A DNA stretch of 64,000 bases from Gammaproteobacteria bacterium. Its GTDB lineage: Bacteria > Pseudomonadota > Gammaproteobacteria > Steroidobacterales > Steroidobacteraceae. A program made the position numbers and the translations under genes. The notes beneath the pieces are model-generated. The model did not search any database and had not been told where the DNA came from. It saw only the letters and a list, made by a program, of their open reading frames with translations. The stretch is from contig JANXYK010000036.1 in NCBI GenBank assembly GCA_025350055.1, positions 1-64,000 of the forward strand, written 5' to 3'. Positions 1 to 64,000 of the stretch are shown in pieces; position 1 is the first letter of the stretch, and each line of letters starts with the position of its first letter.

Positions 1-572
1 TGCAATTCTTCGGCGAGTACCTGGCACAAACCCTCGACACCGAATTTCGACACCGCGTATGCGCCCCAGTTGGCGCGGCCGCGTCTTCCCACGCTGCTGG
101 AGGTGAAGACCAGCGAAGCGTCCGCGCAGGCACGCAGCGCCGGCAACAGCACCTGCGTCAGTGCGCAAGCCGCGGTCAGGTTCACATGCAGCACGCGGCA
201 CCAGCTCGGCAGGTCGGCGTGCTCGATCGGCGTCAATGCGCCCAGCAGCGCGGCGTTGTGCAGCAGTCCGTCGAGGCGCCCATAGCGCTGCTGCAGCGCC
301 GAAGCCAAGGCATCGTAGTCGCTGGCCAGCGCACGCTCGAGATCGAGTGGCGCGATGCTGGCCTCGGCGCGCGCCAAGGCCCTGATCTGCGCATGCACGC
401 CCTCGAGCCGCTTGACGTTGCGACCGATCAGCACCAGCTGTGCGCCGTGACGCGCGGCAGCCAGCGCCACGGCGCGGCCGATGCCGCTCCCGGCGCCGGT
501 GATGGCGATCACGCGGCCCTGCAATACATCGGGTGGCGCCTGGTAGAGGCGCGGCTCTTCAGGATTCAGCAT
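1..572 (-). CDS. yciK: SDR-family oxidoreductase, YciK-like (C-terminus cut by window edge)
   Basis: The first 190 residues of a short-chain dehydrogenase are visible; the rest lies beyond the left edge. The nucleotide-binding glycine motif TGAGSGIG is at residues 25-32, and the stretch TSSSVGRRGRANWGAYA followed by the YxxxK catalytic tetrad is the signature of the YciK subgroup. These proteins are NAD(P)-dependent oxidoreductases of unknown physiological substrate. The ATG overlaps the last codons of rmuC by 14 bases, so it is the fourth gene of an operon starting at ubiG. In Pseudomonas a YciK-like gene also follows ubiG and mupP, which supports the call by synteny. Confidence 0.85.
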   Translation of the reverse strand, partial: MLNPEEPRLYQAPPDVLQGRVIAITGAGSGIGRAVALAAARHGAQLVLIGRNVKRLEGVHAQIRALARAEASIAPLDLERALASDYDALASALQQRYGRLDGLLHNAALLGALTPIEHADLPSWCRVLHVNLTAACALTQVLLPALRACADASLVFTSSSVGRRGRANWGAYAVSKFGVEGLCQVLAEEL

Positions 573-1791
573 TGGGTTCGGCTTTGATGTCGGGCAATTG
601 ATCGTCCTTGTGCAGCATCGAGCTGCGCGCCAGCTGTTGCACGGGCTCGGGTGCGGCAAGGCTCTCGCCGCCGACGGCACCGAGCTCGGCGAACTTGCGC
701 GCCTGCGGCAATACCTGGCGCTCCAGCGAACCCACGGCACTGTTGTAGGCCTCGACCGCACCGCCCAGGCGTTGCCCGGCCTTGTCCAGGTGCCCGGCGA
801 AAGTTGCGAGCCGCCGGTGCAGGTCCTGGCCCAGCTCGAGAATCTTTGCTGCGTTGTCGGCGACCACGGCCTGCCGCCAACCGTAGGAGACCGCCTTGAA
901 CAGCGCCATGAGCGTGGAGGGCGTGGTGATCACGACGCTCTGGCGAATTGCGTTTTCCAGCAGCTCCGGCCGCTCGGCCAGTGCTGCGCTCAGGAACTGG
1001 TCGCCCGGAATGAACAGCACCGCAAACTCGGGGCTGCTCTTGAACTGGTTCCAGTAGGCCTTGCTCGCGAGCTCGCGCACGCGCGCTTCCACTTGTTGTG
1101 CGTGACGCGCCAGGGCAGCCGCGCGCGCCTCGTCGCTCTGCGCTTCCGTGGCATCCAGATAGGCATCGAGCGGTGTCTTGGCATCGACGACCAGGTCGCG
1201 CCCGTCGCTCATGTGCACGATCAGGTCGGGCCGTTGCACACCGCCCTCGGCGTTGACGGTGGCCTGTTCGGTGAAATCGCAATGCTCGGACATGCCCGAG
1301 AGTTCCACCACGCGTCGCAGCGTGAGCTCGCCCCAGCGACCGCGCACTTCGGGACGGCGCAGCGCGCCCACCAGGTTGCGCGTTTCCCGCTGCAATGCGC
1401 CCTGGCCCAGCGTCAGCTGCTCGATCTGGGTACGGAGCGAAGTGAAGGCATCGCGGCGTTCGCGCTCCATCCCGGCGATCTGCAGTTCGCTCTTCTCGAG
1501 CGCCTTGCGGATCGGATCGACGAGCTGCCCGAGTGCCTGCTCGCGCTCGCGCAGCGTGCTCTGCTGCACAGCCTGCTCACGCGCGAAGGATTCACGCGCC
1601 AGCGTCAGGAAGTGATCGCTGTTGTGGCGCAGGGCGCTGTTGGCCAGCTGCGCGAAGCTCGCGCCGAGTTGTGCCTCCAGCGCTTGCGTCGCGTCGCGCT
1701 GACGGCGCGTCAGCAGCCAGACGAACAGCAGGCACAGCAGCGTGCCGATGGCGAGCCCGGCCAGCAACCACCACAGACCCGTGGCGCTCAT
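559..1791 (-). CDS. rmuC: DNA recombination protein RmuC
   Basis: 410-residue RmuC-family protein. It begins with one hydrophobic membrane anchor (about residues 6-28), continues as a long coiled-coil-rich region, and ends in the nuclease-fold RmuC domain with the typical segments RGRWGELTLRRVVELSGM, DLVVDAKTPLDAY and PSTLMALFKAVSYGWRQ. RmuC limits inverted-repeat recombination in E. coli and has a predicted PD-(D/E)xK-like core. I chose the start that overlaps the upstream phosphatase stop as ATGA; an in-frame ATG 34 codons upstream would lie inside that gene. The C-terminal tail is low in similarity to the family and overlaps the next gene. Confidence 0.9.
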   Translation of the reverse strand: MSATGLWWLLAGLAIGTLLCLLFVWLLTRRQRDATQALEAQLGASFAQLANSALRHNSDHFLTLARESFAREQAVQQSTLREREQALGQLVDPIRKALEKSELQIAGMERERRDAFTSLRTQIEQLTLGQGALQRETRNLVGALRRPEVRGRWGELTLRRVVELSGMSEHCDFTEQATVNAEGGVQRPDLIVHMSDGRDLVVDAKTPLDAYLDATEAQSDEARAAALARHAQQVEARVRELASKAYWNQFKSSPEFAVLFIPGDQFLSAALAERPELLENAIRQSVVITTPSTLMALFKAVSYGWRQAVVADNAAKILELGQDLHRRLATFAGHLDKAGQRLGGAVEAYNSAVGSLERQVLPQARKFAELGAVGGESLAAPEPVQQLARSSMLHKDDQLPDIKAEPNAES

Positions 1792-2513
1792 GCGCTGGCA
1801 CCGCCGGCAGCGTTGCCAGACGCTGCGCTGTCTGCGCGGCGCGGCGCGCGCAGATCCAGCCATGGCAGCAGATCCTCTGGTGCCGCCAGCCACCCGGCCA
1901 CTGGCCAGTGTTGCGGCTCATCGAGTGGATTGAGGTAACCGAATTGAGCGCCCAGCGCGCACATGCCCGCGCCATTCGCCGCCTGCACATCGCGCAGCGC
2001 GTCGCCGACATATACGCAATCGCTGGCTGCCACGCCCAGCCGCTGGGCCGCTACCAGTAAAGGTCGCGGGTGGGGTTTGCGCTCCGGCAGGCTGTCGCCG
2101 CTGAGCACGCAACCCGCGCGCCGGCGCAGGCCGAGCGTTTCGAGCAACGGTTCGGTCAGCCAGGCCGCCTTGTTCGTCACCACGCCCCAGGGGATTGCAT
2201 CGGCTTCGAGCCGCTGCAGCACGGCCTCGAAGCCCGGGAACAACTGCGTGTGCACGACCAGATTGGCGCGATAGATATCGAGGAAGCGCAGGCGCAGCCG
2301 TTCGAACTCCTCGCCGGCTGCCGCCGGGAACGCCGTGCGTATCATCGCGATCGCACCATTGGAAACCTGCGGGCGCACCAGGCTGAAGGGCAGGGGCTCA
2401 CCGGCCATCTCGACGCGCAATACATTGAGTGCCGCGGCCATGTCGGGCGCGGTATCGAGCAGCGTGCCGTCCAGGTCGAACAGTGCGGCGCGCGCGGTGC
2501 CACGTGCGCTCAT
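1788..2513 (-). CDS. mupP: HAD-superfamily phosphatase, MupP/Gph type
   Basis: 241-residue haloacid dehalogenase phosphatase. The nucleophile motif FDLDGTLLDT is near residues 11-20, the second motif VVTNK lies mid-protein and the KPHP lysine motif and VGDALRD acidic motif follow. Annotation pipelines often call such proteins phosphoglycolate phosphatase (Gph). The position directly after ubiG and near a yciK homologue matches MupP of Pseudomonas, an N-acetylmuramate 6-phosphate phosphatase in peptidoglycan recycling, so I favour MupP by synteny. The start overlaps the ubiG stop as ATGA, implying translational coupling. Substrate choice between MurNAc-6P and phosphoglycolate cannot be settled from the motifs. 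The C-terminal 25 residues are Ala/Gly/Arg-rich. Confidence 0.8.
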   Translation of the reverse strand: MSARGTARAALFDLDGTLLDTAPDMAAALNVLRVEMAGEPLPFSLVRPQVSNGAIAMIRTAFPAAAGEEFERLRLRFLDIYRANLVVHTQLFPGFEAVLQRLEADAIPWGVVTNKAAWLTEPLLETLGLRRRAGCVLSGDSLPERKPHPRPLLVAAQRLGVAASDCVYVGDALRDVQAANGAGMCALGAQFGYLNPLDEPQHWPVAGWLAAPEDLLPWLDLRAPRRADSAASGNAAGGASA

Positions 2514-3226
2514 CTGGCGGGGGCGGGCAGGCTGAAGTGCGCGATGTAGTTGATGTCGGGTGGGCCGCCCAGGCGGCAACGTCGAGTGAAAGGTTCGTAC
2601 TGCAGGCCCTGCACATCACACAGCGTCAGCCCCGCGGCGCGCGCGGCGCGCGCCAGTTCCGCGGGGCGAATCAGGCGCGCGTACTCATGCGTGCCGCGCG
2701 GCACCAGCGACAACAGGTATTCCGCCGCGACGATCGCGCCCAGGAATGAGCGCAGCGAGCGGTTGATGGTCGAGACGAACAGCTTGCCACCAGGACGCAG
2801 GAGTGCGGCGAGTTCGCGCATCAGCACCTCAGGCTCGGGCACGTGCTCGATGAGCTCCATGCAGCACACCACATCAAAGCTTGCGGGCGCGCTCGCCGCA
2901 AGTTCCGCCGAGGAAGTGCAGCGATAGTCGATTGGCAGGGCGGCTTCACTGGCATGCAGGCGCGCCACCTCGACCATGCCGACCGACATGTCGATGCCCG
3001 TAACACGTGCGCCCAGCCTCGCGACCGCTTCCGCCAGCATGCCGCCACCGCAACCCACATCGGCGAGCGCCGCGTTGGCAAGCGTCGCTCGGCCGGCGAT
3101 GTAGCTCACGCGCGGCCCGTTCATGGCGTGCAGCGTATGGAGCGAACCCGCCGGATCCCAATACTGGTGCGCGAGCGCATCGAATTTGCGCAGTTCGGCG
3201 GCATCGACGTTTGGGGCTGCGGGCAT
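2510..3226 (-). CDS. ubiG: Ubiquinone biosynthesis O-methyltransferase UbiG
   Basis: 238-residue class I SAM-dependent methyltransferase for the two O-methylations of ubiquinone biosynthesis. The SAM motif DVGCGGGMLAEAVARLG, the acidic loop GIDMS and the family block CCMELIEHVPEP are all present, and the C-terminus contains PKGTH-like PRGTHEY and the DINYIAHF ending seen in E. coli UbiG. Length matches the family. It is the first gene of the leftward operon ubiG-mupP-rmuC-yciK and is divergent from gyrA with a 112-base gap holding -10 elements for both directions. Confidence 0.95.
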   Translation of the reverse strand: MPAAPNVDAAELRKFDALAHQYWDPAGSLHTLHAMNGPRVSYIAGRATLANAALADVGCGGGMLAEAVARLGARVTGIDMSVGMVEVARLHASEAALPIDYRCTSSAELAASAPASFDVVCCMELIEHVPEPEVLMRELAALLRPGGKLFVSTINRSLRSFLGAIVAAEYLLSLVPRGTHEYARLIRPAELARAARAAGLTLCDVQGLQYEPFTRRCRLGGPPDINYIAHFSLPAPAR

Positions 3227-3270
3227 GGTTTTCTGGTGACGAATTTCGGCACTTGCGGCCGGGGCCGCAG

Positions 3271-3276
3271 AGTATA
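3271..3276 (-). promoter_or_regulatory. Candidate -10 element for the ubiG operon
   Basis: On the minus strand this reads TATACT, one base off the consensus TATAAT, about 45 bases upstream of the ubiG start. No good -35 hexamer stands at 16-18 bases. The call rests on the -10 match and position alone. Confidence 0.4.
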
Positions 3277-3303
3277 ACTAGCCCGCCGAAAAGTGGCGCC
3301 CTG

Positions 3304-3312
3304 TGTTAGAAT
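3304..3312 (+). promoter_or_regulatory. Candidate extended -10 promoter for gyrA
   Basis: The string TGTTAGAAT is an extended -10 (TGn plus TAGAAT) placed so that transcription would start about 20 bases before the gyrA ATG. No clear -35 box is seen, which is common for extended -10 promoters. An AGGG ribosome binding site follows before the ATG. Confidence 0.5.
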
Positions 3313-3338
3313 TTCGCGGCTAAAAACAGGGCTAATTC

Positions 3339-5942
3339 ATGACGGAATTCGCGAGGGAAGTACTGCCGGTCAACCTGGAAGACGAGATGCGCCAGTCGTA
3401 TCTCGACTATGCCATGAGTGTGATCGTGGGCCGGGCGTTGCCCGACGTGCGCGACGGCCTCAAGCCCGTGCACCGGCGCGTGCTCTATGCGATGCGCGTG
3501 CTGGGCAACGAGTACAACAAGCCCTACAAGAAGTCGGCGCGCGTGGTCGGCGATGTGATCGGCAAGTACCACCCGCACGGCGACACCGCGGTCTACGACA
3601 CCATGGTGCGCATGGCGCAGCCCTTCTCGATGCGCTACATGCTGGTCGACGGCCAGGGCAATTTCGGTTCGGTCGATGGCGATTCGCCGGCGGCGATGCG
3701 TTACACCGAAGTGCGCATGAAGAAGATCGCGCACGAGCTGATGGCCGACCTCGACAGCGAGACCGTCGATTTCGTCGCCAACTACGATGAATCCGAGCGC
3801 GAGCCGGCGGTGCTGCCCACGCGCGTGCCGAACCTGCTGGTCAACGGCTCTTCGGGCATTGCGGTCGGTATGGCCACCAATATCCCGCCGCACAATCTCA
3901 CTGAAGTCACCAGCGCCTGCCTGGCGCTGCTCGACGACCCGAACATCACGCTCGCGGGCCTGATGCAGCACGTGCCGGGCCCCGATTTTCCCACCGGCGG
4001 CATCATCAACGGCGCCACCGAGATCGCCACTGCCTACAAGAGCGGGCGTGGCCGCCTGTCGGTGCGGGCACGCGCCAGGATCGAGGAGATCGATGGGCGC
4101 AGCGGCCGTCAGGCGATTGTGGTCACCGAGCTCCCATACCAGGTCAACAAGGCGCGCCTGATCGAGCGCATCGCCGACCTGGTGCGCGAGAAGCTGCTCG
4201 ACGGCATTGCCGGGGACGGCCTGCGCGATGAGTCCGATAAGGACGGCATGCGCATTGTGATCGAGCTGCGGCGCGGCGAAGTGGCCGAGATCGTGCTCAA
4301 CAATCTCTACGCACAGACACCGATGGAAACGGTGTTCGGCATCAACATGGTGGCGCTGGCCGATGGCCAGCCGCGCCTCATGGGCCTGCGCGAGATGCTC
4401 GATGCCTTCCTGCGGCATCGGCGTGAAGTGGTCACGCGTCGCACGGTCTATGACCTGCGCAAGGCGCGCGAGCGCGCCCATGTGCTCGAAGGCCTGGGCG
4501 TCGCACTCGCCAACATCGATGAAATCATCACGCTGATCAAGGCGGCGGCCAATCCGCTGGCCGCGCGCACGGCACTGATGTCGCGCGACTGGTCCCCGGG
4601 CGTGGTGGCCACCATGCTCGAGCGCACCGGTGCGGCAGCCACGCGTCCCGATGGCCTGGCGGCAGAGTTCGGCCTCAATCCGCGCGGCTATGCCCTGAGC
4701 GAAGTACAGGCGCAGGCGATCCTCGATATGCGCCTGCACCGGCTCACGGGCCTCGAACAGGATAAAATCGTCAGCGAGTATCGCGAATTGCTCGAGCGCG
4801 TGATCGATCTGAGTGAAATCCTCGCCAGCCCCGAGCGCCTGACGGCAGTGATCCGCCAGGAGATCGTCGAGATCCGCGAAGCCTATGGCGACGCGCGTCG
4901 CACCGAGATCAGCCTCGATCACCTGAACCTCTCGACCGAAGACCTGATCGAGCCGCAGGATGTGGTGGTCACGCTTTCGCACGCCGGCTATGCCAAGGCG
5001 CAACCGGTGTCCGACTACCAGGCACAGCGTCGTGGTGGCCGTGGCAAGTCGGCCACCGCGGTGAAAGACGAAGACTTCATCGAGAAGTTCTTCATCGCCC
5101 ACACGCATGACACGCTGCTGTGCTTCTCCAATCGCGGCAAGGTGTACTGGCTGCGCGTGTTCGAGCTGCCGCAGGCCGGGCGCGGCTCGCGCGGCAAGCC
5201 GATCGTCAACCTGCTGCCGCTCGAAGCGGGCGAGAAGATCAATGCGCTGCTGCCCGTGAAGCAGTTCGACGAGCAGCATTTCGTGTTCATGGCGACCAGC
5301 CTCGGCACCGTGAAGAAGACGCCGCTGGCGGCGTTCTCGCGGCCGCGTGCCTCGGGCATCATCGGGGTCGATCTGCGCGACGAGGATCGGCTGGTGGGTG
5401 TAGCACTCACCGACGGTCATCGCGAGATCATGCTGTGCACCAGCGGCGGCAAGGCGATCCGCTTCCACGAGTCGGAAGTGCGCGCCATGGGCCGTGATGC
5501 CACGGGCGTGCGCGGCGTGCGCCTCGCCGACGAGCAGCGGCTGATCGCACTGATTGCGCTGGGCGAGGGTCATATCCTCACCGCTTCCGAGAGCGGTTAC
5601 GGCAAGCTCACGCCGCTGGAAGACTTCCCCAGCCACAACCGCGGCGGGCAGGGCGTGATCGCGCTGCAGACCAGTGATCGCAACGGCGCCACGGTGGCCG
5701 CACTACAGGTCGAGGCCGGTCATGAGCTTATGCTGATCAGCTCTACGGGCACGCTGGTGCGCACGCCGGTGCGCGATATTTCGGTGGTGGGCCGCAATAC
5801 GCAGGGCGTGCGATTGATACGTTTGGCCGAGGGAGAAAGGCTTACGGGCATCGAGCGGGTCGAAGCGCTCGACGCTGGCGAAGGCGGCGGGCTCGATGGC
5901 GAGGCGGCCGCCGGCGAGGCCGACGGTGCCAGTCCGACGTGA
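3339..5942 (+). CDS. gyrA: DNA gyrase subunit A
   Basis: 867-residue GyrA, the breakage-reunion subunit of DNA gyrase that introduces negative supercoils. The catalytic tyrosine is Tyr122 (MRYTEVRM context). The winged-helix core occupies roughly residues 30-500, and the C-terminal beta-pinwheel carries the GyrA-box QRRGGRGKS that separates gyrase from topoisomerase IV. In the quinolone-resistance region the residue equal to E. coli Ser83 is Thr83 and Asp87 is kept; Thr83 is the natural state in several species, for example Pseudomonas aeruginosa, so it is not evidence of acquired resistance. A glycine/alanine/glutamate-rich tail ends the protein. It leads the gyrA-serC-serA-pheA-hisC-aroA-cmk block. 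Confidence 0.98.
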
Positions 5943-6000
5943 GCTGCTCTGCTAGACTCGCCGGCATTCCTGGCGACTGGCTTTTGAGCTGAGGACTGGC

Positions 6001-7080
6001 GTGCGCGCGATCAATTTTTCCCCGGGCCCGGCGGCCCTGCCGCTGGCGGTGCTGAAGCAGGCCCGCGAGGAGTTCACCGACTGGCACGGCAGCGGCATGT
6101 CGGTGATGGAGATGAGTCACCGCGGCAAGGAATTCATTGCCATCCACGCCCAGGCCGAGGCCGACCTGCGCGAACTGCTGGCGATTCCCGCCAACTACAA
6201 AGTACTGTTCATGCAGGGTGGGGCAATCGGCGAGAACGCCATCGTGCCGATGAACATGCTGCGCGGACTCACCGGCGCCGACTACATCAACAGCGGCGAG
6301 TGGTCGAAGAAGTCGATCAAGGAAGCTGGCAAGTACTGCAAGGTCAATGTTGCGGCCAGTTCGGCCGAACAGAATTTCACCTGCATTCCGCCGCGCGCGA
6401 GCTGGCAGCTCGACCCGAACGCCGCTTATGTGCACATCTGCGCCAACGAGACCATCGGCGGCGTGGAGTATCACTACACGCCCGATACCGGCGCAGTGCC
6501 GCTGGTCGCCGACATGTCATCCAACCTGCTGTCGCGACCCGTCGATGTGGCGCGCTACGGGCTGATCTATGGCGGTGCGCAGAAGAACCTGGGGCCAGCG
6601 GGCCTCACGATCGTGATCGTGCGCGACGACCTGATCGGCCAGGCGCATCCGTTCACGCCTTCGGCCTTTGACTACAAGCTGCAGGCCGACAGCGATTCCA
6701 TGTACAACACGCCTCCGAGCTACGGCATCTACATCGCCGGCCTGGTGTTCAAGTGGATCAAGCAGCAGGGTGGCTTGAGCGCGATGGAAACCCACAACCG
6801 CCGCAAGGCGGCGCTGCTCTACGACTACCTGGATAGCAACAGTTTCTACAGCAACAAGGTGGCACGCACCGATCGCTCGCTGATGAATGTGCCATTTGCG
6901 CTGCGCGATGCAGCGCTCGATGCCCAGTTCCTCAAGGGCGCTGCCGCGCGCAACATGGTGCAGCTCAAGGGGCACCGGGCAGTAGGCGGCATGCGCGCCA
7001 GCATCTACAACGCCATGCCGTATGAAGGCGTCGTGGCGCTGGTGGATTACCTGCGCGAATTCGCCAAGCAACACGGCTGA
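6001..7080 (+). CDS. serC: Phosphoserine aminotransferase SerC
   Basis: 359-residue PLP-dependent class V aminotransferase that converts 3-phosphohydroxypyruvate and glutamate to phosphoserine, and serves pyridoxal phosphate synthesis. The N-terminal [10 protein letters not shown] and the PLP-lysine motif [11 protein letters not shown] (Lys195) are typical. The start is GTG with a GAGGA ribosome binding site just upstream. It is followed after six bases by a phosphoglycerate dehydrogenase-like gene, so two consecutive steps of serine synthesis sit together, upstream of pheA as in many gammaproteobacteria. Confidence 0.96.
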
Positions 7081-7086
7081 AGGTCC

Positions 7087-8277
7087 ATGGGCTATCGCAT
7101 CCTGACCTTGAACAACATCAGCAGCCGCGGGCTTGAACGCCTGCCACGCGATCGCTACGAGATCGCCTCCGAGCTCTCGCGTCCGCACGGCGTGCTGGTG
7201 CGTTCGGCCGACATGCACAAGTTCGCGCTGCCCGACACGTTGCTGGCGGTGGCGCGGGCCGGCGCTGGCACCAACAATATTCCCGTGGCAGCGATGAGCG
7301 CACGCGGCATCCCGGTGTTCAATGCGCCGGGCGCCAATGCCAACGCGGTCAAGGAGCTGGTGCTGGCCGGCTTGTTCCTCGGCGCGCGCAACATCTGCCA
7401 GGCCTGGAACTACGCGCGCTCGCTCAAGGGCGACGACCCTGCGCTCGATGTGGCGGTCGAGAAGGGCAAAAAGGACTACGTCGGCTTCGAACTGCCGGGC
7501 CGCACACTGGGCGTGATTGGCCTCGGCGCCATTGGCGTCGAAGTCGCCAACACCGCACAGGCGCTGGGCATGAAAGTGCTCGGCTTCGATCCGCAGATCA
7601 CCGTGCAGCGCGCCTGGCAGCTCTCCGCCACCGTGGAACAGGCAATCTCGCTCGATGACCTGTTCGCGCGCTCCAGCATGGTTAGCGTGCATGTGCCACT
7701 CAACGACCATACGCGTGGCCTGGTGAATGCCGCGCGCCTGAAGCTGATGCCCTCGGGCGGCATGGTGCTGAATTTCGCCCGCGCCCAGATCGTCTCGGAG
7801 GCCGACGTGGTGGCGGCGCTCGATAACGGGCACCTGCACGCCTACATCTGCGATTTTCCGACCAACGCGCTCAAGGAGCACCCGCGTGCGATCACGCTGC
7901 CGCACCTGGGCGCCTCGACCGGTGAAGCCGAAGACAACTGCGCAGCGATGGCGGCCGAGACGCTGCGCGATTTCCTCGAGAACGGCAACATCCGCAATTG
8001 CGTGAATTTTCCGGAAGCCATCCTGCCGCGCATTCCCGGCACGATGCGCATCGCGATCGCCAACAGCAACGTGCCCAACATGGTTGGCCAGATTTCCACC
8101 TGCCTGGCCAGTGCCAGCCTCAACATCGCCGACCTGCTGAACAAGTCGCGCGGTGAGTATGCCTATACGATCATCGATACGGATGGGGCAATCGACGAAG
8201 CGTTGATCGGGCGCATCAAGCAGATCAACGGCGTACTCTCAGCGCGCATCGTGCGCAGTGATGCACCCTTAGGATGA
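7087..8277 (+). CDS. serA: D-3-phosphoglycerate dehydrogenase-like (SerA, short ACT type)
   Basis: 396-residue D-2-hydroxyacid dehydrogenase with a C-terminal ACT domain (about residues 320-396), the likely first enzyme of serine synthesis. The NAD-binding GLGAIG motif is near residue 145. Of the catalytic Arg-Glu-His triad of classical SerA, Arg232 (NFARAQIV) and His273 (LPHLGAST) are present, but the Glu position reads Asn260 in DFPTNAL. As I recall the family, the same DFP-type replacement occurs in other short SerA proteins of about 390 residues, so it is probably a subgroup trait, not damage. Tight spacing to serC and pheA implies one transcript. The ACT domain suggests feedback control by serine. 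Confidence 0.88.
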   Translation: MGYRILTLNNISSRGLERLPRDRYEIASELSRPHGVLVRSADMHKFALPDTLLAVARAGAGTNNIPVAAMSARGIPVFNAPGANANAVKELVLAGLFLGARNICQAWNYARSLKGDDPALDVAVEKGKKDYVGFELPGRTLGVIGLGAIGVEVANTAQALGMKVLGFDPQITVQRAWQLSATVEQAISLDDLFARSSMVSVHVPLNDHTRGLVNAARLKLMPSGGMVLNFARAQIVSEADVVAALDNGHLHAYICDFPTNALKEHPRAITLPHLGASTGEAEDNCAAMAAETLRDFLENGNIRNCVNFPEAILPRIPGTMRIAIANSNVPNMVGQISTCLASASLNIADLLNKSRGEYAYTIIDTDGAIDEALIGRIKQINGVLSARIVRSDAPLG

Positions 8278-8285
8278 GGTGACTC

Positions 8286-9398
8286 ATGGCCAAGCGTCGC
8301 AGCAGCAAGGCCGGCAGCGCACCGTTGTCGGCAATACGCGCGGAGATCGACGCGCTCGATGCGCAGCTGCATGAGTTACTCAACCGCCGTGCGCGGCTCG
8401 CACAGCAGGTAGGCATCTCCAAGCACGCCGATGGCCACACGGTCGATTTCTACCGGCCGGAACGCGAGGCGCAGGTACTGCGCCAGGCGCTGGAACGCAA
8501 CGAAGGTCCGCTGCGCGACGAGGAAATTGCGCGGCTGTTCCGCGAGATCATGTCGGCCTGCCTCGCCCAACAGGAGCCTCTCAAGGTGGCCTTCCTCGGG
8601 CCCGAGGGCACCTACACGCAGGCCGCCGTCTACAAGCAGTTTGGTCATTCGGTGCGCGCACTCGCGCTCACCAGCAGCGACGAGGTGTTCCACGAGGTCG
8701 AGGCTGGCAACGCCGATTTCGGCGTGGTAGCGGTCGAGAACTCTTCCGAGGGCACGATTACCAATACGCTCGATCGCTTCATTGGCAGTCCGCTGCACAT
8801 CTGCGGCGAAGTGGAGCTGCGCATCCATCATTGTCTGATGGGTCGGATGAGCGAGCTGGGCCAGGTGCAGCGCGTGTGTGCCCACGCGCAGGCGCTGGCG
8901 CAGTGTCGCTCCTGGCTGGACGAGAATCTGCCGGGCGTCGAGCGCATTGCCGTGACCAGCAATGCCGAAGGCGCGCGGCGCGCGCGCGATGAACAGGGAA
9001 CGGCGGCGATCGCCGCCGAGACCGCGGCCGAGGTCTACAGCCTGCAGATGCTGGTGAGCGAGATCGAAGATCGCGCCGACAACACCACGCGCTTCCTGGT
9101 GATCGGCCGCAAGCTGCTCGAACCCAGCGGCGCCGACAAGACCACGCTGTTGGTCTCGGGCAGCAGCACCGATGCGCCCGGCGCGCTGCACCGCCTGCTC
9201 GAACCACTGGCGAAGTACGGCATCAGCATGACCCGCATCGAGTCGCGCCCCTCGCGGCGCCGCAAATGGGACTATGTGTTCTTCATCGATATCGAAGGCC
9301 ACGCCAGCGATGCCAAGGTGGCGCGGGCGCTGAAGCTGCTGAAGGCGCGCGCTTCCCTGTTTCGCGTCATCGGTTCCTACCCGCGCTCGGTACTGTGA
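8286..9398 (+). CDS. pheA: Bifunctional chorismate mutase / prephenate dehydratase
   Basis: 370-residue P-protein of phenylalanine synthesis. An AroQ-type chorismate mutase helix domain covers about residues 14-100 (IRAEIDALDAQLHELLNRRA), then the prephenate dehydratase domain begins with VAFLGPEGTYTQAAV and includes the VVAVENSSEGTI block. A C-terminal ACT domain contains ESRPSRRRKWDYVFFIDIEG, where the ESRP motif binds phenylalanine for feedback inhibition. A basic N-terminal extension of about ten residues precedes the mutase domain. It lies nine bases after serA and one base before the hisC start, within the aromatic/serine operon. Confidence 0.96.
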   Translation: MAKRRSSKAGSAPLSAIRAEIDALDAQLHELLNRRARLAQQVGISKHADGHTVDFYRPEREAQVLRQALERNEGPLRDEEIARLFREIMSACLAQQEPLKVAFLGPEGTYTQAAVYKQFGHSVRALALTSSDEVFHEVEAGNADFGVVAVENSSEGTITNTLDRFIGSPLHICGEVELRIHHCLMGRMSELGQVQRVCAHAQALAQCRSWLDENLPGVERIAVTSNAEGARRARDEQGTAAIAAETAAEVYSLQMLVSEIEDRADNTTRFLVIGRKLLEPSGADKTTLLVSGSSTDAPGALHRLLEPLAKYGISMTRIESRPSRRRKWDYVFFIDIEGHASDAKVARALKLLKARASLFRVIGSYPRSVL

Positions 9399-9399
9399 G

Positions 9400-10533
9400 G
9401 TGGGCAGCGGTGCCGCACATCCGGGCAAGCTCGCAAGCCAGGCCGTGCTCGCACTCTCGCCCTATGTGCCGGGCAAACCGATCAGCGAGCTGCAGCGCGA
9501 ATATGGCCTGCAGGACATCATCAAGCTGGCCTCCAACGAGAACCCCTGGGGCCCGAGCCCGCGGGCTCTGCAGGCAATGCGTCAGGCAGTCGATGAAGTC
9601 TGGCTATACCCGGATGGCAGTGCGCACGAACTGAAGCAGGCGCTGGCGCAGGCACTGCGCGTGAACACCACGCAGGTAACGTTGGGCAACGGCTCGAATG
9701 AGCTGCTGCTGCTGCTCGCCGAAGCCTTCCTGACCAACGCGCACAGCGCCGTGTGTTCCCAGTATGGATTCGCGATCTATCCGCTGGTGATACGCGCCAC
9801 CGGAGCCCGCTGCATCGAAGCGCCGGCACTGCCGGCCAGTGCGCGCATGCTCCATGGCCACGACCTTGCAGCCATGGCTGCGGCGATCAGCGCCGACACG
9901 CGACTGGTGTTCATCGCCAACCCGAACAATCCCACTGGCACCTGGCTCGACAATGGGGCGCTGCGCAGCTTCATCGCCACAGCGCCGGCTCATACGCTGG
10001 TGGTGCTCGATGAAGCCTATTACGAATACGCGCGCCATGCCGGCTGCGAAGGCTCGATCGGGTGGCTGCAGGAATTTCCCAATCTCGTGATCCTGCGCAC
10101 GATGTCCAAGGGCTACGGACTGGCCGGCATGCGTATCGGCTACGCGATCTCGCATCCTGAAGTGGCCGATGCGCTCAATCGTATCCGGCCAGCCTTCAAC
10201 GTCAGCAATGTGGCGCAGGCCGGCGCGATCGCGGCGCTGGCCGACAGTGCCCATGTGAACCAGGTGGCGCTGCGCACCATCGCCGAGCGCGAACGGGTGC
10301 AGGCCGGGCTGACGGCTGCGGGCATCCGCTATCTACCATCCGCCGCCAACTTCCTGCTGGTCGAGATCGGCGCGCGCGCGCTCGAGGTGTACGAGCAGTT
10401 GCTGCGCGGTGGCATCATCGTACGACCCACCGTGGGATATGGCCTGGCGCAGCATCTGCGCATCTCCATCGGCTTGCCCGAACACAACGATCGCCTGCTG
10501 GCGCAGCTGACACAGTTGATGCGTGCCGCATGA
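9400..10533 (+). CDS. hisC: Histidinol-phosphate aminotransferase
   Basis: 377-residue class II aminotransferase fold protein. KLASNENPWGPSP near residues 42-54 and the PLP lysine in TMSKGYGLAGMRIGY (Lys237) are diagnostic. HisC enzymes in this context commonly also transaminate aromatic keto acids, and placement between pheA and aroA fits such a dual role; this is inferred from context. The start is GTG immediately after the pheA stop, and the end overlaps the aroA start as ATGA. The first 15 residues are variable, so a slightly later start is possible. Confidence 0.94.
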   Translation: MGSGAAHPGKLASQAVLALSPYVPGKPISELQREYGLQDIIKLASNENPWGPSPRALQAMRQAVDEVWLYPDGSAHELKQALAQALRVNTTQVTLGNGSNELLLLLAEAFLTNAHSAVCSQYGFAIYPLVIRATGARCIEAPALPASARMLHGHDLAAMAAAISADTRLVFIANPNNPTGTWLDNGALRSFIATAPAHTLVVLDEAYYEYARHAGCEGSIGWLQEFPNLVILRTMSKGYGLAGMRIGYAISHPEVADALNRIRPAFNVSNVAQAGAIAALADSAHVNQVALRTIAERERVQAGLTAAGIRYLPSAANFLLVEIGARALEVYEQLLRGGIIVRPTVGYGLAQHLRISIGLPEHNDRLLAQLTQLMRAA

Positions 10534-11864
10534 GCGGCGGCGCGGGCAAATCCTATGTCGTGGAGCCAGTCACCCAGGTGAGCGGGAGCCTCACCGTACC
10601 GGGCGACAAATCAATTTCGCATCGCGCACTGATGTTTGGTGGTATCGCCAGCGGCAGCACGCGCATCAGCGGTTTTCTCGACAGCGCTGATTGCCGCGCC
10701 ACGCTCGAGGCTTTGCGCGCGCTGGGCGTGCGGATCGAGCGAACTGCTTGCGGCGAAATTGTGGTGCACGGCGCCGGAGTTGGCGGCTTGCGTGCCAGCA
10801 GCACGGCGCTCGACATGGGCAATGCCGGCACGGCGATGCGCCTGTTCATGGGTCTGCTGGCGGGTCAATCATTCGACAGCACGCTGATCGGCGATGAATC
10901 GCTGATGCGTCGGCCGATGGAGCGCGTCGCAGAGCCGCTGCGCCTGATGGGCGCGCGGCTGGATACCGAGCAAGGGCATCCGCCGGTGCTCATCCATGGC
11001 GGCAGTGCGCTGCGTGGCATCGACTACGCGTTGCCGATGGCCAGCGCGCAGGTGAAATCGGCCATCCTGCTGGCGGGCCTTTCCGCCACCGGGATCACGC
11101 GCGTCACCGAACCCGCACCGACGCGAGATCACACCGAGCGCATGCTGCAGTCCTTTGGCGTTGAGCTCGAGTGCAGTGGCGCCGGGGGCGGTGGCGCCAC
11201 GGTAAGCTTGCGCGGCGGCCAGAGGCTGCGCGGTACCGCGCTCACTGTGCCCGGCGATATTTCTTCAGCCGCGTTCTTCATAGTCGCCGGGTGCCTCGCC
11301 GCGAAATCCGCTCTCACATTGCGCTCGGTGGGCGTGAATCCGACCCGCACCGGCCTGATCGACATGCTGCGATTGATGGGCGCCGATATCGAAGTGCAGC
11401 CACTCGGCGGCGCGGGCTCCGAGCCGATGGCCGACATCACGGTACGCGCGTCGCCGCTGAAAGGCGTGGTGCTGCCCGAGCACCTGGTGCCGCTGGCGAT
11501 CGATGAGCTGCCGGTATTTTTCATTGCCGCGGCCTGCGCCCAGGGCGAGACGCTGGTCACGGGCGCCGGCGAACTGCGCGTGAAGGAAAGCGATCGGCTC
11601 GCAGCGATGGCGAGCGGACTCACGGCGACCGGCGTGCAGTGCGAGCTGCTGAGCGATGGCATCCGCATCCAGGGCGGGGGCTTGCGCGGCGGCCACGTAC
11701 ACAGCCATGGCGATCACCGCATCGCGATGGCTTTCGCGGTCGCCAGCACCCGCGCATCGACAGCCATCGAGATCGACGATGTGGCGAACGTCGGCACTTC
11801 GTTTCCGGATTTCCCTGCGGCAGCGCGAGCGATCGGCCTGCGACTGACAGAGCGGGCCGGCTGA
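10530..11864 (+). CDS. aroA: 3-phosphoshikimate 1-carboxyvinyltransferase (EPSP synthase)
   Basis: 444-residue EPSP synthase, the sixth step of the shikimate pathway, joining phosphoenolpyruvate to shikimate 3-phosphate. The substrate loop VPGDKSISHRALMFGG is at the N-terminus, NAGTAMRLFMGLLAG holds the PEP/glyphosate-site glycine, and LRVKESDRLAAMA with the following catalytic acidic residues lies in the second domain. ATG overlaps the hisC stop by four bases and cmk begins one base after the end, an order shared with pseudomonads. A short glycine-rich insertion is seen near residue 215. Confidence 0.96.
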   Translation: MSGGAGKSYVVEPVTQVSGSLTVPGDKSISHRALMFGGIASGSTRISGFLDSADCRATLEALRALGVRIERTACGEIVVHGAGVGGLRASSTALDMGNAGTAMRLFMGLLAGQSFDSTLIGDESLMRRPMERVAEPLRLMGARLDTEQGHPPVLIHGGSALRGIDYALPMASAQVKSAILLAGLSATGITRVTEPAPTRDHTERMLQSFGVELECSGAGGGGATVSLRGGQRLRGTALTVPGDISSAAFFIVAGCLAAKSALTLRSVGVNPTRTGLIDMLRLMGADIEVQPLGGAGSEPMADITVRASPLKGVVLPEHLVPLAIDELPVFFIAAACAQGETLVTGAGELRVKESDRLAAMASGLTATGVQCELLSDGIRIQGGGLRGGHVHSHGDHRIAMAFAVASTRASTAIEIDDVANVGTSFPDFPAAARAIGLRLTERAG

Positions 11865-11865
11865 G

Positions 11866-12558
11866 ATGCCCCACGCCGCGGCACCGGTAGTCACCATCGA
11901 CGGGCCCAGCGGCGCCGGGAAGGGCACAGTGAGCCGGGGCCTGGCGAAGCGCCTGGGCTGGCACCTGCTGGACAGCGGCGCCCTGTACCGCGTCGCAGCG
12001 CTGGCGGGTCAGCGCGCTGGCCTGGCGGCCAATGACCAGGACGGCCATGCCGTGCTGGCGGCAACCCTCAAGATCGTGTTTTCGGCCCATCCCGACGGGT
12101 CCGAACAGATCCTGCTCGACGGACAGGACGTCACCCGCGCCATCCGCAGCGAGGAGGCCGGCGCCGGGGCTTCGCGCGTGGCGACCTGGCCCGCGCTGCG
12201 CCAGGCCCTGATGGCGCGCCAGCACGCCTTTGCCCGGCCCCCGGGCCTGGTGGCCGACGGCCGCGACATGGGTACGGTGGTATTTCCGGGCGCCGCCCTA
12301 AAGATCTTCCTGGTCGCCAGCCCTGAAGAGCGGGCCCAAAGGCGCTATAACCAGTTGAAAGGAAAGGACTCTGGTGTTAGCCTTGCCGCCCTTTCGCGCG
12401 AGATCGAGGCGCGGGACCGGCAGGATTCCACCCGTCCCGTCTCCCCGCTGGTGCGCGCGGAAGATGCGATTGTGGTCGATTCAACTCGGCTGGGTATAGC
12501 CGAGGTGGTCGAGGCGATCTGGCGCCTGGGAGCACAGCGAGGGCTGTGGCAGGGCTAA
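11866..12558 (+). CDS. cmk: Cytidylate kinase
   Basis: 230-residue CMP/dCMP kinase. The Walker A loop reads TIDGPSGAGKGTVSRGLAKR at the N-terminus, the DSGALYR nucleoside motif follows, and VVADGRDMGTVVFPGAALKI is the conserved central block (the family commonly has GRDIGT; here Met replaces Ile). The basic lid region ERAQRRYNQLKGK is present. The gene is coupled to aroA upstream and precedes rpsA, as in E. coli and Pseudomonas. Confidence 0.96.
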   Translation: MPHAAAPVVTIDGPSGAGKGTVSRGLAKRLGWHLLDSGALYRVAALAGQRAGLAANDQDGHAVLAATLKIVFSAHPDGSEQILLDGQDVTRAIRSEEAGAGASRVATWPALRQALMARQHAFARPPGLVADGRDMGTVVFPGAALKIFLVASPEERAQRRYNQLKGKDSGVSLAALSREIEARDRQDSTRPVSPLVRAEDAIVVDSTRLGIAEVVEAIWRLGAQRGLWQG

Positions 12559-12667
12559 TCGTTCCTAAGGTGGGACCGACAGGATGTCGATCCCTTTAAA
12601 CCCAAACCCGCTGGGTGCATGAAGCACTTACGGACAACGGCATGCCCAAGAGCATGCGAGAGACAAA
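12559..12667 (+). promoter_or_regulatory. Structured rpsA leader with stacked hairpins
   Basis: The cmk-rpsA gap can fold into a series of hairpins just before the S1 start. The first pairs 12572-12580 with 12586-12594 (GGGA.CGAC with GTCG.TCCC, one mismatch) and presents AGGAT, containing GGA, in the loop. Then come ACCC/GGGT around GCT, GTGC/GCAC around ATGAA, and GCATGC (12640-12645) with GCATGC (12652-12657) around CCAAGA. The Shine-Dalgarno is weak (GAGA). In E. coli the rpsA initiation region is also a chain of hairpins with no good Shine-Dalgarno and is the target of S1 autoregulation, so a similar role is inferred. Confidence 0.55.
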
Positions 12668-14347
12668 ATGACCGAATCTTTCAGCGAGATGTTTGAACAG
12701 ACCCTGGCGAATCAACGCATTCGCCCGGGCATGATCCTCACCGGCCTCGTCGTTGGCGTCACGCCCGATGTGGTCATCGTCAATGTCGGCCTGAAGTCCG
12801 AAGCGGTGATCCCGCTCGAACAGTTCAAGAACGAACGTGGCGAGGTTGAGGTCAAGGCGGGTGACCAGATCGAAGTTGCCCTCGACGCCGTCGAGGATGG
12901 CACCGGTGAAACGCGCCTGTCGCGCGAAAAAGCCAAGCGCGCCCGCACCTGGACGCGACTCGAGTCCGCGTTCAACGAAGGCCAGATCGTCATCGGCATC
13001 ATTTCCGGCCGCGTGAAGGGTGGATTCACGGTCGAGATCGAGACCGTGCGCGCCTTCCTGCCCGGCTCGCTGGTCGATGTGCGCCCGGTGCGCGACACCG
13101 CCTACCTCGAGAACAAGCCGCTCGAATTCAAGGTCATCAAACTCGACCAGAAGCGCAACAACGTTGTGGTCTCGCGCCGCGCCGTGGTCGAGCAGGAATT
13201 CTCCGCCGAGCGCAGCGCGCTGATGGATAACCTGCAGGAAGGCTCGGTCATCAAGGGCACGGTCAAGAACCTCACCGATTACGGCGCCTTCGTCGATCTC
13301 GGTGGCATCGATGGCCTGCTGCACATTACCGACATGGCCTGGAAGCGCGTCAAGCATCCTTCCGAAGTGGTCAAGGTCGGCGACGAAGTGGATGTGCGCA
13401 TCCTCAAGTTCGATCGCGAGCGCTCACGCGTCTCGCTCGGCCTCAAGCAGCTGGGCGCTGATCCGTGGGAGAACATTGCACGGCGTTACCCGCCCAACAC
13501 CCGCGTGTTCGGCAAGATCACCAACATCGCCGACTACGGCGCCTTCGTCGAGATCGAAGATGGCGTCGAGGGCCTGGTGCACGTGTCCGAAATGGACTGG
13601 ACCAACAAGAACGTCAACCCGGCCAAGATCGTGCACACCGGCCTGGAAGTCGAAGTCATGGTGCTGGATGTCGACGAGGAGCGGCGCCGCATCTCGCTCG
13701 GCCTCAAGCAGTGCAAGGCCAACCCGTGGAAGGAGTTCGCCGAGAACCACAACCGTGGCGACAAGGTCGGCGGCCAGATCAAGTCGATCACCGACTTCGG
13801 CATCTTCATCGGCCTGCCCGGCAACATCGATGGCCTGGTGCACCTGTCCGATATCTCCTGGGACATGCCTGGCGAAGAGGCCGTGCGCAATTACCAGAAG
13901 GCGCAGCAGGTCGAGGCCATGGTGCTGTCGATCGATCCGGAGCGTGAGCGCATTTCGCTCGGCATCAAGCAGCTCGCCAAGGATCCGTTCTCCGGTTACA
14001 TCACCGACAACCCGAAGGGCAGTGTGGTGCGTGGTACGGTGCGCGAAGTCGACGCCCGTGGCGCCATCATCGACCTGGGCAATGGCATCGAGGGGCAGCT
14101 GCGAGCCTCGGAACTCGGCCGCGATCGCGTCGAGGATGCCCGCCAGGTGCTGAAGGTGGGCGATGAGGTGGAGGCGAAGTTCATCGGCGTCGATCGCAAG
14201 ACCCGCTCGATTTCACTGTCGATCAAGGCCAAGGAGTTCCACGAGGAGGCCGAAGCGGTGCAGAACTACCGCTCCGAGCAGCCAACCTCGGGCACCAGTC
14301 TTGGCGATCTGCTCAAGGAGCAGATCAACTCGCCTGAGCGTGACTGA
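12668..14347 (+). CDS. rpsA: 30S ribosomal protein S1
   Basis: 559 residues, matching the six-domain S1 of gammaproteobacteria (E. coli 557). Successive S1/OB-fold repeats begin around [83 protein letters not shown] and [20 protein letters not shown]1 unfolds mRNA at the 30S platform and is needed for translation initiation on structured leaders. Domains three to five contain the well-conserved HxSxM/DW motifs ([27 protein letters not shown]). Codon use is strongly biased, as expected for a highly expressed gene. Confidence 0.98.
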
Positions 14348-14352
14348 TGGGT

Positions 14353-14385
14353 GGCGGCCGACGGCTCGGTGAGACGGCGGCCGCC
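14353..14385 (+). terminator. Hairpin between rpsA and ihfB, possible attenuator
   Basis: GGCGGCCG (14353-14360) pairs perfectly with CGGCCGCC (14378-14385) across a 17-base loop, followed by TCTGTT, a poor T-tract. It sits in the rpsA-ihfB gap and could reduce readthrough from the strong rpsA transcript, or mark an mRNA processing point. Evidence is the dyad only. Confidence 0.4.
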
Positions 14386-14415
14386 TCTGTTGAAGGTTTG
14401 GGGGCAGGGGCTGGC

Positions 14416-14718
14416 ATGACCAAGTCAGAACTGATCGAGATCATCACCACCAAGCAGAAGCATCTGCCTGCGAAGGATGTCGAGCTCGCGCTCAAACAGA
14501 TGCTCGAGATCATGAGCGATGCGCTGGCACAGGGCGATCGTATCGAAATCCGCGGCTTCGGCAGTTTCTCGCTGCATTTCCGGCCGCCGCGCCAGGGCCG
14601 CAACCCCAAGACCGGCGAGGCGGTGGCGCTCGATGGCAAGTACGTGCCGCACTTCAAGCCCGGCAAGGACCTGCGCGAGCGCGTCAACGAAGGCGCTGAT
14701 CGCCCGATCCGCGATTAA
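14416..14718 (+). CDS. ihfB: Integration host factor beta subunit
   Basis: 100-residue DNABII protein. Starting at MTKSELIEI gives the usual IHF-beta length; an earlier in-frame start would add 23 glycine-rich residues that no family member has. The beta-arm segment [15 protein letters not shown] carries the intercalating proline context and [12 protein letters not shown] precedes it. IHF-beta pairs with IHF-alpha to bend DNA at specific sites in recombination, replication and transcription. The position directly after rpsA is conserved in gammaproteobacteria. Confidence 0.96.
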
Positions 14719-14727
14719 CCTCAGCCT

Positions 14728-15654
14728 GTGAAGCGCGAAATCAGAACAGCGGTATTCCCGGTTGCCGGGCGCGGCACGCGCTTCCTGCCTGCCACCAAGG
14801 CCAGCCCGAAAGAGATGCTGCCGGTGGTCGACAAACCGCTGATCCAGTACGCGGTCGAAGAGGCGCTGGCCGCCGGCGCGGAGCGCCTGGTGTTCATCAC
14901 CGGTGCCTCTAAGCGTGCGATCGAGGATCACTTCGACTCCGACCAGGAACTCGAGAAGCTGCTCGAGGCGCAGGGCAAATCCGACCTGCTGCGCCAGGTG
15001 CGCAGCGTACTGCCCAGTTACGCCACCTGTATCTATATCCGCCAATCGGCACCGCTGGGGCTTGGCCACGCGGTACTGTGCGCTGAGGCGGCTGTGGGCC
15101 AGGAACCTTTCTTCGTGCATCTCGCGGACGATCTGATCGACGCGCGCGAGCCCTGCCTCAAGCAGATGGCGGCCACCTATGCGTTCCATCGCGGCAGCGT
15201 GCTGGGCGTGGAAGACGTGCCGCGCCGCGATACCGAGAAATACGGCATCGTCGAATGCGAGTCGCCGCGGCTGCCGGTCAGCCGCATCCGCAGCATCGTC
15301 GAAAAGCCCAAGCCCGCAGTAGCGCCTTCGACGCTGGCGGTAGTCGGGCGCTATGTACTCACGCCCGCGATCTTCGACTACCTGCGCCAGATCGGTCGTG
15401 GCGCCGGCGGCGAGATCCAGCTGACCGACGGCATCGCGAGGCTCCTGGGGAGCGAGGCGGTCTATGCGCATCGCTTCGAGGGCAAGCGTTTCGACTGCGG
15501 CAGCAAGCTGGGCTATCTGCAGGCCACGGTCGAACACGCCCTCGCGCATCCGGAATTGAAGAGCGCCTTCCGCGCCTACCTGCTCAAGCTGGCCAAAGAC
15601 CTCGGCAAGGCACCCGCTCGCCGCGCCAAAGCGCCAGCCCGTCGCGGCAAGTGA
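14728..15654 (+). CDS. galU: UTP-glucose-1-phosphate uridylyltransferase
   Basis: 308-residue bacterial UDP-glucose pyrophosphorylase that forms UDP-glucose for polysaccharide, LPS and trehalose pathways. The nucleotide-binding [19 protein letters not shown] and the sugar-binding [15 protein letters not shown] are textbook; LADDLID and IVEKPKP are further family motifs. The gene starts with GTG nine bases after ihfB. The C-terminal 20 residues are a basic Lys/Arg/Ala/Pro tail ([14 protein letters not shown]) not needed for catalysis and not typical of E. coli GalU. Confidence 0.95.
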
Positions 15655-15743
15655 ACCAGTTCACAGATTGACCGTGCTGCGGCGTTGCCGCGGCGCTGCG
15701 AGGTAGCCAGCCTTGCGAGCCGGCGCTTTCACCGGCGCGCTTT

Positions 15744-15770
15744 TCAAGATCCAGCCCCTGCCGCCGTTAC
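15744..15770 (+). promoter_or_regulatory. Candidate sigma-28 (FliA) promoter for motAB
   Basis: TCAAGATC (15744-15751), an 11-base spacer, then GCCGTTAC (15763-15770) match the flagellar class III consensus TAAAGTTT-N11-GCCGATAA at 5 of 8 and 6 of 8 positions with exactly the right spacing. Transcription would start about 35 bases before motA, a gene that FliA controls in many bacteria. Confidence 0.45.
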
Positions 15771-15811
15771 TGATAGCTGCACGTACTCCAACGTTAGGGC
15801 AGCCAGGAACC

Positions 15812-16687
15812 ATGTTTCAGATCATCGGGACGCTGGTCGTGATCGGGTCGGTCGTCGTAGGGTTTATGCTCGACGGTGGCCACCTCCTGGCACTGTGGCA
15901 TCCCACCGAAATCCTGATCATCTGCGGTGCGGCCTTCGGCGCCTTCGTGATCAGCAACCCCATCAAGGTGGTCAAGGCGACCTTTGGCAATACGCTGGCG
16001 CTGCTGAAGGCGCCACGTTACCGGCGCGCCGACTACGTCGATATCCTCAAGCTCCTGTACGACATCCTGGTGAAGATCCGCAAGTCGGGCATGCTGGCGA
16101 TCGAGGCGGATCTCGAAGCGCCCGACAAGAGTGCGCTGTTCAGCGAATACCCGCGCATCCTGGCCGATCATCATTTCATCGAGTTCACCACCGACTGTCT
16201 GCGACTGATGGTGGGCGGGAACCTGGATCCGCATGAGCTCGAGTCGCTGCTCGAGTACGAGCTCGAGAACCATCACAAGGAATCGACCGAACCTTCACAT
16301 GCACTGCAACAGGTGGGCGACTCGCTCCCCGGTTTCGGCATCGTCGCGGCAGTGCTGGGTATCGTCAATACCATGGGCGCGCTCGAAGGGGCTGACACCG
16401 CGACCATCGGCCACAAGGTTGCGGCGGCACTCGTCGGTACCTTCCTCGGCATTCTCGTGGCCTACGGCTTTGTAGGCCCGACCGCGAGCGCGATGGCGCA
16501 CCGTGCCCACGAGGAAGGCAAGGCTTTCGAAGTGGTGAAGATGGCGCTGGTGGCGAGCGTGCGTGGCTATGCGCCGCCGGTGGCAATCGAGTTTGCGCGC
16601 AAGCTGCTGTTCAGCGAAGTGCGGCCGAAATTCGCTGACCTCGAGAATCATCTCAAGGGCAAGAAGAAAGAGGCTGCGGCGGCGTGA
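15812..16687 (+). CDS. motA: Flagellar motor stator protein MotA
   Basis: 291-residue inner-membrane stator subunit. It has four membrane segments, two at the N-terminus (residues 2-20 and about 29-48) and two in the C-terminal half, with a cytoplasmic loop between. The proline-containing segments LPGFGIVAAVLGIVNTMG and YGFVGPTASAMAHRAHEE correspond to the proton-channel helices. Length fits the family (295 in E. coli). I chose the ATG giving MFQIIGTLVVIGSV; upstream in-frame codons encode no membrane protein. Its stop overlaps the motB GTG. No other flagellar genes are in the window. Confidence 0.95.
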   Translation: MFQIIGTLVVIGSVVVGFMLDGGHLLALWHPTEILIICGAAFGAFVISNPIKVVKATFGNTLALLKAPRYRRADYVDILKLLYDILVKIRKSGMLAIEADLEAPDKSALFSEYPRILADHHFIEFTTDCLRLMVGGNLDPHELESLLEYELENHHKESTEPSHALQQVGDSLPGFGIVAAVLGIVNTMGALEGADTATIGHKVAAALVGTFLGILVAYGFVGPTASAMAHRAHEEGKAFEVVKMALVASVRGYAPPVAIEFARKLLFSEVRPKFADLENHLKGKKKEAAAA

Positions 16688-17688
16688 ACGACAAGGCCAA
16701 GCGCCCGATCATTATCGTCAAACGGCGGCGCAAAGGGGACGGTGGCCACCACGGCGGCGCCTGGAAGGTGGCCTACGCCGACTTCGTGACCGCGATGATG
16801 GCCTTCTTTCTGGTGATGTGGCTGGTCGCCTCCGTATCGAAGGAGCAGCGCGCGGCGATGTTCGAGTACTTCAAGAACCCGAGCATGGAGGAGGGCAAGT
16901 CCGTAAAGGCCGCCAAAGGCATCAACGGGCCGGGTGGGGCGAGTACCAGCCTGATCAATCTGGGTGGCGGCATGGATGCGCCCAAATCAGCAATCCGCAA
17001 GGAGACCGGCATCGCCGCCGGCAACCAGAGCATGCCCAAGGATCTCGACGAAGTGCAGAAGCTTGCGGCGGAAGCCGAGAGGAAGCAGCTCGAATCACTG
17101 ATGGAGGACCTGCGCAAGGCGATCGATGAGAGCCCGACCCTGCGTGCCTTCAAGGACCAGTTGCTGCTGGACATCACGCCCGAGGGCCTCAGGATACAGA
17201 TCATCGATTCGCAGAATCGCCCGATGTTCGACTTGGGTCGCGCGAACCTGAAGCCCTACACCGGGGCCATCCTGCATGAGCTGGCAACCTACCTCAATTC
17301 CGTACCCAATCGCATCAGCCTCTCGGGTCACACTGACACCACGCCCTACATCGCGCAGAACGGCTACACCAACTGGGATCTGTCGGCCGATCGTGCCAAT
17401 GCCGCGCGCCGTGCGCTCGAAGCCGGCGGCCTGCACACCGAGAAGGTGGCGCGCGTGGTCGGACTGGCGTCGGCCGTGCTGTTCGACAAGGACAATCCAC
17501 GCAATCCGGTGAATCGACGCATCAGTATCATCGTGATGACGAAGAAGGCGGAGGAAGCGGCCCTGAATACCGACACCGCGGCGCCAGTCGATGCTGCGCA
17601 GATCGGCGACGCGAATGCGTCCGGTGCGCCTGCAACTGCAGTCTCGCCCGCGGCGCCTGCTGCGCCCGCAACCGAACCCGCCCACTAG
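16684..17688 (+). CDS. motB: Flagellar motor stator protein MotB
   Basis: 334-residue partner of MotA. A basic N-terminus with RRRKGDGGHHGGAWK precedes the single membrane helix YADFVTAMMAFFLVMWLVAS, which holds the proton-carrying aspartate. The linker is followed by an OmpA-like peptidoglycan-binding domain, recognisable from ISLSGHTDTTPY and NWDLSADRANAARRALE. MotB anchors the stator to the cell wall. The C-terminal 45 residues are Ala/Pro-rich and low in complexity. Starts with GTG overlapping the motA stop; ends two bases from the convergent sensor kinase gene. Confidence 0.95.
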   Translation: MNDKAKRPIIIVKRRRKGDGGHHGGAWKVAYADFVTAMMAFFLVMWLVASVSKEQRAAMFEYFKNPSMEEGKSVKAAKGINGPGGASTSLINLGGGMDAPKSAIRKETGIAAGNQSMPKDLDEVQKLAAEAERKQLESLMEDLRKAIDESPTLRAFKDQLLLDITPEGLRIQIIDSQNRPMFDLGRANLKPYTGAILHELATYLNSVPNRISLSGHTDTTPYIAQNGYTNWDLSADRANAARRALEAGGLHTEKVARVVGLASAVLFDKDNPRNPVNRRISIIVMTKKAEEAALNTDTAAPVDAAQIGDANASGAPATAVSPAAPAAPATEPAH

Positions 17689-17690
17689 CT

Positions 17691-19037
17691 TCAGGCCGGC
17701 AATCGCATCGACACGCGCAAGCCGTGCGGATCAACGTTATCGGCGCGCACGCTCCCATGGTGCAGCGTGAACACGCGCGCGGCGATGGCAAGGCCGATGC
17801 CCGTGCCGCCTGAATCGCGATCGCGTGCACTGTCGACGCGAAAGAAGGGCTCGAAGATCCGTTGCAGCAGCATGGGCGGCACGCCCGACCCCTGATCCTG
17901 GACGCAAATCGTGTGGCCGCCATCGCCGGGTTGCGCGCGCACCAGCACACGCGCGCCGTCAGGTGAGAAGCGCACCGCATTGCGTACCACATTCTCGATC
18001 GCCCGGTGCAGCAGTTCGCGATCTCCCGGGATCGTGGCCGCGTCGCGCTGCTGCAGCTCGATGCTGATGTTGCGCGTGCTGGCTTCCAGGCGTGCGTCCT
18101 CGCAGATGTCCTCGAGCAGTTCGCCCAGCGACAGGGGCGCTGCATTCAACGCCAGACCCGAGTCATCGAGCCGCGAGAGGCTGAGGATTTCACCGATCAG
18201 CTCGCCCAGACGCTGCGCATCGCGCTCGATGCGATCGAGTTCCTGGGTGAGGTTGGCGCCCGGGCGTCGCGCGAGACCGAGCGCGATCTGCAGGCGCGCC
18301 AGCGGCGAGCGCAGTTCATGCGAGACATCGCGCAACAGCTGTCGGTGCGACTCCAGCAGCGCGCGCAGGCGCATGGTCATGGCATCGAAATCGACGGCCA
18401 GCAGCGCCAGTTCGTCGCGCCGTGTGCCCACCAGCGCAGTGACCTGCACGCCCAGGTTCCCGGCAGCGATGGAGTGCGTCGCGGCACGCAGGTGGTCGAT
18501 CGGTGCACTGAGGAAGCGCGCCAGCAGCCAGCACACCACCGCGCTGATCAGCAGCGCGATGCTGATCGCGAACACGGGAATCTCGGGCGAGGCGAAGGCC
18601 CCGAACGGACCTTCGTGACGATGCAGCAGCGAGAGCGCGAAGGTCTCGTGCGTGGTGGCGTTGACCAGTTGCGACAACAAGCGGAAATCCGGGCGAGCGA
18701 TGCCGGCGCCCGTGGCCGCCGGATAGGGCCGGCGACCGAGCGCCGCCTGCAACACCACGGGCACGGGTCGGTCGAGCAAGTCGTGACCCTGGCTGTCGAG
18801 CAGGTACAGACGATCAGGCGCCACCACCGATACTTGCTGCACCAGCCAACGATGCAGCCCTGGCAGCCCCTCGGCGGCCAATACCGTCTGCGCCTCGTTG
18901 GCCATCGCCTGCTGGCGTTCGCGCTCGCGGTCCAGTCGTTCGTTCGCCAGCCACAGCGTGGCGGCCACCGTGCAGGCCAGCACCAGCAGCATGGCGCCCC
19001 AGAACGACAGGAAGAATCGCAGGTAAAGCTTGCGCAT
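17691..19037 (-). CDS. Two-component sensor histidine kinase, CpxA-like
   Basis: 448-residue membrane histidine kinase. Membrane helices lie at about residues 8-27 and again after a periplasmic sensor loop of about 120 residues (IPVFAISIALLISAVVCWLLA), followed by a HAMP linker. The phosphoacceptor box is RDVSHELRSPLARLQ, the N box ENVVRNAVRFSP, and the ATP lid contains DQGSGVPP and GIGLAIAARVF. The order response regulator then kinase and the sequence type resemble CpxRA of envelope-stress signalling, but the sensor loop is too variable to name the signal. Start ATG is 10 bases after the regulator stop. Confidence 0.88.
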   Translation of the reverse strand: MRKLYLRFFLSFWGAMLLVLACTVAATLWLANERLDRERERQQAMANEAQTVLAAEGLPGLHRWLVQQVSVVAPDRLYLLDSQGHDLLDRPVPVVLQAALGRRPYPAATGAGIARPDFRLLSQLVNATTHETFALSLLHRHEGPFGAFASPEIPVFAISIALLISAVVCWLLARFLSAPIDHLRAATHSIAAGNLGVQVTALVGTRRDELALLAVDFDAMTMRLRALLESHRQLLRDVSHELRSPLARLQIALGLARRPGANLTQELDRIERDAQRLGELIGEILSLSRLDDSGLALNAAPLSLGELLEDICEDARLEASTRNISIELQQRDAATIPGDRELLHRAIENVVRNAVRFSPDGARVLVRAQPGDGGHTICVQDQGSGVPPMLLQRIFEPFFRVDSARDRDSGGTGIGLAIAARVFTLHHGSVRADNVDPHGLRVSMRLPA

Positions 19038-19047
19038 CGCGGGCGGC

Positions 19048-19812
19048 TCAGCCCTGGTTGGTACCGGGTGGCCGTGCTTCCGCCATGGCCAGCACGTAAC
19101 CCGAACGGCGCACGTTGAGGATCGAGACCTCATCGGCCACCGGTGCCAGCTTGCGACGGATATTGCTGATGTGGGTATCGATGCTGCGATCGTAGGGCGT
19201 GAGCCGGCGGCTCAACACCTGGCGCGTGAGCTGTTCGCGCGAGACCACGGCGCCGGCCTGCTGCATCAGGATCTCGAGCACCCGAAACTCCACGCCAGTG
19301 AGCGCGATACTCTGGCCACGGGCACTGGCAGTACGGCTGCCAAAATGCAGACTCAGCGGCCCCGCATCGAGGCGTTCACGTCGCGCGCCTTGCGGCTCGA
19401 GCATCAGGCTGCGACGCAAAATGGCGCGCATGCGCGCCACCAGCTCGCGCGGATTGAAGGGCTTGGGCAGATAGTCATCGGCACCAAGTTCCAGCCCTTC
19501 CACCCGATCCACATCCTCGCCGCGCGCGGTCAGCATCAGTACCGGCGTGGACTGCGTCTGGCGCAGCTGGCGCAGCACCTCGAGCCCACTCAGTTTTGGC
19601 AGCATCACATCGAGCACGATCAGGTCGAAATGGTGCCGGCCCAGATGGTAGAGGGCGCTGTCACCATCGTGTACCGCGCTGACCCGGAAGCCCTCGGGAC
19701 TCAGGTACTCGCCCAGCATATGGCAGAGCTCGCGATCGTCATCGACCAGCAGCACGCCCATCGGCAGGGCCTGGGTAGCGGATTCGCCGGGGGTTTCAGC
19801 ACTGTCGCTCAT
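19048..19812 (-). CDS. OmpR-family response regulator, CpxR-like
   Basis: 254-residue regulator with a receiver domain and a winged-helix DNA-binding domain. Conserved acidic residues DDD open the receiver, the phosphorylated Asp is in LIVLDVMLPKLSG, and the Lys in PKPFNPREL is present. The C-terminal domain contains VEFRVLEILMQQAGAVVSREQL and the recognition segment RSIDTHISNIRRKL typical of OmpR/PhoB proteins. It carries about 18 extra residues before the receiver; a start at the internal ATG in front of GVLLVDDD is an alternative. Cotranscribed with the kinase that follows. Confidence 0.9.
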   Translation of the reverse strand: MSDSAETPGESATQALPMGVLLVDDDRELCHMLGEYLSPEGFRVSAVHDGDSALYHLGRHHFDLIVLDVMLPKLSGLEVLRQLRQTQSTPVLMLTARGEDVDRVEGLELGADDYLPKPFNPRELVARMRAILRRSLMLEPQGARRERLDAGPLSLHFGSRTASARGQSIALTGVEFRVLEILMQQAGAVVSREQLTRQVLSRRLTPYDRSIDTHISNIRRKLAPVADEVSILNVRRSGYVLAMAEARPPGTNQG

Positions 19813-19900
19813 GCCCCATTGTGCGGGCAATTCGCTGTCGCGGCGCGTCCGCTTCACAAATCTTGGCCGGCAGTGCGCGGCCAGCCTGCGGCGGGCCGAC

Positions 19901-20972
19901 TCAGCTTCTGCCCCACAGCTCTTGGCTGACAATGCGCGCGCCTTCGACCAGCGACTCGAACTTGGCCCACATGATCTTCGGGTGCACCCGCTTGATGATG
20001 TCGACCTGCGCGAAGCCACAATCGGTGCCGGCGATCACGTTCTCGCGACCCACCAGGTTCGCGAAGCGCACGATACGGTCGGCCACCACGCGCGGATGTT
20101 CCACGGTCACCAGGTGATGCGTGACGACGCCGGGGATCAGGATCTTGCCGGCGGGCAGTCGGCCGTGCTGCCAGACCCGCCATTCGTGCTCATGGCGGGG
20201 ATTCGCCGCCTCGATGGAGTAGGCACCCGCGCGCACCTGCAGGATCAGATCGACGATTTCCTCGAGCGGTGCATCCGAGATATGTGGCAGGTGCCAGCTG
20301 CCGAAGCAGACGTGATAGCGCACCCGATCTTCCGGGATGCCTTCCAGCGCACGATTGAGTGCGACGACGCGCAGTTGCGCCCACTCGCGGTAGCGCTGCG
20401 GACTCTGCTGTGTTAGCGCGTCGTACATGTTGGCGAGCACGGCATCATCAACCTGCACGATGAGACCGGCCCGGTGGATCGCGAGGTATTCGCTGCGCAG
20501 CGCGTCGGCAATCGCGAACACGTACTCGCGCTCGTTCGAATAGAACTCGTTGACACCGTCGTAGGCCGTGCTGGCCGGCGCCACCGCGGTCATGAAACCC
20601 TCGGTGCCCGGCACTGCGCTTAAGCCTGCCTTCAGGTCGGCGATGGAGCGATCGATCAGCTGCGTATCGCAATAGCGGATCGCCGCCACGCAGGCTTCAG
20701 TCGGCGCACCCTTGTGGATGTTGGGCAGCTCCTGCTCGATGAACTCGGCGAATCGCAGGCGATCGCGCCCCAGCCACCCGCTGGCGCACGATGTCGGCCA
20801 CGGCGGCACGCAGGCGCCGCCCGTACTCGACAGGATCGGCCGGCGGACCGCTGCGGTAATTGGCCAGCTCCAGCAGTGCATCAGACCGCGGCAGGCTGCC
20901 GACGTGCGTGGTCAGGATGCGATCGGTGCTGCGTTTCACTGGCGTGCTCGTCTGGAGTCCATCAGCGGGCAT
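19901..20972 (-). pseudogene. Cobalamin-independent methionine synthase-like protein (COG0620), disrupted
   Basis: Two reading frames together give one MetE-like barrel protein. The N-terminal frame has ILTTHVGSLPRSDALLEL and runs to about AVADIVRQRVAG; the C-terminal frame picks up near position 20,775 as RDRLRFAEFIEQELPN and continues to the normal end. In relatives a block of roughly 20-50 residues with the motif G-[IV]-D-[IV]-V-x-D-G-E lies between these, and it is missing here. So an internal deletion shifted the frame; a simple base-calling slip would not remove that block. Zinc-site residues in the C-terminal part (HVCFGSWH, EAANPRHEHE, GTDCGF) are intact. The intact family has various methyltransferase or lyase roles. 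Confidence 0.75.
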
Positions 20973-21242
20973 TTTAGCAGTCGGCAACGCACGCATGCGC
21001 CAAAGCGACCGCAGCGCGCGAGGCAACCTGCGCGCGGCGATATGTTCCAGTAAGATTCGAGGCTCAATTGAACCACACGGATCAGAGCTGACCGGGATGT
21101 TGAATGCTGCGGATTTGGCCGGAATACTAAAACCGGCATCGACCCATGCGCAGCGGCCGCTGAAAAGCACTTGTGCGCTGGCGCCGGTGCTTGTCTGTTG
21201 CACCGCCAATCCCCGCGAGCTCGACACACGGAGCTACGCCCG
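20973..21242. other. Intergenic region between the disrupted MetE-like gene and the TPR-sulfotransferase
   Basis: This 270-base gap is divergent. It holds a dyad, CGGTGC (21185-21190) with GCACCG (21200-21205) around a nine-base loop, about 40 bases before the sulfotransferase start. -10-like strings (TAAGAT, TACTAA) occur without convincing -35 boxes. I see no RNA gene or conserved coding sequence in it. Confidence 0.4.
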
Positions 21243-23255
21243 ATGAGCGCCGAAATTGAACCTGGAGCTCCCCTGGAAGTAGCGCTGGCGCATGCTGCGC
21301 GATTGCTGGAGACTGATCCCGGGCGCGCGGAACAGCAGTGCCGCGAGATCCTCGCGGTGGTGCCGGGTCACCCCATCGCGTTGATGCACCTGGGGGCTGC
21401 GCGCCGGGCACATGGTGATGCGACCGGCGCTCTGGCTGTGCTGGAGCCGCTGGCACTAGCCGAACCCTACGCCGCGTTGGTTCACTATGAGCTGGGGCTG
21501 GCCCGTGCCGCCGCCAATCGGGGCGAGGCCGCAATTGCCGCACTGCGCGAGGCGGTGCGGCTCAGGCCGACGCTCAGCCCGGCTTGGTTGGCGCTGGCTG
21601 ACTATCTGCGCGCAGCCGGCGACGAGGCCGGCGCCGATCGCGCCTGCGACCAGCACATCCGCAGTTCCACGCAAGATCCTGGCCTGCTTTCCGCGGCCGC
21701 GGCGCTGTGCGACAACGACATTCCGCGCGCCGAATCCCTGCTACGGACGCACCTCGACCGGCAGCCTACTGATGTGACCGCGCTACGCATGCTGGCCGAG
21801 GTGGCTGCGCGACTCAAACGCTTCGTCGAAGCCGAGCGCCTGCTGGCGCTGTGCCTGCAGCTGGCACCCAGCTTTCACGCCGCACGCCACAACTATGCGC
21901 ATGTGCTGCACCGGCAGAATCGCGGCGCAGCGGCCTTAGAGCAGATCGACTGGCTGCTGGAGCGGGTGCCGGGCAATCCTGGCTATCGCAATCTCAAGGC
22001 GGCGATACTCGCAGCCCTTGGCGAGCATGACGCCGCGCTCCACATCTACGAGCAGATTCTGGCCGGATTTGCCCATCAGTCACGGTTGTGGATGAGTTAT
22101 GGCCATACGCTCAAGACAGCCGGTCGCAGCAACGACGGAGTCGCGGCTTACCGCCGCGCGATCGAACTGGAGCCAAGTCTCGGCGAAGCCTACTGGAGTC
22201 TGGCCAACCTCAAGACATTCAGGTTCACAGCGGCAGAACTTGCGGCCATGCGGATGCAACTGCAGCGCGCCGATCTCAGCGTTGAGGATCGCTACCACTT
22301 CGAATTCGCACTCGGCAAGGCGCTGGAGGATGAGGCGCTGTATGCCGAATCATTCGCGCACTACTCAGAAGGCAACCGATTGCGGCGCAGCCTGCTGATT
22401 TACGATGCCGAGGAGAGCGGTGGCCGCCTGCGCCGCTCGCAACAACTGTTCTCGTCTGCGTTCTTCGCCGCACGCAGCGGCTACGGCTCCCAGGCGCGCG
22501 ACCCGATCTTCATCGTCGGTCTGCCGCGTTCGGGTTCAACTCTGATCGAGCAGATTCTCGCCAGCCATTCGGCGGTCGAAGGGACCGCCGAACTTCCGGA
22601 GATCATCACGATGGCGCGCGAAATCGGTGCCGCAGCGGCGCCGGCGTTGCGCTACCCGGCGCCGTTGGCCGAGCTGGCCGCGCCGCAATGTCTGGCCCTC
22701 GGCGAGCGTTACCTGCGCGATACCAAGGTGCAGCGCAAGACGGACCGGCCGCGCTTCATCGACAAGATGCCGAACAACTTCCCGCACATCGGCCTGATCC
22801 AGTTGATCCTGCCCCGGGCGAAAATCATCGACGCGCGCCGCCATCCGCTCGGCTGCTGCGTTTCAGGTTTCAAACAGCACTACGCTCGCGGCCAGAATTT
22901 CAGCTACAGCCTCTCGGAACTCGGTCGTTATTACTGCGACTACGTGGAACTCTTGGCCTGCTACGATCAGGCGCTTCCTGGGCGCATCCATCGTGTCATC
23001 TATGAGCACATGGTCGACGACACCGAGGCCGAGGTCCGCCGTCTGCTAGACTACTGCGAGCTGCCATTTGAAGCCGCCTGCATGTCGTTCTACAACAACG
23101 ATAGAGCCGTTCGTACCGCCAGTGCCGCACAGGTGCGACAGCCGATCTATCGCCAGGGCGTCGACCAATGGCGGCATTTCGAGCCCTGGTTGGGTCCACT
23201 CAAGGAGGCACTCGGAACGGTGCTGACAGCCTATCCCGACGTGCCGGCTTTCTGA
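21243..23255 (+). CDS. TPR-repeat sulfotransferase-domain protein
   Basis: 670 residues. The first two thirds are tetratricopeptide-type helical repeats (for example LGAARRAHGDATGALAVLEP, YRRAIELEPSLGEAYWSLAN). The C-terminal third is a sulfotransferase domain with the PAPS 5'-phosphosulfate loop FIVGLPRSGSTLIEQILASH near residue 424 and the 3'-phosphate region IDARRHPLGCCVSGF. Proteins of this architecture are frequent beside TonB-dependent receptors in Sphingomonas- and Steroidobacter-like bacteria; their acceptors are unknown. The start was chosen at MSAEIEPG because upstream codons have no TPR character. The receptor gene follows 56 bases downstream. Confidence 0.8.
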   Translation: MSAEIEPGAPLEVALAHAARLLETDPGRAEQQCREILAVVPGHPIALMHLGAARRAHGDATGALAVLEPLALAEPYAALVHYELGLARAAANRGEAAIAALREAVRLRPTLSPAWLALADYLRAAGDEAGADRACDQHIRSSTQDPGLLSAAAALCDNDIPRAESLLRTHLDRQPTDVTALRMLAEVAARLKRFVEAERLLALCLQLAPSFHAARHNYAHVLHRQNRGAAALEQIDWLLERVPGNPGYRNLKAAILAALGEHDAALHIYEQILAGFAHQSRLWMSYGHTLKTAGRSNDGVAAYRRAIELEPSLGEAYWSLANLKTFRFTAAELAAMRMQLQRADLSVEDRYHFEFALGKALEDEALYAESFAHYSEGNRLRRSLLIYDAEESGGRLRRSQQLFSSAFFAARSGYGSQARDPIFIVGLPRSGSTLIEQILASHSAVEGTAELPEIITMAREIGAAAAPALRYPAPLAELAAPQCLALGERYLRDTKVQRKTDRPRFIDKMPNNFPHIGLIQLILPRAKIIDARRHPLGCCVSGFKQHYARGQNFSYSLSELGRYYCDYVELLACYDQALPGRIHRVIYEHMVDDTEAEVRRLLDYCELPFEAACMSFYNNDRAVRTASAAQVRQPIYRQGVDQWRHFEPWLGPLKEALGTVLTAYPDVPAF

Positions 23256-23311
23256 CACAGGTCCGAAAGGGTATAGTTGTGGTTTCTATAAAGCATAGGG
23301 GAGCGCCATCC

Positions 23312-25852
23312 ATGACGCGGAGTCGATTGAGGAAGCTGCGCAGCAGCACCGCCCACACCCCAGGCAGCGCAATGGTCGGCCTCTCGCTGGCCGCCGCCAT
23401 GCTCGCCTGCCTGCCTACGGCAAATGCGCAGGAACGGACCGACGCTGGCGGGGGCGGGCTCGAGGAAATCATCGTCACCGCGACCAAGCGCTCCGAGAGC
23501 CTGCAAAGCGTGCCGCTCAGCATCCAGGCCATCGGCAATGCCAAGCTCGAAGAGCTGCATATCGAAAGTTTCAACGACTACGCCAAGTTCCTGCCGAGCG
23601 TCTCCTACCAGACTTTCGGCCCTGGCTTCGCCGCTATTTACATGCGCGGCATTTCCACGGGTGGGACCACCAATCATTCGGGTCCGCTGCCCAGCGTTGG
23701 TGTCTATCTTGACGAACAGCCGATCACGACGATTCAGGGCCCGCTCGACATCCATACCTATGACATCGAGCGCGTCGAGGCGCTGGCCGGGCCGCAGGGC
23801 ACGCTTTACGGCGCCAGTTCGCAAGCCGGCACGCTGCGCATCATCACCAACAAGCCCGAATTGGGCAAAACTTCCGGTGGCTACGACCTGCAGGGCAACA
23901 CGGTCTCGCACGGTGATCAAGGCGGCGTAGTGGAGGGATTCGTCAACCTCCCGGTGGGCAACAACGCTGCGATTCGCCTGGTCGGCTGGGCCGAACACGA
24001 TGCCGGCTATATTGATAATGTCCACGGGACGCTCGACTTCCCGGCCACCACCAGCGCCTATACAGGTGCCACTGCGCCGCCGTGGACGCTTGATAACGCG
24101 CCCTATGCAAAAAACAACTACAACAGTGTGGACACCAGCGGCGCGCGGGCTGCGCTCAAGGTGGTAATCGGCGACAACTGGACCATTCTCCCCGTAGTGC
24201 AGGGTCAGCACACCAGTGCACGCGGCTTGTTCGCGTATGATCCCAGCGTCGGTGAATTGCAGGTGCGTCATTTTGCACCCGAGAATTCCGACGACCGTTG
24301 GAACCAGCTCGCGCTGACCGTCGAAGGCAAGATCGGTAATTTCGACCTCACCTATGCCGGCGGCTACCTGGCTCGCCACGATGAGACGCATTCCGACTAT
24401 TCCGACTATTCTCTGGCCTATTCCTTCTATTACGGCACCTCCGGCATCGGCAACTACAACGTCGACAATACGGGCAACCCTATTCAATCGGCGCAGCGCG
24501 TCCATGGCGTTGACAACTACCGCATGCAAAGCAACGAGCTGCGCATCTCCTCGCCCAAGGAGGATCGATTCCGCTTCGTGGCCGGTGCGTTCGCCTCGCG
24601 CCAACGGCACAACATCAGGCAGGAATACCAGCTGTTTGGCGTGAATGGCAGCAACGACCTGGGCTCCGCCTACAGCGTTACCGGTTGGGCGCCCGATTTC
24701 TGGCTGACCAATGAGCAACGCGTCAACCGCGATCAGGCGTTGTTCGCGGAGCTCAGCTTCGACATCACCAAGCAATTGACCACGACCGTCGGCGCCCGCC
24801 GTTACTGGTCGGACAACACTCTGGCCGGTTTCTTCGGTTATGGGCAGGGCAACGCCTGGACGAGCCATACCGGCGAAAAGGACTGTCTCGCCAATGTTGG
24901 CAGCGCTTTGCAGCCGGGCACCCTTGGAAACTGGTGCAACAACCTGCATTCTGGCGGCTTTCAGTGGGACTACAACCTCGGCCAGTTCGTAAATACGGGA
25001 CAACCCTATGTCGACGGCAAGGAGACCAAGGGGTCGGGCTGGACGCCCAAGTTCAACCTCACCTACAAATTTGACGACGCACGCATGATGTATGTCACTT
25101 ACGCGCGCGGCTTCCGGCCCGGTGGCATCAATCGCGTCGGTTCGCTGCCTCCCTACAAGGCCGACTATCTCACCAGCATCGAGCTGGGCTGGAAGACTAC
25201 TTGGCTCGGCAACCGACTGCGCTTCAACGGTGCGATTTATTCTGAGAAATGGTCGGGCTTCCAGTTCGCCTTCTTGGGTCCGAACTCGGTTACTCAGGTT
25301 GCTAATGCCGGCGACGCACGCATCAAGGGGTTCGAGAGCGACATCGATTGGGCTGCGACCAGCAATCTGACGCTGTCGACGGGTCTTGCCTATACCGATG
25401 CCAAGCTGCTCGAAGATTACAAGGAGTTCTGCGGTCAACCTACTTTTTGCACAACTGCGCCTGCGGGGCAGATGCTGCCAACGACTCCGAAGTTCAAGGG
25501 CAACGCGACCGCACGCTATGAATGGGAAGTGGGTCGCGTCCGGGCGCATGCGCAGGCGGCGTACGTCTACCAAACCTACAGTTGGGAAGACCTGCGCACC
25601 CACGAACGTGGGTTGCTGGGCAAGCAGAAACCCTTCGGAGTGGCCGATGTCTCGGCAGGCGTGTCATGGAGCAATTTCACGGCCGAATTGTTCGTCAGCA
25701 ATCTGATGGACAAACGACAGGATCTGTTCCGCTATTCGGAATGCACCGAAGGAATCTGCGGTACGGCATCGTTCCCGCCTTATCCGGGTCATGTGTACAC
25801 GGTGCCCGGGCAGCCGCGCACCATTGGCATCAAATTCGGACAGAAATTCTAG
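23312..25852 (+). CDS. TonB-dependent outer-membrane receptor
   Basis: 846-residue receptor. The N-terminus has a signal peptide with hydrophobic core VGLSLAAAMLACL and an Ala-x-Ala-type site (TANAQ). The TonB box-like EEIIVTATKR and plug domain with SVPLSIQAIGNAKLEEL follow, then a 22-strand barrel ending in the aromatic C-terminus GIKFGQKF. Such receptors import siderophores, vitamin B12, peptides or sugars; its subgroup (oxidoreductase-linked, Sphingomonas/Caulobacter-like) gives no substrate. An AGGGGAG ribosome binding site precedes the ATG. The neighbouring peptidase and amidohydrolase suggest a peptide or amide substrate, an inference only. Confidence 0.9.
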   Translation: MTRSRLRKLRSSTAHTPGSAMVGLSLAAAMLACLPTANAQERTDAGGGGLEEIIVTATKRSESLQSVPLSIQAIGNAKLEELHIESFNDYAKFLPSVSYQTFGPGFAAIYMRGISTGGTTNHSGPLPSVGVYLDEQPITTIQGPLDIHTYDIERVEALAGPQGTLYGASSQAGTLRIITNKPELGKTSGGYDLQGNTVSHGDQGGVVEGFVNLPVGNNAAIRLVGWAEHDAGYIDNVHGTLDFPATTSAYTGATAPPWTLDNAPYAKNNYNSVDTSGARAALKVVIGDNWTILPVVQGQHTSARGLFAYDPSVGELQVRHFAPENSDDRWNQLALTVEGKIGNFDLTYAGGYLARHDETHSDYSDYSLAYSFYYGTSGIGNYNVDNTGNPIQSAQRVHGVDNYRMQSNELRISSPKEDRFRFVAGAFASRQRHNIRQEYQLFGVNGSNDLGSAYSVTGWAPDFWLTNEQRVNRDQALFAELSFDITKQLTTTVGARRYWSDNTLAGFFGYGQGNAWTSHTGEKDCLANVGSALQPGTLGNWCNNLHSGGFQWDYNLGQFVNTGQPYVDGKETKGSGWTPKFNLTYKFDDARMMYVTYARGFRPGGINRVGSLPPYKADYLTSIELGWKTTWLGNRLRFNGAIYSEKWSGFQFAFLGPNSVTQVANAGDARIKGFESDIDWAATSNLTLSTGLAYTDAKLLEDYKEFCGQPTFCTTAPAGQMLPTTPKFKGNATARYEWEVGRVRAHAQAAYVYQTYSWEDLRTHERGLLGKQKPFGVADVSAGVSWSNFTAELFVSNLMDKRQDLFRYSECTEGICGTASFPPYPGHVYTVPGQPRTIGIKFGQKF

Positions 25853-25871
25853 GCCGGGTATCCTTGTGCAG

Positions 25872-25902
25872 GGCAGCGCGCGGTATCCAGCCGCGCGCTG
25901 CC
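25872..25902. terminator. Bidirectional terminator hairpin
   Basis: GGCAGCGCGCGG (25872-25883) and CCGCGCGCTGCC (25891-25902) form a perfect 12-base-pair stem around a seven-base loop. It stands between the convergent receptor and amidohydrolase genes. No T-run follows on either side, so it may act as a GC-rich stem that stalls polymerase in both directions. Confidence 0.65.
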
Positions 25903-25912
25903 TGATCCGGAA

Positions 25913-27313
25913 CTAGGTCCCAGCCGGCAGCTTGAATGCCGTGCCACCCTTGATCACGAATTCCACCTGCTGCAGCACCCTGATGTCTTTCAGCGGGTCA
26001 CCTTTTACCGCGATCAAGTCGCCGAAGTGTCCGGGGACCAGACTCCCCACGCGGTCTTCCCAACCCATGAACTGCGCGGCTACCGAAGTTGCGGCCTTGA
26101 TGGCCTGCATGGGTTTCATGCCGAGCTTGACCATGATCGGGAACTGCCGTGCATTCAGGCCATGCGGATAGACGGCGGCATCTGTACCGTAGACTACCGA
26201 GGCCCCTGCGGCCACGGCGCGCGTGAATCCCTGGCGCTGCACTTCGGTGGTTTCGAGGTTCTTGCGCAGAAATTCCTCGGGCCAGCGCTGCTTGCGACCT
26301 TCTGTATCGATGTAGTCGCCGTTGTAGACATCCATCGACAGGCCAACCTGATGTGAAATCGCCAATGCGATGTCCTCGTCGTTGATGTACGAGGCATGCT
26401 CGATGGTATCGGCACCAGCCAGTATCGCCTCCTTGATCGACTGAGCGCCGTGCGCATGCGCGGCCACCTTGCGGCCCGCCGCATGCGCCACCTGCACCAC
26501 GGCCGCGATCTCCTCGGGCGTCATTTCGGGTGCACCTGGTACGCCGCCATAGGCGAGCACCGCGCCGGAGGCGATGACCTTGAGCAGGTCCGCGCCACCA
26601 TCGATCGCCAGCTGCGCTTTGCGGCGGAATTGCTCGGGTCCGCGCGCCACGCCCATGCGCACATTGGCTGGAATATCCTTCTCGGCTACGCCTGGCACCA
26701 GCAGGTCACCGCCGCCACCCGGAATCGTCAGGTAGTAGCCTACGATCTGCATGCGCGGTCCGAGCATGCGGCCCTGGTTGATGGAGTCACGCATGTCTCG
26801 ATCGGTCCAGGCGATGTAGGTACCGACATTGCGCACCGTGGTGAAGCCCGCGGCCAGGGTCAGCGCGGCGTTGAGCGCACTGATGGTCCGTTGCTCTTCC
26901 GGATCGCGATTGAAATACACGCGCAGGTCTGCGGTGTCGCCGGGTCTGTCGGTGAGGTGAGTGTGCATGTCGATCAGGCCGGGCAGGCAGGTGTAGCCGC
27001 CGAGCTCAAGGTACGGCAGCGTCGGTTGCGGGTGCTGGCCCGCAGTGAGCGACTCGATACGACCTGCGCGCATCACCACCGTGACATCGCGCTGCACGGT
27101 ATCAGCAATGCCATCGATCAGCGTCCCGCAGTGTATGGCCATCGAACCCTGATCGGGAGTAAGTGGCGCCGCACCGAGCACCGGTGCGCCCGCGGACTTG
27201 TCCGCTGCGCCCGCTGTCGCTACAGGCAATCCAGCCGCGCCGCAAAGTACTGCCAGTAACAACAGGGCAGACGCCGGGCGGGATCGATGCTTGTTTGGAA
27301 TCTCTGCAATCAT
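25913..27313 (-). CDS. Exported metal-dependent amidohydrolase (imidazolonepropionase/prolidase-like)
   Basis: 466 residues with a signal peptide (hydrophobic ALLLLAVLCGAAGL, then PVATAGAA). The amidohydrolase-superfamily metal site is complete: LIDMHTHLTD, the lysine in ADLLKVIASG, VAAHAHGAQSIKEAI, IEHASYINDED and the aspartate in YGTDAAVYPHG. Members of this group hydrolyse N-acyl amino acids or Xaa-Pro/Arg dipeptides in the periplasm. The start overlaps the upstream stop by four bases, and it is the last gene of the peptidase-oxidoreductase operon, so it likely acts on a product of the S9 peptidase. Exact substrate not deducible. Confidence 0.85.
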   Translation of the reverse strand: MIAEIPNKHRSRPASALLLLAVLCGAAGLPVATAGAADKSAGAPVLGAAPLTPDQGSMAIHCGTLIDGIADTVQRDVTVVMRAGRIESLTAGQHPQPTLPYLELGGYTCLPGLIDMHTHLTDRPGDTADLRVYFNRDPEEQRTISALNAALTLAAGFTTVRNVGTYIAWTDRDMRDSINQGRMLGPRMQIVGYYLTIPGGGGDLLVPGVAEKDIPANVRMGVARGPEQFRRKAQLAIDGGADLLKVIASGAVLAYGGVPGAPEMTPEEIAAVVQVAHAAGRKVAAHAHGAQSIKEAILAGADTIEHASYINDEDIALAISHQVGLSMDVYNGDYIDTEGRKQRWPEEFLRKNLETTEVQRQGFTRAVAAGASVVYGTDAAVYPHGLNARQFPIMVKLGMKPMQAIKAATSVAAQFMGWEDRVGSLVPGHFGDLIAVKGDPLKDIRVLQQVEFVIKGGTAFKLPAGT

Positions 27314-28938
27314 GTCGCTCTCCAGTTGGAATCGGTTGCCCCGTAGGCATGGTCCTTTAGTATCACTGTGGCCGCATTGTGGCCAGGCGCACCAGTCACA
27401 CCGCCACCGGGGTGCGTGCCGGCGCCACAGAGGTACAGCCCCTTGATGGGCGAGCGGTACTGGCTGCACTCGGCCAGCGGGCGCATGTGGAACATCTGCG
27501 CCAGCGACAAGTCGCCGTGGAAGATATTGCCCTCGGTAATGCCAAAGCGTGTTTCGAGGTCGAGGGGTGTGAGTACGCAGCGCGCCAGCACGCTGGCGGG
27601 CATGTTCGGTGCGTAACGGCCGATGATGGCCGTGACCTGATCGCCCAGGGATTCGCGCAGCGTATCCCAGCTGCCCGCGGCGGGCTGCCACGGCAGGTAC
27701 TGCACGAAGCAAGTCAGCATGTGGCGACCGGCGGGCGCGAGCGAGTCATCGACATTGCTGGCGAGCACGCAATCCACCCACAGATCCTTGCTCACCAGTC
27801 CGCGCTGCGCATCGTTGTAGCAATCCTCGGCAGCCTGCAGGGTCGGCACCAGCGTGAAGAACGAGCGCTCCGGCGTCGTGCGATCGGCGGGCATGCCCTG
27901 CACACGCGGTTCCTCCGACAGTACGAAATTCACCTTGGCACAGGGCCCGGCCATGTGGATCGCAGCGACCTGCTGGCGGAATGGCGCGTCGAGATCCCCC
28001 GTGCCCAGCAACTTCAGGAAGGTGCGCTTGGGGTCCGCATTCGAAACTACCAGCGCGGCGTCGAGCGTCTCACCGGATTCGAGCGTGACGCCGCGGACAC
28101 GGCCCCCTTGCTGATTGATACGCGCAACCGCGGCTTCCGTGCGGACGGTGACACCAAGATCGGCACAGGCGCGGCCCATCGCCTGCGTGATGGCGCCCAT
28201 GCCGCCAAGCACGTGGCCCTGGAAGCCGGGCTGCCACAATTCGCCGCCGCTCAGCATGTGGAACACGAGGCCCATCGCCGTGCCGGGCTGGAACGGGCCG
28301 CCGTGCTTGCCGTAGACATTGTTCGCCAGGATCAGGCGCTTGATCTTTTCAGACTGGAAACGACGCTCGAGATAGCGCGCCAGTGAATCACTGAGCAGGG
28401 TGGTGAGCCCTGCAGCGTCGGCGCCACTCAGGCCCCGGAAGCGGCGCAGCAGGCGCCAGGCCTGCGTGGCCTTGCGCCAGCCACGGGCCTGCACGTCGGG
28501 TGGTGGTTCCATGAAAAACGGCTCGAGGTAGTGCGCCAGGTGGTGCAGCTCCTTCTCCATCACAAAGAAGGCCTCGGCATCCTGTGGCGCCACGCGCGCG
28601 AGTTCGGCGCGCATGCGTTGCGCGTCGTTCCACCAGGCCAGCACGCTGCCGTCTTCGTAGGCTACCTGCACGCCGGGTTCGCAGGCCACCATGCGCAGAC
28701 CGTAGGAGCCCAGTTTCAGATCGCGGATCACTTCCGGCCGGAGCATGCTGGCGATGTAGGAAGCCGTGGAGACGCGACAGCCCGGGGCGCGCACCGGATC
28801 CACTTCCTCGGTGACCGCGCAACCGCCGATCACCGCTCGGCGCTCGAGCACCAGCACCTTGAGGCCGCCACGCGCGAGATAGGCCGCGGTGGTGAGGCCA
28901 TTGTGTCCGGCTCCGATGACGATCGCGTCGAAGTGCAA
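27310..28938 (-). CDS. Phytoene desaturase-like FAD/NAD(P)-binding oxidoreductase (PYROXD2 type)
   Basis: 542-residue flavoprotein of the carotenoid-desaturase/amine-oxidase fold. The dinucleotide motif AIVIGAGHNGLTTAAYLARG opens the protein, and the C-terminal flavin motif GLYLCGAGTHPGGGVTGAPG closes it. This COG1233 subgroup resembles human PYROXD2, whose substrate is unknown; carotenoid synthesis is unlikely because no other crt gene is near. The start is TTG with AGGAG seven bases upstream; no nearby ATG fits. It lies 19 bases after another FAD oxidoreductase, in a four-gene operon. Confidence 0.8.
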   Translation of the reverse strand: MHFDAIVIGAGHNGLTTAAYLARGGLKVLVLERRAVIGGCAVTEEVDPVRAPGCRVSTASYIASMLRPEVIRDLKLGSYGLRMVACEPGVQVAYEDGSVLAWWNDAQRMRAELARVAPQDAEAFFVMEKELHHLAHYLEPFFMEPPPDVQARGWRKATQAWRLLRRFRGLSGADAAGLTTLLSDSLARYLERRFQSEKIKRLILANNVYGKHGGPFQPGTAMGLVFHMLSGGELWQPGFQGHVLGGMGAITQAMGRACADLGVTVRTEAAVARINQQGGRVRGVTLESGETLDAALVVSNADPKRTFLKLLGTGDLDAPFRQQVAAIHMAGPCAKVNFVLSEEPRVQGMPADRTTPERSFFTLVPTLQAAEDCYNDAQRGLVSKDLWVDCVLASNVDDSLAPAGRHMLTCFVQYLPWQPAAGSWDTLRESLGDQVTAIIGRYAPNMPASVLARCVLTPLDLETRFGITEGNIFHGDLSLAQMFHMRPLAECSQYRSPIKGLYLCGAGTHPGGGVTGAPGHNAATVILKDHAYGATDSNWRAT

Positions 28939-28957
28939 GCTGCTGCTCCTGCGTTAT

Positions 28958-30316
28958 CTAGATCGTGGGGCCAGGACGGATGGGCGTGCCGTCGAAGAAG
29001 CGCGCCAGCCTGAAGTGCTGCAGTGAATCGGCTGGCGCCTGGCCCGTCAGGAGGTCGGCACACAACTCGCCCGCAGCCGGGCCGATGCCGAAGCCGTGGC
29101 CACTGAAGCCGGTAGCTACATGGAAGCCGGGCAGGGCATCGACTGCCGAGAGGATCGGCAGCACATCGGGCGAGCTCTCGATCGTGCCACCCCAGGATTC
29201 CACAAACGGCGCTGCAGCCAGTTGCGGGAAGGCGGCGGTCAGGGCGGTGCGCATCTCGGCCAGCGTACCCTCATCTGGTGCCGGATCGAGCACCCGCTCG
29301 CGCTCAAAGGGCGAGGGACTGGCGAGATCCCAGCGACGCGGCTGTGCCAGTGCCGTGAAGAAATCCCAGCCGGCGCACAAGCGAATCGCGCCCTGTTCCT
29401 GCTTCAGCGCAGGCCAGAATTTGAGCGCGTAACGGAAGCTCGCGGGGGCCAGCGAGTGATCGAAGCGCGAGCCATGCGCCACCGTGTAACCCTCGTCCGC
29501 GCGCCGCCGGATCGCGACACTGCTGCAGTAGGCGGCGCCATTGAGGATCTTCTGCGCCGGTGCCGTTCGCGCCACCGTGCCGCGCGCACGCAGTTGCGGC
29601 ACATCGATGCCCAGTGAGCCGCAGAACAGGCTGGTCCACGCGCCGGCGGCGCAGAGCACGGTATCGGTGGCGATCGAACCGTGTTCAGTGACCACGGCGC
29701 GCACGCGACCGGCCGCGATGTCGAGCCCGCGCACCGCGCAGGCGGTGTAGATCTGCGCGCCCGCGCGTTGCGCACCGCGCGCCAACGCAGGTGCGGCACG
29801 GCTGGGTTCGGCACGGCCGTCGCTGGCGGTGTAGAGCGCGCCTATCCACCGGGGCAGTGGGGAGCACAGCGCCTGCGACAGCTCGGCGGTGGAAAGCATC
29901 CGTGAATCGAGGGGCTGACTGCGCGCGCCGCGCAACCAGTTCTCGTAGTAGCTCAGTTCGGTCTCGTTTTCTGCCAGATACAGGCAGCCGCCTTGCGTGA
30001 AGCCGATGTCTTCACCCAGCTCGGCGCTGAGCCCGCGCCACAGACCCATGCTGCGGATCATCAGCGGCAGTTCGCGCAGGTCGCGCCCTTGCTGGCGCAC
30101 CCAGCCCCAGTTGCGACCGGATTGCTCGCCGGCGATGCGTCCCTTCTCGCACAGCACCACACGCATGCCACGGCGCGCGAGAAAATAGGCCGTGGCGACA
30201 CCGATAATACCGCCACCGATAATCGCCAGATCACAGGAAGCCGGCAACACCTGGCCGGCGCCAAACGCAAAACTGTCGCCGGCCGCAAGCGGAATCTGAC
30301 GCTCGCCTGCGTTCAA
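28958..30316 (-). CDS. DadA/glycine oxidase-type FAD-dependent oxidoreductase
   Basis: About 452 residues of the D-amino-acid oxidase fold. After a 25-residue leader, the FAD motif LAIIGGGIIGVATAYFLARR is followed by SGRNWGWVRQQGRD. The C-terminal GFHVATGFSGHGFGIGPAAG is typical for the family, which oxidises secondary or tertiary amines and D-amino acids. I chose the TTG whose first base overlaps the peptidase stop (TTGA) with AGGGGG just upstream; an ATG 33 bases earlier is possible. Paired with the PYROXD2-like gene downstream and coupled to the S9 peptidase. Confidence 0.78.
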   Translation of the reverse strand: MNAGERQIPLAAGDSFAFGAGQVLPASCDLAIIGGGIIGVATAYFLARRGMRVVLCEKGRIAGEQSGRNWGWVRQQGRDLRELPLMIRSMGLWRGLSAELGEDIGFTQGGCLYLAENETELSYYENWLRGARSQPLDSRMLSTAELSQALCSPLPRWIGALYTASDGRAEPSRAAPALARGAQRAGAQIYTACAVRGLDIAAGRVRAVVTEHGSIATDTVLCAAGAWTSLFCGSLGIDVPQLRARGTVARTAPAQKILNGAAYCSSVAIRRRADEGYTVAHGSRFDHSLAPASFRYALKFWPALKQEQGAIRLCAGWDFFTALAQPRRWDLASPSPFERERVLDPAPDEGTLAEMRTALTAAFPQLAAAPFVESWGGTIESSPDVLPILSAVDALPGFHVATGFSGHGFGIGPAAGELCADLLTGQAPADSLQHFRLARFFDGTPIRPGPTI

Positions 30317-32340
30317 GGGCCGCGCCCCCTGACATAGCGGTCGTACCACTGCAGGTAACGCGCGAGGCGATCAACCTGCAGGTTGGGTCGATCAAGGCCG
30401 TGATATTGGCCCGGATAGATCACCAGTTCCGTAGGCACATGCAGCCGGCGCAGGGCCTGGTACATCTGCTGCCCCGCCAGCAGTGGCACATTGCTGTCGG
30501 CATCACCGCCCATGAACAGTGTCGGCGTGCTGATGCGGTCGGCGTGCAGAAAGGGATAGGACACCTTGAGCCAATGCTGGGTATCGACCCAGGGCAGACC
30601 CAGCTCGAGCTCCCATTCGCGCACATACTGGTCGTTGCCGTAGCCGGCGAGCATGTTGCTGATGCCCGCGCCGCTGGTGGCCGCACGGAAACGCCGGTCG
30701 CTGGCGATCACATAGTTGGTGAGCATGGAGCCATAGCTCCAGCCACCGACCCCGAGCTGCTGCGGATCAGCGATCTTGTGCGCGACTGCGTAGTCCACCG
30801 CCGCCAGCACGTCGGGCACATCGACTTCGCCCCATTTGCCGAACAGCCTTTTCTGGAAGGCATAGCCGCGACCGGTGTTGCCACGCGGGTTCGGGGCCAG
30901 CACGGCGTAGCCCGAAGCCGCGAGGAATTGCCAGGCGAAATCGAATTCGTACTGGTGCTGCGCATTCGGGCCACCATGCAGCCGCACGATCGTCGGCCAG
31001 CCGCCGGTTGGCGCAGGGGTGGTGGGTGTCACCAGCAGGCCGCCGATCGAAAGTCCATCACGGCTCTTGAACTCGATCGGCATGGCTTTCGCCAGTGCGA
31101 CTTCAGACAGCCAGCCCGCATTGTGATCGCTCAAGGCACGCAGCTTGCCCTCCTCGAGCGCGTAGGCTTCGAAGGGTTTGTCCACGGTGCCATCGAGCAG
31201 CACAGTACGCGCATCGGCGCCCACGTCGAATTCGCTGACAACATGGCCCGCAGGACTCAGGCGCTCAACGCTGTTGTCGGCCAGGCGCAGCCGCGCCAGC
31301 ACGATGCTGCGATCGTCTTCCAGCCGGAAATAGAGATAGCGGCCGTCGCGCGAGAACTTCGGCTCCAGGCAGTTTCGATCCAGCGTGGCGGCAGGCGTGG
31401 ATTCCAGATCGCCGGCGACATTCGCGAACCCCACCTTTACCACCGCATACCAGGCGTCCTCGGGTTTGCCACCGGCTTCGTAGGTCAACTGCCGACCGTC
31501 GGGACTGAATTGCGGCGTACGCGTGCCCCATTCGGCATCGGAGTCGCCCTCGGTGCCGGGATTGCGCGTGATCTGGCGCCCCGCACCGCCGGCGGCCGCC
31601 ATCACGTAGACATCCCAGTTATTCGTGGCATCCGGCTCGGCGCCGCGCTTGGAGAGGAAGGCGATCTGCTGGCCATCCGGCGACCAGGCCGGTTGCAGTT
31701 CATCGTATTCGCCACTCGTCAATGCGCTGCTGCGGCCGGTCTGCAGGTCGAGCAAATAGAGGTGCGAGCGCTCATCGCGCAGGTAGCTGTAGCCATCCTT
31801 CTTGAACTGCAGCCGATTGATGACGATCGGCACGGGCTTGTCGGCATCGGCTGCAGGTCCGAGCGTAGCCGACGCAGCGAAGGCGATGTGCTTGCCATCG
31901 GGCGAGTAGGCGAAGGAACTGATCCGGCCCTTGAAATGACTCAGCTGCCGCGCCTCGCCGCCCTGGCGATCGAGCAACCAGAGCTGCGGATCGGTCTTGC
32001 CGTCCGCGCTCTCACGCAGGAACGCCAGCACGCGCCCGTCCGGACTGAAGTGCGGCATGGAGTCGAGCGCAGTCGAGTTCGTGAGCTGCAGGTGCTGCTT
32101 GCCATCGTAGCTGGCCAGCCAGATGTCACCATTATCGGTATCGCTGAGTTTGTCGGGTGTGCTGACGGTGTAGGCAATCCATTGGCCGTCGAGGGAGAGT
32201 TCAAGATTGCTGAGCGTTGCGACCCGGTAGTAGTCGTCCAGCGTCAATGGGCGAGGGGCCGCATTCAGCGTCAGCGGCAAGGCGAGCAAGAGAGCCGCTG
32301 CGGCCGCCATGCAGCGGCAGCAGCGCCTGGTTGTTATCAT
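30313..32340 (-). CDS. Secreted prolyl oligopeptidase-family (S9) peptidase
   Basis: 675 residues. A signal peptide (MAAAAALLLALPLTLNAAP region) leads into a WD/TolB-like beta-propeller with repeated sPDGr motifs (HFSPDGRVLAFLRES, YSPDGKHIAFAAS, WSPDGQQIAFLSKRG), then an alpha/beta-hydrolase domain. The catalytic serine is in GGWSYGSML, the aspartate in GGDADSNVP and the histidine in GQYHGLDRP. S9 acylaminoacyl/dipeptidyl peptidases release short peptides or blocked residues in the periplasm. First gene of the leftward operon; the start was placed at MITTRRCCRCM, giving a proper export signal. An AT-rich divergent region lies upstream. Confidence 0.88.
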   Translation of the reverse strand: MITTRRCCRCMAAAAALLLALPLTLNAAPRPLTLDDYYRVATLSNLELSLDGQWIAYTVSTPDKLSDTDNGDIWLASYDGKQHLQLTNSTALDSMPHFSPDGRVLAFLRESADGKTDPQLWLLDRQGGEARQLSHFKGRISSFAYSPDGKHIAFAASATLGPAADADKPVPIVINRLQFKKDGYSYLRDERSHLYLLDLQTGRSSALTSGEYDELQPAWSPDGQQIAFLSKRGAEPDATNNWDVYVMAAAGGAGRQITRNPGTEGDSDAEWGTRTPQFSPDGRQLTYEAGGKPEDAWYAVVKVGFANVAGDLESTPAATLDRNCLEPKFSRDGRYLYFRLEDDRSIVLARLRLADNSVERLSPAGHVVSEFDVGADARTVLLDGTVDKPFEAYALEEGKLRALSDHNAGWLSEVALAKAMPIEFKSRDGLSIGGLLVTPTTPAPTGGWPTIVRLHGGPNAQHQYEFDFAWQFLAASGYAVLAPNPRGNTGRGYAFQKRLFGKWGEVDVPDVLAAVDYAVAHKIADPQQLGVGGWSYGSMLTNYVIASDRRFRAATSGAGISNMLAGYGNDQYVREWELELGLPWVDTQHWLKVSYPFLHADRISTPTLFMGGDADSNVPLLAGQQMYQALRRLHVPTELVIYPGQYHGLDRPNLQVDRLARYLQWYDRYVRGRGP

Positions 32341-32531
32341 CGGTGACCCCGCAAGATCTACGCGTTGTTGTGGATTGAGGATCGCTGATTTCAGCAGGGT
32401 CGGCAACACATCGGCGCAGCCGCGCTACCTGTGTGTGCGAGCGCATGCGACACTCCCTGATGTTGGAATCGATGCGCGTTGACTGCAACACGGGCCTAAC
32501 CATCGGCCGTGCAATAAAGTACCTTTAATAG

Positions 32532-32564
32532 AGTTTGTATTATATTGATTAATAACAACAAACT
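32532..32564. promoter_or_regulatory. AT-rich inverted repeat upstream of maiA and the peptidase operon
   Basis: AGTTTGT (32532-32538) and ACAAACT (32558-32564) are perfect inverted copies flanking 19 AT-rich bases that contain TATATT. The surrounding 70 bases are far lower in GC than the rest of the window. This is what a regulator operator overlapping promoters would look like in the 245-base divergent gap. No regulator gene is adjacent. Confidence 0.4.
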
Positions 32565-32585
32565 TCTGGCATCTCAAACCTGCTA

Positions 32586-33224
32586 ATGAAGCTCCACGGA
32601 TACTATCGTTCCTCGGCCGCCTATCGCGTGCGCATCGCGCTCAACTTGAAAGGGCTGGAGGCCGAACAGGCCTTCATACATCTGCGTCATCGGGAACAGA
32701 ATGCGAGGGCTTATCGCGAGCTGAATCCCGCGGGGCTGGTGCCCGCACTGGAGCATGATGGGCAACTGCTGACCCAGTCGCTCGCGATCATCGAATACCT
32801 CGACGAGCGTTTTCCGGCACCAGCCCTGTTGCCCGCGACAGCGGCTGATCGCGCCTACGTGCGTTCACTCGCAATGGCGATCGCTTGCGATATCCATCCG
32901 CTCGACAACCTGCGCGTGCTCGACTACCTGAAGGACGAGCTGCATCTCGATGGCGGCCAGCGCGATCGGTGGTACGCGCACTGGATCGAGGTGGGCTTTA
33001 CGGCACTGGAAGCGATGCTGGCACGCGATGCGCGTGTCGGGCGATTCTGCTGCGGCAACACACCGGGCCTCGCCGATCTGTGCCTGGTGCCGCAGCTCTA
33101 CAACGCCGAGCGCATGCATTGCGATACCAGCGACTACCCGACGCTCTTGCGCATTGCTGCCAACGCGCGTGCCTTGCCAGCGTTCATTGCGGCCGAACCA
33201 CAGCGGCAGGCCGACGCCGAATAG
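32586..33224 (+). CDS. maiA: Maleylacetoacetate isomerase (zeta-class GST)
   Basis: 212-residue zeta glutathione transferase. The N-terminal active-site motif YYRSSAAYRVRIALNLKGL contains the SSxxxR[VI] signature of maleylacetoacetate and maleylpyruvate isomerases, and QSLAIIEYLDE is the glutathione gamma-glutamyl site. The enzyme isomerises maleylacetoacetate to fumarylacetoacetate in tyrosine or homogentisate breakdown. No hmgA or fahA is nearby, so here it is an orphan and could serve another ring-cleavage route. It is monocistronic, converging on an enolase-superfamily gene 12 bases away. Confidence 0.88.
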   Translation: MKLHGYYRSSAAYRVRIALNLKGLEAEQAFIHLRHREQNARAYRELNPAGLVPALEHDGQLLTQSLAIIEYLDERFPAPALLPATAADRAYVRSLAMAIACDIHPLDNLRVLDYLKDELHLDGGQRDRWYAHWIEVGFTALEAMLARDARVGRFCCGNTPGLADLCLVPQLYNAERMHCDTSDYPTLLRIAANARALPAFIAAEPQRQADAE

Positions 33225-33236
33225 CGCGATGCCGCG

Positions 33237-34424
33237 TCAGTTCGCTGGCGTTGCGCCCATTTCCAGGTGCAACGCCGTGCCCTTGTAAGGGAAATCCTTG
33301 ATGTAGTCCTCGTTCAATTCCACGCCCAGGCCAGGGTCGGTGGGCGGAATGATGTAGCCCTCGGACCAGCGGATCGGCTTCTTCAGGATCGCGGCGTGGA
33401 AGCCCTGCCAGGTCTCGATGCTCTCCTGGATCAGGAAATTCGGACTGCAGGTGGCCAGTTGTATATTCGCTGCGCCCACCACCGGACCGCAGTACAGGTG
33501 CGGCGCAATCTGCACGTGATCGACCTCCGCCATCGAGGCGATCTTCTTGGCTTCGAGAATGCCGCCGACGCGGCCCAGGTTCATCTGCAGGATCGCGGCG
33601 CCCCCGGCGCGCAGCAGGCGGCCGAATTCATACTTGGTCGCCAGGCGCTCGCCGGCAGCGATTGGAATGCTGGTCGCGCGCGCCACCTTGGCCATTTCCT
33701 CCGGTGCATCCGGCGGCACCGGTTCTTCGAACCACAGCGGATCGTAGGGCTCCAGTCGGCGCGCCAACCGGATCGCACCGGCAGCAGTCATCTGGCCGTG
33801 CGTGCCGAACAGCAGGTCGGCCTTCGAGCCCACGGCCTCGCGCAATTGGCGTACGAAGCGTACGCACAGGTCGAGGGCCGGGAGGCTGAGCTGCCGGCCA
33901 TCGAATGCGGTGTACGGTCCGGCCGGATCAAACTTGATCGCGGTGAACCCCTGCGCCACCAGTTCCACGGCGCGCTGCGCGGACAGATCCGGGTCCTGGT
34001 AGACATTGACCTTGTCGTCCGGCCGCGAATAGATGTAGGTGTACGAGCGCAGCCGCTCATGCACGCGCCCGCCGAGCAGGTTGTACACCGGCTGGTTGGC
34101 TTCCTTGCCGATGATGTCCCAGCAGGCCATCTCGAGTGCGCTCAGCACAGCCGCCATGGAAGGATCGGGGCGCTGCGTAAAGCCGGAGGAATACACACGC
34201 CGCCAGATGCGCTCGATGTTGTGCGGGTCTTCACCCGCGAGATAGCGGGCGAACACATCCTCGATCATCTTCGCGACGATATCCGGGTGGAAAGGCACGC
34301 TGTAGGCCTCGCCGACGCCGCTCACGTTGCCATCCGTGGTGAGCTTCACGAATACGAAATAGCGGCCGCCGTAGTGCGGCGGCGGATTGCCGACCACGAA
34401 GGTCTTGATGTCCTTGAGCTTCAT
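33237..34424 (-). CDS. Mandelate racemase / muconate lactonizing family enzyme
   Basis: 395 residues of the enolase superfamily: an N-terminal capping domain (MKLKDIKTFVVG to about 125) and a TIM barrel. Metal-site glutamates are in LWFEEPVPP (around residue 233) and AAGERL (Glu259); His309 in IAPHLYCGP is the likely general base. The first metal ligand, an Asp in DFHG of galactonate dehydratase, reads Gly207 in FGTHGQ. As I recall, this GTHGQ form recurs in a whole subgroup annotated as D-galactonate dehydratase-like, so it is probably functional with altered metal binding. Likely a sugar-acid dehydratase or cycloisomerase. Third gene of the MFS-ALDH-MR operon. Confidence 0.82.
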   Translation of the reverse strand: MKLKDIKTFVVGNPPPHYGGRYFVFVKLTTDGNVSGVGEAYSVPFHPDIVAKMIEDVFARYLAGEDPHNIERIWRRVYSSGFTQRPDPSMAAVLSALEMACWDIIGKEANQPVYNLLGGRVHERLRSYTYIYSRPDDKVNVYQDPDLSAQRAVELVAQGFTAIKFDPAGPYTAFDGRQLSLPALDLCVRFVRQLREAVGSKADLLFGTHGQMTAAGAIRLARRLEPYDPLWFEEPVPPDAPEEMAKVARATSIPIAAGERLATKYEFGRLLRAGGAAILQMNLGRVGGILEAKKIASMAEVDHVQIAPHLYCGPVVGAANIQLATCSPNFLIQESIETWQGFHAAILKKPIRWSEGYIIPPTDPGLGVELNEDYIKDFPYKGTALHLEMGATPAN

Positions 34425-34437
34425 GTACCCTGCACCC

Positions 34438-35871
34438 TCAAGCTGCGTAGTAACCGTTGATCGATTTCAGTTCCAGGAATTCCAGCAGGCCGTAGGCGCC
34501 GCACTCGCGCCCATTCCCCGACTGGCGATAGCCGCCGAAGGGCTCGGCATAGCCCTGCGAGGCGCCGTTGATGTGCACGCTGCCCGCGCGCAGCCGACGC
34601 GCGATGGCGCGTGCTTTGTCGAGGTCGCCGGTCTGCACATAGGCGGCCAGGCCAAAGGGTGTGTCATTGGCGATGCTGATGGCTTGTTCGAGATCGTCGA
34701 ATCTCATCAGGCACAGCACCGGTCCAAAGATCTCTTCGCGCGCGATACGCATCTGGTTGTGCACTTCAGCGAACAGCGTGGGGCGTGTGTAGTAACCCAC
34801 CGACAGATGCTCGGGCCTCCCGGTGCCGCCGGCGACGAGCTTGGCGCCCTCGGCGATACCCATCGCGATGCAGGCCTGTACCTTTTCAAACTGCATGCGC
34901 GAGGCCAGCGGACCGATGTGATCACCCGGTTGCGCAGGATCGCCCACCTTCGTCGCACGCGCCGCAGCCACCGCCAGTTCAACCGCCCGGTCATAGACCG
35001 AGCTCTCGATCAGCATGCGCGTCGGCGCGTTGCAGGATTGACCGGTGTTGTTGAAGCAGCTACGCACACCGCGTGCGATGGCGGCCGGCAGGTCGGCGTC
35101 CGCGAATACGATGTTGGCTGATTTGCCGCCGAGCTCCTGAGTGACGCGCTTGACCGAATCGGCGGAGGCCTTGGCAACCATTACGCCAGCGCGCGTTGAA
35201 CCGGTGAAGGACATCAGGTCGATGTCCGGGTGTGCACTCATCGCGTTGCCCACCACGGCACCACTGCCGTGCACGAGGTTGAACACGCCGCGCGGCAGCG
35301 CCGCCTCGTCGATGAATTCCGCGATCAGCTGCGCCGAGAGCGGCGCCTGCTCGCTGGGCTTGAGCACCACCGTGCAGCCCGCGACCAGCGCCGGCGCGAG
35401 CTTCGCCATGATCTGGTTGATGGGCCAGTTCCAGGGCGTGATCAGGCCGCAGACGCCGATCGGTTCGCGCACCACATTCGAGTTCTGGCCCGGGCGCGCT
35501 TCCCAGTCCAGTTGCTGCGCGGCTTCGATCGTGGCATCGATGTGGCCCGGACCACAGGCAGCCTGTGAGCGCGAGGAGAGGTGATGCGGCGCGCCCATCT
35601 CGGTAGTGATGGCTTCGACCATGTCCGCGTAGCGGCGCTCGAATATTGCGCGCAGGCGGCGCAGGTCGCCGATGCGCTGTTCGAGCGGGCGCGCTGCGTA
35701 GGCTGGAAATGCGGCCTTGGCAGCGCTGACCGCGGCATCAACATCCGCGGCACTGCCCATGAGGATCTGCGCCACGGGGCGCTCGGTGGCCGGATTCACC
35801 ACCGGGTAGTGCGGCTCGTTGCCGCTGGCGGCGACCCAGCGACCGGCAATGTAGTGTTGCAGTGATTTCAC
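34438..35871 (-). CDS. NAD(P)-dependent aldehyde dehydrogenase
   Basis: 477-residue aldehyde dehydrogenase. TPWNWPINQIMAKLAPAL binds the cofactor, ELGGKSANIVF holds the catalytic glutamate and NNTGQSCNAPTRML the nucleophile cysteine. The C-terminal PFGGYRQSGNGRECGAYG loop is present. Substrate cannot be read directly: betaine aldehyde-, phenylacetaldehyde- and sugar aldehyde-oxidising enzymes all share these motifs. The start is GTG overlapping the MFS transporter stop (GTGA). Lying between a carrier and an enolase-family enzyme, it probably oxidises an intermediate of the imported compound. Confidence 0.88.
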   Translation of the reverse strand: MKSLQHYIAGRWVAASGNEPHYPVVNPATERPVAQILMGSAADVDAAVSAAKAAFPAYAARPLEQRIGDLRRLRAIFERRYADMVEAITTEMGAPHHLSSRSQAACGPGHIDATIEAAQQLDWEARPGQNSNVVREPIGVCGLITPWNWPINQIMAKLAPALVAGCTVVLKPSEQAPLSAQLIAEFIDEAALPRGVFNLVHGSGAVVGNAMSAHPDIDLMSFTGSTRAGVMVAKASADSVKRVTQELGGKSANIVFADADLPAAIARGVRSCFNNTGQSCNAPTRMLIESSVYDRAVELAVAAARATKVGDPAQPGDHIGPLASRMQFEKVQACIAMGIAEGAKLVAGGTGRPEHLSVGYYTRPTLFAEVHNQMRIAREEIFGPVLCLMRFDDLEQAISIANDTPFGLAAYVQTGDLDKARAIARRLRAGSVHINGASQGYAEPFGGYRQSGNGRECGAYGLLEFLELKSINGYYAA

Positions 35872-37199
35872 GCTTTGGTCTCCGGCCGCACGCCGATGGC
35901 GCGCTCCTGGTCCTGCACGATGCGGGGCACCGACAGGAAGTAATGCCAGGCAGCCCAGAACCCAGTGGGCACCAGGCACAGCATCGCCATTCGCAGTGCT
36001 TCACCATTGGCCGCGTGGGCGGGTGCGAACCAGTCACTCAGCAGACCCACACCGACCGGGGCCACGATCAGATTGCCGACGTTGGCGAGGAACAGCGTCG
36101 AGGCACAGAACACGGCGCGCATGCGCGGCTCGGCGAGATTGAGCAGCAGACCGAAGCAGGGGCCGATGTAGAAATAGATCGCGGGGATGAACAGCCAGAA
36201 CAGCGCGCGTGTCAGCGGCAGCGAATGCGTAGTGTAGATCACCACTGATACCACGCTCGCTAGACCTATCCACCAGCCCATCATTTTCACAATGCGGCGC
36301 GGATCAGCCATCGAGGGGCGCGTGAGCAACCAGCTGGTGAATACGGTGGCTAGCACGCCGCCATACAGATGGATCGGGCCAGTGATCGCGCCCGCCTCGC
36401 CAGCACTCAGGCCATAGCTGCGCATCAGGAAGGTGGGCGTCCAGTACATCAGCCCCCAGCCCCACAAGGCTGTCAGTGCGCTGCCCACCATCACGTGCAC
36501 CGCCGAGCGCTGTGTCCACAGGTAGCGCATGGCATCCAGGAACGAAGGCTTTTTGTCGACCAGCGCCGCATCCAGTTTGCCGCGGCGCGGCTCACGTACC
36601 GTGAAGTAAATCAACAGACCGACGATCAGGCCCGGCGCCCCCAGCCACAGGAAGGGCGCACGCCAGCCATGCACATCGGCGATGGCGCCAGTGGTGTCCG
36701 AAGCGAAGTAGGCACCAATCGGTGCGCCCAGCGAAAACACCGTCAAGGCCATCGGCCGCGCTGCCGCGGCAAAGTAGTCGGAGATGATCGAGTTGGCGCC
36801 AGGCGTACCGCCCGCCTCACCGACACCGATGCCGATGCGCGAGAACAGCAACTGGACCCAGTTGCGCGATACGCCAGTACACAGGGTCATTACCGACCAG
36901 GCGGCGATCGAAATCGAGATGATGTTGCGCCGATTGCTGCGATCGATCAGCCATGAAATCGGGAAGCCGAGGATCACGTAGAAAAACGCGAGCGTCGGGC
37001 CGGTGATCCAGGCAACGCCTGCGTCGGTCAGCTGCAGCTCCTGGCGGATGGGCTCCAGCACCTGGGTGATCATGTAACGATCGGTGATGCTGAGTGTGTA
37101 CACGAGGCACATCAGGATCAGCACGTACCAGCAGCGGGCGGTCGAATCCCGCTGCTCCGTCACTGGCCGCGTGTCAGCGGCTGCCGTGGATACCGTCAT
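35868..37199 (-). CDS. MFS transporter (spinster/ACS-like)
   Basis: 443-residue major facilitator with about 12 membrane helices. The first helix pair carries YVLILMCLVYTLSITDRYM, where the D-R pair resembles Spinster and anion:cation symporter families, and SWLIDRSNRRNII is the loop 2-3 motif. The start ATG has AGGA six bases upstream; another in-frame ATG eight codons earlier would place that site inside the gene. First gene of an operon with the aldehyde dehydrogenase and the enolase-superfamily enzyme, so it likely imports their substrate, possibly an organic acid. Confidence 0.88.
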   Translation of the reverse strand: MTVSTAAADTRPVTEQRDSTARCWYVLILMCLVYTLSITDRYMITQVLEPIRQELQLTDAGVAWITGPTLAFFYVILGFPISWLIDRSNRRNIISISIAAWSVMTLCTGVSRNWVQLLFSRIGIGVGEAGGTPGANSIISDYFAAAARPMALTVFSLGAPIGAYFASDTTGAIADVHGWRAPFLWLGAPGLIVGLLIYFTVREPRRGKLDAALVDKKPSFLDAMRYLWTQRSAVHVMVGSALTALWGWGLMYWTPTFLMRSYGLSAGEAGAITGPIHLYGGVLATVFTSWLLTRPSMADPRRIVKMMGWWIGLASVVSVVIYTTHSLPLTRALFWLFIPAIYFYIGPCFGLLLNLAEPRMRAVFCASTLFLANVGNLIVAPVGVGLLSDWFAPAHAANGEALRMAMLCLVPTGFWAAWHYFLSVPRIVQDQERAIGVRPETKA

Positions 37200-37244
37200 G
37201 AATTCCTGCCCCCATGCCTGCAACTAACAATACTTTACGATTTC

Positions 37245-37250
37245 ACTATA
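37245..37250 (-). promoter_or_regulatory. Candidate -10 element for the MFS-ALDH operon
   Basis: The minus strand reads TATAGT about 45 bases before the transporter start, in a short AT-rich patch of the divergent gap. A matching -35 is not clear. The same patch gives TATAGA on the plus strand toward the 3-hydroxyisobutyrate dehydrogenase-type gene. Confidence 0.35.
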
Positions 37251-37337
37251 GATTTTGCTTGCCGTAGACATTGCCATGTCGCTAGCCTCGGTACCAGCGC
37301 TCGGGGAGCGAATTCTTGCATGGAGGTCTGTTTGGGC

Positions 37338-38291
37338 ATGGCGCGTATCGGTTTTATCGGGCTCGGCAATGTGGGCTCCAAGCTGGCCGGCAACCTGTTG
37401 CGCCACGGCGTGGATCTCACGGTTCGCGACCTCAATGATGCGCAGGTGGCGGCCCTGGTAGCGCAGGGCGCCCGCAGCGCCGCCTCGCCGCGCGAACTCG
37501 CGGCGGCTGTCGATATCGTGATCACCTGCCTGCCTTCACCCGCGGTGTCGGCCGCGGTGATGGAAGCGCCCGATGGCATTCTGGCGGGTCTCACGGCCGG
37601 AAAGATCTGGCTCGAGATGAGCACCACCGACAGCGCCGAAGTCCAGCGCCTGGCGGCTCGGGTCGAAGCCCTGGGTGCGATGGCCATGGATTGCCCGGTC
37701 TCCGGCGGCTGCCATCGCGCTGCGACTGGCAATATCTCGATCTTTGCCGGTGGTACGCGCGCCGCATTCGAGCGCGTGTTGCCCACGCTCAGCATCCTCG
37801 GCCGCCGGATCCTGCACACCGGTGCGCTCGGCAGCGCATCGGAACTGAAGGTGCTCACCAATTACCTGTGCACCGTGCACCTCGCTGCGCTGGCCGAAGC
37901 GCTCACGGTCGCCAAGGTGGCTGGGCTCGATCTGAACATGGTGTACGAGGGCATCCGCATTTCCTCCGGCAATTCCTTCGTGCATGAAACCGAATCGCAG
38001 GTGATCCTCAATGGCAGCCGCGACATCAATTTCACCATGGACCTGGTGATCAAGGATGTCGGCCTGTTCGATGCGTTGGCGCGCGAGCACCATGTGCCCC
38101 TGGAACTCTCGCCGCTGGTGCTCGAGATCTTCAAGGATGGCGCGCGTCGCTACGGACCGCGTGAATTCTCGCCCAACATCATTCGTCGTCTCGAGGAACC
38201 CTGCGGCGTGAAAGTGCTGGGCACGGGCTTCCCCGCGGAAATGGTCGACGAGGAGCCCTCTGGCAGCGGCTATGAGGTCGTGCCGCGCTGA
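37338..38291 (+). CDS. NAD(P)-dependent beta-hydroxyacid dehydrogenase (3-hydroxyisobutyrate dehydrogenase family)
   Basis: 317 residues. The Rossmann motif IGFIGLGNVGSKLAGNLL, the substrate loop DCPVSGGCHRA and the catalytic lysine in SASELKVLTNYL define the family, which includes 3-hydroxyisobutyrate, tartronate semialdehyde and 6-phosphogluconate-like dehydrogenases. The ATG at MARIGFIG follows GGAGG by ten bases; an ATG six codons upstream lacks such a site. Divergent from the MFS operon, and its last 22 bases overlap the convergent LysR gene. Substrate unknown; a role with the neighbouring sugar-acid or aldehyde enzymes is inferred. Confidence 0.85.
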   Translation: MARIGFIGLGNVGSKLAGNLLRHGVDLTVRDLNDAQVAALVAQGARSAASPRELAAAVDIVITCLPSPAVSAAVMEAPDGILAGLTAGKIWLEMSTTDSAEVQRLAARVEALGAMAMDCPVSGGCHRAATGNISIFAGGTRAAFERVLPTLSILGRRILHTGALGSASELKVLTNYLCTVHLAALAEALTVAKVAGLDLNMVYEGIRISSGNSFVHETESQVILNGSRDINFTMDLVIKDVGLFDALAREHHVPLELSPLVLEIFKDGARRYGPREFSPNIIRRLEEPCGVKVLGTGFPAEMVDEEPSGSGYEVVPR

Positions 38292-39193
38292 GGTGGCGTT
38301 GCCGCCTGCACCAGCCAGTTCATGAAGGCGCTCACGCGCGGGTTCTCCAGCGATTCGCGTCGGCAGATCACACCCCAGCTGCCAGGACAGGAGCATTCAT
38401 GGTCCACGGGTTCCACCAGCTCGCCGCTGGCCAGCTCCTCGGTGTCGAAAGGCCCGTTCACCAGCGCCACGCCACGCCCGGCGAGCGCGATCTCCAGCGC
38501 CACGGCCAGCGTATCGACCACGATCGCAGGCTTGGCGGTGTACTCGATCTGGGCCGATTCACACCACAGGTCCCAGTGGTGCGCCTCGCTGTAGATGGCC
38601 ACGAGCGGCAGTTCGAGCAGCGCCGCCGGCGTGGGGTTGGCGCCCAGCTTCGCGGCCAACGCAGGGCTGCACACCGCGTGCAGGCGGTAGTCGAACAGCG
38701 GCACCCAGTGGTATTCGGGTGCGGGTTGTTTGTCGCAGTAGACCAGTCCCACATCGGCGATCGATTCATCGAAGGCCCAGTCGTAGGCGATCGTGGTCAG
38801 CAGGAGATTGATATCGGGGTGCGCGGCCACGAAGTCGGGAAGCTTGTGCGCCAGCCAGCGGATCGAGGCCGTAATGTAGGTTTGCACCCGCAGCGGGGAG
38901 CCGGCGCGCGTGCGGCGCACGCTTTCGGCACCGTCGATCAGCAGGCCCAAGGCCTCGCGCACATAGGAATAGAGCAGCTTGCCTTCGGCAGTCGGGGTCA
39001 GCGAGCGGCCGGTGCGCGAGAACAGCTCCACGCCCAGATTCTGCTCCAGCACCTGGATCTGATAGCTGACGGCAGGGTGAGTGAGGCACAATTCCTCCGC
39101 GGCTTCGCGCACACTCTGGCGGCGGGTCGCCGCCTCGAAGCCCCTAAGGGCATTCAGGGGCGGGAGCTTGCGAAGATCGATCTTGTTACGCAT
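38270..39193 (-). CDS. LysR-family transcriptional regulator (GcvA-like)
   Basis: 307 residues. The N-terminal winged helix has LPPLNALRGFEAATRRQSVREAAEEL and LTHPAVSYQIQVLEQNLGVELFSR fits of the GcvA/AmpR branch, split here by normal spacing; the rest is a periplasmic-binding-like effector domain. LysR proteins usually activate the gene divergent from them, and here that gene is the GMC oxidoreductase, starting only 13 bases away. Any operator must lie inside one of the coding regions or upstream within this gene. Its 3' end overlaps the convergent dehydrogenase gene. Confidence 0.9.
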   Translation of the reverse strand: MRNKIDLRKLPPLNALRGFEAATRRQSVREAAEELCLTHPAVSYQIQVLEQNLGVELFSRTGRSLTPTAEGKLLYSYVREALGLLIDGAESVRRTRAGSPLRVQTYITASIRWLAHKLPDFVAAHPDINLLLTTIAYDWAFDESIADVGLVYCDKQPAPEYHWVPLFDYRLHAVCSPALAAKLGANPTPAALLELPLVAIYSEAHHWDLWCESAQIEYTAKPAIVVDTLAVALEIALAGRGVALVNGPFDTEELASGELVEPVDHECSCPGSWGVICRRESLENPRVSAFMNWLVQAATPPQRGTTS

Positions 39194-39206
39194 GGCGTGA
39201 GTGCTG

Positions 39207-40817
39207 ATGCTCGAATTTGACTACATTATAGCGGGAGCGGGTACTGCCGGCTGCGTGCTGGCCAATCGTCTGTCGGCCGATGGCCGCCGCAGCGTGCTGC
39301 TACTCGAGGCGGGCGGGAGCGATCGCAGCCCCTGGATACGCGTACCGCTGGGGTATGGCAAGACCTTTACCGACGCGCGCTACAACTGGAAATACCATGC
39401 CGAGCCCGACCCGGGCCTGGCGGGGCGGCGCATCTACTGGCCGCGCGGCAAGGTGCTCGGCGGCTCGAGTGCCATCAATGCCATGGTTTATATCCGCGGG
39501 CATCGCGGTGACTACGACGATTGGGCGGCGGCGGGCAATCCGGGTTGGTCCTACGCCGACGTGCTGCCGTATTTCATCAAATCCGAAGACCACGTCTGGG
39601 GCGCCTCCGAGTTTCACGGTGCCGGCGGACCCATGCATATCAGCGAATTTCGCACTGCGGTGCACCCGATCTGCGCTCGCTTCATTGCGGCTTGTGCCGA
39701 GGCTGGCATACCCGCTACGCCCGACTTCAATGGCGCAATGATGGAAGGGGCCGGCCTCTGGCACATGAGCATCGATCGGGGCCTGCGCGTCTCGGCCGCG
39801 AGTGCCTTCCTGCGCCCGGCGATGCGCCGCGCCAACCTGCAAGTGCTCACCCATGCCCGGGTTACGCGTCTGAATTTCGAGGCGCGTCGCGCCACGGGGC
39901 TTGCGTTCACACAGGGCGAGCGGCAATTGATCGCGCGTGCGCGCCGCGAAGTCATCCTGTGCGCGGGGGCAGTCAATTCACCGCAGCTGCTGCAACTCTC
40001 AGGTGTAGGTGATGCGACCGCGCTGCAGGCACTGGGCATTCCCGTGGTGCTCGATGCGCCGGCGGTGGGCCAGGGTCTGCAGGATCATCTGGCCGTGTCC
40101 TACTATTTCCGTTCGCGCGTGCCCACACTCAACGATGAGCTCTATCCGCTCAGCGGCAAGATCCGCGCCGCGTTGCGCTATGCGCTGGGCCGCCGCGGCG
40201 TACTCGGCATGAGCGTGAACCAGGCCGGCGCTTTTGCACGCAGCAGGCCGCAGCTCACGCGTCCGAACATGCAGATCTATTTCAATCCCCTCAGCTATGG
40301 AACTGCTACTGGCCGCGAGACCGGGCTGCTGCAACCCGATCCTTACTCTGCCTTCCTGATGTCCTTCAATACCTGCCGTCCGACCAGCCGGGGCTCGATC
40401 GCCATAGGGACGCCTGACCCTCTCGCGGCCCCGATCATCCGACCCAACGTCCTCTCGACAGCCGAGGACATTGCTGACGTATATGAGGGTGCGCAGCTGC
40501 TGCGACGCATTGCCGGCGCAGCGTCGCTGGCGCAGATCACAATGGGTGAATTGAAGCCGGGTGTCGCATGCCTGTCGCCGGCAGAACTGCTGGAGGATTT
40601 TCGCCAACGAGCCGGTACCGTGTATCACGCCTGCGGCACTTGCGGCATGGGGCCCGAGCCGCGCAACTCGGTCGTCAATTGTCGCCTGCAGGTGCACGGC
40701 ATCGACGCATTGCGCGTCGTGGATGCCTCGATCTTTCCCGCGGTCACCTCCGGCAACACCAATTCGCCCGTGGTGATGGTGGCGGAAAGGGCGGCCGACA
40801 TGATCCTGGCGTCATAG
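39207..40817 (+). CDS. GMC-family choline dehydrogenase-like oxidoreductase
   Basis: 536-residue flavoprotein. The FAD motif YIIAGAGTAGCVLANRLS, the GMC signature RGKVLGGSSAINAMVYIRGH and the second signature GAVNSPQLLQLSGVG are all present. Active-site residues lie in YHACGTCGMG (His) and PAVTSGNTNSPVVMVAERA (Asn). Choline and alcohol dehydrogenases share these features, so choline oxidation to betaine aldehyde is plausible beside methylamine genes but not proven. An in-frame GTG two codons upstream is an alternative start. Divergent from its probable LysR regulator. Confidence 0.87.
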   Translation: MLEFDYIIAGAGTAGCVLANRLSADGRRSVLLLEAGGSDRSPWIRVPLGYGKTFTDARYNWKYHAEPDPGLAGRRIYWPRGKVLGGSSAINAMVYIRGHRGDYDDWAAAGNPGWSYADVLPYFIKSEDHVWGASEFHGAGGPMHISEFRTAVHPICARFIAACAEAGIPATPDFNGAMMEGAGLWHMSIDRGLRVSAASAFLRPAMRRANLQVLTHARVTRLNFEARRATGLAFTQGERQLIARARREVILCAGAVNSPQLLQLSGVGDATALQALGIPVVLDAPAVGQGLQDHLAVSYYFRSRVPTLNDELYPLSGKIRAALRYALGRRGVLGMSVNQAGAFARSRPQLTRPNMQIYFNPLSYGTATGRETGLLQPDPYSAFLMSFNTCRPTSRGSIAIGTPDPLAAPIIRPNVLSTAEDIADVYEGAQLLRRIAGAASLAQITMGELKPGVACLSPAELLEDFRQRAGTVYHACGTCGMGPEPRNSVVNCRLQVHGIDALRVVDASIFPAVTSGNTNSPVVMVAERAADMILAS

Positions 40818-40908
40818 CGCCCAGCGGAAAAGGCATTGCCGAGTGCGCGCAGGCCTGCTGGCGGTGGCTTCCGGATCGCTAAAGCCTGTCGCGTGATGAT
40901 AAGCTCTG

Positions 40909-40943
40909 GTCGCGAAGGCGCCACCGGCAGGGGGGGTCGCGAC
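40909..40943. promoter_or_regulatory. Inverted repeat in the leader of the corrinoid operon
   Basis: GTCGCGA (40909-40915) and TCGCGAC (40937-40943) are perfect inverted copies around 21 G-rich bases. The element lies 80 bases before the corrinoid protein start, in a 205-base gap following the GMC gene. It could be an operator or an mRNA stem. Features of a cobalamin riboswitch (B12 box, conserved core) were looked for and not found. Confidence 0.35.
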
Positions 40944-41022
40944 GTACGATCCTGAATACGGCGCAATCTGCTTGAGAGCCGCGCGCGCGGCGCTGTTGCA
41001 GGGTTCACCAGGGAGCTTCCCG

Positions 41023-41721
41023 ATGTCCGCGGATACGACCGACAGCTTTGATCTCAATACGCTCAACGACCAGGAGTTGACCGAGCAGGTTCATGATGAC
41101 CTGTACAACGGCCTGAAGGACGAGATCATCGCGGCCACCAATATTTTTCTGGCACGCGGCTGGGCACCCGCCAAAGTGCTGAACGACGCGCTGGTCGAAG
41201 GCATGCGCATCGTCGGCATCGATTTCCGCGACGGCATCCTGTTCGTGCCCGAGGTGCTGCTGGCCGCCAATGCGATGAAGGCGGGTATGGCGATCCTGCG
41301 GCCGCTGCTGGCGGAAACCGGCGCCGAACCCATCGGCAAGGTGGTGATCGGCACCGTCAAGGGCGACATCCACGACATCGGCAAGAACCTGGTTTCGATG
41401 ATGCTCGAGGGTGCGGGCTTCGAGGTGATCAACCTCGGCATCAACAACCCGGTGGAAAATTATCTGGCGGCACTCGAAGAGCACAAGCCCGACATCCTTG
41501 GCATGTCGGCGCTGCTGACCACCACCATGCCCTACATGAAGGTAGTCATCGATACGCTCAAGCAAAAGGGCCTGCGCGACAAGTACATCGTGCTGGTGGG
41601 CGGCGCTCCGCTCAATGACGAGTTCGCCAGGGCCATCGGCGCAGATGCCTATTGCCGTGACGCGGCCATTGCCGTGGAGACCGCCAAATCCATGATCGCG
41701 GCGCGGCGCGCCGCACGCTGA
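41023..41721 (+). CDS. Corrinoid methyl-carrier protein (MttC/MtbC-like)
   Basis: 232 residues in two parts: an N-terminal four-helix cap (about 15-95) and a Rossmann-like B12-binding domain. The cobalt-ligand motif reads GDIHDIGKNLV with His117 as the expected lower ligand, and further B12-site segments are ILGMSALLTTTMPYM and VLVGGAPLNDEFA. Such proteins shuttle a methyl group between a substrate-specific methyltransferase and a second methyltransferase; the cobalt cycles Co(I)/methyl-Co(III). A GGAG-type ribosome binding site precedes the ATG. First gene of the seven-gene operon running to the activator protein. Confidence 0.93.
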   Translation: MSADTTDSFDLNTLNDQELTEQVHDDLYNGLKDEIIAATNIFLARGWAPAKVLNDALVEGMRIVGIDFRDGILFVPEVLLAANAMKAGMAILRPLLAETGAEPIGKVVIGTVKGDIHDIGKNLVSMMLEGAGFEVINLGINNPVENYLAALEEHKPDILGMSALLTTTMPYMKVVIDTLKQKGLRDKYIVLVGGAPLNDEFARAIGADAYCRDAAIAVETAKSMIAARRAAR

Positions 41722-41724
41722 TCC

Positions 41725-42375
41725 ATGCCCGGGGTTCCCGAAGGCCTGCTGGTGATTGCCTGCGGAGCCTTGGCGCGCGAGATCGTGGCGCTCAAGCGCC
41801 TCAATGGCTGGTCAGCGCTAGAAGTCGAGTGCCTGCCGCCCGAGCTGCACAATCGTCCCGAACAAATTCCTGCGGCCGTGGAAGGCGCAATACACGCCGC
41901 GCGGGCGCGTCATGCGCGCATCTTTGTCGCCTATGCCGATTGCGGCACCGGCGGCCTGCTCGATGCGCTGCTCGAGAAGGAAGGCGTGCAGCGACTCCCG
42001 GGTGCGCACTGCTATGAGTTCTACGCGGGCGCTTCGGCCTTCGCGGCTCTTGCCGAAGAGCAGCCGGGCACCTTCTATCTCACCGACTTCCTGGTGCGAC
42101 ATTTCGAGCGCCTCGTGATCGAGGGCCTGGGACTCGATCGCCACCCGGAGCTGCGCGATGAATATTTCCGCAATTACCAACGTCTGGTGTACCTGGCGCA
42201 GTCACGCGATGTGGGATTGAGCGCCGCGGCGCGAGTCGCAGCCACTCGTCTGGGCCTGGCCTATGAAGAGCGGTACACGGGCTTTGGGGAGCTTGAAAGC
42301 AGCCTGGCACGGGCGGTCACGGTGCCCGTGGCAGCAGTGGGACCAGTACGGGAGCGGGCATCTTGGCGTCATTGA
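41725..42375 (+). CDS. DUF1638 domain protein linked to corrinoid methyltransferases
   Basis: 216 residues matching the DUF1638 family: LLVIACGALAREIVAL at the N-terminus, FVAYADCGTGGLLDALL and HCYEFYAGASAFAAL in the middle, and FYLTDFLVRHFERLVIEGLGL. Conserved Cys residues and the YADCG and CYEFY motifs suggest metal or cofactor handling. The family occurs with MttB-like and corrinoid proteins in methanogens and in some proteobacteria; no biochemical function is known to me. It begins three bases after the corrinoid gene, so the two are surely coexpressed. Confidence 0.85.
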   Translation: MPGVPEGLLVIACGALAREIVALKRLNGWSALEVECLPPELHNRPEQIPAAVEGAIHAARARHARIFVAYADCGTGGLLDALLEKEGVQRLPGAHCYEFYAGASAFAALAEEQPGTFYLTDFLVRHFERLVIEGLGLDRHPELRDEYFRNYQRLVYLAQSRDVGLSAAARVAATRLGLAYEERYTGFGELESSLARAVTVPVAAVGPVRERASWRH

Positions 42376-42686
42376 TCATCATTTCCTGGCGCGATATACC
42401 CTCGCAGGTAGTCGTCAAACGTGGCCGTGAGACCGCGAAGGTGCAGCTCACCGCGCGCTTCCAGGAGGCCATCGATCGCGCCGCAATGCGCGCCGGCAAA
42501 GGCAGCTCTGATGCCTACATCGCCGACTGGCAGCGCAGCGCCCCGGTGGCGTGCGGCGAGGACCTGCAGCAGGAAGCTGCGACTGCCGCTGCCGGGCTGG
42601 AAGCGCAGTTTTCCGATGAATATCTCGAACGCATGATTCGCGCCAAGGGCAATCATCCGCCGACTGAACCTGTGGGGCAGGGCTGA
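42363..42686 (+). CDS. PF13769 'virulence factor' family small protein
   Basis: 107-residue protein beginning MASLIIISWRDIPSQVVVK and continuing AIDRAAMRAGKGSSDAYI and PVACGEDLQQEA. This matches a small family labelled 'virulence factor', a name with no support in this setting; in genomes it accompanies corrinoid C1 genes. The start is TTG, overlapping DUF1638 by 13 bases; a second TTG three codons later overlaps its stop as TTGA, but the earlier start aligns better with the family. No membrane segment or known catalytic motif. A role as accessory subunit of the methyl-transfer or MetF/MetV system is inferred from position alone. Confidence 0.75.
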   Translation: MASLIIISWRDIPSQVVVKRGRETAKVQLTARFQEAIDRAAMRAGKGSSDAYIADWQRSAPVACGEDLQQEAATAAAGLEAQFSDEYLERMIRAKGNHPPTEPVGQG

Positions 42687-43165
42687 TGTACGCCGTGCGC
42701 CTGTGGTCGGTGCGGCACGCGCGTGGATTGGCGCGCTTCTACCAGGGTTTCGAGGCGCTGCTGGTGAAGCTCGCGCCGCTGTGGCGCAAGCTGGGCTACC
42801 AGCGGCTCGAGCGGCCGTTTGCGTTCATGGAACGGCGAGTCAAGGGTCTGTTGTTCGATTGCCAGATGTGCGGTCGCTGCGTGCTCAGCTCCACCGGCAT
42901 GTCCTGCCCGATGAACTGCCCGAAGCAGTTGCGCAATGGGCCCTGTGGTGGGGTGCGTACCAACGGCAATTGCGAGGTGAAGCCCGAGATGCGCTGCGTC
43001 TGGGTGGAGGCCTTCACCGGCGCCGAGCGCGTGCGCGGTGGCCTTGAGGCGATACGTGTGGTGCAGGAACCGGTCGATCGGCGCCTGGTGGGCAGCTCGG
43101 CCTGGCTGCGTGTGGCGCGCGAGAAGAACCCGGAACCGGTCAAGACGGTGGAGCCGCGGAAGTGA
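42686..43165 (+). CDS. Methylenetetrahydrofolate reductase C-terminal-type protein (MetV-like)
   Basis: 159-residue cysteine-rich protein. Eight cysteines stand at positions 59, 62, 65, 74, 78, 87, 96 and 104, including CQMCGRCVLSSTGMSCPMNC and GPCGGVR. This matches the zinc/iron-sulfur domain called MTHFR C-terminal, the MetV partner of MetF in acetogens. MetV shuttles electrons or stabilises MetF; here it would let the reductase couple methyl-THF oxidation to a carrier other than NADH. ATG overlaps the previous stop (TGATG), as does the next gene. Confidence 0.85.
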   Translation: MYAVRLWSVRHARGLARFYQGFEALLVKLAPLWRKLGYQRLERPFAFMERRVKGLLFDCQMCGRCVLSSTGMSCPMNCPKQLRNGPCGGVRTNGNCEVKPEMRCVWVEAFTGAERVRGGLEAIRVVQEPVDRRLVGSSAWLRVAREKNPEPVKTVEPRK

Positions 43166-44181
43166 TGTTCGAAGACGAACCGGTTCCGGGCTACCCCTTG
43201 CCGATACGCCCCGGGCATACCTCGCCGGGTCGCTTCGAGCGCCTGCTGCGCGCAGGTGCTTTTGCGATCACCGCCGAGCTCGCGCCGCCTGATTCGGCTG
43301 ACCCGGAGGATGTCTACAAGCGGGCGCGGGTGTTCGAGGGCTATGTGGATGCCATCAATGCCACTGATGGGAGCGGCGCGAACTGCCACATGTCGAGCCT
43401 CGCGGTCTGCGCGCTGCTGACCCGCATCGGCCACGCGCCGGTGATGCAGATCTCCTGCCGCGATCGCAACCGCATTGCGATCCAGGGCGATATCCTGGGC
43501 GGCGCGGCGATGGGCGTGTGCAACATCCTCTGCCTCACGGGCGATGGCGTTCAGGCCGGTGATCATCCGCAGGCCAAACCGGTGTTCGACCTCGATTCCC
43601 CGGCGCTGCTGAAGATCGCGCGTACGCTGCGCGATGAGCATCACTTCCAGAGTGGCCGCAAGATCAGTTACGCGCCGCGGGTATTCCTGGGTGCGGCCGA
43701 GAATCCGATGGTGCCGCCGCTGGCGCTGCGCGCGCTGCGGCTCGCCAAGAAGGTCGAGGCCGGTGCACAGTTCATCCAGACGCAATACTGCTACGACATG
43801 GAACGCCTGCGCGAATTCATGCGCTCAGTGGAAGACCTGGGGCTGCTCGACAAGGTGTTCCTGCTGATCGGCGTTGGCCCGCTACGCTCGGCCAAGACCG
43901 CCGAATGGATGCGCAAGAACGTGCCCGGCATGCATGTACCCGATGCGCTGATCAAGCGCCTGGCGGGCGCCGCCGACCAGGTGCGCGAGGGCCGCAACTA
44001 CTGCATCGAACTCATCCAGGAGCTGCGCACCATCAAGGGTGTCGCCGGCGTGCATGTGATGGCCTATCGCCAGGAAGAACTGGCTGCGCAGATCATCGAG
44101 CACTCGGGCGCGCTTGCGGGCCGCGTGCCCTGGCGGCCGGCGGCGGATATTCCGGATTTGACCCACAGGAATGCATCATGA
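43165..44181 (+). CDS. Methylenetetrahydrofolate reductase (MetF-like)
   Basis: 338-residue flavin-dependent TIM-barrel reductase. FAITAELAPPDSADPEDVYKRA contains the catalytic glutamate region, then INATDGSGANCHMSSLA, GVCNILCLTGDGVQAGDHPQ and GAQFIQTQYCYDMERLREFM are family blocks. It interconverts methyl- and methylene-tetrahydrofolate; with a methyl donor upstream the oxidative direction is likely. Coupled to MetV by overlapping codons. This is probably not the biosynthetic metF of methionine synthesis. The C-terminal 30 residues run into the start of the next gene. Confidence 0.9.
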   Translation: MFEDEPVPGYPLPIRPGHTSPGRFERLLRAGAFAITAELAPPDSADPEDVYKRARVFEGYVDAINATDGSGANCHMSSLAVCALLTRIGHAPVMQISCRDRNRIAIQGDILGGAAMGVCNILCLTGDGVQAGDHPQAKPVFDLDSPALLKIARTLRDEHHFQSGRKISYAPRVFLGAAENPMVPPLALRALRLAKKVEAGAQFIQTQYCYDMERLREFMRSVEDLGLLDKVFLLIGVGPLRSAKTAEWMRKNVPGMHVPDALIKRLAGAADQVREGRNYCIELIQELRTIKGVAGVHVMAYRQEELAAQIIEHSGALAGRVPWRPAADIPDLTHRNAS

Positions 44182-45098
44182 CGGACACGATCATCAGTTC
44201 GGCCACGCGCGAAGTGGTCATCGGCTTCGACCGGCCCTTTGTCATCATCGGCGAGCGCATCAATCCCACGGGTCGCAAGATCCTCGCGGCCGAGATGGCG
44301 GCGGGTGATTTCAGCCGCGTCGAAGCCGATGCGCTGGCGCAGGTGGAAGCGGGCGCACACATGCTCGATGTGAATGCCGGCATCCCGCTGGCCGATGAGC
44401 CCGCGATCCTCGCCAAGGCGGTGCAACTGGTGCAGTCGATCACCGATGTGCCGCTGTCGATCGATTCCTCGATCGTCGCCGCGTTGGCGGCCGGGCTTGC
44501 GGTCTACAAGGGCAAGGCGCTGATCAATTCGGTTACCGGCGAGGAAGAGCGGCTCGAGGTCGTGCTGCCGCTGGTAAAGAAATATGGCGCGGCGGTGGTC
44601 GCGATCTCCAATGACGAGACCGGCATCTCCGAAGACCCCGATGTCCGCTTCGAAGTGGCGAAGAAGATCGTGCATCGTGCGCAGGACCACGGTATCCCGG
44701 TGTCGGACGTGATCGTCGATCCGCTGGTGATGCCGATCGGCGCGATCAACCAGGCCGGCGTGCAGGTGATGCGGCTGGTGCGGCGCCTCAAGGATGAACT
44801 CAAAGTGAATACCACCTGCGGCGCCTCGAACGTGAGCTTCGGCCTGCCGGGGCGCGACGGCGTCAACAGCGCCTTCCTGACGATGGCGATTGCCTCGGGC
44901 CTGACCTCGGCGATCACCAATCCGCTGCACGGCGATATCGTGCGCGCCTGCATGGGCGCGGATGTCATGATGGGCCATGATCCGGACTGCACGCGCTGGA
45001 TCCGCAAGTTCCGCGAGAGCGCACCGGCTCCGACCGGTGCAGCCGGCGAGCCGCGTGGTCGTCGCGAAGGCGGTCACCGACGCCGTCCAACGGCCTGA
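44178..45098 (+). CDS. Methyltetrahydrofolate:corrinoid methyltransferase (pterin-binding family)
   Basis: 306 residues of the DHPS-like pterin-binding barrel. PFVIIGERINPTGRK at the N-terminus, MLDVNAGIPLADE, PLSIDSSIVAAL and NTTCGASNVSFGLPGRDGVN match the MtvA/AcsE/CmuB-type proteins that move a methyl group between a corrinoid protein and tetrahydrofolate. In this operon it would take the methyl from the upstream corrinoid protein. The last 25 residues, GAAGEPRGRREGGHRRRPTA-like, form a basic tail that is not part of the fold. The ATG overlaps the end of the reductase gene by four bases. Confidence 0.9.
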   Translation: MTDTIISSATREVVIGFDRPFVIIGERINPTGRKILAAEMAAGDFSRVEADALAQVEAGAHMLDVNAGIPLADEPAILAKAVQLVQSITDVPLSIDSSIVAALAAGLAVYKGKALINSVTGEEERLEVVLPLVKKYGAAVVAISNDETGISEDPDVRFEVAKKIVHRAQDHGIPVSDVIVDPLVMPIGAINQAGVQVMRLVRRLKDELKVNTTCGASNVSFGLPGRDGVNSAFLTMAIASGLTSAITNPLHGDIVRACMGADVMMGHDPDCTRWIRKFRESAPAPTGAAGEPRGRREGGHRRRPTA

Positions 45099-45125
45099 GC
45101 GCGCAGGCGCGGTAGAAGGGCACGC

Positions 45126-47141
45126 TTGAGTACCGGCGACGCACTGGTTGTCTTCTCACCGTCCGGAAAGCGTGCGCGCTTTCCGGTCGGCACGCCGTTG
45201 CTGACTGCAGCGCGGGCACTCGGTGTCGATATCGATTCCGTGTGCGGTGGCCGCGCGATGTGCGGGCGCTGCCAGGTGATGGTCACGGAAGGCGAGTTCG
45301 CCAAATACGGTGTGCAATCCTCCGCCGCCAGTCTCTCCGCTGTTGGCGATACCGAAAAGCGCTTCGCCACGCGACTGAAGCTGCAGCCCGGCCGGCGCCT
45401 TTCCTGTCAGGCGCGGGTCGAGGCCGATGTGGTCGTCGATGTGCCCGAATCCAGCCAGGTGCATCGCCAGGTGATCCGCAAGGCCGCCGAAGCCCGCGAC
45501 ATCGAACTGTATCCCGTGGTGCGCCTGCACTACGTGGAGGTGGCTGAGCCTGACATGCACGATCCCTCGGGCGATCTGCGCCGGCTGGAAGTGGCGTTGC
45601 AGCGCGAGTGGCAGCTGGAACACCTGGACTGCGATCTCGCGGTGCTTCAGCAGCTCCAGACCGTGCTGCGCGCCGGCCACTGGAAGGTCACGGTCGCCGT
45701 GCACGATGCTGCGCGCATCATTGCCGTGTGGCCCGGGTTCCACGAGCGCGGTTACGGCCTGGCCGTCGATGTGGGTTCCACCACGATCGCCGCGCACCTG
45801 TGCGATCTCACCAATGGCGAGGTGGTCGCCTCGGCCGGCACGATGAACCCGCAGATCCGCTTCGGCGAAGACCTGATGAGCCGGGTCTCCTATTCGATGA
45901 TGAATCCTGGCGGCGCGCAGCAGATGACCGCCGCCGTGCGCCAGGCGCTCACGGAACTCGCGGGCCAGGTGGCCTTGTCGGCCGGCATCGAGCGCGAGTG
46001 GATCCTCGAGGCGACCATTGTCGGCAATCCGATCATGCATCACCTGGTGCTGGGCATCGATCCGGTGGAGCTGGGTGGCGCGCCTTTTGCACTCGCCATC
46101 GATCGTTCGCTGACCGTGACAGCTGCCGAAATCGATGTAACTCTGAATCCCGGCGCGCGCGTTTATTTCCTGCCTTGCATCGCCGGCCACGTGGGCGCCG
46201 ATACCGCGGGTGTGATACTTGCCGAGCGGCCCGATGAACAGGATCCGATGACGCTGCTGGTGGACGTCGGCACCAATGCCGAGATCGTGCTCGGCAACCG
46301 CAAGCGGCTGCTGGCCTGCTCGAGCCCGACGGGCCCGGCTTTCGAAGGCGCGCAGATCAGCTGCGGGCAACGCGCGGCACCCGGCGCGATCGAGCGCGTG
46401 CGCATTGATCGCGAGACCCTGGAACCACGCGTTCGCGTGATCGGCTCCGAACTCTGGTCCGATGATCCGGGCTTTGCGGCCGCAACTGCGGTGACCGGCG
46501 TTACCGGTATCTGTGGCTCGGGCATCATCGAAGTGCTGGCCGAGCTGTACCTGGCCGGCGTGATCACGCAGGACGGTGTGATCGATGGCAGCATGGCCGC
46601 ACGCACGCCGCGCGTGGTTGCGCACGGCCGCACCCACGCCTACGTGCTGCATGAGGGCGCACAGACGCTGCGCATTACGCAGAACGACGTGCGCGCGATC
46701 CAGCTCGCCAAGGCCGCGCTGTACGCGGGCATCCGCCTGCTGATGGATCGCTTGGGAGTCGACAGCGTCGAGCGAATCCGCCTCGCCGGCGCCTTTGGCA
46801 GCCATATCGATGTGAAGTACGCGACGGTGCTCGGCATGATTCCCGACTGCGATTTGCAGCACGTCACCTCGGCTGGAAATGCCGCCGGCACGGGCGCGCG
46901 CATCGCACTGCTGGATTCGCGCTCGCGTGCCACGATCGAGCGCCTGGTCAGCCAGGTGGAAAAGATCGAAACCGCGATCGAGCCGCAGTTCCAGGCGCAC
47001 TTCGTCGATGCGATGGCGATTCCGCACAAGACGGCCAGCTACGTGCACCTGCGGCGCGTGGTCGATTTGCCGGCACCGAAAGCCGCGCCAACGCCCACCG
47101 GTGGCCGCGGCGCGCGCGGCCGGCGGCCCGGTCCGGCCTAG
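45126..47141 (+). CDS. Ferredoxin-domain corrinoid-activating protein (RACE/DUF4445, ASKHA fold)
   Basis: 671 residues. The N-terminus is a plant-type 2Fe-2S domain with SVCGGRAMCGRCQV: cysteines 40, 46 and 49 plus Cys94 (LSCQARV). A linker follows, then a large DUF4445 domain of the ASKHA fold with YGLAVDVGSTTIAAHLCDL, LLVDVGTNAEIVLG and IRLAGAFGSHIDVKYA. Reductive activators of corrinoid enzymes (RACE) use ATP and the cluster to reduce inactive Co(II) to Co(I). The start is TTG 27 bases after the methyltransferase; the C-terminal tail is Pro/Arg-rich. The gene ends four bases into the convergent quinone-reductase gene. Confidence 0.88.
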   Translation: MSTGDALVVFSPSGKRARFPVGTPLLTAARALGVDIDSVCGGRAMCGRCQVMVTEGEFAKYGVQSSAASLSAVGDTEKRFATRLKLQPGRRLSCQARVEADVVVDVPESSQVHRQVIRKAAEARDIELYPVVRLHYVEVAEPDMHDPSGDLRRLEVALQREWQLEHLDCDLAVLQQLQTVLRAGHWKVTVAVHDAARIIAVWPGFHERGYGLAVDVGSTTIAAHLCDLTNGEVVASAGTMNPQIRFGEDLMSRVSYSMMNPGGAQQMTAAVRQALTELAGQVALSAGIEREWILEATIVGNPIMHHLVLGIDPVELGGAPFALAIDRSLTVTAAEIDVTLNPGARVYFLPCIAGHVGADTAGVILAERPDEQDPMTLLVDVGTNAEIVLGNRKRLLACSSPTGPAFEGAQISCGQRAAPGAIERVRIDRETLEPRVRVIGSELWSDDPGFAAATAVTGVTGICGSGIIEVLAELYLAGVITQDGVIDGSMAARTPRVVAHGRTHAYVLHEGAQTLRITQNDVRAIQLAKAALYAGIRLLMDRLGVDSVERIRLAGAFGSHIDVKYATVLGMIPDCDLQHVTSAGNAAGTGARIALLDSRSRATIERLVSQVEKIETAIEPQFQAHFVDAMAIPHKTASYVHLRRVVDLPAPKAAPTPTGGRGARGRRPGPA

Positions 47142-48229
47142 AGCACCAGCACGATCTTGCCGATATGCGCCTTGCGCAGGAACTGTTCCTGCGCAGCGTG
47201 AATATCGCGCAGCGCATAGGTCGCGCTGACCAGCGGTCTGATTTGGCCGCGCTCGATATATCCCAGCAGCTGGGTGAAGAGCGCGGGCTCGGGAATCGTG
47301 CAGCCCAGCAGCGCCAGGTCCTTGAGATAAAGCAGGCGCAGGTCCAGTTCGACGATCGCGCCGCCAATGGCACCGGCAACGGCGTAGCGGCCGCCGTGTT
47401 TGAGCAATCTCGGGAACTGCGGGAACTGCGCACCGCCCACGCAGTCGATCACGACATCCACGGACTCCTGTCCCAGGGCTGCCAGCAGGTCGGCTTCGCG
47501 CGGCAATACCTGTGCTGCGCCCAGTGTCCGCAGCGCCTGTGCCTTTGAGGAGTCTGCGATGGCGATCACCCGCGCGCCGCGACGCAAGGCCAGCTGGATG
47601 GCAGCGGTGCCCACGCCTCCAGAGGCACCAGTAACCAGCACGGTTTCGCCGCGCTTGAGGGCGGCGCGCGATACCATGTTTTCCGCTGCCAGGCTGGAGC
47701 AGGGGAAGCTGGCGAGTTCGACATCGCTGAGGGTGCTGTGCACGGCATGCGCGTTGGCAGCTGGAACGGTCATGAACCGGGCAAAGGCGCCGTCGCGATC
47801 GGCGCCCAGATAACCCGTTTCCTCCGCCGCACTCCCCGCACCCGAGCCGCCGCGCAACACCGGATCAACGAGCACGCGCTCGCCGATGCGATCCGATGCG
47901 ACGCCATCACCTACCGCCACGATGTGCCCGCAGGCGTCCGCGCCCTGGATCCTGGGAAACTGGAAAGCCGCACCGGTCCAGGCACTGTCCTGAACCGCGC
48001 TCCCCGCACCTGATGCCACGGGAGCGACCGCATCGCCGGGTCGCGCCGCGCGCGAATACCAGCCCGTGCGTGTGTTGATATCGGTGTTGTTGACCGCCGC
48101 TGCGCTTACGCGCACCAGCACCTCACCGCTCGCAGGCCTGGACACAGGCAGATCGTCGCGGATCTCCAGCTGCTCGGGGCCGCCCAGTCCCAGCAGCCGC
48201 ACGGCCAGCATCGTGCGCGGCAACGGCAT
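47138..48229 (-). CDS. Zinc-free alcohol dehydrogenase / NADPH:quinone reductase family protein
   Basis: 363 residues of the medium-chain dehydrogenase fold. An N-terminal GroES-like domain (AAVNNTDINTRTGWYSR) carries about 30 extra residues near position 65-90; the NADPH motif is VLVTGASGGVGTAAIQLA. Zinc-binding cysteines of alcohol dehydrogenases are absent, which points to the quinone oxidoreductase branch. Last gene of the operon aldehyde dehydrogenase-cobS-cobT-GFA-this, one base after the GFA stop. Substrate unknown. Its stop overlaps the convergent activator gene. Confidence 0.83.
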   Translation of the reverse strand: MPLPRTMLAVRLLGLGGPEQLEIRDDLPVSRPASGEVLVRVSAAAVNNTDINTRTGWYSRAARPGDAVAPVASGAGSAVQDSAWTGAAFQFPRIQGADACGHIVAVGDGVASDRIGERVLVDPVLRGGSGAGSAAEETGYLGADRDGAFARFMTVPAANAHAVHSTLSDVELASFPCSSLAAENMVSRAALKRGETVLVTGASGGVGTAAIQLALRRGARVIAIADSSKAQALRTLGAAQVLPREADLLAALGQESVDVVIDCVGGAQFPQFPRLLKHGGRYAVAGAIGGAIVELDLRLLYLKDLALLGCTIPEPALFTQLLGYIERGQIRPLVSATYALRDIHAAQEQFLRKAHIGKIVLVL

Positions 48230-48230
48230 T

Positions 48231-48629
48231 TCAGTGCCACTGTTCGTAACGATACCCTTCTTCAGGAATGCTGTAGTAGTCGCCGTGATCGGCGCAGTAG
48301 ATGTGTCCTTCGATCTTGAGTCCGGTCTTGCCCTCGATCGTGCCGGCCGTGATGGAGATCGTGTCGGCGCCGTCGGCTTGCCAGAACAACGTCGAACCGC
48401 AGCTGGCGCAGAAGCCGCGTCTGGCAGTGGGGGAGGCGCGGTACCAGCGCAGCGCGCTCTCGCCCGTCAGGCGGAAATCCGCGAGCTTCGCATTGGTCGC
48501 TGCCATGAAGTGACCAGTCTGCTTGCGACATTGCGTGCAGTGGCAGGCGATCACATCGCGCAGCGGCCCGTGCACCTCGTAGCTGCAGGCACCACACAGG
48601 CAGGAACCCCAAAAGACTTTGTCATTCAT
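48231..48629 (-). CDS. GFA (CENP-V) family zinc protein
   Basis: 132-residue protein of the glutathione-dependent formaldehyde-activating fold. Zinc-binding cysteines occur in [24 protein letters not shown] and [13 protein letters not shown]. Most members have unproven function; true Gfa enhances glutathione adduct formation with formaldehyde. Given that amine demethylation can release formaldehyde, a detoxifying role would fit, but it is an inference. It overlaps the cobT-like stop as ATGA. Confidence 0.87.
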
Positions 48630-50494
48630 CTGCTGCTCCTTCGACGCGTCTGGGCACGGCGCTTGGCGCTGACCTTGGCCGGCTGCTGCTCGAAAAGCCT
48701 GGCCAGCTGCGTGGTCATGGCCGCGCCCAGCTGCTCGGCGCCAGCAATGGTCAGTGCCCGCTGGTAGAAATCGCTGACATCATGACCGATGCCGATGGCC
48801 AGCAGTTCTATGCGCGTATGCTTTTCGATCCAGCGCACCACGTTGCGCAGGTGCTGCTCGAGGTAGCTGCCGGGATTGGCCGACAGCGTGGCCTCATCGA
48901 GCGGCACGCCGTCGGAGATCACCATCAGGATGCGCCGACTCTCGCTGCGCCGCTCCAGGCGATCGTGCGCCCACATCAGGGCCTCGCCATCGATGTTTTC
49001 CTTCAGCAGTTCCTCGCGCAGCATCAGGCCCAGGTTGCGACGCGCACGCCGCCACGGGGAATCGGCTGATTTATAGACAATGTGCAGCAACTCGCCCAGC
49101 CGCCCGGGCGATGGCGGGGCACCGCCAGCGAGCCAGTCATTGCGCGCGGCGCCACCTTTCCAGGCCTGTGTGGTGAAGCCGAGGATCTCCACCTTGACCC
49201 CACAGCGCTCCAGCGTGCGTGCCAGTACATCGGCGCACAGTGCCGCCAGCATGATGGGCCGGCCGCGCATCGACCCGGAATTGTCGATCAGCACGCTGAC
49301 CACGGTGTCGCGGAAATCCGTCTCCTGTTCTTCCTTGAAGGACAGCGGCATCAAGGGATCGATGATCACGCGCGTGAGCCGCGCGGCATCCAGCACGCCC
49401 TCTTCGAGATCGAAGCGCCAGCGCCGCAGTTGCCTGCTGAGCAGCAGGCGTTCGAGCCGGTTGGCCAGCCGTGCGACCGTGGCCTGCAGGGGCCGCGATT
49501 CGCGATCGAGTACTTCGCGCAGGCGCTGCAACTCCACTTCATCTGCCAGGCGCTCGGCGTCCACGGTCAGATCGTGGGCGCGCGTGTAGGCGCGGTAGTT
49601 GCGATTCGGGTCGTCCGGATCATCGTGGAACTGCGCGCGTTGCATGCGTTCGCCGGCGCGCGCGCGCTCCTCGGCTCGTTCGCCGTCCTTCGCTTTGTCG
49701 TCAGGCAATTCAATCGGCGCCTTGGCTTCGACGACATCGTCGTCCTGCTCGAGCTCGCCGGCCTGCCGCTTGATCTGCAGGATGCTGCTGGCAGGTGCTT
49801 CGGTTTTCTTACGCTTGCGCTCGGCGTTGACTGAACTCTCGTTGGCCTGCTCCGCGCGCTGCGCCGCCGTGCCGATCTCCGCGCCCAGGTCGAGCCGTCG
49901 CAGCATCTTGTGCAGCAGCTGCGCGTAGCGGGTCTGGTCGCTCCCGGCCTCTGCCAGCACCGACAACTCCGCGGCTGCGCGGGTTTCGAGCTCGGAACGC
50001 CAGCGCTGCAGCAAGGGTGCGGCGGCGGGCGGCGAGGGCAAGCCGGTCAGGCGCTCACGCGCCAGCAGCGCCAGCGCGTGGACCATGCCGGAATGGCGCT
50101 CGAGCTGGCCGCGCGTGTACACGTCGTGCTCCAGCTGATCGACCAGCACCGCTTCCAGATTGCGGGCGATGCCGGTCATCACGCGGGCACCGAGCGCGTG
50201 GGAGCGCATATCCTCGAGCACGTCGTAGAGTTCGCGCGCGCGGGCGCCGCTGGGCCTGAAGCGTGCGTGCGTGCCTGGGTCGAAATGGGCGCGGCGCAGG
50301 GCCAGTCGATCCGCGAGGCCGCGGGTGCGGGCGCGTTCACGCGGACCACCGGGCAAGGGGAGCGGTGCAATCAGCAGGGACTTGACGGGCAGATCCGCAC
50401 GCGGCGGCCCGCAGTACACCGGCAGGTTCTTTTCGCCGGCCAGCGCGCGCGTGACCTGGATCAGCGTGCGCTCGAAGCGTTGCTCGCCGCTCAC
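48626..50494 (-). CDS. cobT: Cobaltochelatase CobT-like subunit (VWA domain)
   Basis: 622 residues. The N-terminal half is helical and charged, with an acidic/basic linker ([21 protein letters not shown]); the C-terminal third is a von Willebrand A domain with the MIDAS motif [13 protein letters not shown] and later [11 protein letters not shown]. This architecture matches CobT, which with CobS forms the AAA+ chaperone of the aerobic, CobN-dependent cobaltochelatase. The length and CobS neighbour support it over a generic VWA protein. GTG start overlaps the cobS stop. CobN is not in the window, so either it is elsewhere or the pair serves another metalloenzyme such as the corrinoid system here. 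Confidence 0.85.
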
Positions 50495-51474
50495 ACGATC
50501 TGCAGGCCGGCGATTGCCTCGGGCAGTTCGGTGCCAAAGGCGCGTTGGTAGAACTCGGCGACCGTGGGCCGCTCCAGCTCATCGCACTTGTTCAGAAAGG
50601 TGACGCGGAAGGCGAGGCCGGTGTCGCCAAAAATGGCAGCGTTCTCTGCCCAGGTAATCACGGTGCGCGGACTCATCACCGTGGAAATGTCGCCGTTCAT
50701 GAAAGCATTGCGGCTCATGTCGGCCACCAGCACCATCGCCATGATGGTGCGGCGCCCCTCGACACTGGCGTATTGCGGCGCCTTGCTGAGTACGATCGCC
50801 GCTTCCTTGTCGTGATCCAGGTAGTTGAGCGTGGTCACGATCGACCAGCGATCCATCTGACCCTGGTTGATCTGCTGCGTGCCGTGATAGAGGCCGCTGG
50901 TATCGCCAAGCCCGATCGTGTTGGTGGTCGCGAACAGCCGGAAAGCCGGGTGCGGGCTGATCACGCGATTCTGGTCGAGCAAGGTGAGTTTGCCGCTGGT
51001 CTCGAGCACGCGCTGGATCACGAACATCACGTCGGGGCGCCCGGCATCATACTCATCGAACAGCAGTGCGACCGAGCGCTGGATTGCCCAGGGCAGCATG
51101 CCCTCGCGAAACTCCGTGATCTGGTGATCATCGCGCACCACGATGGCATCACGCCCGACGAGGTCGATGCGACTCACATGGCCGTCAAGGTTGATGCGCA
51201 CCAGCGGCCAGTTCAGGCGCGCCGCGACCTGTTCCACATGCGTGGATTTACCGGTGCCGTGGAAGCCCTGCACCATCACCCGGCGGTTGTGCGCAAAGCC
51301 CGCCAGGATCGCCAGCGTGGTATCCGGATCGAAGCAGTAGCCCGGGTCGGTGTCGGGCACGTATTCGCTGCGCGAGGTGAATGCCGGTATCAACATGTCG
51401 CTGGGCACGCCAAAGCTGCGCGCCGAGACCTGCGCGTCCGGCCGGGCATTCAGGAGGTCCTCGACGTCGCTCAT
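50491..51474 (-). CDS. cobS: Cobaltochelatase CobS-like AAA+ ATPase
   Basis: 327-residue MoxR/CobS-type ATPase. After an N-terminal region with [20 protein letters not shown], the Walker A loop is GFHGTGKST (residues 70-78) and Walker B is [10 protein letters not shown] (Asp140-Glu141). The blocks [21 protein letters not shown] and [18 protein letters not shown] are characteristic of CobS. It forms a chaperone ring with CobT that drives cobalt insertion. Six bases separate it from the aldehyde dehydrogenase upstream, so cobalamin-related and amine-oxidation genes share a transcript. Confidence 0.9.
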
Positions 51475-51480
51475 GCCGCG

Positions 51481-52977
51481 TCAGCTGCCCAGGTGGATCC
51501 AGGCCGACTTGGTCTGCGTGTAACCCAGCAGGCACTCGAGGCACTTGTCGCGCCCCTGGCCCGACTGCTTGTAGCCGCCGAAGGGCTGCGTCATGTCGCC
51601 ATGATCGAAGCAGTTGACCCAGATCACGCCGGCTTCGAGATCGCGCACGGCGGTGTGCGCCTTGCGCAGATCGCGGGTCCAGACCGAGGCCGCGAGACCG
51701 TAGATGGAATCGTTGGCCACGGCCAGCGCTTCTTCCAGGCCATCGACCTCGATCGCGGAGGCCACGGGCCCGAAGATTTCCTCGCGCGCGATGGTCATCT
51801 TGCTGGTGACACCCGAATACAACGTCGGGTTCACGTAGGTGCCTGGCAGGTCGGGCGTGTCGCCACCGAACTCCAGCTTCGCGCCTTCGCGCTTGCCGCG
51901 CTCGATGTAGTCGAGCACGCGCTTCTGCTGCTTGCCGGTGACCAGCGGACCGAGGTTGGTGGCCGGGTCGAGCGGGTCGCCCGCGCGGTAGGCGTTGCGG
52001 CCCTGCTTGACGAAGCGCTCGATGAAGTCGCCGGCGATGCGTTTGTCGATGAGCAGCCGGGAACCCGCGTTGCAGACCTCGCCCATGTTGCCGTAGATGC
52101 CATTGATCGCGTAGGTCACCGCGCGGTCGATGTCTTCCAGGTCGGCCAGGAAGATCTGCGGCGACTTGCCGCCGCATTCCAGGCTCACGCGCTTCATGTT
52201 CGACTGACCGGCGTACACCAACATTTGCTTACCGATGGTGGTGGAACCGGTAAAAGCAATTTTCGCCACATCGTTGTGCAAGGCGAGCGCGGCACCGGCG
52301 GTGGGGCCCAGGCCGTTCACCACGTTGAACACGCCGGGCGGACCGCCGGCTTCGACGAACAGCTGCGCCAGCAGCAGACCCGAGAGCGGTGATTGCTCGG
52401 CGGGCTTCAACAGCACCGAATTGCCGGCGGCCAGTGCGGGAGCCACTTTCCAGGCGCTCATCAGCAAGGGGTAATTCCAGGGCACGATGCAGCCGACCAC
52501 ACCGAGCGGTTCGCGCAGGATGTAGTGCAGGGCATCGGCAGCGGTCGAGGTCACCGCGCCCTCGATCTTGTCGCACAATTCGCCGAAATAGCTGAAATTC
52601 TGCGCTGCCGACGGGACATCGATATTCAGCATGTCGTTGACGGGTTTGCCCATGCACAGGCAGTCGAGCAGCGCAAAGCGATCGGCATTGGCCTGGATCA
52701 GCTGCGCCATGCGCTGCAGTACCGCCATGCGATCGCGCGGCGCCATACGGCGCCAGATGCCCGACTTGAAGGCGCGCAGGCCCGAGGCCACGGCGCGATC
52801 GATATCGGTGGCGCTGCCGGCGGCCACCTCGCACAGGGGCGTGCCAGTGGCCGGATTGATCACGCTGAAACGCTCGGCGCCACCGGCAATCTGTTCGCCA
52901 TCGAGAAAATGCCCCGTGGGATAACGAAGTTCCCGGGCGCGCTGCTGCCATTGCTGTTTGGTGGCTGGTTCGGTCAC
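51481..52977 (-). CDS. Aldehyde dehydrogenase (betaine aldehyde / aminobutyraldehyde type)
   Basis: 498 residues. VPWNYPLLMSAWKVAPALAA binds NAD, SLECGGKSPQIFLAD carries the catalytic glutamate and GNMGEVCNAGSRLL the nucleophile Cys. The overall pattern resembles PuuC and BetB-like enzymes that oxidise amino-aldehydes. It starts with GTG preceded by AGGAG. As first gene of an operon beside MttB-like and choline dehydrogenase-type genes, betaine aldehyde is a reasonable substrate guess; formaldehyde is unlikely by family. Divergent from the MttB-like gene across a 107-base gap. Confidence 0.87.
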   Translation of the reverse strand: MTEPATKQQWQQRARELRYPTGHFLDGEQIAGGAERFSVINPATGTPLCEVAAGSATDIDRAVASGLRAFKSGIWRRMAPRDRMAVLQRMAQLIQANADRFALLDCLCMGKPVNDMLNIDVPSAAQNFSYFGELCDKIEGAVTSTAADALHYILREPLGVVGCIVPWNYPLLMSAWKVAPALAAGNSVLLKPAEQSPLSGLLLAQLFVEAGGPPGVFNVVNGLGPTAGAALALHNDVAKIAFTGSTTIGKQMLVYAGQSNMKRVSLECGGKSPQIFLADLEDIDRAVTYAINGIYGNMGEVCNAGSRLLIDKRIAGDFIERFVKQGRNAYRAGDPLDPATNLGPLVTGKQQKRVLDYIERGKREGAKLEFGGDTPDLPGTYVNPTLYSGVTSKMTIAREEIFGPVASAIEVDGLEEALAVANDSIYGLAASVWTRDLRKAHTAVRDLEAGVIWVNCFDHGDMTQPFGGYKQSGQGRDKCLECLLGYTQTKSAWIHLGS

Positions 52978-53002
52978 GTTAAGTGCTCCTCGTTGCGTGC
53001 GC

Positions 53003-53063
53003 GGCGCCCCGGCGGCGCCAAATCCTGCGATGATATGCCCTGTTACCCATCTGCTACGATGGG
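53003..53063. promoter_or_regulatory. Two dyads in the gap between the aldehyde dehydrogenase and MttB-like genes
   Basis: GGCGCC (53003-53008) repeats at 53014-53019 with a five-base loop, a hairpin. CCCATC (53046-53051) and GATGGG (53058-53063) form a perfect dyad; the -10-like TACGAT (53055-53060) overlaps its right arm. Placement about 25 bases before the MttB-like start is what an operator over a promoter would show. The GGAG ribosome site of the MttB-like gene follows. Confidence 0.4.
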
Positions 53064-53084
53064 CCTCGAGCGGAGAACCACCAG

Positions 53085-54704
53085 GTGTCTGAGAGTTCGA
53101 ATGTTACACGACGCCCGTCCGGGCGTGATGCCCGTCGCGCTGCGCGCGCTGCGCCTTTGCCCGATCACCTGCGGCCGGCCCGTCCGGGCATGTCCAGCGG
53201 GCGTTATCAGCCGCTGAGTCAGACGGATACACAGCAGGTCCACCAGACGGCGCTGCGCCTGCTGGCGGAAGTCGGCCTTGCCGACGCGACGCCCTCGGGC
53301 GTCGAATACATGCTGGCGGCGGGCTGTACGCTGAGTGAGGCAGGCAGGGTGCTGTTTCCGCGGGCACTGGTCGAGGACACGATTGCCAGGGCGGCGCGAA
53401 ATTTCACCCTGCCCGGACAGGATCCGCGCCACGACCTGGAGCCCTGGGGCAAGCGGGCCTATTTCGGCACGGCCGGTGCCGCCGTGAACATGGTCGATCA
53501 GCACGGCGCCTATCGCGAATCGACCATCCAGGATCTGTACGACATCGGCCGCATCGTCGATGTGATGGAGCACATCCATTTCTTCCAACGCGCGGTCGTG
53601 CCGCGCGATCTGCCCGATCCTTTCGAGATGGATTTCAACACTTGCTACGCGGCGGTCTCGAGCACCACCAAGCATGTGGGCAGCAGCTGGGTGCAACCCG
53701 AACATCTGGAAGCCTCGTTGCAGATGCTGCACGCGATTGCCGGCGGCGAGCAGCAGTGGCGCGAGCGACCCTTCGTCAGCCAGTCGAACTGCTTCGTGGT
53801 GCCGCCGATGAAGTTTGCCACCGATGCCTGCCGCTGCCTCGAAGTGGCTGTGCGCGGCGGCATGCCGGTGCTGCTGCTTTCGGCGGGGCAGGCTGGTGCC
53901 ACTGCACCTGCCGCACTCGCGGGCGCGCTGGCGCAGGAAGTCGCTGAAGTCCTGGCCGGGCTCGTCTATGTGAATGCGATAAAGCCCGGGCATCCGGCGA
54001 TCTTCGGCACCTGGTGCTTTGTCTCCGACCTGCGCACTGGTGCGATGTCGGGCGGCAGCCCCGAACAGGCGCTGCTGTCATCAGCCGCAGGGCAGATGGC
54101 GAACTTCTACAATCTGACCGGTGGCACCGCCTCGGGCATGACCGATTCAAAAGTCGCCGATAGCCAGTCGGGCGCCGAGAAGGCGCTCAATCACGCGCTG
54201 GTCGGCAATTCCGGCGCCAACCTGATCTATGAATCCGCTGGCATGCATGCCAGTCTCCTCGGCTTCTCGCTCGAGAGCCTGGTGATCGACAATGACATCA
54301 TCGGTGCCGCCCAGCGCACCATCAAAGGCATCGAGGTTACCGAGGAGCGCTTGTCCTTCGATACCATCCGCGATGTCTGCCTCAACGGGCCAGGACATTT
54401 CCTCGGCAGCGATCAGACCCTGCAACTGATGCAGTCCGAATATCTCTATCCCACGGTCGGCGACCGGCGTAGCCCCAACGAATGGGCGGAACAGGGCTCG
54501 CAGGATGTACTGCAACGCGCCGCGACGAAGGTGCAGGAGATCCTCACCCAGCATTTCCCCACGCACATACCCGAAGCCGTGGATGCGGCGATCCGGCGCC
54601 AGTTCCCGGTGCGCCTCGCACGCGCGAGCATGGTCAAAGGCGGCAACCTGATCGCCGACACCGCTGACACCACTCCGGGCGCGGCGCGCCAGGTAATCGC
54701 CTAG
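53085..54704 (+). CDS. Trimethylamine methyltransferase (MttB-like) family protein
   Basis: 539 residues of COG5598. Recognisable blocks are LYDIGRIVDVMEHIHFFQRA, SSTTKHVGSSWV, PVLLLSAGQAGATAPAALAG and TGGTASGMTDSKVADSQSGA followed by the LIYESAGM segment. No in-frame amber codon interrupts the gene, so it is a non-pyrrolysine member; characterised relatives of that kind demethylate glycine betaine (MtgB), proline betaine or carnitine, whereas pyrrolysine MttB uses trimethylamine. The expected reaction is methyl transfer to the corrinoid protein encoded 12 kb away. Starts with GTG after GGAG. Its end is four bases before the dimethylglycine dehydrogenase-like gene. The N-terminal 35 residues are basic and disordered in look. 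Confidence 0.9.
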   Translation: MSESSNVTRRPSGRDARRAARAAPLPDHLRPARPGMSSGRYQPLSQTDTQQVHQTALRLLAEVGLADATPSGVEYMLAAGCTLSEAGRVLFPRALVEDTIARAARNFTLPGQDPRHDLEPWGKRAYFGTAGAAVNMVDQHGAYRESTIQDLYDIGRIVDVMEHIHFFQRAVVPRDLPDPFEMDFNTCYAAVSSTTKHVGSSWVQPEHLEASLQMLHAIAGGEQQWRERPFVSQSNCFVVPPMKFATDACRCLEVAVRGGMPVLLLSAGQAGATAPAALAGALAQEVAEVLAGLVYVNAIKPGHPAIFGTWCFVSDLRTGAMSGGSPEQALLSSAAGQMANFYNLTGGTASGMTDSKVADSQSGAEKALNHALVGNSGANLIYESAGMHASLLGFSLESLVIDNDIIGAAQRTIKGIEVTEERLSFDTIRDVCLNGPGHFLGSDQTLQLMQSEYLYPTVGDRRSPNEWAEQGSQDVLQRAATKVQEILTQHFPTHIPEAVDAAIRRQFPVRLARASMVKGGNLIADTADTTPGAARQVIA

Positions 54705-54708
54705 CTGC

Positions 54709-57168
54709 ATGCCGCTACCCAGTCGTGCCAGCGTCGTCATCGTCGGGGGCGGCATCGCCGGATGCTCGATCGCCTATCACCTGACGCGGATCGGCATCAC
54801 TGATGTGGTGCTGCTGGAACGTCGCCAACTCACCTGCGGAACCACGTGGCACGCCGCCGGGCTCGTCGGCCAATTGCGCGCCACGCGCAATCTCACCGAG
54901 TTGGCCCGCTACACGGCTGATCTGTTTCGCTCGCTCGAGGCGGAGACCGGACAAGCCACGGGCTTCCGGCAGAACGGTTCGGTGAGCGTCGCGATGAACG
55001 CCGAACGCTTCGAGGAACTCAAGCGCGGCGCCTCCATGGGTCGCGCCTTTGGTGTCGACATCGAAGTACTCTCGCGCGAGGCGATCAAGGAGCGCTGGCC
55101 GCTGCTCGAGGTCAACGACCTGGTCGGCGGCATCTGGTTGCCCAAGGACGGCCAGACCAATCCCATCGACACCGCACAGGCTTTTGCGCGCGGCGCGAAA
55201 CAACGCGGGGCGCGCATCTTCGAGAACACGCCTGTCACGCGCGTACACGTGGAAAACGGTCGGGCAATCGGCGTTGAGACCGCCGAAGGACTGCTGAGTG
55301 CAGACACAGTCGTGCTGTGTGCCGGCATGTGGTCGCGCGAACTGGGGCGCGAGTGCGGCGTCTCGGTGCCGCTGCATGCTGCCGAGCATTTCTACATGGT
55401 GACCGAACCCATCCCGGGGCTGCCGAACAACCTGCCCGTATTGCGTGTGTACGATGAGTGCGCCTACTACAAGGAAGACGCCGGCAAATTGCTGATGGGC
55501 TGCTTCGAGCCAGTGGCCAAGCCCTGGGGCATGGCGGGCATACCGGAAGGCTTTTGCTTCGACATTTTGCCTGCTGACTACGAACACTTTGAGCCGCTAC
55601 TCAATGCAGCCGTACGCCGCGTGCCACGGCTCGGCGAGGTCGGCATCCAGCTGTTCTTCAATGGCCCGGAGAGCTTTACACCCGATGATCGCTACTACAT
55701 CGGTGAAGCCCCCGAAGTACGCGACCTGTTCGTGGCCACTGGTTTCAATTCGGTCGGCATTGCGGCCAGCGGCGGTGTGGGCAAAGTGGTGGCGCAGTGG
55801 GTCAAGGACCGGCGTCCGCCCCTCGACCTCGCGGATGTCGACATCCGGCGCATGCAGCCGTTTCAGTCGAACCGCAAGTATCTGCACGATCGCACGGTCG
55901 AAACGCTGGGGCTGCTGTACGCGATGCATTGGCCCTATTACCAGTACCAGAGCGCACGCGGCGCGCGGCGCAGCGGCTTGCATGATCGCCTGCTCAAGCT
56001 CGGCGCCTGCATGGGCGAAACCGCGGGCTGGGAGCGACCCAACTGGTATGGCGAGCCCGGCACGACGCCGCGCTATGAATATTCCTACGGCCGGCAGAAC
56101 TGGTTCGCGGCCTGTCAGCGCGAATGCGAGGCGGTGCGCGACTCGGTGGCGCTGTTCGACCAGGCCAGTTTCGCGAAATTCCTGGTGCAGGGGCGCGATG
56201 CCTGCAGCATCCTCAATGAGCTCTCGACTGCCAATGTCGATGTGGCGATCGGCCGCGTGGTGTACACGCAGTGGCTGAACGAGCGGGGTGGCATCGAAGC
56301 GGACCTTACGATCACGCGCCTCAGTGAGCGGGAATTTATGGTGGTGACCTCAGCGATCTGCCAGACGCGCGATCTTTGCTGGCTACGCCGCCAGATTGAA
56401 TCGCGGCGCGATGGCCATTGCACGGTGACCGATGTCACCGCCGGCATCGCGATGCTCGGCATCATGGGCCCGAAGAGCCGCGAACTGCTGGCCTCGCTCT
56501 CCGGGGCGGACCTCGGCAACGCAGCCCATCCCTTCGGCACGTCGCGCGAAATCGAGATCGGTTACGCGCGCGTGCGCGCCAGCCGCATCACTTACGTGGG
56601 TGAGCTCGGCTGGGAGCTGTACATCCCCGGCGAGCAACTGCTCGATGTGTACGAGCGGCTGCTGGAAGGTGGTGCGGCGCTGGGGCTGCGCCACGCGGGC
56701 TATCACGCGATGGCTGCCTGTCGCCTCGAGAAGGGCTATCGCCACTGGAGCCACGATATCGGCGATGAAGATACGCCACTGGAAGCGGGGCTCGCCTTCA
56801 CGATCGCCTGGGACAAGGCTGGTGGCTTCATCGGCCGCGAGGCGCTGCTGGCGCAGCGCGAGCGCAAAGTGCTGCCGCGGCGCCTGGTGCAGGTCATGCT
56901 GCAGGATGCAACGGCCAGTGGGCCGCTGCTGTACCACGAAGAGCCGATCCTACGTGATGGCCAGATCGTGGGTTCGATACGCTCCGGGGCGTTCGGGCAC
57001 CGCATCAGTCGCTCGATCGGTATGGGCTACGTGAGCTGCGAGGCTGGCGTGAGTGCGCAGTGGCTGCAGTCCGGGCGCTGGCAGGTCGACGTGGCGGGCC
57101 TGCCTTGCGACGCTGCAGTGCAAATTCAACCCTGGTACGACCCGCGCGGCGAGCGCATCAAGGCCTGA
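54709..57168 (+). CDS. Dimethylglycine/sarcosine dehydrogenase-like flavoprotein, copy 1
   Basis: 819 residues. The N-terminal FAD domain opens VVIVGGGIAGCSIAYHLTRI; CGTTWHAAGLVG contains His48, at the position that is covalently linked to FAD in dimethylglycine dehydrogenase. An FAO-type middle domain follows, then a GcvT-like aminomethyltransferase domain (about residues 440-800) with MLGIMGPKSRELLASL and VGELGWELYIP, which in relatives passes the methyl carbon to tetrahydrofolate. It would demethylate dimethylglycine or sarcosine, yielding methylene-THF. Directly follows the MttB-like gene and precedes a second copy by ten bases. Confidence 0.87.
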   Translation: MPLPSRASVVIVGGGIAGCSIAYHLTRIGITDVVLLERRQLTCGTTWHAAGLVGQLRATRNLTELARYTADLFRSLEAETGQATGFRQNGSVSVAMNAERFEELKRGASMGRAFGVDIEVLSREAIKERWPLLEVNDLVGGIWLPKDGQTNPIDTAQAFARGAKQRGARIFENTPVTRVHVENGRAIGVETAEGLLSADTVVLCAGMWSRELGRECGVSVPLHAAEHFYMVTEPIPGLPNNLPVLRVYDECAYYKEDAGKLLMGCFEPVAKPWGMAGIPEGFCFDILPADYEHFEPLLNAAVRRVPRLGEVGIQLFFNGPESFTPDDRYYIGEAPEVRDLFVATGFNSVGIAASGGVGKVVAQWVKDRRPPLDLADVDIRRMQPFQSNRKYLHDRTVETLGLLYAMHWPYYQYQSARGARRSGLHDRLLKLGACMGETAGWERPNWYGEPGTTPRYEYSYGRQNWFAACQRECEAVRDSVALFDQASFAKFLVQGRDACSILNELSTANVDVAIGRVVYTQWLNERGGIEADLTITRLSEREFMVVTSAICQTRDLCWLRRQIESRRDGHCTVTDVTAGIAMLGIMGPKSRELLASLSGADLGNAAHPFGTSREIEIGYARVRASRITYVGELGWELYIPGEQLLDVYERLLEGGAALGLRHAGYHAMAACRLEKGYRHWSHDIGDEDTPLEAGLAFTIAWDKAGGFIGREALLAQRERKVLPRRLVQVMLQDATASGPLLYHEEPILRDGQIVGSIRSGAFGHRISRSIGMGYVSCEAGVSAQWLQSGRWQVDVAGLPCDAAVQIQPWYDPRGERIKA

Positions 57169-57178
57169 GCAGCGCGCG

Positions 57179-59605
57179 ATGAAGACCCACACACAAGTAC
57201 TGATCATTGGCGGCGGGGCGGTCGGCTGCAGCGCGCTCTATCACCTCACGCAGCTGGGCATACGCGATGCCGTGCTGCTCGAGCGCGATGAGCTCACCGC
57301 AGGCTCGACCTGGCATGCCGCCGGCAACTGCCCCAACTTCTCGACCTCGTGGAACCTGATCAAGCTGCAACGGCACAGCACGCGGCTTTACGCTGCGCTG
57401 GCCGAGCGCGTCGGCTACGAGATCAACTACCACATCACTGGCAGCATCCGCCTCGCACACAGCGCTGAGCGCGTCGATGAGTTCCGGCACGTGCTGTCGC
57501 AGGCGCGGGCGCAGGGCATCGAGTTCGAGATGCTGAGCCCGACGGAGATTCGTGCGCGCCATCCCTTCATGAATACGGAAGGCATCCGCGCCGGGCTGTA
57601 CGACCCCTACGATGGCGACATCGACCCGGCGCAGCTCACCCAGGCACTGGCCAAGGGTGCGCGCGACGCTGGTGCACAGATTCACCGGCAAACGCGGGTG
57701 ACCGCGATCGAACGCTGCCCCTCGGGTGAATGGCGTGTCATCACCGATCGCGGCGAGATCGTGGCGCAGACGGTGATCAATGCCGCGGGTTACCGTAGCG
57801 GCGAGGTCGCGACGATGGTCGGCGTGTACCTGCCGATCGTGACGCTTTCGCACCAGTACCTGGTGACCGAGGATATTCCGGAGCTGGTGGCGCGCGGCGC
57901 AGCGCGGTTACCCCTGATCCGCGATCCGGATGTCAGCTACTACATGCGCCAGGAACGGCAGGGTCTGATCCTGGGTCCGTACGAATGGCAGGCCACGGCG
58001 CACTGGCTGCAAGGCGTACCCGCTGAGTTCGCGCAGCAGCTTTTCGATGACGATCTGCCGCGACTCGAAAGTTACATCGTGGCCGCCTGCGAGCGTGTGC
58101 CGCTGCTCGGCACCGTGGGCGTGAAGTCGGTCATCAATGGGCCGATTCCCTATGCGCCCGATGGCAATCCGCTGATTGGCCCTGCGCCGGGTTTGCCGGG
58201 TTTCTACCATTGCTGCGCTTTCACTTTCGGCATTGCGCAGGCGGGCGGCGCCGGCAAGATCATTGCCGAGTGGGTCGCACACGGTCAGCCCGAATGGGAC
58301 ATGTGGCCGCTGGATGTACGCCGCTATCACGACTACGCCAATCCGCAGTTCACGCTGGCCAAGGCGCTCGAGACCTATCAGCACGAGTACGGCATCGGCT
58401 TCCCGGCTGAAGAGCGCCCGGCGGGCAGGCCCGCGAAGACTTCACCGCTCTATGCGCGCCTCAAGGCCAGCGGTGCCGTGTTCGGCGCACGCGGCGGTTG
58501 GGAACGCGCCGTGTATTTTCCGCAGGCCAAAGACCCCACCGATAAACCCGAGCTTTCCTTCCGCAGGCCGCGCTGGCATGCGGCGGTGGCGCGCGAGTGC
58601 CAGGCCGTGCAGCAGCGCGTGGCAGTCCTCGACCTGCCCGGTTTCACCAAGTTCGAAGTGACTGGTACGGGAGCTGCTGCCTGGCTCGATCACATGGTGG
58701 CCGGTACGGTGCCGCGCCCGGGCCGCACCGCGCTGAACTACTTCTGCGCACCCAAGGGCGGCATCGTCACCGAGATGACGATCACCGCGCTGGCGCCTGG
58801 CCATTTCTGGCTCATCAGCGCTGCGGCCGGTGAGCGTCACGACGAGCACTGGCTGCGTGAACATTTGCCCACCGATGGCAGCGTGCGCATCGAGAATCTG
58901 ACCACGCGCTACGGCACGCTGATTGTCGTTGGCCCGAAGTCACGCGAACTCCTGGCGGGTCTCACCAGTGACGATCTTTCGAACGAGGCCTTCCCTTGGC
59001 TCGCACAACGCCGGATACCGATCGGCTATACCGAAGCGCTTGCGCTGCGCGTGAACTACGTCGGTGAACTCGGCTGGGAACTGCATCTGCCGATGGAACA
59101 CCTGGTGTCGGTCTACGAACTGTTGTGGAGCGCGGGCGAGCCGCTCGGCATCAGCCATTTCGGCCTGTACGCGATGGACAGCCTGCGCCTCGAGAAATGC
59201 TATCGCGGCTGGAAGGGTGATCTCACCACGGAATACACGCCCTTCATGGCCTCCCTCGATCGCTTCGTGAAACTGGACAAACCCGGCGGCTTCATCGGCC
59301 AGGAGGCGTTGCACCGCGAAGCAAAGGCCGGGCCACGTGAGCGCTTCGTGCCGCTGATCGTCGACGCCGAGGATGCCGACGCAGCGGCGGTATCCATCGT
59401 TTACCATCGAGATGCTGTCGTGGGCCTGGTGACTTCGGGCGGCTATGGTTACCGCTTGCAGCAGAGCATTGCGCTCGCCTATGTGCGCACCGACCTCGCG
59501 GTCGCCGGCACCGAGCTCGAGGTCGAGATCCTGGGTACGCGCCGACGCGCGGTGGTTGGCAGCGAGCCGCTCTACGATCCACAGAACCTGAGGCTGCGCG
59601 GCTGA
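57179..59605 (+). CDS. Dimethylglycine/sarcosine dehydrogenase-like flavoprotein, copy 2
   Basis: 808 residues with the same order as the preceding gene: FAD motif VLIIGGGAVGCSALYHLTQL, AGSTWHAAGNCP with His46 as likely flavinylation site, middle domain, and a GcvT domain with LIVVGPKSRELLAGL and VGELGWELHLP. The two copies differ clearly in sequence, so this is an old duplication with probable substrate division, for example dimethylglycine versus sarcosine. The start ATG is ten bases after copy 1; an upstream in-frame start would overlap it heavily. Confidence 0.87.
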   Translation: MKTHTQVLIIGGGAVGCSALYHLTQLGIRDAVLLERDELTAGSTWHAAGNCPNFSTSWNLIKLQRHSTRLYAALAERVGYEINYHITGSIRLAHSAERVDEFRHVLSQARAQGIEFEMLSPTEIRARHPFMNTEGIRAGLYDPYDGDIDPAQLTQALAKGARDAGAQIHRQTRVTAIERCPSGEWRVITDRGEIVAQTVINAAGYRSGEVATMVGVYLPIVTLSHQYLVTEDIPELVARGAARLPLIRDPDVSYYMRQERQGLILGPYEWQATAHWLQGVPAEFAQQLFDDDLPRLESYIVAACERVPLLGTVGVKSVINGPIPYAPDGNPLIGPAPGLPGFYHCCAFTFGIAQAGGAGKIIAEWVAHGQPEWDMWPLDVRRYHDYANPQFTLAKALETYQHEYGIGFPAEERPAGRPAKTSPLYARLKASGAVFGARGGWERAVYFPQAKDPTDKPELSFRRPRWHAAVARECQAVQQRVAVLDLPGFTKFEVTGTGAAAWLDHMVAGTVPRPGRTALNYFCAPKGGIVTEMTITALAPGHFWLISAAAGERHDEHWLREHLPTDGSVRIENLTTRYGTLIVVGPKSRELLAGLTSDDLSNEAFPWLAQRRIPIGYTEALALRVNYVGELGWELHLPMEHLVSVYELLWSAGEPLGISHFGLYAMDSLRLEKCYRGWKGDLTTEYTPFMASLDRFVKLDKPGGFIGQEALHREAKAGPRERFVPLIVDAEDADAAAVSIVYHRDAVVGLVTSGGYGYRLQQSIALAYVRTDLAVAGTELEVEILGTRRRAVVGSEPLYDPQNLRLRG

Positions 59606-59646
59606 ACACAGCGCACGGCACCAACAATTCAACAAAGGTCATCGCC

Positions 59647-61164
59647 ATGCGCAGTCCTGCAATCCTGATTACTGCGGCCGTACTGGCCGCAACCCTCGCG
59701 GCACCGCTCGCCGCTGCCGACCTGCTCATTGCGCAGGCGCGCGTCATCGATGGCACGGGCAAGCCCGGCTTCATAGGCGATGTGCGCATTCACGGTGATC
59801 GCATCACCGCGGTCGCACCGCATCTTGCTGCCCAGTCGGGCGAGCAGGTGCGCCCGGCGCAAGGCCTGGTGCTGGCGCCTGGTTTCATCGACATGCACAG
59901 CCACGCTGACGGCGGCTTGCTGAAAGACCTGGATGCCGCCACGCAGACGCGCCAGGGCCTCACGACCATTGTCGTCGGCCAGGATGGCGAGTCCAATTTT
60001 CCACTGCGCGACTACTACGCCAAACTGGCGGCGACGCCATCGGCGATCAATGTGGCCAGCATGGTAGGCCATGCGACCGTGCGCGAGCAGGTGATGGGCA
60101 AGGACCTGTTCCGCGCTTCCACGCCGGCCGAACTCGAGCGCATGAAGGGCGTGCTGTCGAGTGAGCTCAAGGCTGGCGCGTTTGGTCTTTCCAGCGGGCT
60201 CGAGTACGAACAGGGTCACTTCGCGACCACGGCCGAGGTGGTCGAGCTGTCGAAGGTGGCGGCAGCGGCGGGCGGATTCTACATCTCGCATGTGCGCGAT
60301 GAGGGCAATGCGGTCTTCAAGTCCTACGATGAGATCCTGCAGATCGGGCGCGAAGCGAAACTGCCGGTGGAGATCACACACATCAAACTGGGCTCGACGC
60401 CGATGTGGCACCTGGCGGCCAAGCGCATGCCCGCTTACCTGGCGCAGGCGCAGCAGCAGCACGTTGACCTGCGTGCCGATGTCTATCCCTACACTTACTG
60501 GCACTCCACCATCCGCGTGCTGGTCACCGATCGCGATTTCTACAATCGCGCGAAAGTGACGCGGGCGCTGGCTGACAATGGTGGCGCGGCGGCCATTCGC
60601 CTGACGCGCTACACGCCTGAGCCGGCCGTGGCCGGCAAGACACTGGCCGAGATCGCCCTGATCTGGAAGCTGAGTGACGTCGATACCTACATGCGCATCG
60701 TGCGCGCCACGATGGCCGAGGTGGATACCGATGCCGACATGGAATCGATCATCGGCACTTCGATGAGCGAGGATGACGTGCGCTGGTTCGTGTCACAGCC
60801 CTGGATCAGCTTCTGCAGCGATGGCGAGCTGCACGGCTCGCACCCACGCGGCGCGGGCAGCTTTCCGCGCGTGCTCGGCCGCTACGTGCGCGAGCAGCAT
60901 GCGCTGCCGCTGGAACTGGCGGTGCACAAGATGACCGGCCTGTCGGCACAGCACCTGGGTCTGAAGGACAGGGGACGCATCGCCGTGGGTTATATCGCCG
61001 ATCTGGTGCTGTTCGATCCCGCCACGGTGATCGATCAATCGACGATCGAGTCGCCTGAAAAGCCGCCACTAGGCATACCGGCGGTGATGGTCGCGGGACA
61101 GTGGGTGATCGATGAGGGCAAGCCTACCGGCAAGCACCCGGGACGAGTGCTCAAGCCGGACTAG
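59647..61164 (+). CDS. Exported N-acyl-D-amino-acid deacylase-family amidohydrolase
   Basis: 505 residues with a clear signal peptide (AILITAAVLAATLAAPLAAAD). Metal-binding residues appear in GFIDMHSHADGG, GLSSGLEYEQGHFATTAEVV, EITHIKLG and SFCSDGELHGSHPRGAGSFP, the D-aminoacylase pattern. These enzymes cleave N-acyl amino acids or dipeptide-like amides outside the cytoplasm. An AAAGG site precedes the ATG 41 bases after copy 2 of the dehydrogenase, so it could release an N-methylated amino acid for the demethylases; this is inference. Ends four bases into the convergent soxG gene. Confidence 0.82.
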   Translation: MRSPAILITAAVLAATLAAPLAAADLLIAQARVIDGTGKPGFIGDVRIHGDRITAVAPHLAAQSGEQVRPAQGLVLAPGFIDMHSHADGGLLKDLDAATQTRQGLTTIVVGQDGESNFPLRDYYAKLAATPSAINVASMVGHATVREQVMGKDLFRASTPAELERMKGVLSSELKAGAFGLSSGLEYEQGHFATTAEVVELSKVAAAAGGFYISHVRDEGNAVFKSYDEILQIGREAKLPVEITHIKLGSTPMWHLAAKRMPAYLAQAQQQHVDLRADVYPYTYWHSTIRVLVTDRDFYNRAKVTRALADNGGAAAIRLTRYTPEPAVAGKTLAEIALIWKLSDVDTYMRIVRATMAEVDTDADMESIIGTSMSEDDVRWFVSQPWISFCSDGELHGSHPRGAGSFPRVLGRYVREQHALPLELAVHKMTGLSAQHLGLKDRGRIAVGYIADLVLFDPATVIDQSTIESPEKPPLGIPAVMVAGQWVIDEGKPTGKHPGRVLKPD

Positions 61165-61706
61165 GCGCCGGATTCCTTCGCCACATCGCCCAGCAGCGTC
61201 ACCAGGTAGGGCGCAAACGAACGCCACACTTCGATGTGGAAGCTCTCGAGCGCCGTGCGCCACAGCACGATCTCGGTCTTGGCATAAATCGTGCGCGTGC
61301 ACATGCCCACGGGAAATGCAGTGGCTGTCAGTTCAAGCGGGCACTGCGCATTGAGCAGCCGCACGGCCGTGGGGCCATGCAGTTCGAGCGCTACTTGCCG
61401 ATAGCTCACGTCCACCAATGAGTGCGCGTGACTGGCAGTAGCAGCTTCGATGGCTGCGCTCAGCGACTGGCGTTGATCGGCTGGTGCAAGCACCAGGCGC
61501 TCATCGGGACCCAGCCACAGGAGGCTCCGGCCGTTCGCGCTGACTGCCCTGCAGTTGGCGGCGGAACCAGGCAAGCCCAGCGCCGCCACCAAGGCGGCTT
61601 GCGCCGCCTCATCACCACAGAAGATGCAACGTGCCGCAGGTGGCAGCGGGCGCAGCCAGCGGGTGGCGGCAAATTCAAGCGAACGGGCGGTGGCGCTCTC
61701 AACCAT
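61161..61706 (-). CDS. soxG: Sarcosine oxidase gamma subunit
   Basis: 181 residues of the SoxG family, a GcvT-fold-like small subunit of heterotetrameric sarcosine oxidase. The segments LLWLGPDERLVLAPADQ, LVDVSYRQVALELHGPTA and FPVGMCTRTIYAKTEIVLWR are typical. The gene overlaps the soxA stop by eight bases, matching the usual soxBDAG order in which soxG is last. Confidence 0.88.
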   Translation of the reverse strand: MVESATARSLEFAATRWLRPLPPAARCIFCGDEAAQAALVAALGLPGSAANCRAVSANGRSLLWLGPDERLVLAPADQRQSLSAAIEAATASHAHSLVDVSYRQVALELHGPTAVRLLNAQCPLELTATAFPVGMCTRTIYAKTEIVLWRTALESFHIEVWRSFAPYLVTLLGDVAKESGA

Positions 61707-64000
61707 TGAGTCGCGCTCCCTGCGGGTCGTAGAACACGGGCGCCGTCACCTGCACTGGCAGGTCGCCGCCGGGCATCGGCACGTAAAGTGTCTGCCCCTG
61801 GCGCGCGCGACCATCGACCACCATCGCCAATGCAATGGAGCGGCCCAGCGCCTCGCTGCGATAGGAGGAGGTCACGTGGCCGATGAGTTTCATGGGCGCG
61901 ACCTGGCCCGCGGTGGCCGTCACTTGCGCGCCTTCATCGAGCAGTACATGGGGATCCGCGGTCAACAGGCCCACCAGCTGCTTGCGGCCGCTCGCCAGCA
62001 TCGCGGGGCGCGAGAGCGAACGCTTGCCGACGAAGTCGGGCTTGCTCTTGCCGATCGCCCAGCTGAGCCCGACGTCGTCGGGCGTGCAGGTGCCGTCAGT
62101 TTCCTGGCCCACGATGATGTAGCCCTTCTCGGCGCGCAGCACGTGCATGGCCTCGGTGCCGTAGGGCACGATGTCGTACTTCTGGCCCGCAGCCCGCACC
62201 GCTTCCCAGATCGCGGCGCCGTAGTCGGCCGGCACGTTGATCTCGAAGCCCAGCTCGCCGGTGAAACTGACGCGGAACAGCAGCATGGGCGCGCCGCAGA
62301 TCGTACCGCGCGCCACCGCCATGTGCGGCAGCGCTGCCGCCGACAAGTCGCAACCCTCGATCAGTGGCGCAATCACCTCGCGCGCACGCGGGCCCTGCAC
62401 CGCAATGACTGCCCACTGTTCGGTGGTCGAGGTCAGCCAGACCTTGAGGTCGGTCCACTCGGTCTGGCGATAGTCTTCCATCATGCCGAGCACGCGCGCT
62501 GCGCCGCCCGTGGTGGTGGTCACGTGGAAACGCTCGTCCGCGAGACGGGCCACTACGCCATCGTCATAGACGAAGCCGTCATCGCGCAACAATACGCCAT
62601 AGCGTGAGCGGCCGACGGCCAGACCGTTCCAGCTGTTCACGTACAGCCGGTTCATGAACTCCACGGCGCCCGGCCCCACGACCTCGATCTTGCCGAGGGT
62701 CGAGGCATCGAACATGCCGCAGCCGGTGCGCACCGCGCGGCACTCGCGGGCCACGGCCTGGTGCATGTCTTCGCCACGTTGGGGGAAATACCAGGCGCGC
62801 TTCCACATGCCCACGTCTTCGAACACCGCGCCCAGGTTCTCGGCGCAAGCGTGCATCGGCGTGCGCCGCACCGGATCGAACTGATCGCCGCGATCGTAGC
62901 CGGCGAGGATGCCGAAGCTGACCGGCGTGTAGGGCATGCGGAAGGTCGTGAGCCCGACCTCGGGCACCTGGCGCGCACTGCTTCCTGCAATGATCGCCAA
63001 AGCATTCAGACCGGAGGTCTTGCCCTGGTCGGTGGCCATGCCGGTCGTGGTATAGCGCTTGATGTGTTCGATGGAATAGAAGCCCTCACGCATCGCGAGC
63101 TGCAGGTCGCGCGTGGTGACATCGTTTTGCCAATCCACGAAGGCTTTCGCGGGCGTGCGTGCGCCGGGCTGCGCCAGTGCGCCGGGTGCGCCGCGCGTGG
63201 AGTACTCCTGCACGGCGATGCGCGCCGAGTAGGCGTGCGGCGTCAGGCCGCAAGCCTTGGCGGCAGTCAGGCCCGCCTGGGTGCCATCTTCAAGTGCCTG
63301 CTGCAAGCCTTCCAGCCCGCGCGCCGCGCCGACGGAGCGTTCGTTCTCCGCGGCCGCAGCGGGCACAAAAACTCCCGCGTCGGCCTGCCATTGCAGTTGG
63401 CCGCGCGACTGCGAGTGCAGATGCACGCTGGGCGTGAAGCCGCCCGACATCAGCAAGGCGTCGCAGGGCAGGGTGCCTGCGTTGCTGACCGAACCATCCG
63501 CGGCCACCACACCCAATGAAACGCTGTTGACGCGCAAGCGGCCCGAGGTGCCCAGTACCGTGGCGCGCTCGACGACGCGGATCTTTTCAGCGCGCGCGGC
63601 AGCGATGGCAGCAGGCGCGACCAAGTGGGCGCCGGTGCGCACATCGGCGATGGCTTCAATGCCAATGCCGCCCGCGTGCAGGTCGAGCGCCACGCCGTAA
63701 GCCGCATCGCAGCCCGCCAGCACAACGACTCGTGACCCGACGCGCACGCCGTAGCGATGCAGGTAAGTGCGCGCAGCCGAGGCCAGCATCACGCCGGGCC
63801 GGTCATTGCCCGGAAACACCAGCGGTCTTTCGATGGCGCCGGTCGCCAGTACCACTTCGCGCGCACGCACTTGCCAGAGCCGCTCACGCGGCACGCCCGC
63901 AGCAGGCGTGGCCAGATGATCCGTGATGCGCTCGCACAGGCCCAGCATGTTGTGCGGGAAGTAGCCGAAGGCCGTGGTTCGCGGCAGCAGCGTAAGGTTG
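61699..64000 (-). CDS. soxA: Sarcosine oxidase alpha subunit (N-terminus beyond right edge)
   Basis: About 766 residues visible of a protein normally near 1000; the reading frame is open to the window end, where NLTLLPRTTAFGYFPHNM continues upstream of the first in-window ATG. The visible part has the NAD/FAD domain (LATGAIERPLVFPGNDRPG, VGSRVVVLAGCDAAYGVALD) and a C-terminal GcvT domain (GAVEFMNRLYVNSWNGL, FTGELGFEINVPADYG). The enzyme oxidises sarcosine to glycine with O2 and tetrahydrofolate, giving methylene-THF and hydrogen peroxide. soxB and soxD are expected just past the edge. Confidence 0.92.
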   Translation of the reverse strand, partial: NLTLLPRTTAFGYFPHNMLGLCERITDHLATPAAGVPRERLWQVRAREVVLATGAIERPLVFPGNDRPGVMLASAARTYLHRYGVRVGSRVVVLAGCDAAYGVALDLHAGGIGIEAIADVRTGAHLVAPAAIAAARAEKIRVVERATVLGTSGRLRVNSVSLGVVAADGSVSNAGTLPCDALLMSGGFTPSVHLHSQSRGQLQWQADAGVFVPAAAAENERSVGAARGLEGLQQALEDGTQAGLTAAKACGLTPHAYSARIAVQEYSTRGAPGALAQPGARTPAKAFVDWQNDVTTRDLQLAMREGFYSIEHIKRYTTTGMATDQGKTSGLNALAIIAGSSARQVPEVGLTTFRMPYTPVSFGILAGYDRGDQFDPVRRTPMHACAENLGAVFEDVGMWKRAWYFPQRGEDMHQAVARECRAVRTGCGMFDASTLGKIEVVGPGAVEFMNRLYVNSWNGLAVGRSRYGVLLRDDGFVYDDGVVARLADERFHVTTTTGGAARVLGMMEDYRQTEWTDLKVWLTSTTEQWAVIAVQGPRAREVIAPLIEGCDLSAAALPHMAVARGTICGAPMLLFRVSFTGELGFEINVPADYGAAIWEAVRAAGQKYDIVPYGTEAMHVLRAEKGYIIVGQETDGTCTPDDVGLSWAIGKSKPDFVGKRSLSRPAMLASGRKQLVGLLTADPHVLLDEGAQVTATAGQVAPMKLIGHVTSSYRSEALGRSIALAMVVDGRARQGQTLYVPMPGGDLPVQVTAPVFYDPQGARLNG

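What the first reader, a model, noticed from the sequence alone, without database searches (positions are those of the whole stretch)
41023..54704. Corrinoid methyl-transfer system in a host with oxygen-using enzymes
A corrinoid carrier, MttB-like methyltransferase, methyl-THF:corrinoid methyltransferase, MetF/MetV and a reductive activator together form a complete demethylation chain. Such chains are characterised in acetogens, sulfate reducers and methanogens; the same locus here carries sarcosine oxidase and dimethylglycine dehydrogenase-like genes, which use oxygen or a respiratory chain. Co(I) corrinoids are oxygen sensitive, so the system would need protection or work at low oxygen. The three methyltransferase partners are split over two operons.
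Basis: partly seen in the sequence, partly recalled or inferred. Interest (0 to 1): 0.85.

Follow-up and report, generated by a model that had tools for sequence, protein, structure and literature searches.

The report
Aerobic B12 methyl-transfer operon, uncharacterised demethylase partner
This oxygen-using bacterium carries a vitamin B12 relay for stripping methyl groups from betaine-like compounds that probably also makes its methionine; that relay is already known from other aerobes, but the methyl-removing enzyme beside it belongs to an apparently uncharacterised branch.

Summary
The genes are real and intact. The window holds a tight operon, mtgC - DUF1638 - PF13769 - metV - metF - mtgD - RACo (41023-47141), and a second operon, mttB - dmgdh1 - dmgdh2 (53085-59605). 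The first is the aerobic 'MtgCD' core shown genetically in Ruegeria pomeroyi (PMC12478193) and Phaeobacter inhibens (PMC5764234); its genes stand in the same order on Sinorhizobium meliloti pSymB. So the 'anaerobic chain in an aerobe' puzzle is already answered. First, no MetH was found in this genome, so the core is probably also its methionine synthase: MtgE is present, and mtgC and MetH tend to exclude each other in 60 related genomes. Second, the window MttB is not the glycine betaine methyltransferase. The likely MtgB lies on another contig (67% identical to S. meliloti MtgB). The window MttB sits in a separate, well supported clade with different residues at active-site landmarks, and it usually travels with two dimethylglycine-dehydrogenase-like flavoenzymes. 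Best reading: one corrinoid and two flavin demethylations of an unidentified quaternary amine. An orphan CobS-CobT pair beside it, with no CobN found, is unexplained.

The parts
41023..41721 (+). mtgC: stand-alone corrinoid (B12-binding) protein, shared methyl carrier
   Evidence: PF02607+PF02310; 75.8% identical to S. meliloti pSymB protein; only stand-alone corrinoid protein found in the genome at E<=0.001
41725..42375 (+). DUF1638 protein, role in corrinoid reactivation or handling inferred
   Evidence: PF07796 95.7 bits; C13, H42, C73, H95, C96 invariant in 51 of 51 aligned; P. inhibens homologue has fitness correlated with methionine synthase genes (PMC5764234)
42363..42686 (+). PF13769 'Virulence_fact' small protein, unknown role, operon member
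   Evidence: present in 64 of 80 named mtgC loci
42686..43165 (+). MetV-type (DUF5981) protein, Cys-rich
   Evidence: PF12225 93 bits; 8 Cys
43162..44181 (+). MetF-type methylenetetrahydrofolate reductase, probably run in the oxidative direction (inference)
   Evidence: PF02219 119 bits; a separate MetF (281 bits) is on contig C9 and a third (115 bits) on C31
44178..45098 (+). mtgD: methyl-THF:corrinoid methyltransferase
   Evidence: PF00809, PRK07535 365 bits over cut-off 259
45126..47141 (+). RACo/DUF4445 ASKHA reductive activator of the corrinoid protein
   Evidence: PF14574, PF17651, PF17650, PF00111; phmmer match to 3ZYY 322 bits
48626..50494 (-). CobT-like VWA protein (orphan: no CobN found in genome)
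   Evidence: TIGR01651 666 bits, below cut-off 759; PF02514 no match
50491..51474 (-). CobS-like AAA+ (MoxR-type) protein, only copy found in genome
   Evidence: TIGR01650 610.6 bits over cut-off 558.6
51481..52977 (-). aldehyde dehydrogenase, divergent from mttB
   Evidence: PuuC/betaine-aldehyde dehydrogenase-like, below cut-offs
53085..54704 (+). MttB-superfamily methyltransferase of a distinct clade (not MtgB)
   Evidence: PF06253 380 bits; clade and active-site residues
54709..57168 (+). dmgdh1: FAD/GcvT dimethylglycine-dehydrogenase-like demethylase
   Evidence: DAO+FAO_M+GCV_T+GCV_T_C; phmmer match to mitochondrial dimethylglycine dehydrogenase 5L46 470 bits
57179..59605 (+). dmgdh2: FAD/GcvT dimethylglycine-dehydrogenase-like demethylase
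   Evidence: same domains; phmmer match to 5L46 677 bits
61161..61706 (-). soxG-like gene at the end of the neighbouring operon mttB-B - soxB - soxD - soxA - soxG (most of it beyond the window end); soxG named from position, not by a profile

Best explanation
The locus is an aerobic, modular corrinoid methyl-transfer system of the MtgBCDE type. MtgC (41023-41721) is the single corrinoid carrier. MtgD moves methyl groups between MtgC and tetrahydrofolate, in both directions. RACo, with DUF1638, re-reduces oxidised Co(II) corrinoid. MetV-MetF oxidise methyl-THF for C1 catabolism. MttB proteins load MtgC from quaternary amines. With MtgE (contig C16) the same MtgC-MtgD core probably also makes methionine, because no MetH was found in the genome. 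The window's own MttB (53085-54704) is not the glycine betaine enzyme (that is most likely the copy on contig C9). It removes one methyl from another, unidentified quaternary amine, and the two adjacent flavoenzymes (54709-59605) remove the next two oxidatively onto THF. Shown: gene content, order, conservation, co-occurrence, clade, residues. Inferred: every catalytic step, the substrate, and the direction of MetVF.
For: S. meliloti pSymB has these genes in the same order, with others interposed; MtgC 75.8% identical. In the best 80 named mtgC loci: DUF1638 in 69, PF13769 in 64, mtgD in 64, RACo in 63, metV and metF in 33 each, canonical mtgB in 36. In 60 genomes (own included) mttB and mtgC: 22 both, 1 mttB only, 1 mtgC only, 36 neither, p=3.6e-14. 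In three loci a window-type mttB lies beside mtgC: 22 bases upstream in L090, within 3 kb in L061 and L088. No MetH-type B12 domain found, only stand-alone PF02574 proteins (open frames 349 and 334 aa), one PRK07534 at 474 bits over cut-off 338; no full-length MetE. MetH is rarer with mtgC: 9 of 23 against 30 of 37 (p=0.0018). Another MetF (281 bits) on C9. Window-type clade of 21 rows, support 100; C9 copy 67% to S. meliloti MtgB. Same-strand mttB-dmgdh1-dmgdh2 in 12 of 15 genomes with the orthologue.
Against: No activity, expression or growth data for this organism. Nine of 23 mtgC genomes also have MetH, so the methionine role is not universal. A MetE-C-terminal-like protein (31 bits, over Pfam's cut-off of 21; window 19901-20881) could in principle be a core-type methionine synthase. 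In R. pomeroyi the window-type mttB is on the megaplasmid, away from mtgC (SPO2160). One genome (G012, 83% complete) has the window-type mttB but no mtgC found. Two of 15 genomes carry the mttB without the two flavoenzymes nearby. The genome is a 76-contig draft at 96% completeness, so absences can be gaps. Relatives are phylogenetically correlated, so the p-values overstate independence. The tree is a quick build and its tool warns that long branches meet around the window-type clade.
Confidence: 0.8

Rival explanations
1. The 41023-47141 operon is essentially the cell's methionine synthase plus its reactivation factors; quaternary amine demethylation is minor or absent and the MttB genes use it only incidentally.
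For: MetH was not found and MtgE is present; the homologous proteins are needed for methionine in P. inhibens (PMC5764234) and R. pomeroyi (PMC12478193).
Against: mtgC tracks mttB almost perfectly (22/1/1/36), which a pure methionine synthase would not need; metV-metF sits in the operon although another metF (281 bits) exists elsewhere; the genome has five full mttB genes.
Confidence: 0.12
2. The window MttB is the glycine betaine methyltransferase, and dmgdh1/dmgdh2 simply finish glycine betaine to glycine.
For: dmgdh2 scores 677 bits by phmmer against mitochondrial dimethylglycine dehydrogenase 5L46; a sarcosine-oxidase operon lies next door; the Mesorhizobium homologue lies one gene from a transporter annotated as glycine betaine ABC transporter (ProX model 86 bits, below its cut-off of 215).
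Against: Separate clade from D. hafniense MtgB and from the mtgC-linked MtgB of S. meliloti; the residues at the MttB landmarks differ (window Gly131/Ala132/Ala267/Met352/Glu383; MtgB-type Tyr/Gly/Phe-or-Leu/Leu/His); the C9 copy is 67% identical to S. meliloti MtgB; S. meliloti and this genome carry both types.
Confidence: 0.2
3. The window MttB is a degenerate or non-catalytic paralogue.
For: It is the second-lowest scoring of the five full copies against PF06253 (380 bits; the five range from 268 to 776) and lacks the Tyr and His conserved in the MtgB clade.
Against: Full-length, residues invariant across the compared MttB rows kept, own-clade landmarks 90-100% conserved in 21 sequences from Alpha- and Gammaproteobacteria, conserved operon.
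Confidence: 0.05

Closest known systems
Aerobic MtgBCDE of Ruegeria pomeroyi / Sinorhizobium meliloti / split MetH of Phaeobacter inhibens (PMC12478193, PMC5764234)
   Same: Stand-alone corrinoid MtgC, pterin-binding MtgD, DUF1638, RACo/RamA-like protein, extra MetF, MtgE elsewhere, no MetH found; S. meliloti pSymB has the shared genes in the same order, though S. meliloti also has MetH.
   Different: Here core genes and RACo form one compact operon in a gammaproteobacterial draft genome with no CobN or CbiC found; the neighbouring MttB is not the MtgB type; MetV (0 occurrences in that paper's main text) and PF13769 (not seen in the parts I read) are operon members.
MtgB glycine betaine methyltransferase, Desulfitobacterium hafniense (PDB 2QNE, 9YCE)
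   Same: Same MttB family, no pyrrolysine; phmmer 217 bits to the window MttB.
   Different: Different clade and different residues at the landmark positions.
Pyrrolysine MttB trimethylamine methyltransferase (PDB 7XCL)
   Same: Superfamily; phmmer 208 bits.
   Different: Met352 in place of Pyl334, no in-frame TAG in the window gene; TIGR02369 365 bits against cut-off 525.
Acetogen corrinoid/THF chain (AcsE-type methyltransferase, MetVF, RACo/AcsV)
   Same: MtgD, MetVF and RACo are homologous modules.
   Different: NF040756 (AcsV) 402 bits against cut-off 800; I did not look for the Wood-Ljungdahl carbonyl branch.
Mitochondrial-type dimethylglycine dehydrogenase (PDB 5L46, 4P9S)
   Same: Full four-domain architecture; WHAAG motif in both window proteins, recalled as the covalent FAD site.
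   Different: Substrate unknown; operon partner is a corrinoid methyltransferase.

Membership tests
Aerobic MtgBCDE system (PMC12478193) | Stand-alone MtgC of the proteobacterial type | tested here: met
   75.8% identity to the S. meliloti pSymB protein next to mtgB; only stand-alone corrinoid protein found in genome
Aerobic MtgBCDE system (PMC12478193) | Stand-alone pterin-binding MtgD | tested here: met
   window 44178-45098, PRK07535 over cut-off
Aerobic MtgBCDE system (PMC12478193) | RamA/RACo-like protein and DUF1638 | tested here: met
Aerobic MtgBCDE system (PMC12478193) | MtgE homocysteine-binding module | tested here: met
   contig C16:7470-8297, PRK07534 474 bits over cut-off 338; not in the window; that this family is MtgE/Bmt rests on its title and the bmt annotation
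Aerobic MtgBCDE system (PMC12478193) | MtgB orthologue | tested here: met
   contig C9:99435-100946, 67% to S. meliloti mtgC-linked MtgB; not in the window
Aerobic MtgBCDE system (PMC12478193) | Usually no MetH | tested here: met
   draft 96% complete
Aerobic MtgBCDE system (PMC12478193) | Mutant is a methionine auxotroph and cannot use glycine betaine | not testable with these tools
   -
MtgB glycine betaine methyltransferase (for window MttB) | Falls in the MtgB clade | tested here: not met
   tree of 89 rows, window type (21 rows) is one side of a branch with support 100 (quick method, SH-aLRT only, long-branch warning)
MtgB glycine betaine methyltransferase (for window MttB) | MtgB-type residues at MttB landmarks 110, 111, 249, 334, 364 | tested here: not met
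   that these residues contact glycine betaine is inference
MtgB glycine betaine methyltransferase (for window MttB) | Demethylates glycine betaine with a corrinoid protein | not testable with these tools
   -
Pyrrolysine MttB | Pyl (in-frame TAG) at position 334 | tested here: not met
   Met352
Anaerobe MtgC (NF047995, NF047996) | Curated score cut-off | tested here: not met
   175 and 212 bits against 310 and 370
Cobaltochelatase CobNST (for window CobS/CobT) | CobN large subunit in the genome | tested here: not met
   PF02514 no match; also no CbiC/CobH PF02570; draft genome
RACo reductive activator | 2Fe-2S, linker, middle and ASKHA C-terminal domains | tested here: met

The most novel reading that the evidence does not exclude
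The window-type MttB with its two dimethylglycine-dehydrogenase-like partners defines an uncharacterised aerobic pathway, shared by Alpha- and Gammaproteobacteria including S. meliloti and R. pomeroyi. It strips all three methyl groups from a quaternary amine other than glycine betaine, one by corrinoid and two by flavin, and shares its single corrinoid carrier with methionine synthesis. A bolder rider, to which I give only about 0.08: the orphan CobS-CobT pair (AAA+ and VWA, without CobN, in a genome that seems unable to make the corrin ring) is an ATP-driven loading or repair machine for the corrinoid protein.
Probability: 0.4. Interest if true: 0.6.

Novelty: new member of a known kind. Interest (0 to 1): 0.4.

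Why it matters
It shows the aerobic corrinoid betaine and methionine system, operon-organised, in a gammaproteobacterial family outside the marine model strains, and suggests that one core serves several MttB proteins of different specificity. The apparently uncharacterised MttB clade, present in tractable S. meliloti and R. pomeroyi, gives a directly testable route to a new osmolyte-degrading activity. If the orphan CobS-CobT pair acts on corrinoid enzymes, it would help explain why these genes persist in bacteria without cobalamin synthesis; that is only a hypothesis.

Tried and rejected
Rejected: 'oxygen paradox'. The same core works in R. pomeroyi and in aerobically grown P. inhibens. Rejected: pyrrolysine or a recoded stop in the MttB. 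There is no in-frame TAG; the apparent stops in three relatives' hits (L158, L159, L167) are ordinary C-terminal stops.

Tried, not conclusive: CobS as a requirement for MtgC. CobS over cut-off occurs in 8 of 60 genomes, 7 of which have mtgC (p=0.0037), but with the looser threshold it is 7 of 11 (p=0.086), 16 of 23 mtgC genomes lack it, and the control Caulobacter has CobS while CobN, CbiC and PF06253 did not ring there. So it is not required.

Substrate guess from context: the R. pomeroyi homologue sits with a class III aminotransferase-like protein and an Xsc-like TPP enzyme (PRK07525 401 bits, cut-off 620). This would fit a taurine-betaine-like substrate there, but I did not see those genes at the window locus, so I do not adopt it. 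The search for the R. pomeroyi gene by tag used three guessed old locus tags besides the RefSeq tag and protein accession; it listed one paper, on small RNAs, holding one of the guessed tags, which I did not open. In the main text of PMC12478193 'SPOA' occurs 0 times; its supplements were not available to me. Searches listed no paper that I could recognise from title or abstract as characterising this clade. Apart from PMC12478193, PMC9842639 and PMC8604678 (passages of the last two) I opened none of those listed, so 'uncharacterised' rests on these listings.

Weaknesses of my counts: the presence sets were typed by hand. MetH was assigned (31-38% identity, 70 bits or more, open frame 500 aa or more), not by a MetH profile; mtgC means hits of 58% identity or more (including partial hits in G004 and G019, and G031, which lacks the operon neighbours). 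The 15-genome trio count comes from 13 regions fetched plus the own locus and L061; some of these contigs end within the region. The 587 relatives are tblastn matches at E 0.001 and may include other corrinoid proteins; only the best 80 (73-89% identity) were examined.


Full report
What is there. The first operon runs mtgC 41023-41721, DUF1638 41725-42375, PF13769 42363-42686, metV (DUF5981) 42686-43165, metF 43162-44181, mtgD 44178-45098, RACo 45126-47141, with gaps between neighbours from -13 to +27 bases. The second runs mttB 53085-54704, dmgdh1 54709-57168, dmgdh2 57179-59605, with gaps of 4 and 10 bases, then an amidohydrolase 41 bases on. Between them, on the minus strand, lie an aldehyde dehydrogenase, CobS, CobT, a small protein and a quinone-oxidoreductase-like gene. 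Beyond the window end the contig continues with a further operon, mttB-B - soxB - soxD - soxA - soxG, preceded by a LysR gene; soxB, soxD and soxA pass the NCBIfam cut-offs. The soxA that looks truncated in the window is only cut by the window end.

Host. The genome is a 3.29 Mb draft of 76 contigs, 96.3% complete, with one clear haem-copper oxidase (530 bits) and a second family member (191 bits, 758-aa frame) that could instead be a nitric oxide reductase. A same-genus genome (G002) holds the contig JANYLH010000014.1, a MAG titled Gammaproteobacteria bacterium: the reverse complement of L077 is found whole, by 50-base words, in the G002 stretch L056.

Known system. Mausz and colleagues (PMC12478193; parts 1-4 of 6 read, passages in 96) showed that R. 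pomeroyi MtgC and MtgD are needed for both glycine betaine growth and methionine synthesis, and that MetF2, RamA and DUF1638 rise on N-osmolytes. Price and colleagues (PMC5764234; passages) showed the split methionine synthase of P. inhibens with the DUF4445 and DUF1638 proteins; they note that S. meliloti has these two proteins and MetH too. S. meliloti pSymB carries, in this order, mtgB (opposite strand), mtgC, DUF1638, a formyl transferase, the PF13769-type 'virulence factor', MetV, MetF, mtgD, a hypothetical gene and the ASKHA (RACo) gene, with a further hypothetical gene and three small genes on the other strand interposed. The shared genes stand in the window's order. In those 80 loci I found DUF1638 in 69, PF13769 in 64, mtgD in 64, RACo in 63, metV and metF in 33 each, a canonical mtgB in 36 and mtgE in 14. 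Many loci are cut by contig ends, so these are lower bounds.

Dual use. In the own genome the MtgC query finds only itself and a short 27%-identical match in a 1176-aa frame, likely a mutase. PF02574 finds two stand-alone proteins, one of which passes PRK07534, 'betaine--homocysteine S-methyltransferase', the name S. meliloti bmt (MtgE) also bears. PF01717 gives one match of 31 bits, over Pfam's cut-off of 21, to part of a 336-aa frame inside the window; it is not a full-length MetE. So MtgC-MtgD-MtgE is the likely methionine synthase. Across 60 genomes (own included): mtgC and MetH together 9, mtgC only 14, MetH only 30, neither 7 (p=0.0018); in the 47 better genomes 6, 13, 26, 2 (p=1.4e-5). 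Without the own genome the 59 give 9, 13, 30, 7 (p=0.0037). MttB and mtgC together: 22 both, 1 mttB only (G012, 83% complete), 1 mtgC only (G031), 36 neither. The p-values ignore relatedness.

The MttB is not MtgB. The genome has five full-length MttB genes and one broken one. In a tree of 89 rows (quick method, SH-aLRT support) all 21 window-type rows form one side of a branch with support 100, while the C9 copy, the S. meliloti mtgC-linked MtgB and D. hafniense MtgB lie together in a 64-row fork with support 99; the root and the long M. barkeri branch are uncertain, and the tool warns of long branches meeting around the window-type clade. Identities: window MttB 57% to a second S. meliloti MttB, 46% to the R. 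pomeroyi megaplasmid MttB, 26-27% to MtgB-type; C9 copy 67% to S. meliloti MtgB. At landmarks named for M. barkeri MttB (PMC9842639, passages) the window type has Gly131, Ala132, Ala267, Met352, Glu383, conserved in 90-100% of 21 rows. The 22 MtgB-type rows have Tyr, Gly, Phe, Leu, His in 95-100%, and D. hafniense MtgB (numbering of the 9YCE chain) has Tyr95, Gly96, Leu230, Leu315, His346. I infer a different substrate; no source I read states which of these residues touch glycine betaine.

The trio. Fifteen of 60 genomes carry the window-type MttB at 58% identity or more. Same-strand mttB-dmgdh1-dmgdh2 is seen in 12 of these 15 (one with an intervening gene), a divergent dmgdh1 in one (G055), none in the fetched stretch in two (G026, G020). 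In the five alphaproteobacterial plasmid regions read, one or two such flavoenzymes lie next to the gene or one gene away, once in divergent orientation. Both window flavoenzymes match mitochondrial dimethylglycine dehydrogenase (5L46) over nearly their whole length. A window-type mttB lies 22 bases upstream of mtgC in a Gammaproteobacteria MAG (L090) and within 3 kb of it in L061 and L088, which favours MtgC as its carrier.

Direction of MetVF. Another MetF on contig C9 (281 bits) can serve methionine synthesis, leaving the operon's MetVF free to oxidise methyl-THF, as proposed for MetF2 of R. pomeroyi. This is inference.

Unexplained: CobS and CobT. The genome has CobS and CobT but I found neither CobN nor CbiC/CobH, so it probably takes up its corrinoid, and this pair is not a working cobaltochelatase. 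The association of CobS with mtgC is weak and not necessary.

DUF1638. A confident model matches no solved fold above background. Cys13, His42, Cys73, His95 and Cys96 are invariant in 51 of 51 sequences, which would suit a metal or corrinoid site.

Verdict. The open lead is the substrate of the separate MttB clade.

Noticed in passing
window 48626-51474 (-): Orphan CobS-CobT pair in a genome where no CobN or CbiC was found; ALDH-cobS-cobT-gfa-qor in the same order in relative L184, and without a gfa match in L192.
   Followed up: partly
window 41725-42375 (+): DUF1638 has five invariant Cys/His residues in 51 aligned sequences and no clear solved fold relative.
   Followed up: partly
window 42363-42686 (+): PF13769, named 'Virulence_fact', is a steady member of corrinoid methyl-transfer operons (64 of 80 named loci); the name is probably misleading.
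   Followed up: partly
window 19901-20881 (-): MetE-C-terminal-like protein of 326 aa, PF01717 match of 31 bits (cut-off 21), possibly a core-type methionine synthase or a relative.
   Followed up: partly
L009 (G000:C18:60000-70062), 1162-7954 (-): Second MttB directly upstream of a complete soxBDAG sarcosine-oxidase-type operon, of which only soxG and part of soxA lie in the window.
   Followed up: partly
L012 (G000:C33:28000-42000), about 6.1-6.9 kb: Broken MttB copy (fragments, one TGA) beside soxA-like and dimethylglycine-dehydrogenase-like genes.
   Followed up: no
L148 11917-21237 (R. pomeroyi megaplasmid): Window-type MttB with an aminotransferase, two FAD demethylases and an Xsc-like TPP enzyme; hints at a sulfonate-type betaine there.
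   Followed up: partly
L149 9370-11650 (S. meliloti pSymB): The dmgdh1-like match upstream of the window-type mttB falls in two pieces with no gene listed there, so this copy may be broken in that strain.
   Followed up: no
L068 (CALQLF020000018.1): Contig filed under Candidatus Planktophila lacus (Actinomycetota) has the window's gene order (hibadh, lysR, gmc, mtgC operon) at 63-90% identity; probably mis-binned.
   Followed up: no
window 37320-40817: hibadh - lysR - gmc block upstream of mtgC is conserved in relatives L048 and L049; a possible regulator and alcohol dehydrogenase for the same regulon.
   Followed up: no
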